A stretch of 42,372 bases of DNA. Source: a bacterium. Lineage in GTDB: Bacteria > Actinomycetota > Acidimicrobiia > Spongiisociales > ZC4RG35. Within the stretch, counting starts at the first letter, position 1; each line of letters begins with the position of its first letter. Location: assembly GCA_024641285.1 (NCBI GenBank), contig JAHEDH010000011.1, positions 1 to 42,372 on the forward strand, in the 5' to 3' direction. This document shows positions 1-42,372 of the stretch, one piece after another. The position numbers were made by a program, and so were the translations under genes. The notes below the pieces were generated by a model that was not told where the DNA came from, searched no databases, and saw only the letters and a list, made by a program, of their open reading frames with translations.

Positions 1-262
1 TCGGACTCGGCTCGCCCAGAGCCCGCACGATGAAAGCGGCCATCTGGGCCCTGGTGACGGCGTCACCCGGGCAGTAGAGGTCCCCGACCGGATCGCAACC
101 GGTGGTGACTCCGGCCGTGCGGATCGCCTCGATGGCGGCCTCGTGGACGTTGCCGTCGTCGTCGATGAACGAGCCGCCTGGGGCGGTGGCAGCACCGGCA
201 GAAACCGATCCCACCATCGCGAGCACGGTCACGATCAGTGCCAGTCGAACGGACATTCGCAT
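1..262 (-). CDS. S-layer homology (SLH) domain protein, 3' end cut by window
   Basis: The reading frame starts at ATG 262-260 and runs off the left edge, so only about 87 N-terminal residues are visible. A second ATG lies two codons on. A hydrophobic secretion signal (LALIVTVLAMVGSVSAGAA) is followed by one SLH-type repeat with FIDDDGNVHEAAIEAI, a GVTTGCDP turn and VTRAQMAAFIVRAL. SLH domains usually bind cell-wall polymers, and this Cys-containing version is common in actinobacterial exported proteins. It starts 4 bp after the stop of the upstream membrane-protein gene, with a GGGGGAG ribosome-binding site inside that gene's end, so the two are probably co-transcribed. What follows the first SLH repeat cannot be seen. 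Confidence 0.85.
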   Translation of the reverse strand, partial: MRMSVRLALIVTVLAMVGSVSAGAATAPGGSFIDDDGNVHEAAIEAIRTAGVTTGCDPVGDLYCPGDAVTRAQMAAFIVRALGEPSP

Positions 263-266
263 GGGT

Positions 267-1094
267 TCACTCCCCCGTCGTGTGAGGCTCCACTGTATCG
301 CTGTCGTCCTGCTGGAGCAGCCACAAGCCGAAGGTGATCGGCACCGTCTGGGTGATCGCCAGAGCCATGGCGATGGCCACCATCACCCACTTGAGCAGGC
401 CGAGCCTGCCGGTGAGGTTGGTCTCGACTTCGACGAGGAGGAGCGCGGCCTCGTCGATGGTCTCCTGGTATCCGCCGACCGTGGTGGCCGTGGTGATGAG
501 CTCGCGCCGCAGGTCGCTGAGGTCGTCGGCGATCACGAGGGTGTCGCTCCCGAAGTCGTTCAGGCTGTCGGCCGCGGACTCGATCAGCGGCCCTTGTCGG
601 CGAAGATCGGCCGGGATGTCGGCGAGCCGCTGGTCCAGGTCGTCGATCGCCTCGTCGAGCGGGGTCTCGGGGTCGTAGTCGACGCCGAAGAACGACAGCG
701 CCCGAAGCGTGCCGTCGAGCACGCCGGCCGTCGCCTCGATCGGAGCGAGCGACGCCCGCACCGAGTCCAGGCTCGCGGGCACGTCCTCGGAGACGAGTTC
801 ACCCAGGTTCGAGGTGAGCGCCGACAGCTGGGTGAGCGTGATGGATGCGTCGGCCGCCGACTGTTGTGTCGTGCGGAGCCCGTCGGCGACCGCGGTGAGG
901 GCGTCCTCGACCGATGTCACCGTTCCGGCGACCGAGGCGAGCAGCCCGTCGGCGAGCTCGATCGAACGCGACGATGCCGTTGCGGCGGACCCCAGGATGC
1001 TCCAGGCGAGGATGGCGGCGACCAGTCCGGCGATCGCTCCGACCACGCCTCCAACGAGCCAGGTCCTTGCGAGCCAGCGGGGTACAGGGGGCAC
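267..1094 (-). CDS. Coiled membrane protein with two terminal TM segments
   Basis: This 275-residue protein has a transmembrane segment near the N-terminus (about residues 10-35) and a second near the C-terminus (about 232-260). The roughly 190 residues between them are rich in Ala, Leu, Asp, Ser and Thr and look like long helices or coiled coil, possibly on the outside. The shape recalls the sensor part of chemoreceptors, but no HAMP or signalling domain is present, and I do not recognise the family. The start is the GTG at 1094, because TAGGAT lies exactly six bases upstream, as in leaderless transcripts. The SLH gene follows 4 bp downstream, so this protein may help place or regulate an envelope protein; that is inference from position. 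Confidence 0.7.
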   Translation of the reverse strand: MPPVPRWLARTWLVGGVVGAIAGLVAAILAWSILGSAATASSRSIELADGLLASVAGTVTSVEDALTAVADGLRTTQQSAADASITLTQLSALTSNLGELVSEDVPASLDSVRASLAPIEATAGVLDGTLRALSFFGVDYDPETPLDEAIDDLDQRLADIPADLRRQGPLIESAADSLNDFGSDTLVIADDLSDLRRELITTATTVGGYQETIDEAALLLVEVETNLTGRLGLLKWVMVAIAMALAITQTVPITFGLWLLQQDDSDTVEPHTTGE

Positions 1095-1106
1095 GTCGGG
1101 ATCCTA
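1095..1106 (-). promoter_or_regulatory. Leaderless-type -10 element of the coiled membrane protein
   Basis: On the minus strand TAGGAT (1106-1101) is followed by six bases and then the GTG start. A transcript starting seven bases after the hexamer would begin at the start codon itself. No clear -35 or Shine-Dalgarno sequence is visible. Confidence 0.55.
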
Positions 1107-1133
1107 CCGCCGGGCTGCCGCGCCCCGGCTCGG

Positions 1134-1139
1134 TAACTT
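1134..1139 (+). promoter_or_regulatory. Leaderless-type -10 element of the MFS gene
   Basis: TAACTT is followed by seven bases and ATG 1147. No Shine-Dalgarno sequence precedes this ATG, and the layout would give a leaderless or nearly leaderless mRNA. Only about 27 bp separate it from the divergent -10 on the other strand. Confidence 0.45.
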
Positions 1140-1146
1140 GCACTCG

Positions 1147-2277
1147 ATGCGCAGGACCGCCGTCGCCATCGCCGCTCTCTTCTTCACCAACGGCGCGGCG
1201 TTCGCCAGCTGGGCTCCCCGCATCCCCGAGTTGGCGGATCGGATCGGCGTCGACCTCGCAGGTCTCGGATTGACGCTGCTCATGATGGGGATCGGCGGCC
1301 TGGTCGGGACCGGCCCTGCCGGGCGACTGATCGATCGCATCGGCAGCCGCCGGGTTGCGGTGGGAGGAGCGATCGCAGTCTCAGCCGCGGTCGCCTTGAT
1401 CGGATTCGCATCGACCCCCATCGTGTTGGGACTGGCACTGCTGCTCGTCGGATTGTTCGACGTCACGGCGGATCTCGGCATGAATGCCCAGGCGGTCCTC
1501 GTGCAGATCAAGGGCACGGGAGCGATCAATCGGTTCCACGGGTTGTGGAGCATCGGCACGGTCGTCGGCGGTGCCCTCGGAGCCGCGGCGGCCGGCGCCG
1601 GAGTGAGCCTCGAAACCCACCTGCTGATCGTCGGCGCAACGATGGCGGCGGTGGCGTGGGGCGCCGGCAGGCGCCTCGCCGATCGTGACGCACCGGCACC
1701 CGCCGAGACCGAGGACGCGCCATCGCCGCGACCGATGATCCTGCTGGCGCTGCTGGGCTTCGCCGCCGCGTTCCTGGAGTCGCCGGGAGCCGAGTGGTCC
1801 TCAACGTTCGTCGACGAGGTGTTCTCGGCACCGCCGGCCACGGCCGCGTTGGGGTTCGTGGCGTTCACGGCGGGCATGACTTTGAGTCGCCTGTTCGGAG
1901 ATACGATCGCGGCCCGCTGGGGGAATGCCCGCGGCTTCGCCGGGTCGCTTCCGGTCGCCGCAGCCGGGTGGGCGGCGGTGGTGTTCGCGACCGGTCCCGC
2001 CATGGCAATCGTCGGCCTGGGTGTCGCCGGACTCGGGACCGGCATGATCTTCCCCCAGCTGTACGCATCCGGGGCGTCCGGTGTCCTCGTGACGCAGGGA
2101 CGCGGATTGAGCGCGATGTCCTTCGGCGCCAGGCTGGGCTTTCTGCTGGTGACGCCGACGGTCGGACTGCTCGGCGCCCGCATCGGCCTGGCTCCGGCTC
2201 TCGGGTGGATGATGGCCGTGACCGTTCTCTTCCTGTATCTGCTGACCGTCGCCGGCCGGGTGTCTACGACGACCTGA
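1147..2277 (+). CDS. MFS transporter, YbjJ-like
   Basis: A 376-residue, very hydrophobic protein with about 12 membrane helices, the normal size for the major facilitator superfamily. The N-terminus reads FFTNGAAFASWAPRIPEL, and the loop between helices 2 and 3 has GPAGRLIDRIGSRR, the MFS signature with its basic residues. This pattern is typical of the YbjJ-like branch, whose substrates are mostly unknown. I chose ATG 1147 rather than an upstream start because the protein then begins directly before helix 1, and a TAACTT -10 element lies seven bases before it. It is divergent from the coiled membrane protein, with a 52-bp gap. The substrate cannot be inferred. Confidence 0.88.
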   Translation: MRRTAVAIAALFFTNGAAFASWAPRIPELADRIGVDLAGLGLTLLMMGIGGLVGTGPAGRLIDRIGSRRVAVGGAIAVSAAVALIGFASTPIVLGLALLLVGLFDVTADLGMNAQAVLVQIKGTGAINRFHGLWSIGTVVGGALGAAAAGAGVSLETHLLIVGATMAAVAWGAGRRLADRDAPAPAETEDAPSPRPMILLALLGFAAAFLESPGAEWSSTFVDEVFSAPPATAALGFVAFTAGMTLSRLFGDTIAARWGNARGFAGSLPVAAAGWAAVVFATGPAMAIVGLGVAGLGTGMIFPQLYASGASGVLVTQGRGLSAMSFGARLGFLLVTPTVGLLGARIGLAPALGWMMAVTVLFLYLLTVAGRVSTTT

Positions 2278-2334
2278 TCGAGTGGATGAATGCCCCATTC
2301 CGGATGTGTTCGGCAACGGGATCCGCAAACACTC

Positions 2335-2364
2335 TTGACAATGCGAACACTGTTCGCATACAGT
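2335..2364 (+). promoter_or_regulatory. Sigma-70-type promoter of the dehydrogenase gene
   Basis: A consensus -35 TTGACA (2335-2340) is followed after 18 bp by TACAGT (2359-2364). It is the best -35 element in the window. Its spacer is filled by the first of two identical-arm palindromes, so a bound repressor would exclude RNA polymerase. Confidence 0.7.
2342..2358. promoter_or_regulatory. Operator 1, perfect 17-bp palindrome in the promoter spacer
   Basis: TGCGAACA-C-TGTTCGCA is a perfect inverted repeat with one central base, lying between the -35 and -10 elements. The length and odd-centred symmetry suit TetR-family dimers. No TetR gene lies in the window, so the regulator would act in trans. 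Confidence 0.75.
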
Positions 2365-2376
2365 GTCCGCAGGAAC

Positions 2377-2393
2377 TGCGAACAGTGTTCGCA
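2377..2393. promoter_or_regulatory. Operator 2, same palindrome just downstream of the -10
   Basis: TGCGAACA-G-TGTTCGCA has arms identical to operator 1, with its centre 35 bp further on. It covers the probable early transcribed region, 20 bp before the ATG. Two identical sites argue for a real, probably cooperative, operator pair. Confidence 0.75.
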
Positions 2394-2413
2394 TCGATTC
2401 AGAGAGGGACACC

Positions 2414-3343
2414 ATGTCGACACTCCACACCGTGCTCGGGGCCACCGGAGGCGCCGGACGCTCGATCGCCGAAGAGCTGATCCACCAGGGACAGCGGGTC
2501 CGAACAGTCAACCGCAGTGGTTTCGAACTCCGCGGTGCGGAACAGGCGGTGGCCGCCGACATCGAGACCGCAGACGGCGGTCTGGCGGCAGTGGCCGGCT
2601 CGGGCGTCGTCTACATGGCGGCACAACCCCCCTACGACGAGTGGCAGGGGCGCTTCCCGAAGATGCTCGGCAACGTCATCGCCGCCGTCGAACGGCACGG
2701 CGCCAAACTCGTCATGGTCGACAACCTCTACATGTACGGGCCCGGAGCCTCCCCCATGACCGAGGATGCGGGGTTCGGCGCTGCAGACAAGAAGGGCAAG
2801 GTCCGCATCGAGATGGTCGAGATGCTCGATGCGGCGATCGCCCGGGGTGTGTGTGTCACGAGTGGACGCGCATCGGACTACTTCGGGCTCCACGGCGAGA
2901 ACTCGGCGATCACGGCGCTGACGATCGAACCGGCACTCGAAGGTAAGGCACCGAAGTGGATGGGCCGAACGGATGTCGCCCACTCCGTTGCGTACCTGCC
3001 GGATGTCGCCCGAGCGTATGTGATCCTCGGCACCGACGACCGTGCCGACGGCCGCCACTGGATCCTCCCGCATGCCGCAACGGTGACCGGAACCGAGTTC
3101 CTCGATGCGGTGACCACCGCTGCCGGCCTCCGTCCGTCCAAAAGACGAATCTCCAAGCCGATGCTGTACATGGTCGCCCCGTTCCATGCCATCTCCCGGG
3201 AGAGCCTGGGGATCTACTACCAGTGGGATCAGCCGTTCGTCGCCGACTCCAGCCAGTTCGTTTCCACCTTCGGCCCGTTCGAGAGCACCCCGCTCGCCAC
3301 CGCCGTCGCCGAGACGCTGTCGACGCAGAAGGCGGTTGCGTGA
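2414..3343 (+). CDS. NAD(P)-dependent epimerase/dehydratase-like (atypical SDR)
   Basis: A 309-residue protein with an N-terminal Rossmann fold. GATGGAG at residues 9-15 is the dinucleotide-binding glycine motif, and NRSG after strand 2 suggests NADP preference. The family is the extended or atypical SDRs (NmrA and nucleotide-sugar epimerase relatives). The usual YxxxK catalytic pair is not clear: around KKGKVRIEM a lysine is present but the tyrosine position is not Tyr, so it may be a reductase with altered chemistry or a non-catalytic sensor. ATG 2414 is chosen for the AGAGAGGGA ribosome-binding site just before it. Expression should be tightly repressible, because two perfect 17-bp operators surround the promoter. 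Such genes are often induced by small hydrophobic compounds; the substrate is unknown. Confidence 0.82.
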   Translation: MSTLHTVLGATGGAGRSIAEELIHQGQRVRTVNRSGFELRGAEQAVAADIETADGGLAAVAGSGVVYMAAQPPYDEWQGRFPKMLGNVIAAVERHGAKLVMVDNLYMYGPGASPMTEDAGFGAADKKGKVRIEMVEMLDAAIARGVCVTSGRASDYFGLHGENSAITALTIEPALEGKAPKWMGRTDVAHSVAYLPDVARAYVILGTDDRADGRHWILPHAATVTGTEFLDAVTTAAGLRPSKRRISKPMLYMVAPFHAISRESLGIYYQWDQPFVADSSQFVSTFGPFESTPLATAVAETLSTQKAVA

Positions 3344-3355
3344 TGGTGCGGGGCG

Positions 3356-4300
3356 TCAGGGCTCGACAACGACCTCGTCGATGATGTCGAGCTGATGATC
3401 GATCGCTCGCAACTCGAGATGGTCATCCCAGACGGCGATGTCGACGAAGTGGTAGGTCGACCATGCAACAACCGAGAAGTCGGCGAGATTCGTCGGGCGG
3501 AGCTGAGCGGCTCCACCAGAAACGATGTACGTGACGCCGTGGATTGGCCTCGTTCGCTGGTAGTCGTGGTCGTGGCCGGTGAGCACCAATTGCACGCCGT
3601 ACTGCTCGAACAACGGACCAAAGGCGTTCCGGACACCGAGGTCTGAACCGTGCCATCCACCCGAGTATGGGGGGTGATGCATGATCACGATTTTCCAACG
3701 TTCTGTCGCAGAGGCGAGCACCTCCGTCAGCCACGACAACTGCTCGGGGTCCTCGGGACGGTTGGAGTCGAGCGCAACAATCCGCACGTCGCCGAACGTG
3801 ACCGAATACCAGGGTGCGGGCATGCCGAGCGCTGCGACCTGAGCATCTCCGAAACCGCTGTCGACGTCGTGATTCCCGAGAACCGCGAGGATCTCGGAGC
3901 CGCCATCCAGGATGTCGGCGAAAGGCTGGAACACGGTGTCCTGGGCTTTCGACGGGTCGCCGTCCTCGTAGATGTTGTCGCCCAGCAACAACAACGCCTT
4001 GTACGGGTTGTCGCCTTCGAGTGCAGCCATTGCGGCTGCGGTCGCCGCCTCTTCGGTGCCCCCGGTGCCGACGTCACCGGCAGCTGCGAAGCGCATCGGC
4101 AAATCGACCGATCCGCCAGGCTGGCTCTGGTCCGCAAGTGTCGGCGCTACCGCTACTCCGAGGGTGGTTGGCACACCTGTGTGGGCAGGGCGCCCGAGCA
4201 GAAAAGCGCCGATGCCGACCACTCCGAATGCGATCGCCGCAAGCGCCGACCATCTCCTGAGCCTGCCCTGCGCCGCCTCATCCACGGCACCAGTATGCAC
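3356..4300 (-). CDS. Membrane-anchored or exported metallophosphatase
   Basis: About 314 residues from GTG 4300; GTG 4285 is a possible later start. A single N-terminal hydrophobic segment (WSALAAIAFGVVGIGAFLL) acts as signal or anchor. The calcineurin-like phosphoesterase motifs follow in order: AAGDVG, LGDNIYEDG, GNHDVDSG, MHHPPYSGG and GHDHDYQR. These supply the two-metal site of the purple-acid-phosphatase-like group (extracellular phosphatases, Tartrate-resistant type). The substrate is probably a phosphomonoester outside the membrane. It begins 46 bp after the cyclase gene on the same strand, so it may be co-transcribed with it. It ends 12 bp from the convergent dehydrogenase gene. The first metal motif is the least typical (GDVG where DxH-type motifs are common), but the remaining metal ligands are intact. 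Confidence 0.85.
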   Translation of the reverse strand: MHTGAVDEAAQGRLRRWSALAAIAFGVVGIGAFLLGRPAHTGVPTTLGVAVAPTLADQSQPGGSVDLPMRFAAAGDVGTGGTEEAATAAAMAALEGDNPYKALLLLGDNIYEDGDPSKAQDTVFQPFADILDGGSEILAVLGNHDVDSGFGDAQVAALGMPAPWYSVTFGDVRIVALDSNRPEDPEQLSWLTEVLASATERWKIVIMHHPPYSGGWHGSDLGVRNAFGPLFEQYGVQLVLTGHDHDYQRTRPIHGVTYIVSGGAAQLRPTNLADFSVVAWSTYHFVDIAVWDDHLELRAIDHQLDIIDEVVVEP

Positions 4301-4346
4301 CTCGTCCAGACGTAGCTCCGACGTCGCAGGAACGGCTTCGCAGGGA

Positions 4347-7300
4347 TCAGATCCGGAAGACCGGACGGGCGGTGAGCCCGAGCGATTCGGAGAGCGCCAT
4401 CGACCGCTCGTGTTCGACCCCGTAGAGCCGGTCGAGCGCCTCCGAAGCCGACTGCACGATGTGCAACGCTCCGAGATCGGATGCCGCAGACGCCACCGAT
4501 TCCAGCGCACCGCGCCGATCCGGGGACACTCCGGCGAGGGCGGCCAGCAGGTCGTAGCGGGCGACCTGAACCGGGCTGAGCGTGTCGCGATCGATCGCCA
4601 GCAAGGCTTCCCCGGCATCCTCCCGACCCGAGAGGAGGGCGAGTTCGCACCGGCCGCACGCGACATCGACGAGCTGCTCGTCCGCCGAAGCCATCCAGGC
4701 GAGCCCCTCCGCCCGCTCGAACAGGCCTTCGGCCTCGTCGAGCCTCCCCAGCCGAGCCGAGAGTCGCGCCAGCGTCAGTCGGCTGGCCGACTCCCCTACG
4801 AGGTGACCGGCACCACGGAAGTCCGCCAGCGCCGACTCGAGGAGTTCAAGCGATTCATCCAGCCGGCCCTGTTCGAGCAGGAGCTCGCCCAGGTTGTACG
4901 ACGCCAGCGCACGCCCCAGAACGTCTCCGATCTGCTCGCGGGCCGCCAGTGCCGCCCGGTGATGGCCCTCACACTCCCTCCATGCGCCCACGTAGTAGGC
5001 GTGATAGGCGAGATTGTTCAACGCATTGGCTGCGCCGGTGACATCGCCGATCCGTTCGAAGATCTCGAGCGCGCGCTTGGCGTGGTCCGTGGCATCCGAC
5101 CATCCGGCGCGGGTGCTGGCCAGCGCCCGGATCGAGTGCGCCCGTGCGACCGACTCGGTCTCTTCGTCGGTCTCGGCAAAGACGCGATCGCACCACGTCG
5201 CCGCCTCCTCGAAGTGACCTTTCCTCACTTCGAGCCCGGCGATGCCCGTCATCTCCTCAGTCCTGGCCGCGGGCGAGACGGCGTGTTCCAGGACCTCGTC
5301 GAACATCTGCCTCGCCTCATCGGGCCGTCCCAGCCTCACCAGCGCGCGGGCGGCCAAGGCCCTCAGCTGCCATGCCGTGTCGTCATCACCCAGTGCGGAT
5401 GCGGCGTCCTGATAGGCGGTCGCCGCCTGCTCGAACATACCGGCTCGTTCGAACGCATCGCCCAGATGGCGCTGGACGTCGGATATCGCTGCGGGCTCGA
5501 TGTCGAGGTTGTCGGCCGACTCGAGGGCACGTTCGAGCAGCCGGATCGCCTGCAGCGGAGCCTGGCCGTGCGACGCCTTCTCGGCCGCCATCCGGTTGTA
5601 CTGCCACGACTTGTCCCACCGTTGCGCCAGGTGGAAGTGGTAGGCGAGGTCGGTGACGAATCGCTCGGGTCGGCGCCGGGCCCGACGCTCGATCTCCTCG
5701 GCCGCCATCTGATGGACGCTGATGCGCCGTTCGTGAGGCAGGATTCGATATGCGACATCGCGGTGGATGGCGTCCCGAAACCGGATCCGCCCTACGACCT
5801 CGGTGTCGATGAACGCCTGCAGACGGCCCCACGATTCGGGGTCCTCGAGCGCGGTCGACATCTCTGGCAGCAGAGACGCCAGCAGATCGATCCGGGCGTC
5901 CATCCCGAACACCGCCGCATACGAGAGCAGCTGGCGGTCCCGGTCGTCGAGGCGATCGATCTGGGCGAGCGCCGCTGCCTCGATCGTCTCAGGGACGGCG
6001 CCCCCCTCACTGGCGGTGATGGTGAGCTCCCGCAGCGCGGCCGGCCGGCCGGCGGCCTTCTCGACGATCTCGTCGATCACCGGCGACGGCAGCGTGTCCT
6101 CCCCGAGGAGTTCGATGACGAGCCGGCGAGCCCGGCTCGGATCGAGACTCTCGACCCGCACCGACGAGGTGCCGTCCGGCACCCAGCTCGGGGCCGAGAC
6201 CGCCGTGATGATCAGCACCCAGGGATGGCCGTGGATGGCCTTGGCGAGGAGCTCGAGGAGACCGACCGATGTCTCGTCTGCAAACCCGGCGTCCTCGACC
6301 CGCAGCACCGCCGGACGGTCACCCAGCGCGGCGGTCAACAGGCCGACGACCGTCTCGTGCAGTCTCGGTAGGTAAGCCTCGCGGGGAAGGGTCGACGACT
6401 CCGGGGTAGCCGGGATCTCGACACCGACGACGTCTCCGATGAGCGGAGCCCACGGCGCCAGGCCGGGGTCGATCGATCGGATCGCCTTCTCCAGTCCGGC
6501 AGGGGTGTACACGTCGGCGGATCCGAGGATCAACTGGACCAGACGGCGGGCGATCCCGTGGATGCCTTCCCAGCGGTCGGTGCAACGGAGCCGCGTGTTG
6601 ATCTCGGTTCGGCCGTCGGTGGCTGCCGCGGCGATCGTGCCCTTGCCCAAGCCTTCGCCGCCCGTGAGCATGATCACGGTGCCGTCGCCCGCCAGGCCGT
6701 CGTCGACCAGCCTGGCGACCGACGCGATCTCAGCCTTGCGGCCGATCACCTGGCCGTGGAACGTCTCCTCGTCGGCGTGGGAGGTGAGCGCGTCGAGGCG
6801 GATCGGGCTGATCTCCATCGACTTGCCCTTGAGTGCGATCGGCGGAAGCGTCGTCGCTTCGAACACCGCTGCGGTGCGGTCCATGGCCGTGGCTGTCGTC
6901 CAGACCTGGCCGGGAGGGGCGGCGGCCGCCAACCGGGCTGCGAGGTTCACCGTGTCGCCCATCACGGTGTAGCAGCGTCGCCCCGGGGCTCCGAGGTCGC
7001 CGGCAAACACCGCTCCGTAGGCCGAGCCTCCACTGACGGAAAGGCGGGTCTCGGCCGTGATGATCTCGTGGAGGGCGGACGCCAGCCCGTCTTTGGTCCG
7101 CACGCGGTGGGGCACTCCGGCGGCGAGGATGAACTTCACTCCGTCCTTGTCGACGTCGGAGCCGAGGTAGGAGACTGCATTGGCGCCGCACCTGTCGATG
7201 ATGTTGCCGAAGAGCCTTCCGAGGGCTTTGGGTCGCTCGTCGTCGTCGAGGGCTCCGAGCCCCGACACCTTGATGAACCCGATCGTTGCGGTCCGGTGCT

Positions 7301-8012
7301 GACCTTCCTGGAGTGACAGGGTGAGCCGGTCTCTGAGGTCCGGCGAGATGAACACGTCGGGCTCGATTCCCTCTCCGACCCGAACGAGTGGCAGGTCGTC
7401 GAGGAACTCGGCGAGTTCGGGGTCGCCGAGCAGAATCGGTCCGCCGGCTTCCCCCTCGCCGACGAACTCCGCCGGGAGTTGGGCGACCATCTGCTCGTCG
7501 ATGCCGATCTCACCGGAGACGGCAGCGGACTCGGCGGCGAGTAGGCGGTCGATCGTCGGTCCCGAGACGATGATCTCCTGGGATCCGATTCCCACCCGAT
7601 CGGCGGTGATGGAGCCGGTCGCCAGACCGATCGAGATGCCGAGCGGCTCGCCCGGTGTCTCCACCTGGCCGATCGCCTCGCTCATGTCGGCGGCAGCACG
7701 GCTCGCCCGACCGACGTGCTCGTCGCCGGTGAACATCGCAAGGATGGCGTCGCCACCGAAGCGAAGCAGGTCGCCGTGTTCGAGGAGAACGATCTCGACC
7801 AGCTCGCTGAAGGCTCGATTCATCACGCGGGTGACCACTTCGGCACCGCGCTCCCCCATCTCCTGCATGAGCCGCTCGGAGAGCGCGGTGAACCCCGAGA
7901 TGTCGGCGAACAGCACCGTCGCATCGACGTGGCGCGTCCTCAGCTCCGGATGCTCGGCCATCCATTCGATCGCCGTCCGGGGCACATAGAGCGCGTGTTG
8001 AGGTGCCGCCAC
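4347..8012 (-). CDS. Soluble-adenylyl-cyclase-like protein: tandem cyclase, ATPase, TPR
   Basis: A 1221-residue cytoplasmic protein. Cyclase domain 1 (about 28-190) has VLFADISGFTAL with metal-binding D37 and LLRFGGDAILAMF with D88. Cyclase domain 2 (about 235-375) lacks a clear metal pair but keeps TVMGDTVNLAARL with N356 and R360, the transition-state pair. The two halves are therefore complementary and could form one active site, as in animal soluble adenylyl cyclase. An ATPase domain follows with a P-loop-like GGEGLGKGT (about 450-460; Gly replaces the usual Thr/Ser after Lys). TPR-like helical repeats fill about 790-1205 (for example ALNNLAYHAYYVGAW). The likely product is cAMP, perhaps controlled by bicarbonate or by proteins binding the TPRs. 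GTG 8012 is fixed by TAATTT six bases upstream. The exported phosphatase follows 46 bp downstream. Confidence 0.88.
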   Translation of the reverse strand: MAAPQHALYVPRTAIEWMAEHPELRTRHVDATVLFADISGFTALSERLMQEMGERGAEVVTRVMNRAFSELVEIVLLEHGDLLRFGGDAILAMFTGDEHVGRASRAAADMSEAIGQVETPGEPLGISIGLATGSITADRVGIGSQEIIVSGPTIDRLLAAESAAVSGEIGIDEQMVAQLPAEFVGEGEAGGPILLGDPELAEFLDDLPLVRVGEGIEPDVFISPDLRDRLTLSLQEGQHRTATIGFIKVSGLGALDDDERPKALGRLFGNIIDRCGANAVSYLGSDVDKDGVKFILAAGVPHRVRTKDGLASALHEIITAETRLSVSGGSAYGAVFAGDLGAPGRRCYTVMGDTVNLAARLAAAAPPGQVWTTATAMDRTAAVFEATTLPPIALKGKSMEISPIRLDALTSHADEETFHGQVIGRKAEIASVARLVDDGLAGDGTVIMLTGGEGLGKGTIAAAATDGRTEINTRLRCTDRWEGIHGIARRLVQLILGSADVYTPAGLEKAIRSIDPGLAPWAPLIGDVVGVEIPATPESSTLPREAYLPRLHETVVGLLTAALGDRPAVLRVEDAGFADETSVGLLELLAKAIHGHPWVLIITAVSAPSWVPDGTSSVRVESLDPSRARRLVIELLGEDTLPSPVIDEIVEKAAGRPAALRELTITASEGGAVPETIEAAALAQIDRLDDRDRQLLSYAAVFGMDARIDLLASLLPEMSTALEDPESWGRLQAFIDTEVVGRIRFRDAIHRDVAYRILPHERRISVHQMAAEEIERRARRRPERFVTDLAYHFHLAQRWDKSWQYNRMAAEKASHGQAPLQAIRLLERALESADNLDIEPAAISDVQRHLGDAFERAGMFEQAATAYQDAASALGDDDTAWQLRALAARALVRLGRPDEARQMFDEVLEHAVSPAARTEEMTGIAGLEVRKGHFEEAATWCDRVFAETDEETESVARAHSIRALASTRAGWSDATDHAKRALEIFERIGDVTGAANALNNLAYHAYYVGAWRECEGHHRAALAAREQIGDVLGRALASYNLGELLLEQGRLDESLELLESALADFRGAGHLVGESASRLTLARLSARLGRLDEAEGLFERAEGLAWMASADEQLVDVACGRCELALLSGREDAGEALLAIDRDTLSPVQVARYDLLAALAGVSPDRRGALESVASAASDLGALHIVQSASEALDRLYGVEHERSMALSESLGLTARPVFRI

Positions 8013-8018
8013 ACGAGG

Positions 8019-8024
8019 AAATTA
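8019..8024 (-). promoter_or_regulatory. Leaderless-type -10 element of the cyclase gene
   Basis: TAATTT on the minus strand is followed by six bases and GTG 8012. No ribosome-binding site is visible. The 116-bp region up to the divergent giant gene also holds its GGGAGAGG ribosome-binding site. Confidence 0.55.
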
Positions 8025-8128
8025 CTGGAGAAACCCCTGGCGCGCCGACAGGTCGACGGATACCGTATCTGCGGGCGGATTGCGCAGCTCTGGATTCGTA
8101 CATCCGAGAGAAGCAGTGGGAGAGGCAA

Positions 8129-11100
8129 ATGATGGGCAGTACACGCGTTTCGCGTTGGCAAACGATTGCCGTCGCCTTCTCGATGATTGCGTCCTTGGTG
8201 GTCGTCCTGCCCTCCGCACCAGCGCGCGCCGCAACCCTTTCGGTCCCCAGCCAGTACACCACCATCCAGGCCGCCGTCGGCGTTGCGCAAGATGGCGACG
8301 TGATTGAGGTTGCCCCGGGCTCGTACCAGGAGTCGATCTCGCTCTTCGACAAGGCAGTCACCATCAGATCGACGGGCGGCGCAGACGTCACGACGATCAC
8401 TCCGACAGGACCCGGCGCTCTCATCGTGGCCCTGTCGGCGACAGACGACGGCAATGGCAACATCATTGCCGTTGGCTCCCTCGTTCTGGATGGCTTCACG
8501 CTGACAGGCGGCGACAGGCCAAGCTCCAATCCTGCCGGTGCCGTCTGGGTGAGCAACATCTACTCGTCGATGACGCTGCTCAACTCGAGAGTGATCAACA
8601 ACTCGACTGCAAGCGAGGGCGGCGGAATCACGAACTGGGGCACTCTGACGATCGACAACTCATTGATTTCCGGCAACTCGGCGGGAGACGACGGTGGGGG
8701 TATCTACAACACCGGCGTTCTCACTATCACGAACTCCACGATCACTGGCAACAGCACGTCCGGAAACGGTGGCGGAATCCACAACGAAGGCAGCAGTCTC
8801 GCCATCGCCCACGCGCTGACAATGGACTCGTCCACAATCTCAGACAACAACGCAGGTGGATTCGGCGGCGGGCTCAGCAACGTATCCGAAGCGACCGCAG
8901 TGGTAGAACGATCGCTCATCTCTGGAAACGATGGCGTGTTCGGTGCCGGCGTCTGGGTCAGTGGGCCGAGCGTTGCCACCAACGACGTGCAACTGCTGAA
9001 CAGCACTGTGTCCGGCAACCTCGGAACCGGTGTTGAGGCAGACCAGACGACAGCCAATGCCTACCTCTACTTCTCAACAGTCACCAACAACACGACCGGC
9101 GTATACGGCCGGGGCACGAGCCCCAACAACACGGTTGTCCTCGCACGCTCACTCGTCGCCGGGAACACCACCGACTGCCAGGGATCGATTGGGATGGCTG
9201 CGTACAACCTGGTCGGAGTTCAGGGCGCCGGGTGCGTTCTACCAAGTGCAGGCTCGGGCGATCAGATCGGCTCGCCGGCGTCGCCGATCGACCCGCTTCT
9301 CGGGCCTCTTTCCGACAATGGGGGCCCCACCCTGACCCATGCGTTGCTGTCGGGCAGTCCGGCGATCAACGCAGAGCCTCAGTTCGCGTGTCTGCCCGAA
9401 GATCAGCGTGGTGAACCACGGCCAGAACCCGGAGGGACCGCATGCGACATCGGCGCCTTCGAAGTGCAAGCTGCACCCCTCCAGAATCTCATCAACGCCA
9501 CTCCGAGTGGCGGCACGGTCCAAGTCCCCGCAGGCACCTACACCGAGACGATCTTCGTTGACGGCGGCAAGACTCTCGTCGGTGGCGGAGCCACAGCGGG
9601 CGACGTTGTCATCGATGGGACCGGCGGCTCGGGTCCGACGGTCGTTGTTGCCGGGTCGGCCGCATTCGAGAACCTGACGATTACCGGCGGATCGAGTGGG
9701 AGCACTGGCGGCAACATGCTGCTCGACACCGCTGACGTCACACTCACCGACGTCATCGTGTCCAATGGCACTGCGCAGGCTGGCGCCAATATCGCGGCCG
9801 TCGGCGGATCCACACTCACGATCGTCGGCAGCACCGTCAGCGGCGGACAGGCCGGAACCAGTGGTGGTGGCATCTTCGTCGACGGAAGCCAACTAGAAGT
9901 CAACGGCTCGGTGATTGCCGCCAACTCAGCCGCCATCGGTAACGGAGCGGGTGTCGCTGCCACCAACAGCATCGTGATGGTCGACCGCTCGACGCTCCTC
10001 AACAACTCGGCAGGGGATGGTGCCGGCCGGGGTGGCGCCGTCTACGGCGACGAGAACAGTTCCATCGACATCGTGGACACCACGCTCGACAGCAACACCG
10101 CCGACTACGGAGGCGGCGCATACGCAGCCGGAACCCTGAACGTCAGCGGCTCACTGTTCGCCTCGAACACCGCAACAGGGCCCGACGGGAGCACGGGCGG
10201 TGGTATCGGGGGCACCGGGACGATCAGCATCGTCAACTCCACGCTTGACGGCAACAGCTCGGCTGGCAACGGTGGCGCCGTCGGAATCATCTCAGGTGTC
10301 ACCACGCTCAACAACGTCACGCTCACCGACAACGCAGCCGGGGCGAGAGGCGGTGCCTTCAGCGGCGACCCGGGCGCGACGCTCCGGATCGGCAATTCTC
10401 TGTCCGCCGGCAACACGAACATCGGTGGTGGGCCGGATTGCATCAACTTCATATTCGAGTCGATCGGACACAACGTGCTCGAAGGCGCACCTGTGGGATG
10501 CACGCTGCAGTCCACCGACAAAGTCGTGCTCGCGGCAGCCGCGCCTGAGAGCCTCACCGACAACGGCGGTCCCACGCTCACCCGGGCGCTGGGCGACGGC
10601 CACCCGGCAATCGATGCCGGCGGGCTGCGGCTCGACTACCAGGTCTTCGATGCCACGACCCTGGGTGATTGGGAGCTCAACGGTTTCGCAAACAGCGTCA
10701 ATGGCGAAATCCTGCTTGCCGCTCCTGCGCCTTTCTTCACCGTCGGCTCAGCCTTCCTGGTTGATCCGGTGCCGGTAGCCGAGGACTTCGTCGCCCAGTT
10801 CGACTTCCGCATCGACGCTCTGAACACATCGGGAGCTGATGGAATCACGTTCACGATCACCGACAGACCGAACGCAGCGAACGGCGGAGGCGGCCTTCTG
10901 GGTCTTTCGAACAGCTTCAACGAGCAGACAGGCGTTCGGACCGGAGCAATCATCGGCGTGTCGGTGGAATTCGACACGTACCAGAACGGAACCGGCGAGG
11001 GGGCCAACGACATCAATGACGCGCAGGTTCTCGATGCGTTCAACCATATCGGGATCGACATCGACGGCAATGTATCCAGTGTCGCCAACAACACTGGTTC

Positions 11101-14100
11101 GATACCACAACTCGACAGCGGTTCGCCATGGACGGCACGCGTCGAATACACCGCCTCCACCAAGACGCTCGACGTGTATGCCGCTCCGAGTGCTTCAGGA
11201 CTCCCTGCGACACCGACGGTGTCGACCGTACTCGTCGACGACATCGCCACACTCCTGAACAGCTCGGTCGGCTACGTCGGCTTCACTGGCGCGACCGGCA
11301 CACAGAACATCTCGGGCTTCCAGCAGGTCCTCAACTTCAGTTTCGATAGCGGTCCGGCATGTGAGGCTGTCGACCAACGCGGCGTGAGCCGTCCGCAAGG
11401 TTCCCGCTGCGACGTCGGTGCCTTCGAACTCGAGGTCACCCCCGAGGGCACCATCATCAGCGAGCTCGAAGTGAACACGTTCGAGGACACGACCCTCGAG
11501 AGCGGCTTCTCGGTCGAGCTCGGAGCCATTCCATCCGACAGACTGCTCGCAGGCGCATCTGCGATCGTCGGTGCGCCACTCGGCGCAATCGAACTGGACG
11601 CCCCGCTCGACGCCGCCCCGCTCGGCGCGATCGGGCTCGACGCCACTCCGCTCGGGGCGATCCCACTCGGCGCCATCCCGCTCGGGGCGATTCCGTTGGG
11701 AGCGATCCCCCTCGGGGCGATCAACCTCATGGACCTTCCGATCGACGGCGGCTGGGAAGCAGTGCTCGCCGGTACCTCGCTCGCAGGACGTCCCCCGCAG
11801 ACCGTCACCATCGAAGAAGTCTTCGATCAGGTCCCGGCCGACCAACTCGCTGAAGTGCGACTCGCCCAGCTCGATCCAACGTCGAGTGCCTTTGGAGACG
11901 TCAGCGTCGGATCGCTGCTGCTCGGAACGGTCCCGATCTCCGATCTCGACACAGACGGGACCTTGCTCGCCGCCTGCGACGCCGTCACAGGCGGGCCGGC
12001 TGGCAGCTGCCCTGCGAATGCAAGCCCCCTCTCACTGGAGCTCACAGGCTCGTCACTCGCAGCCTCGCCGCTCGGTGCCATTCCCTTGGGCGCCATCCCT
12101 CTCGGCGCCATCCCACTCGGCGCCATCGGGACCGAAGCTGCGCCACTCGGCGCCATCCCGTTGGGCGCCATCCCACTCGGCGCCATTCCGCTCGGCGCAA
12201 TCGGCGACATCCAATCGGCACCGCTGGGCGCCATCCCGCTCGGAGCGATCGGCGATCTGGCCGCCGCACCCCTAGGCGCCATCCCGCTGGGAGCGATCCC
12301 CCTGGGGGCGATCCCGCTCGGAGCAATCCCGCTCGGAGCAATCCCGCTGGGCGCCATTCCCCTCGGAGCCATCGATGCGAACGGAGACGACACAGTCGGT
12401 GACGTCTGCGCCTTCCTCGACGCCGACGCTTCGGCGCAGAGCTGCTCGGATCTCGGACTCGACGACAGTTCGACCCTCAAGGACTACGTCGATGCCGTCG
12501 GAACCGGTGACCTCAGTGCAACACCACTCGGCGCGATCCCGCTCGGCGCGATCCCGCTCGGCGCGATCCCGCTCGGCGCGATCGACATCACCGGCATCCC
12601 GCTCGGCGCGATTCAACTCGGCGCAATCGAACTCGCCGGGACTCCATTGGGGGCGATCCCACTCGGCGCGATCCCCCTTGGTGCGATCCCGTTCAGCGCC
12701 GTGTGCGACGCGATCCCATCCGGGTCATCTGTGACCTGCGATGCCAGTCTCACACTGGCCGACTACCTCGCAGCGACCGGATCGTCGACCCTCGGTGCCA
12801 CGCCACTCGGGGCTATCACGCTCGAAGGTCTGCCACTCGGGGCGATTCCGCTCGGCGCCATCCCACTCGGCGCCATCTCGGTTGCGGGGGTCCCCCTCGG
12901 GGCGATCCCGCTCGGGGCGATCGACCTGCAGACGAGCCCGCTCGGGGCCATTCAGCTGCAGGACACGCCTCTCGGAGCGATCGGCGACACTACGACACTC
13001 GCCGAGGCGCTCCCGCTCGGCGCGATCCCGGCCGAGACCCCGCTCGGCGCCATCGACGACGCACTCGACGGCTTCCTCCTCCAGGACGTGCTCGACCACC
13101 TCACCATCGCCTTCCTCGGTGAGACCGGCGCGTTCGGAGACTTGACGCTGGCAGACGTGCTTGTCGGAATCCTCCTCTCGTCGGACTTCCCGTGGGAGGA
13201 CCTGCCGCTGGACCAGATCGAAGTCCGCGACATCGCCTGTGCAGCTTCCGTTTCAGACGTAGGCGAAGGCGACGGCTTCACCGCCGAGTGCGCTCCCGGC
13301 AATGTCGATACCCTCGACGTGGGTGTCAACTTCCTACTCGAGAGCGGAGACCTGGGTGGCGTCGAGGCGCGGGTCACGATCCCATCCGATTGGGCCTACC
13401 TTGCACGGTCGGCCTGGCTCGACTCCGGCAGTGACCTGTTCGACGTCGAACCGACCACCGAGGGGACAGACCTCGTCTTCGCTCTCCCCGACACCGGGGC
13501 ATCGGGCGGCTCCTCCATCTGGTTGAGATTCTCGGTATACGCCGGGTATCAACTCGGGACCGGCACGATCTCGGCGTCTCTTACGGGTCAGGACAGCCCC
13601 GACTTGAACGCAGACTCGCCCGTCATCACAGTTGTCGACGGTCTCGAACCCAGCAGCCTCGGCGCTCCAACCGGCATCGACGACGACACGCTCTATGTGG
13701 GCTACGTCGACAGCTCGACAGACGTGGACGGCTTCTCGATCCCGTCCGCCGGCGAGGGTGTCCGCACGACCGTGTTTCTATCCAACCTCGACCAGGACAT
13801 CGACACCTTCATCTACCGTCCCGAGTCTGCGCCGCTGTCGGGCGACGGGACCGAGCGTGCGATCCCGCTCGGATCTACGCCCGTCAGCGACGGCATCGAC
13901 TTCGGCGGCAACTCGCCGCTCGAGCCAGAGGTCCAGGGAGACAGCCCACTCGCAGCCCCGGTCGGTGATGTCTTGGCGGACTCGTCCACGAACACAGGAA
14001 CCGACGGTGAGGAACTCACCATCCTCGACGGCCCAACGACCGAGTCGTACACGATCCAAGTCGCCGGGTTCCAGGGCGCCTCCAGCGACCGCCCCTACAC

Positions 14101-17100
14101 CCTCCGCGTGAAGCGGACTGCCGAGGCCGCCCAACCGAACACCTGCTCGCCGAGACAGGCGCCGGACTACACGACACTGTCCGGCGGCGGAGCCAGCATC
14201 GATACCGACACCGTCACGCTGTTCCTCACGAACCCGACTCGTTTCGATGACGTCTACGGCGCCGGATCGTGGAACACCGCGTCGGCGCAATTGGCCAACC
14301 TGGCAGCGCGTGCCGAGGTAGGCGGACAGATCGTCGACATCGCCGATATCCCGGGCGTTGCCGCTGCCTTCGGAACTTGGGACCTCGATCCCTGCGACGT
14401 GTCGGCAGCCAATGACATCGTCGGAGCAATCCAGGTGTGGATCCAGGACAACGCTCCCGAGAGTCTTCGTCACGTGACGATCATCGGCGCAGACGAGATC
14501 GTGCCGTTCGCCCGAGCCGAGGACGAGACCGTGGTCGCCAACGAGAGCACCTACGCCGGCGACTTCGGGGGCAGCCCACTGTTCTCCGCACTGACCACCA
14601 GGCACTACCTCACGGATGCCCCATACGGCGACTTCGATCCGATCCCATGGGTCGGCACCAAGTACGCCTATGTCACCGACCTGTCGGTCGGACGCCTGGT
14701 CGAGAACGCAACGCACATCGCCGGAGCCATTCAGACCTATATCGACAACAACGGGGTCCTGAGCCCAACCACCGCGGCGGTGGCTTCGTACGACTTCCTC
14801 TACGACGGTGCGACGCTGTTGGCGGACCGGCTCGACCTCCAGCTCGGCGGACCCGTGACCGATCGCACGCTCATGGACGATCCGGCGGTCGTGACCGCCG
14901 CGACTGCGTGGACGAACACCGACCTCCAATCGTTGATCGACGGTGTGCCCGACATCATCTCGCCGAATTCGCACTACGACCACTACCGACTGTTGCCGTC
15001 GCAGGAGAACCTGAACGAGACGGAGAACGACCTGTTCACGATCGGCGACCTGCCCGGCGACCTGTCCGACGTGATCATCTTCACCATGGGATGCCACTCA
15101 GGTCTCAACGTCGACGGCAGCATCGGCACCGCAGTCGAGGATCAGGACTGGCCGGAGGTCTACTCGGCGCTCAACGCCATCTACATCGGCAACACCGGGT
15201 ACGGCTACGGCGACTCCGCGACCGTCGCGCTGACGGAGTCGATCATGGCCAACCTCGCTGGGAACCTCGACGGAACCCTGACCATCGGTCAAGCACTCAC
15301 CCAGGCGAAACAGGATCAGTTCTCCAAGGCCGGCCTGTACGGGGTCTACGACCTCAAGGCCATCGAGGAGGCGACCCTGTACGGCCTGCCCTTCTGGCAG
15401 ATCAGTGTGCCTGGCGGTGGACCCACGGCACCCGCCGACCCGACCGCAGGTCCGACCGGCACCGACCCGATCAGCGGGCTGACGGCCGCGTCATTCTCGA
15501 TCGACCCGACCTTCGAGGAGGTCACTTCGGTCAACGGCACGTACTGGACGGTCGACGGCGAGACCGAGTACTTACAGTGGCGTCCGATCCAGCCTCGAAC
15601 CGGTGTCGACGTGACCAAGGACGGTCTGATCGCCACGGGCGCGATCTTCACCGACCTCTTGACGAGGGACCAAGACGTCGTCGACGCAGCGTTCGCACGA
15701 CCAATGACCGTTTCTTCGACACAGCGAGAGCCCGAAGTCGAGACACCTGGCATCGTCTTCCCGACCGGCTTCACGACCGTCGGCACCGGGAACCGCGTGA
15801 ATCCGGATCCGACCGGACCCGCGGTCGAGCAGGTGCAGCGCCTCAACCTGATCCCTGGCCAGTTCCAGGGCGATGCAACGGGCTCGGGCGGCACTCAACG
15901 CCTGTTCGAGGAGATCGAAGGGACCGTGTTCTACCAGCCCGTCGCCAACATCGACTCCATCGACTGGACGCGTCCGTACATCGCCGATGTCACAGCCGCG
16001 GCGGCCGGCGGCGAGGTGCGATTCCAGGTCGCGGCCAGCGACGGAGACTCGGGCATCTCCCGTGTGGTTGTTCTTGTCCGAACCGGACGGAACGTCGACG
16101 ACACGAGCATCTGGACCGACGTGGATCTCGTCGAAAGCGGTGGGGTCTGGACGGGTGCCGCCACCTACTCAAATACCGTTGCACCCCCACTCGACTACTT
16201 CGTCTTCGCAGTCAACGGAGACGGAGTGAGCGCAATCTCGGTCTTCAAGGGTGGGTACTACCAGGCTTCGGCGCCCCCCGGTGGAGGCGGGCTGCCACCC
16301 GTGACTGATGACGAGCCGCCAGTGGTATCGATCGGAGTACCGCCGGCACCGTCGGAGCTCTTCGTCGAGACGGGCTCCGCAGTCCCCGCGCCTTTTGCAT
16401 GCTCGGATGCGCTTTCGCCAGTGACTGAGTGCTCGGCGGAGGTGACTGCTCCCGACAGCAGCGTGTACGCAGTGCTCCCTGGGGAAGCTCTTCCTGCGAG
16501 CGTGCTCGGCGTTTACCAGGCGTCGGTCACTGCAGTAGACGCCAAGGGGAACTCGAGGACGGATTCGTTCGAGTACACCGTCGTTGGCGTAAGCGTCGTC
16601 GTTGCTCCGAACCTGCTTGCAGTCAATTCCCCGGTGTCCCTGACAGCGTCCCTGCTGCCGTCATCCGTGGCTGCCCCCGACTCTGTCGTGCTCAACTGGG
16701 GTGACAGTACGGATGACCTGACGGGTGGAACCTTCGGGTCGACCCTCACAGCGTCTCACGCGTACACCACTCCTGGTGTCTACACCGTGGAGTTGACCTT
16801 GATGTACGGCGATCTGACGATCTCCGACATCTACGAGTTCGTCGTCGTCTACGACCCGAATGGTGGGTTCGTGACCGGTGGTGGCTGGATCGACTCGCCG
16901 GAAGGCGCCTACGTACCCGATCCATCGCAAACGGGCAAGGCGAGCTTCGGGTTCGTGTCCAAGTACAAGAAGGGCCAAAGCACGCCGGACGGCAACACCA
17001 CCTTCCAATTCAAGGCGGCCGATCTCAAGTTCAAGTCGACGAGCTACGACTGGATGGTCATTGCCGGGAAGAAGGCACAGTTCAAGGGGTCGGGCACGAT

Positions 17101-17314
17101 CAACGGCTCGGGCAACTACGGCTTCATGTTGACAGCGATCGATGCTGCGCTCACTCCCTCGACGGATGTGGACCTGTTCCGGATCAAGATCTGGGACAAG
17201 GACAACAACGACACAGCCGTCTACGACAATCAGCTCGGGGCGTCTGACGGCTCCGACCCGACGACGGCGATCGGCGGGGGCTCCATCGTGATCCACGACG
17301 GGAAGAAGAAGTAG
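8129..17314 (+). CDS. Giant secreted multidomain protein: beta-helix, lectin, PLGAI repeat, C25-like peptidase
   Basis: 3061 residues from ATG 8129 (GGGAGAGG precedes it). Order of parts: signal peptide ending near ARAATLS (1-34); beta-helix with GGGI and SGNS turns (35-370); choice-of-anchor-Q-like module with DNGGPT and CDIGAFE (388-448); second beta-helix (451-798); a second anchor-Q-like module (808-1104) split by an inserted L-type-lectin-like domain (833-1072); 42 PLGAI pentapeptides (1150-1642); Ig-like and PPC-like domains (1728-1999); a gingipain/caspase-type peptidase module (2021-2428) with H2282 or H2285 and C2322 in MGCHSG; beta-rich domains; a PKD-like domain near 2830-2905; and a lysine-rich C-terminal domain (2911-3058). 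No sortase motif, SLH repeat or C-terminal membrane span is seen. A surface adhesin carrying its own processing peptidase is the best reading. Function is inferred only. Confidence 0.85.
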   Translation: MMGSTRVSRWQTIAVAFSMIASLVVVLPSAPARAATLSVPSQYTTIQAAVGVAQDGDVIEVAPGSYQESISLFDKAVTIRSTGGADVTTITPTGPGALIVALSATDDGNGNIIAVGSLVLDGFTLTGGDRPSSNPAGAVWVSNIYSSMTLLNSRVINNSTASEGGGITNWGTLTIDNSLISGNSAGDDGGGIYNTGVLTITNSTITGNSTSGNGGGIHNEGSSLAIAHALTMDSSTISDNNAGGFGGGLSNVSEATAVVERSLISGNDGVFGAGVWVSGPSVATNDVQLLNSTVSGNLGTGVEADQTTANAYLYFSTVTNNTTGVYGRGTSPNNTVVLARSLVAGNTTDCQGSIGMAAYNLVGVQGAGCVLPSAGSGDQIGSPASPIDPLLGPLSDNGGPTLTHALLSGSPAINAEPQFACLPEDQRGEPRPEPGGTACDIGAFEVQAAPLQNLINATPSGGTVQVPAGTYTETIFVDGGKTLVGGGATAGDVVIDGTGGSGPTVVVAGSAAFENLTITGGSSGSTGGNMLLDTADVTLTDVIVSNGTAQAGANIAAVGGSTLTIVGSTVSGGQAGTSGGGIFVDGSQLEVNGSVIAANSAAIGNGAGVAATNSIVMVDRSTLLNNSAGDGAGRGGAVYGDENSSIDIVDTTLDSNTADYGGGAYAAGTLNVSGSLFASNTATGPDGSTGGGIGGTGTISIVNSTLDGNSSAGNGGAVGIISGVTTLNNVTLTDNAAGARGGAFSGDPGATLRIGNSLSAGNTNIGGGPDCINFIFESIGHNVLEGAPVGCTLQSTDKVVLAAAAPESLTDNGGPTLTRALGDGHPAIDAGGLRLDYQVFDATTLGDWELNGFANSVNGEILLAAPAPFFTVGSAFLVDPVPVAEDFVAQFDFRIDALNTSGADGITFTITDRPNAANGGGGLLGLSNSFNEQTGVRTGAIIGVSVEFDTYQNGTGEGANDINDAQVLDAFNHIGIDIDGNVSSVANNTGSIPQLDSGSPWTARVEYTASTKTLDVYAAPSASGLPATPTVSTVLVDDIATLLNSSVGYVGFTGATGTQNISGFQQVLNFSFDSGPACEAVDQRGVSRPQGSRCDVGAFELEVTPEGTIISELEVNTFEDTTLESGFSVELGAIPSDRLLAGASAIVGAPLGAIELDAPLDAAPLGAIGLDATPLGAIPLGAIPLGAIPLGAIPLGAINLMDLPIDGGWEAVLAGTSLAGRPPQTVTIEEVFDQVPADQLAEVRLAQLDPTSSAFGDVSVGSLLLGTVPISDLDTDGTLLAACDAVTGGPAGSCPANASPLSLELTGSSLAASPLGAIPLGAIPLGAIPLGAIGTEAAPLGAIPLGAIPLGAIPLGAIGDIQSAPLGAIPLGAIGDLAAAPLGAIPLGAIPLGAIPLGAIPLGAIPLGAIPLGAIDANGDDTVGDVCAFLDADASAQSCSDLGLDDSSTLKDYVDAVGTGDLSATPLGAIPLGAIPLGAIPLGAIDITGIPLGAIQLGAIELAGTPLGAIPLGAIPLGAIPFSAVCDAIPSGSSVTCDASLTLADYLAATGSSTLGATPLGAITLEGLPLGAIPLGAIPLGAISVAGVPLGAIPLGAIDLQTSPLGAIQLQDTPLGAIGDTTTLAEALPLGAIPAETPLGAIDDALDGFLLQDVLDHLTIAFLGETGAFGDLTLADVLVGILLSSDFPWEDLPLDQIEVRDIACAASVSDVGEGDGFTAECAPGNVDTLDVGVNFLLESGDLGGVEARVTIPSDWAYLARSAWLDSGSDLFDVEPTTEGTDLVFALPDTGASGGSSIWLRFSVYAGYQLGTGTISASLTGQDSPDLNADSPVITVVDGLEPSSLGAPTGIDDDTLYVGYVDSSTDVDGFSIPSAGEGVRTTVFLSNLDQDIDTFIYRPESAPLSGDGTERAIPLGSTPVSDGIDFGGNSPLEPEVQGDSPLAAPVGDVLADSSTNTGTDGEELTILDGPTTESYTIQVAGFQGASSDRPYTLRVKRTAEAAQPNTCSPRQAPDYTTLSGGGASIDTDTVTLFLTNPTRFDDVYGAGSWNTASAQLANLAARAEVGGQIVDIADIPGVAAAFGTWDLDPCDVSAANDIVGAIQVWIQDNAPESLRHVTIIGADEIVPFARAEDETVVANESTYAGDFGGSPLFSALTTRHYLTDAPYGDFDPIPWVGTKYAYVTDLSVGRLVENATHIAGAIQTYIDNNGVLSPTTAAVASYDFLYDGATLLADRLDLQLGGPVTDRTLMDDPAVVTAATAWTNTDLQSLIDGVPDIISPNSHYDHYRLLPSQENLNETENDLFTIGDLPGDLSDVIIFTMGCHSGLNVDGSIGTAVEDQDWPEVYSALNAIYIGNTGYGYGDSATVALTESIMANLAGNLDGTLTIGQALTQAKQDQFSKAGLYGVYDLKAIEEATLYGLPFWQISVPGGGPTAPADPTAGPTGTDPISGLTAASFSIDPTFEEVTSVNGTYWTVDGETEYLQWRPIQPRTGVDVTKDGLIATGAIFTDLLTRDQDVVDAAFARPMTVSSTQREPEVETPGIVFPTGFTTVGTGNRVNPDPTGPAVEQVQRLNLIPGQFQGDATGSGGTQRLFEEIEGTVFYQPVANIDSIDWTRPYIADVTAAAAGGEVRFQVAASDGDSGISRVVVLVRTGRNVDDTSIWTDVDLVESGGVWTGAATYSNTVAPPLDYFVFAVNGDGVSAISVFKGGYYQASAPPGGGGLPPVTDDEPPVVSIGVPPAPSELFVETGSAVPAPFACSDALSPVTECSAEVTAPDSSVYAVLPGEALPASVLGVYQASVTAVDAKGNSRTDSFEYTVVGVSVVVAPNLLAVNSPVSLTASLLPSSVAAPDSVVLNWGDSTDDLTGGTFGSTLTASHAYTTPGVYTVELTLMYGDLTISDIYEFVVVYDPNGGFVTGGGWIDSPEGAYVPDPSQTGKASFGFVSKYKKGQSTPDGNTTFQFKAADLKFKSTSYDWMVIAGKKAQFKGSGTINGSGNYGFMLTAIDAALTPSTDVDLFRIKIWDKDNNDTAVYDNQLGASDGSDPTTAIGGGSIVIHDGKKK
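11576..13054 (+). repeat. PLGAI pentapeptide repeat tract inside the giant gene
   Basis: About 42 exact PLGAI units plus QLGAI variants span residues 1150-1642. They run in tandem blocks of up to seven units, broken by short linkers (GTEA, GDIQS, DITG, SVAG) and three longer spacers with Asp-rich, Cys-pair segments such as NGDDTVGDVCAFLD. Most units use different synonymous codons, which shows selection on the protein. Four units at 12531-12580 are nearly identical DNA and look recently duplicated. The five-residue period resembles pentapeptide-repeat proteins, but the sequence does not fit their A(D/N)LXX rule. Confidence 0.95.
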
Positions 17315-17327
17315 CCGGTTGACGGTT

Positions 17328-17372
17328 CCGTTCTCGTGACACAAACGCTGTGCGTTTGTGTCACGAGAACGG
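17328..17372. terminator. Perfect 21-bp hairpin between convergent genes
   Basis: The arms 17328-17348 and 17352-17372 are perfect complements around a TGT loop, starting 14 bp after the giant gene's stop and ending 1 bp before the stop of the MBL gene on the other strand. There is no U-tract on either side. It probably acts as a two-way terminator or mRNA end stabiliser. Confidence 0.75.
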
Positions 17373-17373
17373 G

Positions 17374-18198
17374 TCAGCCCACTTCGATCTCCATGCCTTC
17401 GAAGGCGGCGTGGGTGTCGGGGAACACCGCCTGTGCCTGGTCGACGATGGCATTGACGCCCTCGTCGTCGCGGGAAGGGTCGTGGCTGGTCAGGATCAGC
17501 TGACCGACGCCTGCTCGTTTGGCGAGCGACACGGCCTCGAGCCAGGTGGAATGGCCCCAACCCTCCTTCTCGGTCAGATACTCCTCGGGCAGGTACTGGG
17601 CGTCGTAGACCAGCACATCCGCGCCACCGGCCAGAGCGAGCAGCTTCTCGTCCGCACCGGCCTGGCCGTGCTCGACGTCTGTAGCTATCACGATCGACTT
17701 GCCATCGCGCTGGATCCGATAGGCCATCACGCCGTCGGGGTGGTGGAGGACGCGAGGGATGATCTCGAACCCGTCCACCCACATGGGCTCCTCCGTCACT
17801 TCACGGAACTGCTTCTTGGCGGCGGTGCCTCGGAAATTGACAGGAAACCACGGTGGTCGCATCACCCGGTCGATCGCCTCCTCGATGTCCATGCCGCCGA
17901 CATCACGTCCATAGAAGGTGAAGCGGTTGTCGGGGTGATAGAGCGGCTTGAAGAAGGGCAGCGCCAGGCAGTGGTCCCAATGGAGGTGGGTCAACATGAT
18001 CGAGAACTGCAGAGGCTCACCCGTCGGGAGCCGATCGTGCAGAGCCATCGCACCGGTCCCGGCGTCCACGAGGAGACGTTCGGTCGGTGAGATCTCGATC
18101 TCGAAACAGGTCGTGGCGCCGCCATACCTGAGGTACCTCTCGCCACTGACGGGCACCGATCCCCGGCACCCATGGACGTTGACCGTGAAACCCGACAT
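17374..18198 (-). CDS. MBL-fold metallohydrolase (COG1235/PhnP-like)
   Basis: 274 residues from ATG 18198; an in-frame TTG at 18219 is an alternative. The start reads NVHGCRGSVPVSG, then RYGGATTCFEI and LLVDAGTG, typical of the PhnP-like branch of metallo-beta-lactamase-fold phosphodiesterases. The metal motif THLHWDH is at residues 70-76. Further ligands are probably H in LHHPDG, D in IATDVEHG and H in LTSHDPS. Members usually hydrolyse cyclic phosphate or nucleic-acid phosphodiester bonds in the cytoplasm, but the substrate of this branch is not settled. TAGTCT (18237-18232) may be its -10 element and would leave a short leader before the ATG. It stands alone, facing the giant gene. Confidence 0.85.
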   Translation of the reverse strand: MSGFTVNVHGCRGSVPVSGERYLRYGGATTCFEIEISPTERLLVDAGTGAMALHDRLPTGEPLQFSIMLTHLHWDHCLALPFFKPLYHPDNRFTFYGRDVGGMDIEEAIDRVMRPPWFPVNFRGTAAKKQFREVTEEPMWVDGFEIIPRVLHHPDGVMAYRIQRDGKSIVIATDVEHGQAGADEKLLALAGGADVLVYDAQYLPEEYLTEKEGWGHSTWLEAVSLAKRAGVGQLILTSHDPSRDDEGVNAIVDQAQAVFPDTHAAFEGMEIEVG

Positions 18199-18305
18199 TG
18201 CAGAGGACCCAACTTTCAACAGCGGTGGCGCAGACTAACCCCTCTATCGGCCATGCGGTCGAAGGACCTTGAGACGAACCCCTACCGGAACCGACGTAGC
18301 GGACA

Positions 18306-18311
18306 TAGGGT
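18306..18311 (+). promoter_or_regulatory. Leaderless-type -10 element of the DUF2461 gene
   Basis: TAGGGT is followed by six bases and ATG 18318, with no ribosome-binding site in between. Confidence 0.55.
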
Positions 18312-18317
18312 ACGGCC

Positions 18318-19004
18318 ATGGCGAAACGACACTTCACCCCCGCTCTGTTCACCTTCCTCAAGGACCTCGACGCCAACAACGAGCGAGACTGGTTCAACGA
18401 CCACAAGGACCGCTATCTCGACTCGGTGCAGGAACCGGCGATCGAGTTCATCATCGACTTCAAACCCAAGCTCCAGCAGATCAGCCCTCACTTCACCGCC
18501 GAGGCGAAGACGGTCGGCGGCTCGCTCTTCCGCATCCAACGTGACACCCGCTTCTCGAAGGACAAGACCCCGTACAAGCAGAACACCGGGATGCAGTTTC
18601 GTCACGAGGCGGCGAAAGACGCCCACGCCCCGGGCTTCTACCTCCACCTGCAACCGGGTGAGTGCTTCGCCGGGCTGGGACTGTGGCGCCCCGAGACGAA
18701 GATCGCCTACCAGATCCGCGAGTACATCGCCGAACACCCCGATGAGTGGAAGAAGGCGACCCAGGGCAAGCGGTTCACCGACGTGTGGGAGCTCAGCGGC
18801 GAGTCACTGGTACGGCCCCCGAAGGGATTCGACGATGACCACCCGCTCATCGACGACCTCAAGCGCAAGGACTTCATCGCCTCGACCAGGCTGACGCAGA
18901 AGCAGATCACGTCGGATGGCTTCCTCGACGAGTACGCCAAGCTCAACAAACGCGCAGCACCGTTCATGGAGTTCCTCTGCCAGGCGGTCGGTGTTCCGTT
19001 CTAG
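18318..19004 (+). CDS. DUF2461 (TIGR02453) family protein
   Basis: 228 residues, the full family length. Marks of the family are FLKDLDANNERDWFNDHKDRY at the N-terminus, SLFRIQRDTRFSKDKTPYK in the middle and the FYLHLQPGE/GLWRPE strand pair. Proteins of this family are soluble and widespread in bacteria. Their biochemical activity is unknown to me. The start codon is fixed by the TAGGGT element six bases upstream. The stop overlaps the ribosome-binding site of the next gene, so translation of the pair is probably coupled. Confidence 0.88.
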   Translation: MAKRHFTPALFTFLKDLDANNERDWFNDHKDRYLDSVQEPAIEFIIDFKPKLQQISPHFTAEAKTVGGSLFRIQRDTRFSKDKTPYKQNTGMQFRHEAAKDAHAPGFYLHLQPGECFAGLGLWRPETKIAYQIREYIAEHPDEWKKATQGKRFTDVWELSGESLVRPPKGFDDDHPLIDDLKRKDFIASTRLTQKQITSDGFLDEYAKLNKRAAPFMEFLCQAVGVPF

Positions 19005-19013
19005 GAAGTGACC

Positions 19014-19370
19014 ATGGGTGTCAACGTCTCACAGACCGACAGTTCAGTCGTCCTCCGCTTCGGGCCGCTCCAGTCGCTGTTCGGCCTGAAGGGCAGACTC
19101 GACATCCCGAGGAGTCAGATCACTTCGGTCGAGGTGATGGATCGAACCGGGGTCCCCGCCACGGAGGGAACGTGGCTGAGGGCACCCGGCACACAGATCC
19201 CCGGGCTCATCCGATACGGCTCGTACGGGCGGGAGCCGCTCCGGGAGTTCTGGCTCGTGCTCCGACAGACGCGGGTCGTCGTCATCGGCGTTGCCGACTG
19301 GGCCTACCACCGGGTCGTCATCGGGTCCGGCGATCCGGATCGCCTGGCGAGCGAACTCGAGGGGTCTTGA
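19014..19370 (+). CDS. Small PH-like domain protein
   Basis: 118 residues of alternating beta strands and turns, with no membrane helix. The pattern (IPRSQITSVEVMDR, then strands ending in FWLVLRQTRVVVIGV and a C-terminal helix) fits the bacterial PH-like fold used for small regulatory or membrane-surface proteins. AGGAAG, overlapping the stop of the DUF2461 gene, sets ATG 19014 as start. GTG 19008 is possible but would destroy that site. The last 53 bp overlap the tail of the convergent MFS gene. The role is unknown; co-expression with the DUF2461 protein is likely. Confidence 0.75.
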   Translation: MGVNVSQTDSSVVLRFGPLQSLFGLKGRLDIPRSQITSVEVMDRTGVPATEGTWLRAPGTQIPGLIRYGSYGREPLREFWLVLRQTRVVVIGVADWAYHRVVIGSGDPDRLASELEGS

Positions 19371-20547
19371 CCGTCACAAGCGATGCCAGCCGGGCTCGGA
19401 CCACCAGGATGATGCCCGTCGCCCCGGCGAGGCCGAGCGAGACCGTCAGCCAGGCGGCATCGAACGAGCCTCGGTCGATGACGAAGCCGAGCAGCAGCGG
19501 CCCCAAACCTGCGCCAACGAACACCCCGGCCTGGGTGATCGCACTCGATGAGGCCACCGAGCCTCGATTGGCGTTGACGACGGTGAAGGTCATCAACCCC
19601 GGCCAGCCCCACCCCGTCACGTAAGCCACCAGGACACCGATCACGAACCACGCAGCAGTGGTCAGCGGGAGAAGCGCGAACACGACCGCGCCGACGCCGG
19701 TGAGGGTCGCCATGCCTCCGAACCCACTCCATCCGTACCGGTCTGTGAGGACGCCCACGCCGATCCGGGCGGCGATCGAGAGCGCTGCTCCCGAGAACTG
19801 CAGCCAGCCGGCCTCCGATTCGGTGAACCCGAGGTCGAGTGCGGCGCTCACCAGGTAGGTGCCCAGACCGATCGCCGCCCACGTTGCCAAGGCAGAGCCC
19901 GACCCGAGTCCAATGAGCCAGCGAGTCGACATCGAGGGCCTCACGGGGCGATCCCCGGGTTCGTGCTCGGCGCGGACTGTCGGAATGACCTGAGAGGACG
20001 GAACGAGAAACGAGAGTCCGAGGGCGATCATCGCCGCGCCAACCACCGCCCAACGCCAGCCGAAGCTCACGACGACGGCGGGGACTGCGAGGCCGGCCAG
20101 CAGTGCCGATGCCGGGATGCCGGCGTGCTTGGCTCCGAAGATGGCCGCCCGGCGCTTCGGGTCGGTGTGGTCCGAGAGCGCCAGGTTGGCCGCAGGGTTC
20201 GAGATGCCGTACAGGCAGGCGGCCAGCACCAGTAGTGCCCCCATCGTCCAGAAGTTCCGCGCGAGCACAGCGATGGCCAGCATCACGCCTGCCGATGCCC
20301 TCGTGTTGATTCGCATGGCGCGTTGCCAGCCAACCCGCTGAACCCATCGCCCCATCGGGGCAGATGCCACCGAGGCGGTCAGGAAGAAGCTCGAGGTCAA
20401 TGCGCCGAGACCGACCGGGCCGATGCCGAACTCGTCGCCGATCTGGAAGAAGGCTGCGCCCAGCAGAAACGCCGGCTGCGTACTCGTGGTGACGACCATG
20501 ATGGCCAACACCAGCAGACGGGCGGGCGACGGCGACCGATCGCTCAC
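19318..20547 (-). CDS. MFS transporter downstream of a thiamine-binding protein
   Basis: 409 residues, about 12 membrane helices and the MFS loop GRWVQRVGWQRAMRI after helix 2. GTG 20547 is chosen because it overlaps the TGA of the upstream gene (GTGA), a translational-coupling arrangement. The coupled partner is an MTH1187-type thiamine-binding protein, so the carrier may move thiamine, a thiamine precursor or another small metabolite; this rests on gene order alone. At its 3' end it overlaps the oppositely oriented PH-like gene by 53 bp. Confidence 0.87.
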   Translation of the reverse strand: MSDRSPSPARLLVLAIMVVTTSTQPAFLLGAAFFQIGDEFGIGPVGLGALTSSFFLTASVASAPMGRWVQRVGWQRAMRINTRASAGVMLAIAVLARNFWTMGALLVLAACLYGISNPAANLALSDHTDPKRRAAIFGAKHAGIPASALLAGLAVPAVVVSFGWRWAVVGAAMIALGLSFLVPSSQVIPTVRAEHEPGDRPVRPSMSTRWLIGLGSGSALATWAAIGLGTYLVSAALDLGFTESEAGWLQFSGAALSIAARIGVGVLTDRYGWSGFGGMATLTGVGAVVFALLPLTTAAWFVIGVLVAYVTGWGWPGLMTFTVVNANRGSVASSSAITQAGVFVGAGLGPLLLGFVIDRGSFDAAWLTVSLGLAGATGIILVVRARLASLVTVKTPRVRSPGDPDRRTR

Positions 20548-20852
20548 TCTGTAGCGAGCTTCGACTGGACCGAGCTGACCTTGTCGGCCATCGTCTGCTC
20601 CCGATCGGTCCGGGTGCCGAACTTCATCGTGGTCGAGATCCGTGGTGCCCCCATCTCGTGCACCACTTCGTGGCACCGCTTGACTGCGGCGAAGACCTCG
20701 TCCCACTCCCCCTCGACATTCGTACCGTAGGCATGCAGCGAGGTCTCGACGTCGAACTCGGCGAACACCCGCTCACACGCCGCGATGTACTCCGAGACCG
20801 ACACACCAACCCCGATCGGAACGACACACACATCTGCGATCACGTTCATCAT
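20544..20852 (-). CDS. Thiamine-binding protein, MTH1187/DUF77 family
   Basis: 102 residues, the usual size of this family. Recognisable features are the N-terminal strand MNVIADVCVVPIGVG, the SVSEYIAACERV helix, LHAYGTNVEGEW and VHEMGAPRISTTMKFGTR with its conserved arginines. Members form ferredoxin-like tetramers, and the related YkoF binds thiamine; a role as buffer or sensor in the cytoplasm is assumed for the family. Starts at 20852 or 20849 (two adjacent ATGs) are equally likely, and no good ribosome-binding site is seen. A 40-bp inverted-repeat element lies directly upstream, between this gene and the divergent exporter. Confidence 0.82.
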   Translation of the reverse strand: MMNVIADVCVVPIGVGVSVSEYIAACERVFAEFDVETSLHAYGTNVEGEWDEVFAAVKRCHEVVHEMGAPRISTTMKFGTRTDREQTMADKVSSVQSKLATE

Positions 20853-20860
20853 CACGATGA

Positions 20861-20900
20861 TTGCAGGATCCGGTTGAGGCGAGTAGCCGGGATCCTGCAA
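20861..20900. promoter_or_regulatory. 11-bp inverted repeat between divergent genes
   Basis: TTGCAGGATCC (20861-20871) and GGATCCTGCAA (20890-20900) are perfect inverted copies, 18 bp apart. They lie between the thiamine-binding-protein and YeiH starts. The right arm lies about 10 bp before GTG 20911. It could be an operator pair acting on both genes or a leader hairpin. Confidence 0.6.
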
Positions 20901-20910
20901 GAATCGCCGG

Positions 20911-21927
20911 GTGACATCGACGCTCGACAAGCCGGTCCTGAAACTCGACCTGATCCCGACCGCGCTGCTGGTGCTGGCGCTCGGAGTGGCGGCCCAGTTC
21001 ATCGGACCGCTGATCAACGGGATCAACGGCGTGGTGGTCGCCCTCATCCTCGGCTTGCTGGTCGTGAACGTGGGAGGCGACCGGATCGAGCTCGACGACC
21101 AGGTGCCGACCTTCCTGCTCAAACGTGCCCTCAAGTTCGCCGTCATCCTGCTCGGCGCAGGCATCGATCTCGGCTCGATCGCCGACGTCGGCCTCAAGGC
21201 CGTTGGCATCACGGCGGTCGCCGTCGTCATGGCGATGTCCATCTCCTGGTTTCTCGGCCGCTCACTCGGCCTGGTCAACCGCTCGGCGATCCTGATCGGC
21301 GTCGGCACCGCCATCTGCGGGGCAAGCGCCATCGCTGCGGTTGCACCGGTCTTGAAGGCCAAGAAGGAGGAGGTGGGTCTCGCGCTGGCGACGGTGTTCA
21401 GCTTCAACGCGATCGCGCTCTTGGCCTACCCCCTCATCGGTGCGGCCCTCGGGCTCACCCAGGTCGAGTTCGGGAGCTGGGCGGGAATCGGTGTCCACGA
21501 TACGGCTTCGGCAGTGGCCACCGGCTTCGCCTTCGGACCCGAGGCCGGCGAATTCGCCACGCTTGTGAAGTTGGAGCGGACACTGTTCCTGCTGCCACTG
21601 CTCGCGATCGCCGTCGCCGTCGTTCGCCGTGAGGACGGCGGGGAGGCAGACGGCGGCTCGACGCTCCGCGACAACTTCCCGTGGTTCATCGTCGGATTCG
21701 CCGTGCTCGCCACGGCCAACACGCTCGGTTGGCTCGGTGACATCGGCGGGTTCCTCAACGACGCCGCCAAGTTGATCATCGTGTTCGTGGTGGTTGCGGT
21801 GGGCTTGACCCTTCGACTGTCGAAGGTGGCTTCGATCGGCAAGCCGCTGTTCTACACCGGCTTCGCCGCCAGCCTGGCCGTCGGTGCATTCGCACTCGCG
21901 GCCATCGTCGGCCTCGGAGTGGGCTGA
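20911..21927 (+). CDS. YeiH/UPF0324 family putative anion exporter
   Basis: 338 residues with about ten membrane helices. The family hallmark GTAICGASAIAAVAPV (about residues 132-147) and LLGAGIDLGSI are both present. UPF0324 proteins are annotated as possible sulfate or sulfite exporters, but the substrate is not firmly proven. GTG 20911 is the only start that keeps the short hydrophilic N-terminus, and AAGAAT six bases before it could give a leaderless mRNA. A lipoprotein gene follows after 9 bp on the same strand. Confidence 0.87.
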   Translation: MTSTLDKPVLKLDLIPTALLVLALGVAAQFIGPLINGINGVVVALILGLLVVNVGGDRIELDDQVPTFLLKRALKFAVILLGAGIDLGSIADVGLKAVGITAVAVVMAMSISWFLGRSLGLVNRSAILIGVGTAICGASAIAAVAPVLKAKKEEVGLALATVFSFNAIALLAYPLIGAALGLTQVEFGSWAGIGVHDTASAVATGFAFGPEAGEFATLVKLERTLFLLPLLAIAVAVVRREDGGEADGGSTLRDNFPWFIVGFAVLATANTLGWLGDIGGFLNDAAKLIIVFVVVAVGLTLRLSKVASIGKPLFYTGFAASLAVGAFALAAIVGLGVG

Positions 21928-21936
21928 GGTTCCGTC

Positions 21937-22713
21937 GTGGAACCGCCTCCCCACGGCAAGCGTCGAACGGGCATGGGCACCAAGCTCTTCATCTTCACTG
22001 CCGTAGCGGCAGTTGTTCTCTCGGCCTGCGGTGGAGATGCCGAACCCGAATTGACCGCGCGATGTGGGCGCGTCGAGCTCCCAGTGTCAGGCCGGCCGAT
22101 CCTCCCCGACCGGCCGCTCACACCCGAGGCTCGCGAGGCAATGGCCTCGATCAACGACGTGGCCGAGGGTGAGGCGGCATTCTTCGGCGAGTACCGATGG
22201 ACGGTCGCCGAGCAGACAGACGATGCAGTCGTCGTCTTCGGCGAATCACTGGTTGCGCCGCCACCGGGAGCGCCGAGGTATGCCGACGCAGCGTTCAGCC
22301 GGCTCGATGGGGAGTGGCGACCGGAAGGGTGGGGTCAATGCCGCGTCGAGGTGGGGGCCGAGGGCTATGGCAACGCCCACTGGATCTTCGACCGGCACAT
22401 CGCTCCCGACCCGGAGTCCAACGCTCTCGAGATCGAGATCATGGAACAGGCATGCGCCAACGGCAAGGCCCCGTTCGACCGCGAGATCGTGCCGGTGATC
22501 ATCGAGTCAGACGACGCTGTCTCGATCACCGTGCTCGTGGAGTCGATCGGAGGCGACGTGACATGTCCCAGCAACCCCTGGCATTCGGTCGTGGTATCGC
22601 TTGGCGCAGCGCTCGGCGATCGCTCGGTGTTCGACGGTGCATCGATCCCACCGACCGAACGCACATGGCCGCCATCCTCAGAGAGCATCGACTCGGGAGG
22701 TCGGGAAGACTGA
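21937..22713 (+). CDS. Exported lipoprotein of unknown function
   Basis: 258 residues from GTG 21937, which has GGGCTGAGG eight bases upstream. ATG 21973 would give a more usual short signal peptide but has no ribosome-binding site. The lipobox is VLSAC, with the lipidated Cys at residue 31. The mature part is about 228 residues with scattered Trp and Cys residues (ARCGRVEL, WGQCRVEV, MEQACANG and VTCPSNPW). The even number of Cys suggests disulfides. I do not recognise the family. It follows the YeiH-type exporter by 9 bp and is probably made with it. Confidence 0.75.
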   Translation: MEPPPHGKRRTGMGTKLFIFTAVAAVVLSACGGDAEPELTARCGRVELPVSGRPILPDRPLTPEAREAMASINDVAEGEAAFFGEYRWTVAEQTDDAVVVFGESLVAPPPGAPRYADAAFSRLDGEWRPEGWGQCRVEVGAEGYGNAHWIFDRHIAPDPESNALEIEIMEQACANGKAPFDREIVPVIIESDDAVSITVLVESIGGDVTCPSNPWHSVVVSLGAALGDRSVFDGASIPPTERTWPPSSESIDSGGRED

Positions 22714-22782
22714 CAGACCGTCTCTGTCGGCAGCGCGGGACCGGTCACACCCGAACCGTCTTCCGGCAGACGCGCAGAGGTC

Positions 22783-23157
22783 TCAGTGCTCGCCAGTGGC
22801 CACTGCCATGACCATGGCCGTGACGTCGGTGTGGGTGATCGTGACGTGGATCTCGGTGACACCGAGCATCTCGGCGCGTCGCTTGGCGGTGCCATAGAGG
22901 TTCACGGTGGGTTTCCCACCGCCGGTGATCTCGATGTCGGTCCAACGGATCCGCCGCCAGCCGGTGCCCATCGATTTCATGACCGCTTCCTTCCCGGCGA
23001 AGCGGGCAGCGAGCCGACGGGCAGGCTTGGCATACCGCATGGCGTATTGGCGTTCGTGCTCGGTGAAGCACCGCTCGGCGAACTTCGGGTATTTGGCGAC
23101 GAGCGCCTCGACGCGATCGATCTCGGCGAGGTCGATCCCGAGTCCGATGATCCGCAT
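22783..23157 (-). CDS. acpS: Holo-[acyl-carrier-protein] synthase
   Basis: 124 residues, the normal length. The enzyme moves the 4'-phosphopantetheine arm from coenzyme A to the serine of acyl carrier protein, activating it for fatty-acid synthesis in the cytoplasm. Both signatures are intact: GIDLAEIDRV with Mg-binding D9, and RFAGKEAVMK with E57. ITHTDVTAMV closes the fold. ATG 23157 is supported by TAGTGT six bases upstream (leaderless type). It is a single-gene unit, ending 69 bp from the convergent lipoprotein gene. Confidence 0.96.
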   Translation of the reverse strand: MRIIGLGIDLAEIDRVEALVAKYPKFAERCFTEHERQYAMRYAKPARRLAARFAGKEAVMKSMGTGWRRIRWTDIEITGGGKPTVNLYGTAKRRAEMLGVTEIHVTITHTDVTAMVMAVATGEH

Positions 23158-23163
23158 CGGATC

Positions 23164-23169
23164 ACACTA
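23164..23169 (-). promoter_or_regulatory. acpS: Leaderless-type -10 element of acpS
   Basis: TAGTGT on the minus strand, six bases (GATCCG) and then ATG 23157. No ribosome-binding site lies between. Confidence 0.55.
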
Positions 23170-23197
23170 GGTCACAACGCTCGGAGCAGGCCGCTCG

Positions 23198-24256
23198 TCA
23201 GTCTCCGAATCCGAACCCGAATCCGCTCATGCCGAGGTCATCCACGAAAGTGACCTGGTCTGCCGGCGGCGCTTCCACCACGACGTCGGCGTCGTAGTCG
23301 AAGATCTCGTACACCATCCGCATGCTCTCGAATCCCTCACCCTCGGGGGCATCGACCTGAGTGCCGTCGATCTCGATCAGCAGCTTGTAGAGGTAGTTGT
23401 CGTCGATCCAGATATCGATGACCAGTTCGTCACTGACGTCCCCGAAGTCGCTGAAGAAGTCGTCGGGCTCACCAGCTTCGGCCAGGGAACGCACGTCATC
23501 GGGACCGTAGACCAGTTGGTAGTGGGTCGTCTGCACGCCCCGAACGAGTTCTGGGCCAACCTCGGTTACTTCGCCCCCGCCGTTCGTGAATGGCTGAAGG
23601 AGGTCCTTCGGGCTGGTCGGAGTGCCTTGCAGGAAGTCGGTCTCGAGGTCCGAGTTCTCGTCCGCAGGTCCCGCGATCCACTCGGTTTCGAAACCTCCCA
23701 TTGACGCCCACGTGGGGTTGTTCATGTAGACGGTGTCGCCCACCTCTCGCACTTCGAACTTGGTGAACAGAGCGAGAAGAATCTCGGCGAACGCAGCACC
23801 GAACTCGTCCTCCGGCGTCCCCGTCGCCTCGGCGTTCATCTGGCTTCGCATGGCATCGCCGATCGACGAGAGATCGATGGCAAAGCTCGAATCTCCCGTT
23901 CGGTTGTCGAACGCCGCTTCGAAGGCCATCCGGATGTCCTGGCCAAGCCCCTCTGCGGCGGTCATCGTGATCTCCCCGGTCATGCGGGCGCTTTTCACAT
24001 CAGACGACTCGGCCATCGCAGCGTGAATCCGGCGTAGCTGCGGGTTGACGGCGGCCTCGATCACAGGAGCCGGCGTCGTCGTGGTTTCGGCGGCCGTCGA
24101 AGAGGTGGTGGTGGACGCAGTGTCGTTCGGGGTCGGCTCGGCGGCGGTCGTGGTCGACGTGGTCGACGTCGGGGTGGTGTCCTCGACGATCGCCTCTCCC
24201 CCACAGGCGGCCACCACCAGGGCGGCGGCTGCCAAGAGTGCTACGCGGTGCTTCAT
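23198..24256 (-). CDS. Lipoprotein with Thr-rich linker, LppX/LprG-like
   Basis: 352 residues from ATG 24256, with GGAG nine bases before it. ATGs at 24265 and 24271 are less well placed. The signal peptide ends in VVAAC (lipidated Cys18). A low-complexity Thr/Ala/Pro linker of about 45 residues follows. The rest, about 250 residues, has a repeating antiparallel-strand pattern (MTGEITMTA, DTVYMNNPTW, THYQLVYGPDD, LVIDIWIDDNYLYKLLIEIDG) like the LppX/LprG and LolA-type lipid-binding folds of Actinobacteria. It may shuttle or hold a lipid at the outer face of the membrane. The C-terminus is Gly/Phe-rich. The assignment is by fold pattern only. Confidence 0.72.
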   Translation of the reverse strand: MKHRVALLAAAALVVAACGGEAIVEDTTPTSTTSTTTAAEPTPNDTASTTTSSTAAETTTTPAPVIEAAVNPQLRRIHAAMAESSDVKSARMTGEITMTAAEGLGQDIRMAFEAAFDNRTGDSSFAIDLSSIGDAMRSQMNAEATGTPEDEFGAAFAEILLALFTKFEVREVGDTVYMNNPTWASMGGFETEWIAGPADENSDLETDFLQGTPTSPKDLLQPFTNGGGEVTEVGPELVRGVQTTHYQLVYGPDDVRSLAEAGEPDDFFSDFGDVSDELVIDIWIDDNYLYKLLIEIDGTQVDAPEGEGFESMRMVYEIFDYDADVVVEAPPADQVTFVDDLGMSGFGFGFGD

Positions 24257-24331
24257 CGGTGTCATCTCCATCGCGGCTGTCGGTCGTACATCGGCCGTGT
24301 CCACCCCTATCTGTACCACACCTTCGAACTT

Positions 24332-24368
24332 GGGTCGCTTGAACGCCCACACGGCGGTCAAGCGACCC
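24332..24368 (-). terminator. Long hairpin after glmS
   Basis: Arms 24332-24342 and 24358-24368 pair perfectly over 11 bp. After one A-G mismatch the stem continues with CGCC/GGCG around a CACAC loop. It begins 9 bp after the glmS stop. No U-tract follows. Confidence 0.7.
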
Positions 24369-24377
24369 GAGATCGGA

Positions 24378-26207
24378 TCACTCGACGGTGACGGTCTTGG
24401 CGAGGTTGCGGGGCTTGTCTACGTCGAGGCCCTTGGCGTTGGCGATGTGATACGCCAGGAACTGGAGCGGCACCACGGCATTGACGATGCAGATGAGATC
24501 GGGGCTGTTCGGGACGGCGATCACGTGGTCGGCGACGCTCGCCACCTCGTCCTCGTCGCCTTCCTCCACCACCATCACGATGGTGCCCCCGCGAGCCTTC
24601 ATCTCCTCCATGTTCGAGAGCGTCTTCGCCCGGACATGGCTGTCCGTGGCGATGCCGATCACCACGACGCCCTTCTCGATGAGTGAGATCGGGCCGTGCT
24701 TCATCTCACCGGCCGGATACCCCTCGGCCCGGACGTAGGCGATCTCCTTCAGCTTGAGCGCCCCCTCCATCGCCACAGGGAAGTCGCCGGCACGGCCGAG
24801 GAAGAAGAAGTCGCGAGTGTCTGCCCACTCGCCGGTCATCCCCCGGATCTGGTCTTCGAGCTGCAATGCCCGCTCGACGGTCTGCGGCAGCTCCTTGATC
24901 GCCGCCACCAGATTCCCGATGGTGCCGGGATCGAGCGTCCCACGGTTCTGAGCCAGATACAGGCCGAACAGTTGGAGCATCACGAGTTGGGTCGTGAAGG
25001 TCTTCGTGGCCGCCACCCCGATCTCGGGTCCACACCGCGTGTACAGGACGGCGTCGGCGTCGCGGGCCAGCGCCGAGTCGACGACGTTGGAGAGCCCGAC
25101 CACGGTGGCGCCCTGCGCCTTGGCATACCGGATCGCTGCGAGCGTGTCGATGGTCTCACCGGATTGGCTGATGCCGATCACGAGCGAGCGGTCGTCCAGC
25201 ACGGGGTCCCGATAGCGGAACTCGCTGGCGATGTCGATCTCGACGGGGAGCCGAGTCCAACGCTCGATGGCGTACTTGGCCATCATGGCGGCGTGGTACG
25301 ACGTGCCACACGCGATCACGAACACCTTGTCGATCATCCGGATGATCTTGTTGTCGAGCTCCAGCTCGGAGAATTCGATCCGGCCGGTGCCATCGATGCG
25401 CCCGCGAAGCGTGTCGGTGATCGCGGTCGGCTGCTCGTTGATCTCCTTGAGCATGAAGGTGGGATAACCGCCCTTCTCGGCGGCCTCGAGGTCCCATTCG
25501 ATCTCACGCTCGGAGATCGGGGTCTCATTGCCATCGAGATCGGTGATCACGATCGATTCGGCAGTGAGGTCGACCACCCGATCGTCGTCCACCGCGATCA
25601 CCTTCTTGGTGTGCCGAAGGAAGGCCGGAATGTCGGAGGCGAGGAAGTTCTCTCCGTCGCCCCTGCCGATGACAAGCGGCGAGCCGCGTCGGGCGGCGAC
25701 GATGCGCTTGGGCTCGTCGGTCCTCACGACTGCGATGGCGAGGGATCCGTCGGCGAGCTTCATGACGTCCCGGACGGCGTCGGCGAGATCCATGTCGGCC
25801 CGGTCCTCGACGAGGTGGGCAATGACCTCGGTGTCGGTGTCCGAGGCGAATTCGTGGCCATTGGCGATCAGCTTCGCCCGCAGTGCCGCCCAATTCTCGA
25901 CGATGCCGTTGTGGATCACGGCGACGGTGCCGTCACAGTCGCGATGGGGGTGGGCGTTTCCGGTCGTCGGCGCCCCGTGGGTCGCCCACCGGGTGTGTCC
26001 GATGCCGACCGAGCCCGTGATGGGCTCGGCATCCAGCGCGGCGACGAGGTCTGCCATTCTCCCGGCCGTCTTGGTGACGGTGAGGCCACCGGCGCCGATC
26101 AGCGCCACACCCGCCGAGTCATACCCGCGGTACTCGAGGCCTTCGAGGCCCGGAACCAGCACGTCGAGCGCCGCTCTGGGGCCGACGTATCCGACGATTC
26201 CACACAT
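24378..26207 (-). CDS. glmS: Glutamine--fructose-6-phosphate aminotransferase
   Basis: 609 residues, full length. The enzyme makes glucosamine-6-phosphate from fructose-6-phosphate and glutamine, the first step to UDP-GlcNAc for the cell wall. The N-terminal glutaminase starts MCGIVGYVG with catalytic Cys2, followed by GYDSAGVA, HTRWATHG and HNGIVENW. Two SIS sugar-binding domains follow (ACGTSYHA and SQSGETIDT in the first; FLGRAGDFPVAMEGALKLKEI in the second). The end PRNLAKTVTVE carries the conserved lysine. AAGGAG lies just before ATG 26207. No glmS ribozyme is seen upstream. The adjacent wall-hydrolase gene on the same strand fits a cell-wall neighbourhood. Confidence 0.97.
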   Translation of the reverse strand: MCGIVGYVGPRAALDVLVPGLEGLEYRGYDSAGVALIGAGGLTVTKTAGRMADLVAALDAEPITGSVGIGHTRWATHGAPTTGNAHPHRDCDGTVAVIHNGIVENWAALRAKLIANGHEFASDTDTEVIAHLVEDRADMDLADAVRDVMKLADGSLAIAVVRTDEPKRIVAARRGSPLVIGRGDGENFLASDIPAFLRHTKKVIAVDDDRVVDLTAESIVITDLDGNETPISEREIEWDLEAAEKGGYPTFMLKEINEQPTAITDTLRGRIDGTGRIEFSELELDNKIIRMIDKVFVIACGTSYHAAMMAKYAIERWTRLPVEIDIASEFRYRDPVLDDRSLVIGISQSGETIDTLAAIRYAKAQGATVVGLSNVVDSALARDADAVLYTRCGPEIGVAATKTFTTQLVMLQLFGLYLAQNRGTLDPGTIGNLVAAIKELPQTVERALQLEDQIRGMTGEWADTRDFFFLGRAGDFPVAMEGALKLKEIAYVRAEGYPAGEMKHGPISLIEKGVVVIGIATDSHVRAKTLSNMEEMKARGGTIVMVVEEGDEDEVASVADHVIAVPNSPDLICIVNAVVPLQFLAYHIANAKGLDVDKPRNLAKTVTVE

Positions 26208-26250
26208 GGTGATCTCCTTGTTGCGCACGGCTCTGCCGCAGGCGCGTGTC

Positions 26251-26268
26251 ACGTATCTGGTGATACGT
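26251..26268. promoter_or_regulatory. glmS: 7-bp inverted repeat in the glmS upstream region
   Basis: ACGTATC and GATACGT flank TGGT, 44 bp upstream of the glmS ATG. It could be an operator or a leader hairpin. The AT-rich TATC core may also overlap a -10 element. Confidence 0.4.
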
Positions 26269-26422
26269 ATGGCTGGAGACCGGAGAACACCGACGACGAT
26301 CGTCGGGCCACGTCGACCGAGCCTCTGTTCCGCGGATCGCTCCGTGGGTTTGCTCTCGATCGTGACGGCCGTGGTGGCCGGGAAGGCATCCGCCGAAGAC
26401 TTCGATGACCTTCCTCCTCGTC

Positions 26423-26441
26423 ACCTGGGGCGAGCCCAGGT
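26423..26441 (-). terminator. Possible hairpin terminator of the hydrolase gene
   Basis: ACCTGGG and CCCAGGT pair around a five-base loop, 109 bp after the hydrolase stop. There is no U-tract, and the function is uncertain. Confidence 0.35.
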
Positions 26442-26549
26442 CTGGCGCTGTGGGTTGTCAGTTCCCGATCAGTTGTCAACGCTCCAAGAGATGCTGGAGC
26501 AACCGAAACGCTACCACACCGCCATCGAGCCGGCACACGGACAGGTTGG

Positions 26550-27713
26550 CTACCAGCGGCCGCCGTTGTGGGGACAGCCGTTCCACTTCGGGACGTCGTT
26601 GAGCCAAGGGTCCACGGCCCATGCAGGAAGCTCGGGGCCCCGCCTCCCTTGGAAATCCGGGTCGGTCGAGGCGAACCGAGGCAGGACGGGGACCTTCACC
26701 CGATCGTTGACCTCGTCGTTGAAGTTCGTGTTGACGACCGCCCATGGGCTCCAGCCGCCCCAGCCGCTCCGGTTGGCGTACTGGTACCAGACGTAGTTGA
26801 CGGCTGCATAGGCGTTGTCGACCGGGTCGTAGCGCGATCCTCCCACACCGAAGCGGTTCATCTCGGTTCGTCCCATCTGGAAGAGCCCGGCGTACCCGAA
26901 GCCGTTGGATCCGGTCAGCGCATGGTGTTGGTACCCGATCGATTCGCAATAGGAGACCACGACCGCCTCCGACGCCATCTGCTCGGCGAGGCTCTCGAAC
27001 CCCCAGATGGCTGCACCATCCCAGCCACGTACCCGCGAGGGGGCGACGTCGTCGAGGCCCTTGACGGTGAGCACGCAATCGAACAGCGACCATGTCATTC
27101 GAGCGATGGCGTTTCGATCCCAGTATCCGTTCGGCGCCAGATCGATCTCCTCGGATCGCTCCTTGCACTCCGTCCCCGAGGCAGGTGGAGGTCGGTGCGA
27201 TGGCAGCTCGTCGACGACCGTCAGCACATCGTCCTCGAAGCCCACGGCGGTCATGGATTGGACCCGGCGCTCGAGGCCGTCCGCCGCGTCCTGAGCGGCC
27301 TGCAGTTCCTCGGGTGTGGGAGGCGGGGGTGTGGTGGTCGTCGTCGATCGGCGCTCGACCTCGAACGAGAGATCCTCCATCGTCGCCGGCGTTGCGTACG
27401 TGGCGACGGTTGGATCCGGGACCACGAACGAGACATCCGGCTCGAAGGCCAGCAGTTCAGGCTCGCGCTCCGCTCCCGAGGAGGACGTCATCGAGAAGCT
27501 CGGCTCGGGATCGCCGGGTGTCGCCACGGCGACAGTCGATCCGACGAGGGTGATCGCCGTGATCACACCCAGAGCCGCGGCCACATGGGCGGACACGGCC
27601 GGGCCGGTTGTGTGGCTGACCGTGCGCGACGGCGGAAGAGGGCGCCACGAGATCTCGTGACGCCCTCTCGCGACGCTCGGTGCCAGCGCATCGAAGATCC
27701 GGATGAGTCGCAT
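26550..27713 (-). CDS. Exported lytic-transglycosylase-like (lysozyme-fold) protein
   Basis: 387 residues from ATG 27713. One membrane or signal segment (about residues 35-60: AAALGVITAITLVGSTVAVA) is followed by a Thr/Pro linker. A lysozyme-fold domain lies at about 230-340: YCESIGYQHHAL with probable catalytic E257, then GFGYAGLFQMGRTEMNRFG and DNAYAAVNYVWY. This pattern is that of SLT/transglycosylase-like domains that cleave peptidoglycan outside the membrane. A Trp-rich tail (GWGGWSPWAVVN) follows. A perfect 15-bp palindrome covers the ribosome-binding region. It lies 78 bp after the amylase gene on the same strand, so read-through from the maltodextrin operon is possible. Confidence 0.78.
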   Translation of the reverse strand: MRLIRIFDALAPSVARGRHEISWRPLPPSRTVSHTTGPAVSAHVAAALGVITAITLVGSTVAVATPGDPEPSFSMTSSSGAEREPELLAFEPDVSFVVPDPTVATYATPATMEDLSFEVERRSTTTTTPPPPTPEELQAAQDAADGLERRVQSMTAVGFEDDVLTVVDELPSHRPPPASGTECKERSEEIDLAPNGYWDRNAIARMTWSLFDCVLTVKGLDDVAPSRVRGWDGAAIWGFESLAEQMASEAVVVSYCESIGYQHHALTGSNGFGYAGLFQMGRTEMNRFGVGGSRYDPVDNAYAAVNYVWYQYANRSGWGGWSPWAVVNTNFNDEVNDRVKVPVLPRFASTDPDFQGRRGPELPAWAVDPWLNDVPKWNGCPHNGGRW

Positions 27714-27714
27714 T

Positions 27715-27729
27715 GACAGGGTCCCTGTC
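27715..27729. promoter_or_regulatory. Perfect 15-bp palindrome over the hydrolase ribosome-binding site
   Basis: GACAGGG-T-CCCTGTC lies one base before the ATG on the minus strand. In the mRNA it would fold the only purine-rich stretch (GGGA) into a stem, so it could block translation. As DNA it could be an operator. Confidence 0.5.
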
Positions 27730-27791
27730 GACCGATCGACGCGACTCCTGAAGGGAATTGGGTGAGTTGCCCCGAGCACTCGAGACGAGGG

Positions 27792-29657
27792 TCAATCCCC
27801 CAAGACGACGACTGCGGACCTCGCCTCGACGGTGATCGACGTTGCATCCAGGCGTCCCCGCCCGAAGCCGACCTCGGCCCAACCGGTCCCGATGTCGACG
27901 GTCACGGTCGTCTGCGCGCGGTTGACGGCGACAAGACTCCTGAGGTCTCCGATTCGCTCGAACACCACGAAGTCCTCGCCGGCGTCGACGGGCCGCCAGG
28001 CACCATGCGCCATCTCCGGCCTGGTGCGCCTGAGGATGGCGAGGTCGCGCACCAGCCGGGCGGTCTCGGAGCTCGCCGGATCGCCGTCGGCCGGGAAAGC
28101 CCCTCGGCAGCCGGGATCGTTGCCGCCCGACATCTCGATCTCGTCGCCGTAGTAGATGCCGGGCATCCCCGGCATCGTCATCTGGAGCACGGTGGCCAGC
28201 CGGAGCCGCCAGGCGTCTCCACCGGCCTCGGTGAGGAAGCGGGCCGTGTCGTGGCTGCTGATCAGGCTCTGGCATGCCAAGGTCACGGGCCAGGCGTACT
28301 GGAACACGGATCTCGCCGCCTCGTCGAGGAACTCGACGCCATCGATCTCGCCAGTCGCCAGGAAACGGAGACAGAGCGATCGGAACGTGTAGTCCATGGT
28401 GGCGTCGAACCGATCTCCCTGCAGCCACGATCCCGCATCGCCCATGATCTCTGCGATCAGGTAGGCCTCGGGGTTCTCGTCTCGGACAGCCGCGCGGAAG
28501 TCGTTCCAGAAGTCGGGATCGACGTAGCGGGCGACGTCCATTCGCCATCCGTCGACATCGAACTCACGAACCCAGTACCGGGCGACATCGAGCACATACC
28601 GGCGTGTCTCTGGGTTCGTCAGATCGAGCCGCGGCATCGTCGCCACGCCGTACCAGGCGTCATAGCTCGGCTCGACGGGACGACCCTCGCCCTCCAATTC
28701 GACGAGCGGAAGCCCGGTCTCGGCCGGCCAGCGCTCGAGCCAGCGCCGCATCGGGTGCCCCTCGCCGATCAGGTGGGGCCGGTACCCGATGCTCAGCGGC
28801 CAAGAATGCACCTCGAACCAGTCGACGTACTCCGACCGCTCGCCGTTGGAGACCAGATCGGCGAAGGCGAAGAAGCGTGGATGGACGTGGTTGAACGAAG
28901 CATCGAGGATCACCTTGATGTTGCGACGATGGGCAGCAGCGACGAGCTCGCTCAGGGCCTCGTCCCCGCCGAACGCAGGATCGACGGAGAAGTAGTCGAC
29001 CGTGTCGTACTTGTGGTTCGACGGTGATGTGAAGATCGGATTGAGGTAGATGACGTCGACGCCGAGCCATTCGAGGTGGTCGAGTCGACCGGTGATCCCC
29101 AGGAGGTCGCCGCCCTGGAATTGGATCGGCATCGGCTGGGTTCCCCACGGCACCGTCCCTTCGGGGTCGTTCGCCGGGTCTCCGTTGGCGAACCGCTCCG
29201 GGAAGATCTGATACATCACCGCGCCCTTCGCCCAGGCCGGGACGTCGATCTCGGCTCTGTTCGGCAACCGCCACCGGTCGAGTCGCTCCACGGCCACCGA
29301 GATGCCGTCGGGGGTGGCGTAGACGGGTCGACCCAGATGGGTCTGGAATGCGAGAGAGAACTCGGCGTCCGGCGGCAGGGGGCCAACGACGGCCTCCCAG
29401 ATGGTGAAACGGCGGGTGCCGATCGGCTCCATCGGCCATTCGGTGATCCCGAATTCGTCGCGGACGACGACCGACGCCGCGTTCAGATCGGGTTCGGTCC
29501 AGACCCGGAATCGGTACCGGCCGTTGCCGAGCGGCTCGCAGAACGCCGCATCATCGACATCGAATCGCACGTCCCACGGCGAGACGTCGCCGGGGATCCC
29601 GAAGATCCCGAGGTCGTCGACGTGCCGCCGGGGAGGCCTATCCCTTGACGGCGCCAC
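27792..29657 (-). CDS. Alpha-amylase family glycosidase (neopullulanase/cyclomaltodextrinase type)
   Basis: 621 residues without signal peptide, so cytoplasmic. An N-terminal beta domain of about 120 residues, like that of neopullulanases, precedes the GH13 barrel, which starts at AVMYQIFPERFANGD. The catalytic residues are D374 in DGWRMDVA, E403 in LIAEIMGD and D470 in SSHDTARF. The C-terminal beta domain ends with VVVLGD. It should cut imported maltodextrins or cyclodextrins to glucose and maltose. The GTG at 29657 overlaps the end of malG by 20 bp, and no good ribosome-binding site is seen, so translation is probably coupled. It is the last gene of malE-malF-malG-amylase. Confidence 0.9.
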   Translation of the reverse strand: MAPSRDRPPRRHVDDLGIFGIPGDVSPWDVRFDVDDAAFCEPLGNGRYRFRVWTEPDLNAASVVVRDEFGITEWPMEPIGTRRFTIWEAVVGPLPPDAEFSLAFQTHLGRPVYATPDGISVAVERLDRWRLPNRAEIDVPAWAKGAVMYQIFPERFANGDPANDPEGTVPWGTQPMPIQFQGGDLLGITGRLDHLEWLGVDVIYLNPIFTSPSNHKYDTVDYFSVDPAFGGDEALSELVAAAHRRNIKVILDASFNHVHPRFFAFADLVSNGERSEYVDWFEVHSWPLSIGYRPHLIGEGHPMRRWLERWPAETGLPLVELEGEGRPVEPSYDAWYGVATMPRLDLTNPETRRYVLDVARYWVREFDVDGWRMDVARYVDPDFWNDFRAAVRDENPEAYLIAEIMGDAGSWLQGDRFDATMDYTFRSLCLRFLATGEIDGVEFLDEAARSVFQYAWPVTLACQSLISSHDTARFLTEAGGDAWRLRLATVLQMTMPGMPGIYYGDEIEMSGGNDPGCRGAFPADGDPASSETARLVRDLAILRRTRPEMAHGAWRPVDAGEDFVVFERIGDLRSLVAVNRAQTTVTVDIGTGWAEVGFGRGRLDATSITVEARSAVVVLGD

Positions 29658-30567
29658 TGGTGAGGCCGCCGATGATCTGCTTTTGGGCGACCAGGAACGT
29701 CAACACGATCGGGGCGGCGCCGATGAGCGCGGCCGCGGCGAGACTCCCCCATTTGGCGGCGTACTCGCTCTCGACGAACAGCTGGAGGCCGACCGCGAGC
29801 GTGAACTGTTCGGTGGCACGGATCAGCGTTCGGGCGAGGATGAACTCGGAGTAGATGTTGATGAAGGTGATGATGAAGATCACCGCCAGCACCGGGCGGG
29901 CGAGCGGAAACACGATCCGGAAGAAGATCTGGGCCGGGCTGGCGCCGTCGACCTTGGCCGACTCGTCCAGCGAGTTGGGAACGGTGTCCATGAAGCCCTT
30001 GATGAGGAACGCGTTGAATCCGATCGCCCCTCCGAGGTAGACCATGATCAGGAAGGTGTGGCTGTTGACCCCGAACCCCTCGAAGGTCTCGCCGACCTGG
30101 ATCGCCAACAGGAACAGGGCGATGAATCCGAGGAACTGCGGGAACACCTGAACCAACAGCAACGTGAGCAGCCCGGCCCGCCTCCCCTTGAAACGGAGAC
30201 GGCTGAAGGCGTAGGCAGCCAGAGAGGCGACGATCACGTTCAGCACCGACGCGATGATCGCCACCTTCCAGGTGTTCCACAGCCAGGTGCCCACCGGAGT
30301 GAGCGGACTGTCGAAGAGCCCCGTGAAGTTCTCTGTGGTCAAGGACTTGGGGATGAGACGAGCGGTGGCCAACGAGTCCGACGAGTTGAACGATGCGGAC
30401 AGGATCCAGATCACCGGATACAGCGAGAAGAAGGCGAAGATGATCAACAGGACGTGACGCCAGCCGATCTCGCGCATCCACTTCCGGGGCTTCATCCGCC
30501 GCTCGACCACCGTGGCCTTCTCTCGGGTGATCGCCGGCGGCGTCACGGCAGCATCGCGACTAGCCAT
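29638..30567 (-). CDS. malG: Maltose/maltodextrin ABC transporter permease MalG
   Basis: 309 residues with six membrane helices. The cytoplasmic EAA loop, which contacts the ATPase, reads SLDESAKVDGASPAQIFFRIVFPL. The start overlaps the malF stop by eight bases (ATGGCTAG). The length and the short N-terminal tail fit the MalG branch. With MalF it forms the membrane channel. No ATPase (MalK/MsiK) gene is in the window; in Actinobacteria one shared ATPase often serves several such importers. Confidence 0.92.
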   Translation of the reverse strand: MASRDAAVTPPAITREKATVVERRMKPRKWMREIGWRHVLLIIFAFFSLYPVIWILSASFNSSDSLATARLIPKSLTTENFTGLFDSPLTPVGTWLWNTWKVAIIASVLNVIVASLAAYAFSRLRFKGRRAGLLTLLLVQVFPQFLGFIALFLLAIQVGETFEGFGVNSHTFLIMVYLGGAIGFNAFLIKGFMDTVPNSLDESAKVDGASPAQIFFRIVFPLARPVLAVIFIITFINIYSEFILARTLIRATEQFTLAVGLQLFVESEYAAKWGSLAAAALIGAAPIVLTFLVAQKQIIGGLTSGAVKG

Positions 30568-32176
30568 AGACCTCCTCCAATCGTTTCGTGAAGCGGAAGC
30601 TGACGGCCGACAGGACTGCGACGATGACGAAGATCATCACGACGATCGCCGACCCCAGCGCGAATTGATTGCCGCGGCCGGCATTGACGGCCAGATCGAA
30701 GGTGAACGAGATGAGGATGTCGGTCTCACCGAGCGGCACGGCGGCACTCGGGACCGGCGGACCGCCGTTCGTGAGCATGAAGATCAGCACGAAGTTGTTG
30801 AAGTTGAAGGCGAACGACCCGATCAGCAGCGGGGCGGTGGACACCAGGAGCAAAGGCAGCGTGATCGTACGGAACACCCGCCATGCCGAGGCGCCATCGA
30901 CCCTGGCGGCCTCCTTCAACTCCTCTGGGATCGCCGTGAGGGCCCCGGACGTGATGAGGAACATGTATGGGAAGCCGAGCCAGGCGTTCACCAGGAGCAC
31001 GGCGACCTTCGCCCAGAACGGGTCACCCAGCCACGGGATGGCGTTCAGACCCAGGCTCTCCAACAGGTTGTTCACCTGACCGTAGGACTCGTTGAGCAGC
31101 CCGCGCCAGACCAAGACGGACAGGAACGCCGGAATGGCGTAGGGCAGGATGTAGATCGACCGATAGACCGCACGGCCACGGAGCCTCTCGTCCTGAAGGG
31201 CATTGGCGAGAGCCAATCCGATGGCGAATGTGATGAACACCGAGCCCAGCGCAAAGATCAGGTTCCAGGTGAAGACCTTCACGAAGGGATTGCGGATCCG
31301 CTCGTTGGTGAAGACCTCTGCATAGTTGTCGAACCCTTCGACGATGACCCATCCCGGGTCGAGGCGACGGCCGTCTTCACAGATGAAGTTGCCGGCTTCG
31401 ATCGAGCATGTGACGTCCTCCTGCGCATCGAACAGGGTGTCGGTGTTCGGGTCGTAGGCGTAGCGCTGGCCTGCCTGGATCAGCTGAGCCGTGGACGCCG
31501 ACTGAGCGCGGGCGACTCCCTGGCCGGGGATGTCGAGCACGAGGTTCTCGATCTGATTCGCGATCGCCAGGAGATCGCGGAGCGAGAGGATCTGGAAGTC
31601 GCCGATCTGGTCGGGTGATTCGACCGAGATGTCGACCCCGGGATCGATCAGCGGGTCGTCGATCGGGTCGGAGGTGCGGTCCCTGGCGATGCCAAAATAG
31701 GTGTTGCCTTCCGGATCGCGCACCAGGAACGCCAGTTGTCCGGCGGGATCCCGATAGATGTCGAGCTCGAGGGGGACACCGTCGCCTTCGGCCCGGATCA
31801 CCTGGCTCTCGAGCTGATCGATGACCTGTTGCTTCGCCAACACGTTGCCGGTCTGCCAGTTGGTCAGCGAGACATACCCGGTGTAGATGACGGGGAAGAC
31901 GACGAAGATCGCCATGAAGATGAGGCCGGGAGCCAGCCATTTGGAGGCCTCGGCGCGGGGGCTGAGATACGCCCAGTTGAGGAGCAGCGCCGCCCCGACG
32001 AACATCGTCAACAGCAGGTAGCTCTCGTTGGCGATCAGCACCGGGACCGTGAAGACGATCAGCGCGTCGATGATGGCGATGACGCCGATCTTGACCCAGA
32101 AGCCCCAGGACAGAGGGGAGGACGACCGGGCCCGATTCATGGTCGGTCGATCGTCTTGCACCGTCATTTTCGGCAC
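30560..32176 (-). CDS. malF: Maltose/maltodextrin ABC transporter permease MalF
   Basis: 538 residues from GTG 32176 (GGTGGGG upstream; ATG 32167 is an alternative). Three N-terminal helices (about 25-115) are followed by a roughly 170-residue extracellular insert (about 120-285), then the permease core with the EAA loop ELKEAARVDGASAWRVFRTI. The insert matches the position of the P2 domain of enteric MalF, which grips the binding protein. It contains two Cys close together (TCSIEAGNFIC) that could form a disulfide. The long insert supports a maltodextrin importer rather than a generic sugar permease. It lies 120 bp after malE, with a strong hairpin in the gap. Confidence 0.92.
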   Translation of the reverse strand: MPKMTVQDDRPTMNRARSSSPLSWGFWVKIGVIAIIDALIVFTVPVLIANESYLLLTMFVGAALLLNWAYLSPRAEASKWLAPGLIFMAIFVVFPVIYTGYVSLTNWQTGNVLAKQQVIDQLESQVIRAEGDGVPLELDIYRDPAGQLAFLVRDPEGNTYFGIARDRTSDPIDDPLIDPGVDISVESPDQIGDFQILSLRDLLAIANQIENLVLDIPGQGVARAQSASTAQLIQAGQRYAYDPNTDTLFDAQEDVTCSIEAGNFICEDGRRLDPGWVIVEGFDNYAEVFTNERIRNPFVKVFTWNLIFALGSVFITFAIGLALANALQDERLRGRAVYRSIYILPYAIPAFLSVLVWRGLLNESYGQVNNLLESLGLNAIPWLGDPFWAKVAVLLVNAWLGFPYMFLITSGALTAIPEELKEAARVDGASAWRVFRTITLPLLLVSTAPLLIGSFAFNFNNFVLIFMLTNGGPPVPSAAVPLGETDILISFTFDLAVNAGRGNQFALGSAIVVMIFVIVAVLSAVSFRFTKRLEEVYG

Positions 32177-32239
32177 GGTAGCCCCACCGGCTGACGGTCG
32201 GCGCCGATTGCGAGGACTTCGAAAAGCTCACGGAACATC

Positions 32240-32275
32240 GAGGAGGGCAGGGTCGATATGGACCCTGCCCTCCTC
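32240..32275 (-). terminator. Intercistronic hairpin between malE and malF
   Basis: Perfect 15-bp arms 32240-32254 and 32261-32275 around a six-base loop, in the malE-malF gap. There is no U-tract. It probably protects the malE message end or partly stops transcription, so that binding protein exceeds permease. Confidence 0.75.
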
Positions 32276-32296
32276 TTCGCTCAGGTTCTGACCTTG

Positions 32297-33580
32297 TCAG
32301 CCCTCGATTGCGGCACGTACGGCTTCTGCCGCCGTTGTCATGGCCGTGTTTGCGTCGATCTCACCGTTGCGGAGCAGCTGGAGGTTGTCTCCAAGCGTTC
32401 CCCACACGCTCGACATCTCGGGGATGTTGGGGATCGGCACACCGTCGGCCGCCGAGGCCCCGAAAGCCGAGATGGCGGCGTTGCCGGCGACGTTGTCGAT
32501 GATCGTCTGATGCACCGGCGGGCGCCCGTCGGCGGCGAAGAGGGCGTTCTGGCCTTCTTCGCTGGCGATGAAGTCGAACAGGAACGACTGCGCAACCAGC
32601 TTGTTCTCGCTGAACGAGCTGAGGAAGAACGCCTGCACGCCGATGAACGGCTGCGGGGTACCACCCTCGATCGTCGGGATCTTGGCGACCGACCACGGAA
32701 CGGTCCAGTCCGCAGCGCCACCGAGCTCCCACGGACCAGTGATCCAGAACGGCTGCTCGCCGGCGAGGAACAGGTTCTTGGCCTCGTCGTAGTTCGTCTT
32801 GCCGAGCACTCCGCTCGCACTGATCTCGCTCAGGAACTCGGCTCCGGCGATGGCGCCCTCCGAGTCGAGGCCGACATCGGTCGGGTCGTAGACACCGTCG
32901 GCCTCACCGAAGATGTAGCCGCCGGTCGCCGAGATGAACGGATAGTTGTGATAGGCGTCGGTTGCGTCACCGGCTCCGGGGACGCCGAGGCAGGCCTCGA
33001 CGGCGTCGGCCTCACATGCTGCGATGAGATCGTCGAAGGTTGCCGGCGCCTCTGCGACGAGATCGGTGTTGTAATAGAGCGCAACGGCCTCGACCGCGTA
33101 CGGAACGCCGTAGAGCGTGCCGTCGAACGTCAGGGCGTTGAGCGATGCATCGGTGAACGGGGCGGACCAGGCGCCGCCTTCGATCGGTTCGAGCACACCA
33201 TTGGTGGCGAGCTCGCCGACCCAGTCGGAAGCGCCGATGAAGATATCGGGGCCTTCGCCGGCGGGACCGGCCACGCCGACCTGGTCACGAATCTGCCCGA
33301 AGTCGACCAACTCGACGTTGATGACGACACCGGTCTCTTCGGTGAATGCCGGGGCGACCTCTTCGATGGCGCTTGCACGGTTCTCGTCCGCCCAGATGAG
33401 CAGCTCGATGGCCGGCGCGGCCTCGGTCGTGGTGGTTGTCTCGGGTGCGGCGGTCGTCGTCGTGACCTCCGCCTCTGTGGTGGTCGTTTCGTCGGCGGCG
33501 TCGTCGCCACCTCCGCACGCTGCGACGACGAGTGCAAACACTGCAAGCAGTGCGACCCATGGCATCTTCTTGAACGTCAC
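32297..33580 (-). CDS. malE: Maltose/maltodextrin-binding lipoprotein
   Basis: 427 residues. The signal peptide ends in LVVAAC, with lipidated Cys22. A Thr-rich linker (about 30-55) follows, then the two-lobed solute-binding domain. MalE-like marks are LLIWADENRASAI, GPDIFIGASDWVGELATNG, LYGVPYAVEAVALYYNTDL and PFWITGPWELGG. It captures maltodextrins at the cell surface and hands them to MalFG. GTG 33580 has GAGGAGG a few bases upstream. It is the first gene of the operon. Its leader holds an 11-bp hairpin, and the region shared with the LacI gene has an AT-rich palindrome. Confidence 0.92.
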   Translation of the reverse strand: MTFKKMPWVALLAVFALVVAACGGGDDAADETTTTEAEVTTTTAAPETTTTTEAAPAIELLIWADENRASAIEEVAPAFTEETGVVINVELVDFGQIRDQVGVAGPAGEGPDIFIGASDWVGELATNGVLEPIEGGAWSAPFTDASLNALTFDGTLYGVPYAVEAVALYYNTDLVAEAPATFDDLIAACEADAVEACLGVPGAGDATDAYHNYPFISATGGYIFGEADGVYDPTDVGLDSEGAIAGAEFLSEISASGVLGKTNYDEAKNLFLAGEQPFWITGPWELGGAADWTVPWSVAKIPTIEGGTPQPFIGVQAFFLSSFSENKLVAQSFLFDFIASEEGQNALFAADGRPPVHQTIIDNVAGNAAISAFGASAADGVPIPNIPEMSSVWGTLGDNLQLLRNGEIDANTAMTTAAEAVRAAIEG

Positions 33581-33637
33581 CGTTCCTCCTCGGTCAGGTT
33601 GTCTATCGGGTGTTCCTATACGGAATGAGTGTGAACC

Positions 33638-33662
33638 CAGGCACGCTCTGCGAGCGTGCCTG
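33638..33662 (-). promoter_or_regulatory. malE: 11-bp hairpin in the malE leader
   Basis: CAGGCACGCTC and GAGCGTGCCTG pair perfectly around a three-base loop, 58 bp before the malE start. If transcribed, it would cap or stabilise the 5' end; otherwise it is a possible operator. Confidence 0.55.
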
Positions 33663-33705
33663 CTCGGAGTTAAGCATGCCTTTTCGGTAGTCGTAGGCGA
33701 TCTTG

Positions 33706-33719
33706 CAGAAAATTTTCTG
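33706..33719. promoter_or_regulatory. Candidate LacI-family operator
   Basis: CAGAAAATTTTCTG is a perfect 14-bp palindrome between malE and the LacI gene. CTTGCAG overlaps its left edge and GATCTTG is repeated on both sides. CTTGCAG boxes occur in Streptomyces amylase and mal promoters (from memory). It lies just upstream of the regulator's own promoter. Confidence 0.6.
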
Positions 33720-33722
33720 ATC

Positions 33723-33753
33723 TTGTCGAAAATCCGTTCTCCGAATGATTAGT
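33723..33753 (+). promoter_or_regulatory. Weak promoter of the LacI-type gene
   Basis: TTGTCG (33723-33728) and GATTAG (33747-33752) are 18 bp apart. Transcription would begin about four bases before GTG 33765, which has no ribosome-binding site, so the mRNA would be nearly leaderless. Confidence 0.4.
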
Positions 33754-33764
33754 CTCAACTCACA

Positions 33765-34796
33765 GTGACGAGTCGACCAAAGCTCCAGGAGGTCTCCGAC
33801 CTCGCAGGCGTCAGCCTGGCAACCGTCAGCCGCGTGCTCAACGCTAAACCGGGCGTGGCGAGTGAGACCAGGGCCAAAGTGCTCAGCGTGCTCGCCGATC
33901 TCGGGTACCAGGACATCCCGGTCCGACCGGAGCAGACCGGCGTCGTCGGCATCGTCACTCCGGAGATGGACAATCCGATCTTCCCGCTGATCGCCCAGAC
34001 CATCGAGGCCCGCCTCGCCAGGCAGGGGTTGCTCTCGATGATCTGCCCGGCGACCTCGGACACCGTCAACGAGCAGGAGTATCTCGATCACTTCGCCGCC
34101 ACCCATGCCGCCGGAATCGTGATCGTCAACGGGCGGTACGCCGACCCAGATGTCGGATTCGGCCCGTATCAGAAGCTCGCCGCCTCCGGCATCCCGGTCG
34201 TCCTCGTCAATGGAGCGAGCGAGACCGACAACGTGCCACTCGTTGCGATCGATCTCGAAGCCGGTGCGAGGATGGCGGTACAGCATCTCGCCGCAATGGG
34301 CCATCGGCGGATCGGCGTGATGGTCGGGCCACAGCGCTATTCGAGCAGTCGCCTCCTCAAGACCGGCTACCTCGCCGAGATGGACCACCTGGGTCTCGAC
34401 ACGGGCGACGACCTCACCTCTGAGACACTCTTCACACTCGAGGGTGGGCGGGCCGGAGTCGCGAAACTGATAGAGGCCGGAGCTACCGGCATCGTCACCG
34501 GTAGCGACCTCATGGCGATCGGAGCCATCAATGGCATCCGGGCGTGGGGCAGATCGGTGCCCGAAGACGTGTCGGTCGTCGGGTTCGACGGGACTTCGCT
34601 GGCATCGGTGACGAACCCGAAACTCACATCGCTACGACAGCCGGTCGAACGGATGGCAGCGAGCGTGGCCTGGCTCCTCGAGAACACGAACCCGGATCTC
34701 GCCGACACGGTGCACATGTTCCAACCGGAGCTGATGATCGGCCGATCGACCGGACGCGTCGTGGTCGAGACGCCCTCAGGTTTCAAAGCGAGCTAG
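33765..34796 (+). CDS. LacI-family transcription regulator of the maltodextrin locus
   Basis: 343 residues. The N-terminal helix-turn-helix is PKLQEVSDLAGVSLATVSRVLN (about 5-27), and the hinge helix region ends near residue 60. A periplasmic-binding-protein-like sensor domain follows (GVVGIVTPEMDNPIF to VGFDGTSLASVTNPKLTSLRQP). It is divergent from malE, so it most likely represses malEFG-amylase and itself until maltodextrin or a derivative binds. The perfect palindrome at 33706-33719 is the best operator candidate. It ends 14 bp from a convergent gene. Confidence 0.93.
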   Translation: MTSRPKLQEVSDLAGVSLATVSRVLNAKPGVASETRAKVLSVLADLGYQDIPVRPEQTGVVGIVTPEMDNPIFPLIAQTIEARLARQGLLSMICPATSDTVNEQEYLDHFAATHAAGIVIVNGRYADPDVGFGPYQKLAASGIPVVLVNGASETDNVPLVAIDLEAGARMAVQHLAAMGHRRIGVMVGPQRYSSSRLLKTGYLAEMDHLGLDTGDDLTSETLFTLEGGRAGVAKLIEAGATGIVTGSDLMAIGAINGIRAWGRSVPEDVSVVGFDGTSLASVTNPKLTSLRQPVERMAASVAWLLENTNPDLADTVHMFQPELMIGRSTGRVVVETPSGFKAS

Positions 34797-34810
34797 GTCG
34801 ATCGGTCCGC

Positions 34811-35362
34811 TCACATCCACGAATTCGTGTGGTCGAGGATGTACAAGCTCACGTCCCTGGCTCGCTCGAGAGCGTCGCAGAGCTGCTCTCGGCCCATCAA
34901 CATCGAAGCCAGCGAGACGCTGCTCTTGCCGACCAGATGGAGCCTCCGCTCGGGAGCGTCGGTGACCGCCCCATACGAGTCGATCGCAGACACCTCGATG
35001 GGCAGATCGGCGCCGGCGACGCCGGCCAGGTCGGTGGCGAGGATCAGCAGGTCGGGCGGCGACCCCAGCGGAGGGATCTGCCAGTTGAAGAAGAGCTGAA
35101 GGAAGAAGTCGTCCTCCGGCTCCTCGAAGTCGTCGAGCTCCACGAGACGGTCCTGGAACGCCAGGAGGATCCTCGGGTCGACGTCGAGCGAGAGATGCAG
35201 GTCGAGCGGGCCGCTGCATGCCTCTTCGGGATGAACATCGACCTCCCACGACTGTCGCAGCGAGTACGTCTCGACGAAGTGCCGCTCGTCGTGGACGTGG
35301 AAGCCGTGCTCGATGGCATGCTCTTTCAGATCGGTCACGAAGCCGGGAATGTCGATTGCCAT
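34811..35362 (-). CDS. Uncharacterised 183-residue protein
   Basis: The frame starts at ATG 35362, with GGGG seven bases before it and TAGGCT at 35378-35373. It has no signal peptide or membrane helix and is acidic and strand-rich. Visible blocks are FVTDLKEHAIEHGFHVHDERHFVETYSL, PLDLHLSLDVDPRILLAFQDRL and LPIEVSAIDSYG. I do not recognise the family. The codon pattern and clean start support a real gene. It is convergent with the LacI gene and divergent from the phosphoesterase gene. Confidence 0.7.
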   Translation of the reverse strand: MAIDIPGFVTDLKEHAIEHGFHVHDERHFVETYSLRQSWEVDVHPEEACSGPLDLHLSLDVDPRILLAFQDRLVELDDFEEPEDDFFLQLFFNWQIPPLGSPPDLLILATDLAGVAGADLPIEVSAIDSYGAVTDAPERRLHLVGKSSVSLASMLMGREQLCDALERARDVSLYILDHTNSWM

Positions 35363-35404
35363 GTGAGACCCCAGCCTATCCGTCTCGTCTGAGAGTTCGA
35401 GCCG

Positions 35405-35410
35405 TACGAT
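35405..35410 (+). promoter_or_regulatory. Leaderless-type -10 element of the phosphoesterase gene
   Basis: TACGAT is followed by six bases and ATG 35417; no ribosome-binding site is present. Confidence 0.55.
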
Positions 35411-35416
35411 GCCGCC

Positions 35417-36070
35417 ATGGTCCGTATCCTCGCGATCGCCGACGAGACCTCCCACTCGCTGAGCGTGCAACGAATCAGGAGCATTGCGCCGGACCTGGTC
35501 GTCTCCTGCGGCGATCTGCCGTTCGACTATCTCGACTATGTGGCGTCGGCGGCGAACGTCTCGCTGTTGTATGTGCCGGGGAACCACGATCCCGAGCTCG
35601 GCCCCAAGGCCGTCCCGGCCTCTCCCGGGTACATGTACAGAGGCTGGGTGGATCCACCCGGTCCTCTCGGCGGCGTGAACCTCGATGGCCGGATCGCGAC
35701 CTGGAAGGGACTCACCTTCGCGGGCCTCGGAGGCTCGATCCGATACCGGCCCGGTCCCAACCAGTACACGGAGCGCCATATGAGGATGCGGGTCGCAAGG
35801 GTCGGGGCGAGGGCCCGATGGCATGCGATGACCCGTCGGCGGGGCGTCGATGTGCTGGTGACGCACTCACCACCCAGGGGCTACGGTGACCTCGATGACG
35901 TCGCACACCGCGGATTCGAGTCGTTCCGCGGCCTGATAGAACGGCTGGAACCAAAGATGATGATGCACGGGCACGTACATCCCCACGGCTTCGAGAAACC
36001 CGACCGGTCGCTCGGTTCCACCAGACTCGTCAATGTGATTCCCTTCAAGGTGATCGAGGTGGACCCGTGA
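35417..36070 (+). CDS. Cytoplasmic metallophosphoesterase
   Basis: 217 residues, no signal peptide. Calcineurin-like phosphoesterase motifs: VVSCGDLPFDYL, VPGNHDPE, VTHSPPRG and MMHGHVHPHG. The first motif, normally DxH, reads IADETSHS, so the first metal site looks altered. The size and layout resemble small YfcE/ICC-like phosphodiesterases acting on nucleotides or nucleic acid ends. Its stop overlaps the next start by four bases (GTGA), so the ParB-fold protein is translated with it and probably works with it. The mRNA is probably leaderless. Confidence 0.85.
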   Translation: MVRILAIADETSHSLSVQRIRSIAPDLVVSCGDLPFDYLDYVASAANVSLLYVPGNHDPELGPKAVPASPGYMYRGWVDPPGPLGGVNLDGRIATWKGLTFAGLGGSIRYRPGPNQYTERHMRMRVARVGARARWHAMTRRRGVDVLVTHSPPRGYGDLDDVAHRGFESFRGLIERLEPKMMMHGHVHPHGFEKPDRSLGSTRLVNVIPFKVIEVDP

Positions 36071-37029
36071 CCTGGGATCGCCTGTCGACCTATCCAAAGG
36101 CTCGGCGCAAGGAGCTGTTCCGGCGCATGGGCGGGATCCTCACCGGCAACCGGCCCGGATCACTGCTCACCCTCGATGAAGTACAGGACACGCTCCGCAG
36201 CTATCAGCAGTCCTACGGAGGGCTCAGATCGATTCCCGTCGCATCGATCATCGGGTCCGTGTCACGCAGCCAGGACTTCGACGACGCCTTCCTTCCTCGA
36301 TCGGACTCGATGGGAGAGCGATGGGAGAGGGTCGAGAGGTACTTCGCCGATCGCCCGTTCCCTCCGATCGACGTGTACAAGGTCGGAGACGCCTACTTCG
36401 TGTCGGACGGGCACCACCGCGTTGCGATCGCCAAGCAACGCAAGGTGGATTTCATCGATGCCGACGTCATCGAGGTCCACACGCCGTACGCAGTCACTTC
36501 GGACACCGATGTCACCCGTCTCGTCCATCTCGGGCAGCAGCGGCTGTTCCTGGAGGAGAGCGGACTGTCCGAAGTGCTCCCTTCTACGGAGTTCCGGTTC
36601 ACCAGACCGGAGGGTTACCGGGCACTCCTGGACAACGTGAAGATTCATGGTTGGGATCTGATGGTCGAGCGCCAGCGATACATCCCGAGGGAGGAGATCG
36701 CGCTCGACTGGTTCACCAAGGTCTATTCACCCACCAGGAGGCAGATCGACGAGGCGGGCCTCACAGACATCCTCGACGACATGACCGTCGATGACATCTA
36801 CCTCTGGGTGACCGATCAGTGGCGCCGGCTGTTTCACACCCGCGGCGGCCTCAGCTTCGGACAGATCATCGATGAGGTTGCTGCAGAGGAGTCCGAGAAA
36901 CTGACGTCCAAGGCGAAGGCCGCCGCCGGCCGGGTCGACGATGCGATCGGGGACGTCGTCGAAAGAGTCGACGACGCGATCGGCGACGTGATCGACAAAG
37001 TGAAGAAGCGTCCCACGAGCGAGGAGTGA
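36067..37029 (+). CDS. ParB/sulfiredoxin-fold domain protein with amphipathic tail
   Basis: 320 residues. A ParB-nuclease/sulfiredoxin-like core is indicated by IPVASIIGSVSR, PIDVYKVGDAYFVSDGHHRVAIAK (about 110-140) and IDADVIEV. The SDGHHR block is the phosphate-binding signature. No ParB helix-turn-helix is apparent. A second part (about 170-275) has Trp/Tyr-rich helices. The last 35 residues repeat an 11-residue unit (RVDDAIGDVVE, RVDDAIGDVID), predicting a long amphipathic helix that could bind membrane or oligomerise. It overlaps the phosphoesterase by four bases. The fold can bind or hydrolyse nucleotides, so a joint role on nucleotide or nucleic acid phosphates is possible; this is inference. 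Confidence 0.8.
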   Translation: MTWDRLSTYPKARRKELFRRMGGILTGNRPGSLLTLDEVQDTLRSYQQSYGGLRSIPVASIIGSVSRSQDFDDAFLPRSDSMGERWERVERYFADRPFPPIDVYKVGDAYFVSDGHHRVAIAKQRKVDFIDADVIEVHTPYAVTSDTDVTRLVHLGQQRLFLEESGLSEVLPSTEFRFTRPEGYRALLDNVKIHGWDLMVERQRYIPREEIALDWFTKVYSPTRRQIDEAGLTDILDDMTVDDIYLWVTDQWRRLFHTRGGLSFGQIIDEVAAEESEKLTSKAKAAAGRVDDAIGDVVERVDDAIGDVIDKVKKRPTSEE

Positions 37030-37061
37030 CAACGACGCCTCGGTGAGAGTCGACCCTCGCG

Positions 37062-37093
37062 GAAGAGCCCACGGAGCGACCCGTGGGCTCTTC
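37062..37093 (+). terminator. 13-bp hairpin after the ParB-fold gene
   Basis: GAAGAGCCCACGG and CCGTGGGCTCTTC pair perfectly around a six-base loop, 32 bp after the stop. There is no U-tract. It lies between convergent genes and could serve both. Confidence 0.75.
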
Positions 37094-37112
37094 GCGATCG
37101 AACAGGCTCGTT

Positions 37113-37589
37113 TCAACCCGAGGAGTCGGCGAGCCCTTGATACCGGTCCGCCCAGGCCTGGACCCCGGCCGGGTGCGCCAGGTAGTGGTCGGCAAGCCCA
37201 TTCCATCGAGCCGCTTCGGCCGTTTGAACGCGTGTGTATCGGCTCGCCAGTGCCTCCCAACGGGTTGCCTCCGCAATCCGCCCGGATGTGAGGACGGAGT
37301 GGCCTTCGTACGCTGCCGCCAGCGCGGTCCAACGGTCGGCTTCGGCCCTGGCCCGGGCGGTGGCGCCGGGATACTCGGATGCGACGAGTGCCTCCCACCT
37401 TGCGGTCTCCGCCTGCACGGAGATCGCAGCCTCAGGTGTGTCGTTCGAGACGTTGCTCGCTGCGACCAAGGCGACTCCCACAGCCGCAAGTGCAACGAGC
37501 GCAAGCATCACCAGATGAAGCCCCCCGACCCGCGTGACCGTGACATTCGGTGTCCTGCCGATGCTTCTCTCCACTACCTGATTCGCCAC
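37113..37589 (-). CDS. Small membrane protein with Trp-centred helical repeats
   Basis: 158 residues from GTG 37589, with AAAGGAG seven bases before it. One membrane helix (about 22-45) is followed by an outside part made of about five repeats with consensus AEA-RW-ALA-xx-Y. W falls at 65, 87, 111 and 129, with Y150 in the last, incomplete unit; spacing is 18 to 24 residues. The repeats should form helices with one aromatic face. I know no family with this pattern. It is divergent from the SARP fusion gene, with a perfect 11-bp tandem repeat between them, so it is a likely target of that regulator. Confidence 0.75.
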   Translation of the reverse strand: MANQVVERSIGRTPNVTVTRVGGLHLVMLALVALAAVGVALVAASNVSNDTPEAAISVQAETARWEALVASEYPGATARARAEADRWTALAAAYEGHSVLTSGRIAEATRWEALASRYTRVQTAEAARWNGLADHYLAHPAGVQAWADRYQGLADSSG

Positions 37590-37685
37590 GAGTGGCTCCT
37601 TTCTCCTGACCCTTGCGGGTCCTGTCGTGTGGAGACACAGTCGACGACCAGCCTGTCGCAGCGCCTACACCCGCCTGTCACCCTC

Positions 37686-37707
37686 CGTGAAAGGTGCGTG
37701 AAAGGTG
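37686..37707. promoter_or_regulatory. Perfect tandem direct repeat, SARP-box-like
   Basis: CGTGAAAGGTG occurs twice without a gap (37686-37696 and 37697-37707). Direct repeats with an 11-bp step, one helical turn, are the known binding pattern of SARP regulators. The site lies 66 bp upstream of a SARP gene and 36 bp before its -10 element, and also upstream of the divergent Trp-repeat gene. Confidence 0.6.
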
Positions 37708-37743
37708 GAGCCGGTCGACTGGTCCGGTGGCCGCGCCGCCACA

Positions 37744-37749
37744 TAGGAT
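37744..37749 (+). promoter_or_regulatory. -10 element of the SARP fusion gene
   Basis: TAGGAT would start transcription near 37756, giving a short leader that contains GGAAGGGG, the ribosome-binding site of GTG 37773. Confidence 0.5.
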
Positions 37750-37772
37750 GCGACGGTCGGAAGGGGCGACGA

Positions 37773-40700
37773 GTGGAATATGGAATCCTCGGGAGTCTCG
37801 AGGTGCGGTCGGCCGGTGAGCTGGTTGAGGTCGGACCCCGCCGACTGCGAATGCTTCTCGCGCTGTTGGTGATCAACGCCAATCGAGTCGTCACCACCGA
37901 TCGGATCCTCGAAGAGCTCTGGGGCGACGAGGCCGACGGCAAGGAGAATGCACTCTGGGTCTACATCTCGAGGCTTCGCTCTGCGCTCGGTGATGAAAGT
38001 GCGCTCGTCACGCGCGATCACGGCTACTCGCTGATCGTCGACGAGGCGGACATCGACGCCCGCCGCTTCGAGTCGACGCTCAAAGCCGGGCGAGCACTGC
38101 TCAAACAGGATCCGGCACAGGCGTCGATCCTGCTGAGCCAAGGTCTCGAGCTGTGGCGCGGGCCGGCTCTGGAGGAATTCGCCTACGAGGAGTTCGCCCG
38201 ATCCGAGATCGCACGGCTCGAGGAGCTCCGTGTGGCAGCCATCGAGGACCGGATCGACGCCGATCTCCGTCGCGGGCTCGCGGGCGAGCTCGTCGGTGAA
38301 CTTGAGGTGCTGCGCCACGCCCATCCGACTCGCGAACGGCTGGTGGGCCAGCTCATGCTGGCGTTGTACCGCTCCGGCCGGCAGTCCGACGCGCTGCGCT
38401 CGTTCGAGGCATACCGCACGCGGCTCGGTGAGGAACTCGGGCTGGAGCCGTCGCCGGAGCTGCAACGACTCGAAGAGCAGATCCTGCTGCACGACTCCCG
38501 GATCCGCGCCCGTGAGCCCGACCGGAGAAGCTCGCAGGCGTCGCTGTCCCGACCAATGCTCGTGAACCCTTTCAAGGGCCTGCGGGCCTTCCACGAGGAC
38601 GACAGCGCCAACTTCTTTGGTCGGGACCGGCTCGTGGCCGACATCATCCGCCGGCTCGACTCGGGCACCTCGCTGATCGGTCTCGTCGGCCCGAGCGGCT
38701 CGGGGAAGTCGAGTGTGGTGCGGGCCGGAGTGCTCCCGGCGCTCCGGAAAGGCGCAATCGATGGGTCGGATCGCTGGTTGATCGCGCACATGGTTCCCGG
38801 CGCACATCCCTTCGCCGAGCTCGAGGCGGCACTCCTGAGGGCCTCACTCGATGCACCAGACAGTCTGTCCGAGCAGCTGGCGGACCCCGAGACGGGGATC
38901 CTCCGGGCCGTTCTGCGCGTGCTCCCGGAAGAGCAATCCCGACTCGTCCTGGTCGTGGACCAGTTCGAAGAGCTGTTCATCCTCGTCGAGGACGAAGCCC
39001 GGAGAAGCGACTTCTTGAAAGGCTTGCTCCTGGCGGCAAGCGATCCGCACAGTCGCGTCATGATCATGTTCACCCTGCGCGCCGACTTCTACGATCGTCC
39101 TCTGAGACACCCGGAATTCGGCACCGCGATGAGTGCGGGGATCGTCAACGTCGTGCCAATGAGCCCCGACGAGCTGGAAGTCGCGGCTCGGCGGCCGGCG
39201 GAAGAGACAGGTGTCGCGCTGGAGCCGTCACTGCTCGCTGCACTGCTGGCAGATGTGCTCGGTCGACCCGGCGGGCTGCCCCTCTTTCAGTACACGTTGA
39301 CGGAACTGTTCGATCGTCGCAGTGATCAGACGCTCACCCTCGCTACCTATGAGACGATGGGCGGGGTGGTCGGCGCACTCGGTCGCAGGGCCGATGCGAT
39401 CTACGCCGACCTCGACCCGGCTGAGCAGGCAACTGCACGACAGCTGTTCCTCCGCCTGGTCACCATCGCCGACGGTGGAGAGTGGGGAAGGCGCCGCGTG
39501 CCGGCGTCGGAGATCCTGTCGCTCGATATCGACGTCGTCGCTCTCCAGACCGTCATCGACGCGTTTGTGGCACATCGGCTTCTCACGCTTGATCGCGATT
39601 CGGTCACAGGCGCACCCACGGTCGAGGTCGCGCACGAAGCCCTCCTGACGAACTGGCAGCGTCTCCAGACGTGGATCGAAGACGCCCGCGACGACCTCAA
39701 ACGCCACGACGCGCTGACGGCTGCGCTCAGCGAGTGGGTCGACGCGGGCCGCGATCCCGGCTATCTGGTGAGCGGGGCCCGCCTCGCTTCCTATGACCAG
39801 TGGGCCTCCGAGACCACGATGCGCCTCACGGAGACCGAGCGCGACTTCATCGACCTGAGCAGAGAGCACAACGCCAGAATCGAAGGCGAGCGCAGCGACC
39901 GCGAACACAGAGCCAGGAGATCGGCTCGGCGACGCGGGGCCGGAATGGCAGGCGTGACCGGAGTGATCGCTATCGCAGCACTCGTGGTCTTCGGAGCAAT
40001 CGGCGGCGATGAAGGGCCTACCGTTGCCTTCTTTGGGCTCCCCGAAGACAACGGCTGGAACGCCAATATCGTGGCCGGCTTGGATCGCGCGACCCGAGAG
40101 TTCGATCTGGCTCGAGAAGATGCTCGGCCCACGGTGGATCCCTCGGGCGAGTTCCGCGCCATCGCCGAGAGCGGCGCCGACCTGATCGTCACCGACGCTG
40201 CGCCCACCTACTACGCCCCCGACGTGTTCCTCGACTTCCCCGAGATCTCCTTCGCGGTCATCGATGCCGTCGTCGATGCTCCCAACACCATGAGCATCCT
40301 GTTCGCCAACGAGCACGGGGGCTACTTGGCCGGGGTTGCAGCGGCGATGAAGTCGGAGACAGGGATCGTCGGCTTCGTTGGAGGTCTCCGCCTCACGCCG
40401 ATCGAGGAGTTCCGGGCTGGGTTCGAGGCCGGGGTATACCGCATCGATCCCGACATCGAGGTGCTGGCCACGTACATCGAGGAACGGCCCGACAGCGGGA
40501 TCGGATCGGAGGCGTTCGCGCGCTCCGACCTCGGGGAGATACGGGCAACGGCTCTCTACGAACTCGGGGCGGATGTCGTCTTCCACGCCGCAGGGTTCTC
40601 CGGATTCGGAGTGTTCGACGCGGCCCGTCGCCAGTCGGACGTTCAGGATCGCCACCTCTGGGCAATCGGGGTCGACAACGACCAGTGGTATTCGACGGAC

Positions 40701-41522
40701 GTGGTCACGCGCCGGCACATACTCACTTCGATCATCAAACGCGGGGACGTCGCGGCATTCCTCGCCACCGAGCAGTTCATCGAAGGGGGATTCACGTCCG
40801 GAACCCGCGAGATCGGACTGGCCGATGACGCCTTCGACTTCTCGACAGAGGGCGATGGCCTGACGGACGCGATCGTCGCCCGGCTCCAGTCGATCAAGGC
40901 GGAAATCGCCGAGGGCCGGATCACCGTGCCAGCACTACCGACCGGCGACCTGCTCACCAGCGAGCGCGGCCAACTCGACGCGTTCGTTCCGTTCGGGACC
41001 GGAACCTACACGGTGAACGTGTTGGGAACACCCATCACGTTCACCGTGGAAGGTTTGTGGTCGACGCGACCGGTAGAAGACGGCTTGTTCGTGATTTCGG
41101 CGCCTGAGTCGACGCGGCCCGGCGATCACGACATCGTGTTCGTCCGGCCGACCAACCTGATCGATCCCTCCACGAACGAACCGACGCTCGCAACGGGCGA
41201 TATCGATCGATGGATCGCAGCTCCCCCAGACACGGTCTCGGTGTCTGAGGTCACCTCGACAACCGTGGCAGGGATCGATGGAGTGGCGTTCGACGTCGTC
41301 GTGGCAGATGACGCCGACTGTCTGTTGGATGGTCAGTCCAATTGCGTTCCGTTTCTCACCGTCGGTGAGACCGTTGGACACTTCGACCGGGGGCTCCATT
41401 ACCGAGTCCTCTGGCTCGATCACCCCGACGGACCGATCGCAATCGGCATCGGCACGACCGACTCGGATCCAGCGTGGTTCGATACCGCTCGAGACGTCAT
41501 CGACACGGTCGCGTTCGGCTGA
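37773..41522 (+). CDS. Membrane SARP regulator: winged helix, BTAD, STAND ATPase, TM, BMP-type sensor
   Basis: 1249 residues from GTG 37773. OmpR-type DNA-binding domain (1-95: LLVINANRVVTTDRILEELWG); BTAD helical domain (97-245: LGLEPSPELQRLEEQIL); STAND ATPase (about 265-690) with NPFKGLRAF, FFGRD, Walker A GPSGSGKSS (about 308-316) and Walker B VVDQFEELF (D395); one membrane helix (about 724-745) after a basic stretch; then a PnrA/BMP-like solute-binding domain outside (748-1062: VAFFGLPEDNGWNANIV, NEHGGYLAGVAAAMKSETGIVGFVGG); and a 185-residue C-terminal domain of unknown type. BMP proteins bind purine nucleosides or related ligands. Inference: outside ligand binding is passed through the membrane to the ATPase and DNA-binding head. 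Related SARP-STAND proteins usually end in TPR or WD40 repeats. No transporter genes are adjacent. Confidence 0.9.
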   Translation: MEYGILGSLEVRSAGELVEVGPRRLRMLLALLVINANRVVTTDRILEELWGDEADGKENALWVYISRLRSALGDESALVTRDHGYSLIVDEADIDARRFESTLKAGRALLKQDPAQASILLSQGLELWRGPALEEFAYEEFARSEIARLEELRVAAIEDRIDADLRRGLAGELVGELEVLRHAHPTRERLVGQLMLALYRSGRQSDALRSFEAYRTRLGEELGLEPSPELQRLEEQILLHDSRIRAREPDRRSSQASLSRPMLVNPFKGLRAFHEDDSANFFGRDRLVADIIRRLDSGTSLIGLVGPSGSGKSSVVRAGVLPALRKGAIDGSDRWLIAHMVPGAHPFAELEAALLRASLDAPDSLSEQLADPETGILRAVLRVLPEEQSRLVLVVDQFEELFILVEDEARRSDFLKGLLLAASDPHSRVMIMFTLRADFYDRPLRHPEFGTAMSAGIVNVVPMSPDELEVAARRPAEETGVALEPSLLAALLADVLGRPGGLPLFQYTLTELFDRRSDQTLTLATYETMGGVVGALGRRADAIYADLDPAEQATARQLFLRLVTIADGGEWGRRRVPASEILSLDIDVVALQTVIDAFVAHRLLTLDRDSVTGAPTVEVAHEALLTNWQRLQTWIEDARDDLKRHDALTAALSEWVDAGRDPGYLVSGARLASYDQWASETTMRLTETERDFIDLSREHNARIEGERSDREHRARRSARRRGAGMAGVTGVIAIAALVVFGAIGGDEGPTVAFFGLPEDNGWNANIVAGLDRATREFDLAREDARPTVDPSGEFRAIAESGADLIVTDAAPTYYAPDVFLDFPEISFAVIDAVVDAPNTMSILFANEHGGYLAGVAAAMKSETGIVGFVGGLRLTPIEEFRAGFEAGVYRIDPDIEVLATYIEERPDSGIGSEAFARSDLGEIRATALYELGADVVFHAAGFSGFGVFDAARRQSDVQDRHLWAIGVDNDQWYSTDVVTRRHILTSIIKRGDVAAFLATEQFIEGGFTSGTREIGLADDAFDFSTEGDGLTDAIVARLQSIKAEIAEGRITVPALPTGDLLTSERGQLDAFVPFGTGTYTVNVLGTPITFTVEGLWSTRPVEDGLFVISAPESTRPGDHDIVFVRPTNLIDPSTNEPTLATGDIDRWIAAPPDTVSVSEVTSTTVAGIDGVAFDVVVADDADCLLDGQSNCVPFLTVGETVGHFDRGLHYRVLWLDHPDGPIAIGIGTTDSDPAWFDTARDVIDTVAFG

Positions 41523-41561
41523 AGAACGCAGGTCGAGAGATGATCGCGAGTGGTGAACAGG

Positions 41562-41596
41562 CGTTGCTCCCGGACGGTTCGTCCGGGAGCAACGCA
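41562..41596. terminator. Perfect 16-bp hairpin after the SARP fusion gene
   Basis: Arms 41562-41577 and 41581-41596 pair perfectly around GTT, 40 bp after the stop. No U-tract is present. An additional 8-bp inverted repeat (41603-41610/41632-41639) follows, nearer the convergent gene's stop, and may serve that gene. Confidence 0.78.
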
Positions 41597-41645
41597 GCGA
41601 GGTCGAGCGTGAGGGAGGAGGAGACCTCTCCGCTCGACGGCGGAC

Positions 41646-42372
41646 TCAGCCGCGATACACAGCGGCGAGTGACTCGATTGCCTGACCGAGTGTGTCGATG
41701 TGGACACCGAGACCGCCCTGGACCGTGTTCGATGCGATCACTCCACCCGAGAGCGTTTCGAAGAAGGCGCCGGCCGCCTCGCCGTAGCTCCCGAGGTCGA
41801 GCTTGGCCTGCTCGATCATCGCGTCGTCTTCGGTGATCGCCCCAACGGCGTAGTCGACGAAGAACCCGACGTGCTCCCGCCAGAGATCCAAGAAGGGTTG
41901 ACGGCTGTCAGCGTCCACCGATCCGATCAGGTCTGCGAGCGCCACGCTGTTCTCGTCGAGCACCGCTGCTGCGGCCGCAAAGGACTCCGAGTCGAGCCCG
42001 GCCGAGTAGGCAGTCTTGACAGCGATTCCGGCAAGGTATGCATGCTCCTCGAGCAGCGTCGAGAGCGCGGTGAACGTCTGCGCTGCGGGCGAGTCGACCG
42101 ACCCTTCCATGCCGGTGGCAGCCACCACGGCGGTGGCGATCGCCTTGGCCGAGCCGTTGGCGCCGACGTGACCGGCAGCCATCTTCAGCAGAGAGAACAC
42201 CGAAACGTCACCCGCAACCGCCGCGTCGATGGCGGCGGTGAGCGTGTCGATGTGGCCGGCGAGGCTGTCCTGGGTTGCGGAAGAGGGGAGCTCGCCTGCG
42301 GTGATCTCCTCGAAGAACGCCCCGGCAGCTTCACCGTATGATCCCAGGTTCAACAGCGCCTGCTCCTTGGCA
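41646..42372 (-). CDS. Helical tandem-repeat protein, 5' end cut by window
   Basis: About 241 C-terminal residues are visible; the frame is still open at the right edge, so the true start is outside. Two copies of one unit are seen, 184 residues apart: each has EQA-L-LGSYGEAAGAFFE followed by GHIDTL or VHIDTL and an Ala-rich helix. Between them lies LWREHVGFFVDYAVGAIT. The protein is acidic, Ala-rich and all-helical, like helical-bundle modules found in secreted proteins of Gram-positives that are sometimes annotated as copper amine oxidase-associated; that link is from memory and weak. No membrane helix is seen in this part. The last unit ends at the C-terminus. Confidence 0.72.
   Translation of the reverse strand, partial: AKEQALLNLGSYGEAAGAFFEEITAGELPSSATQDSLAGHIDTLTAAIDAAVAGDVSVFSLLKMAAGHVGANGSAKAIATAVVAATGMEGSVDSPAAQTFTALSTLLEEHAYLAGIAVKTAYSAGLDSESFAAAAAVLDENSVALADLIGSVDADSRQPFLDLWREHVGFFVDYAVGAITEDDAMIEQAKLDLGSYGEAAGAFFETLSGGVIASNTVQGGLGVHIDTLGQAIESLAAVYRG

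Follow-up and report, generated by a model that had tools for sequence, protein, structure and literature searches.

Introduction

STAND switches have mostly been investigated as cytosolic proteins that sense through repeat domains and whose ligands are unknown. Among the SARP regulators, a 2024 review distinguishes small, medium, large and SARP-LAL types, and no word starting with 'membrane' occurs in the main text (PMC10972967). SARP operators are built from direct repeats spaced by 11 or 22 bp, the 3' repeat lying 8 bp from the –10 element, and ATP lifts NOD inhibition (PMC10936776). Our literature search found no paper describing a protein that combines BTAD and nSTAND with a solute-binding domain; subscription literature lay outside that search and the absence is weak evidence.

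Here we describe a gene on a 42,372-nucleotide stretch of DNA from a bacterium of the Acidimicrobiia (the window). With moderate confidence, we read its product as a one-component receptor, a transmembrane STAND-SARP protein that would take nucleoside-like ligands and switch on its own gene; we infer the ligand, the topology and the sign of regulation from sequence and structure models.

Results

The original prediction placed a winged helix, a BTAD, a STAND ATPase, a membrane helix and a BMP domain on a single chain in this order, and Pfam and hydropathy confirm that layout. Two features had been overlooked, the tail at residues 1062–1249 and an operator 5' of the gene.

37759..37766, + strand: Shine-Dalgarno-like GGAAGGGG, 6 nt 5' of the GTG, by sequence reading
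37773..41522, + strand: receptor gene, 1249 aa, GTG start, ORF read from the sequence
37848..38030, + strand: winged-helix DNA-binding domain, Trans_reg_C, residues 26–86 (Pfam 5.3e-14)
38052..38486, + strand: BTAD (PF03704), which completes the SARP head, residues 94–238 (Pfam 1.8e-43)
38568..39758, + strand: nSTAND1 ATPase, residues 266–662 (Pfam 3.3e-116)
39831..40001, + strand: long predicted helix from the STAND domain to the membrane segment, residues 687–743 (AlphaFold DSSP)
39945..40001, + strand: single transmembrane helix, residues 725–743 (Kyte-Doolittle mean 2.42)
40041..40934, + strand: PnrA/BMP-type nucleoside-binding domain, residues 757–1054 (Pfam Bmp 8.8e-41)
40956..41519, + strand: unrecognized C-terminal tail, presumed outer accessory domain, residues 1062–1249 (no Pfam family)

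By Pfam, the head is that of a SARP, with an N-terminal OmpR-type winged helix followed by a BTAD. The nSTAND1 profile scores 389.5 bits against a cut-off of 27.1 and is covered over model positions 1–378 of 379. Both motifs named earlier, GPSGSGKSS (Walker A) and VVDQFEELF (Walker B), are found in the ORF translation, and the nSTAND1 core motif residues are invariant in A3. The receptor's nSTAND1 is a full-length NTPase domain with intact motifs, for which ATP binding, hydrolysis and switching are predicted. The protein had also been compared with AfsR-type proteins; its ATPase does belong to the STAND class, but it is an nSTAND1 and not the NB-ARC of AfsR. Neither NB-ARC nor TPR has a Pfam match in the receptor at E 0.1, and the NCBIfam AfsR model matches residues 2–299 with 153.9 bits against an equivalog cut-off of 1430. 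The tail of about 190 residues has no Pfam match and low AlphaFold pLDDT, and among the compared loci it is common only to L034.

The perfect 11-bp direct repeat upstream of the receptor gene, together with its equivalents at related genes, is new here.

37688..37706, + strand: putative SARP operator TGAAAGGtgcgTGAAAGGt, a perfect 11-bp direct repeat (TGAAAGG-N4-TGAAAGG)
37715..37720, + strand: putative –10 element TCGACT, 8–9 bp 3' of the second repeat, from promoter alignment

This putative site has the SARP operator pattern of 11-bp direct repeats close 5' of a –10 element. A perfect 11-mer tandem was reached in none of 2000 shuffles, and the window contains no second operator-like site with three or fewer mismatches. 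Among related promoters, repeats peak at period 11 (9 cases versus a shuffle mean of 1.3 and maximum of 5); a further count gave this period in 9 of 10 and no other spacing. A pattern fixed in advance was recovered in 8 of 19 additional promoters, and a relaxed pattern at equal spacing lies upstream of 25 of 52 related genes (shuffle mean 0.07). The last base of the –10 hexamer (+30) is T in all 25 aligned promoters (2.0 bits), at the position expected for the final base of a SARP-type –10; the first base is T in 16 of the 25. The window's TCGACT is a weak consensus match and the WAAG operator is missing from most receptors outside the window's SARP clade, both of which count against our reading, and a sigma-70 scan of the receptor promoter gave no match. 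In the assembled genome (224 contigs, about 90% complete), the only perfect site is the receptor's own promoter, so the first output is probably positive autoregulation, which would make a self-amplifying switch. Genome-wide, TGAAAGG-type sites otherwise comprised only weak 2-mismatch matches (4 versus 1 in a backwards control), and a wider pattern gave two GGAAG matches.

The BMP fold proposed for residues 748–1062 is borne out by AlphaFold and Foldseek. It is predicted confidently for about residues 746–1058, with pLDDT mostly above 90; the best PDB structure match is T. pallidum PnrA 2fqw (Foldseek 1.7e-26; TM 0.76 by target; 30% identity), and a phmmer search of PDB sequences returned PnrA/TmpC at 1e-34. 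Compared with the ligand-contact positions of BmpA/PnrA (PMC13325309, PMC7093131), the window pocket (W762, D831, F880, F915, V967, D968, K989) keeps all seven positions, with the first stacking Phe changed to Trp. Equivalents of K989 and of D831 are each kept in 24 of 27 receptors, and the D968 equivalent is D in 24 and E in 3. The base-stacking position is non-aromatic in 13 of the 27 receptor rows, which counts against our reading and suggests that not every receptor binds canonical nucleosides. For the window receptor, pocket conservation supports a nucleoside-like ligand.

The domain is not an importer lipoprotein, as it is internal, behind the STAND domain and the membrane helix, with no BPD_transp_2 on the contig. 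The original prediction saw no importer genes nearby. This holds for the BMP-type permease family, BPD_transp_2, but sugar-type importer genes lie 4–7 kb away.

30563–32176: BPD_transp_1 gene, sugar-type importer
32300–33580: SBP_bac_8 gene, sugar-type importer

Another BMP gene in the same genome, on contig C164, adjoins two BPD_transp_2 permeases. The outer domain might sense a loaded BMP lipoprotein or importer and report transport activity instead of a free ligand, as CadC acts jointly with the transporter LysP (PMC5936718), and the loss of pocket aromatics in several receptors would fit such a role. We consider this unlikely: the window pocket is complete, which sensing a partner would not need, and the receptor and importer genes are unlinked.

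Neighboring genes were also considered as a clue to the output and set aside, since no single gene recurs across the compared loci; this lack of a conserved output gene beside the receptor counts against our reading. An unknown ORF and then a luciferase-like monooxygenase follow the receptors L045, L048, L052 and L208, and neither is present at the window. A divergent secreted HExxH protein stands beside L042, L043, L050 and L206, with none at the window. Such a protein could be taken to favor proteolytic release, in which ligand binding would provoke a cut close to the membrane, so that SARP and STAND reach the DNA as a soluble fragment; membrane regulators are known to undergo regulated proteolysis, CadC in acid stress among them (a reference listed in PMC5936718). 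We hold this to be improbable, because no cleavage motif was identified in the receptor, the HExxH proteins appear secreted and not intramembrane, and ToxR/CadC-type proteins are able to act unreleased.

It had been suggested that this architecture would be an unusual one-protein signalling system. It recurs in at least 26 sampled genomes, mostly Acidimicrobiia, one of them the single-contig 5.6-Mb genome G601, and receptor homologues are found across the phylum. When 25 receptors are compared, their BMP domains fall in a single clade separate from stand-alone BMP proteins (support 100/98), and the STAND halves likewise group together (support 76/90). BMP is less conserved than STAND and SARP in 190 of 190 receptor pairs; the outer sensor evolves fast on a conserved SARP-STAND chassis. 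The same chassis is also found with SBP_bac_1, WD40 or BMP+SBP_bac_3 outer domains. Proteins such as L168, L215 and L216 combine nSTAND1, a membrane helix and WD40, often with the same SARP head, and L167 of the window's own genome has a protein kinase head on an nSTAND1-type protein. The fast-evolving outer domain, and the origin of the name nSTAND1 in conflict systems (PMC8195603), could point to an immune receptor that recognizes a phage or rival molecule through its outer domain and starts a defence programme through its STAND switch. This seems very improbable, as the PADLOC defence catalogue gave no match for the receptor, the output part is a transcription head that has a putative operator of its own, not a killing domain, and the pocket residues on the ribose side are retained.

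The segment earlier proposed to span the membrane, residues 724–745, again reads as membrane-spanning. Residues 725–743 are the sole strong hydrophobic segment, with 8 K/R among the preceding 20 residues and none among the following 20, a positive-inside pattern. One membrane helix with K/R richer before than after is present in 30 of 31 compared receptors. The exception, L051, has the identical domain order and no membrane helix, which counts against our reading and shows that BMP, STAND and SARP can be joined in a cytosolic protein. By extension, the hydrophobic segment of the window protein might not span the membrane and the BMP domain might read intracellular nucleosides. We regard this as hardly probable given the hydropathy of 2.42, the strong positive-inside bias and the 30 of 31 receptors that have the segment. 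In the nSTAND1 family a membrane helix commonly follows the ATPase, also in WD40 versions such as L168 of the same genome, so the helix is not special to the BMP form. Along helix 687–743, pLDDT drops from about 90 to 41–72 (AlphaFold, four-row alignment), and the STAND structure model, built on four sequences, has a pTM of only 0.41, which counts against our reading. Taken together, the anatomy, fold, membrane helix and positive-inside orientation support a receptor with the SARP predicted inside and the BMP domain outside.

A chimeric assembly or a decayed, functionless fusion, for which the fragmented 224-contig, about 90% complete source might be blamed, is ruled out by recurrence in at least 26 genomes, one single-contig, and the motifs are intact and the promoter repeats conserved.

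Discussion

The matching sites in related genes' own promoters, together with the domain layout, make the protein look like a receptor that links an outside signal directly to a gene. The BMP clamshell, which would stand in for the usual C-terminal STAND sensor, would close on a nucleoside or nucleoside-like molecule on the outer side of the membrane, and the change would travel along the membrane helix and the long juxtamembrane helix to reach nSTAND1. The latter would swap nucleotide, free the SARP head and perhaps cluster receptors, so that two SARP heads could sit on the direct repeat and recruit RNA polymerase.

More broadly, we give about even chances to a modular class in Actinomycetota, in which transmembrane STAND receptors with interchangeable outer ligand-binding proteins (BMP/PnrA, SBP_bac_1, BMP+SBP_bac_3, WD40) and a SARP head on DNA share conserved self-activating operators. 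If true, this class would be a one-chain, ATP-gated route from an outside ligand to a promoter. For the solute-binding fold that serves as the receptor's sensor, the ligand class is known, and the chain of ligand, STAND gating and promoter is therefore testable by means of small molecules together with a defined operator. The diverging outer domain on an alike switch and DNA head offers a natural series of sensor variants, and the family-wide direct repeats are ready-made candidate operators for reporter tests of uncharacterized large SARPs.

Like AfsR and the large SARPs (SARP + NB-ARC + TPR), the receptor has a SARP head followed by a STAND-class ATPase, and in both an 11-bp direct-repeat operator, putative for the receptor, lies at a fixed distance to the –10; in contrast, it has nSTAND1 in place of NB-ARC, no TPR, and a membrane helix with an outer solute-binding domain. 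The nSTAND1-TM-WD40 proteins of Actinomycetota match the receptor in nSTAND1 and membrane helix and often in the SARP head, and carry WD40 or another outer part where the receptor has BMP. The PnrA/BmpA/BmpD lipoproteins (PF02608) share the fold and ligand-contact residues of its BMP domain, whereas the receptor is without a signal peptide, lipobox or adjoining BMP-type importer and has its BMP fused behind a STAND ATPase, in its own clade. Med of Bacillus (2hqb, activator of comK; Foldseek TM 0.79 by target) also has a BMP fold that serves regulation and not transport, and it is a separate protein that lacks both SARP head and STAND domain. ToxR/CadC-type regulators are not known to have a BTAD or an ATPase between head and membrane, or sensors that are solute-binding proteins of the BMP type. 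The receptor has a BTAD and nSTAND1 between winged helix and membrane helix, so it would work like ToxR without being a ToxR family member. Both have a cytoplasmic winged helix, one TM and a C-terminal outer sensor in one chain (PMC5936718), with the receptor topology predicted from hydropathy and charge, and the ToxR scheme would thereby gain an ATP-gated counterpart.

Domain order and predicted structure of the receptor

By Pfam and hydropathy, we found that the receptor has the predicted order of winged helix, BTAD, STAND ATPase, membrane helix and BMP-like domain:

37773-41522, + strand: receptor gene, 1249 residues, GTG start
6 nt upstream of the GTG start, + strand: ribosome-binding site GGAAGGGG, read from the sequence
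residues 26-86: winged helix (Pfam)
residues 94-238: BTAD (Pfam)
residues 266-662: nSTAND1 NTPase (Pfam 3.3e-116, model nearly complete)
residues 725-743: hydrophobic segment, the sole strong one in the protein (hydropathy)
residues 757-1054: Bmp/PnrA domain (Pfam 8.8e-41)

Pfam matched no family in the C-terminal tail (residues 1062-1249). The segment at 725-743, called from hydropathy and charge rather than by a dedicated predictor, has 8 Lys/Arg in the preceding 20 residues and 0 in the following 20, in agreement with the membrane span predicted at 724-745. In an AlphaFold model drawn from 62 sequences, residues ~746-1058 have block pLDDT mostly >90. The top Foldseek match of this BMP model is T. 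pallidum PnrA with inosine (1.7e-26, TM 0.76 by target). Other BMP proteins with bound nucleosides come next, and Bacillus Med stands lower in the list; the confident model and its PnrA match bear out the BMP fold originally predicted for residues 748-1062. The AlphaFold model of the SARP-STAND half, built from four sequences only (pLDDT 73.6, pTM 0.41), is usable for secondary structure and contains a wHTH, an all-helical BTAD, a P-loop NTPase and a helix (687-743) that leads into the membrane.

Distribution and modularity of the architecture

The window belongs to an Acidimicrobiia assembly, its class being assigned from named relatives. Searching for the same architecture, as had been proposed, in 395 genomes of the class and 396 of the phylum plus one named locus, we found STAND and BMP domains in a single frame in at least 26 genomes, a lower bound since scoring was limited to the top few candidates of each genome; the SARP head was seen wherever the contig extends far enough. 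Five carrier genomes from the phylum sample lie outside the class, one of them (G601) with the architecture on a single 5.6-Mb contig, which rules out an assembly chimera. Only one more genome from the source bacterium's genus, G270, was covered; the searches made there did not find the architecture, and the distribution is therefore patchy. One related locus, L051 (G172:C47), has the SARP-nSTAND1-BMP order without a membrane helix and is possibly a cytosolic sensor.

A tree of 79 BMP domains places 25 receptor domains together in a single clade (100/98), recovered in every bootstrap tree. One capture with later divergence would fit this, with caution for the long branches. The STAND domains of BMP receptors also cluster, less firmly (76/90). 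In 190/190 pairs, the BMP domains resemble each other less than the STAND or SARP domains do (mean likeness over available pairs: BMP 34%, STAND 50%, SARP 47%). On the SARP-nSTAND1-TM chassis, SBP_bac_1 (sugar-type) replaces BMP as the outer part at L207, L211 and L212, and WD40 is found at L210, L215, L216, L168 and others. L043 (G357:C94) has tandem outer solute-binding domains, BMP then SBP_bac_3 (2e-29), at residues ~809-1365. The own-genome paralogue L167 (C179) couples a Ser/Thr protein kinase head to the nSTAND1-TM chassis; its outer part, 790 residues long, is unrecognised. Taken together, the varied outer domains and the kinase-headed paralogue on one chassis indicate that head, switch and sensor are modules. 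Seven further loci (L014, L015, L022, L025, L026, L027, L032) are single frames of ~700-800 aa with two tandem BMP domains and neither SARP nor STAND.

Ligand pocket

At the nucleoside-contact positions defined in BmpA/PnrA (PMC13325309, PMC7093131), the window receptor has W762, D831, F880, F915, V967, D968 and K989. The pocket is nearly invariant across 109 stand-alone BMP sequences (F 103, D 108, F 109, F 94 + W 15, V 108, D 109, K 109). Among 27 receptor rows, which include one copy of the window, the ribose-side residues are mostly kept (D831 position, 24/27; D968 position, 24 D and 3 E; K989 position, 24/27) and the first stacking residue varies (W 9, F 5, remainder non-aromatic). Because the near-canonical set is kept, our best guess for the ligand of the window receptor is nucleoside-like, and some related receptors probably sense something else.

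A putative operator upstream of the receptor gene

SARP sites are direct repeats spaced 11 or 22 bp, with the 3' repeat 8 bp from the -10 (PMC10936776), so we tested period 11 upstream of the receptor gene. A perfect 11-bp tandem (CGTGAAAGGTG, twice) lies at window 37686-37707, and 0/2000 shuffles gave one. In 41 related-gene promoters, period 11 tops all periods from 7 to 33 (9 promoters; shuffles mean 1.3, maximum 5). Inspection yielded the pattern WAAGK-N6-WAAGK. Of 10 promoters in the window's SARP clade, 9 carry it, with no match at any other spacing; the whole 42-kb window has it once. Once fixed, the pattern matched 8 of 19 promoters retrieved afterwards; L233, a locus of another class whose promoter was previously uninspected, had matched it as well. 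The relaxed WAAG-N7-WAAG, chosen after seeing the fixed-pattern data, matched 25/52 promoters (15/17 new) against 0.07 expected, with one match among all other periods between 6 and 30. Among the 52 promoters, those of receptors outside the window's SARP clade mostly lack the WAAG box; other 11-bp repeats stand upstream of some related genes (L066, L221, L172).

When promoters were aligned on the box, base +30 was T in 25/25 and +25 was T in 16/25, with most neighbouring columns low in information, which places a putative -10 hexamer 8-9 bp past the 3' repeat, matching the SARP promoter requirement. All these promoter counts come from related promoters and do not represent independent events. 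The perfect TGAAAGG-type site was found only at the receptor's own promoter in the assembled genome, of which ~10% may be missing, and the next gene downstream appears convergent, so the receptor itself would be the clearest output of the putative operator.

An array of three related SARP-type genes (L265, L266; G363:C122, 12476-23453; full frames of 1645-1665 aa) has its own TTAAGT-type 11-bp repeat upstream of each gene. Beside four receptors, divergent genes for apparently secreted HExxH-motif proteins (L042:2041-2757, L043:1059-1679, L050:6175-6864, L206:996-1745) share the operator-bearing intergenic region with the receptor. A conserved unknown ORF lies 3' of the receptor at L045, L048, L052 and L208, followed by a luciferase-like monooxygenase in both loci checked (L045, L208). 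Elsewhere in the window, sugar-type importer genes (BPD_transp_1, SBP_bac_8) adjoin a divergent LacI regulator (30563-34796), and an open frame of 3103 residues spans 8003-17314 (+).

Proposed mechanism and comparison with known systems

The best reading of the receptor is a membrane one-component activator whose ligand, orientation, DNA binding and sign of regulation are all predicted. Ligand would be bound outside, with the STAND switch and SARP head inside the cell, and DNA would be engaged beside the membrane, as for ToxR/CadC (PMC5936718). In AfsR, the SARP head is restrained by NOD and TPR, and ATP lifts the restraint (PMC10936776); a similar brake on the SARP head may here be controlled by the outer domain.

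Among the papers searched, we found no description of the SARP-nSTAND1-BMP combination, which protein databases may list. We rejected an importer lipoprotein identity for the receptor. It is not a member of the ToxR family, since BTAD and ATPase stand between its winged helix and membrane helix, nor is it AfsR, as it has no NB-ARC and no TPR and scores far below the NCBIfam AfsR cut-off. The receptor classes as a SARP through its head and operator pattern, as an nSTAND1 protein through its switch and as a BMP-fold receptor through its sensor.
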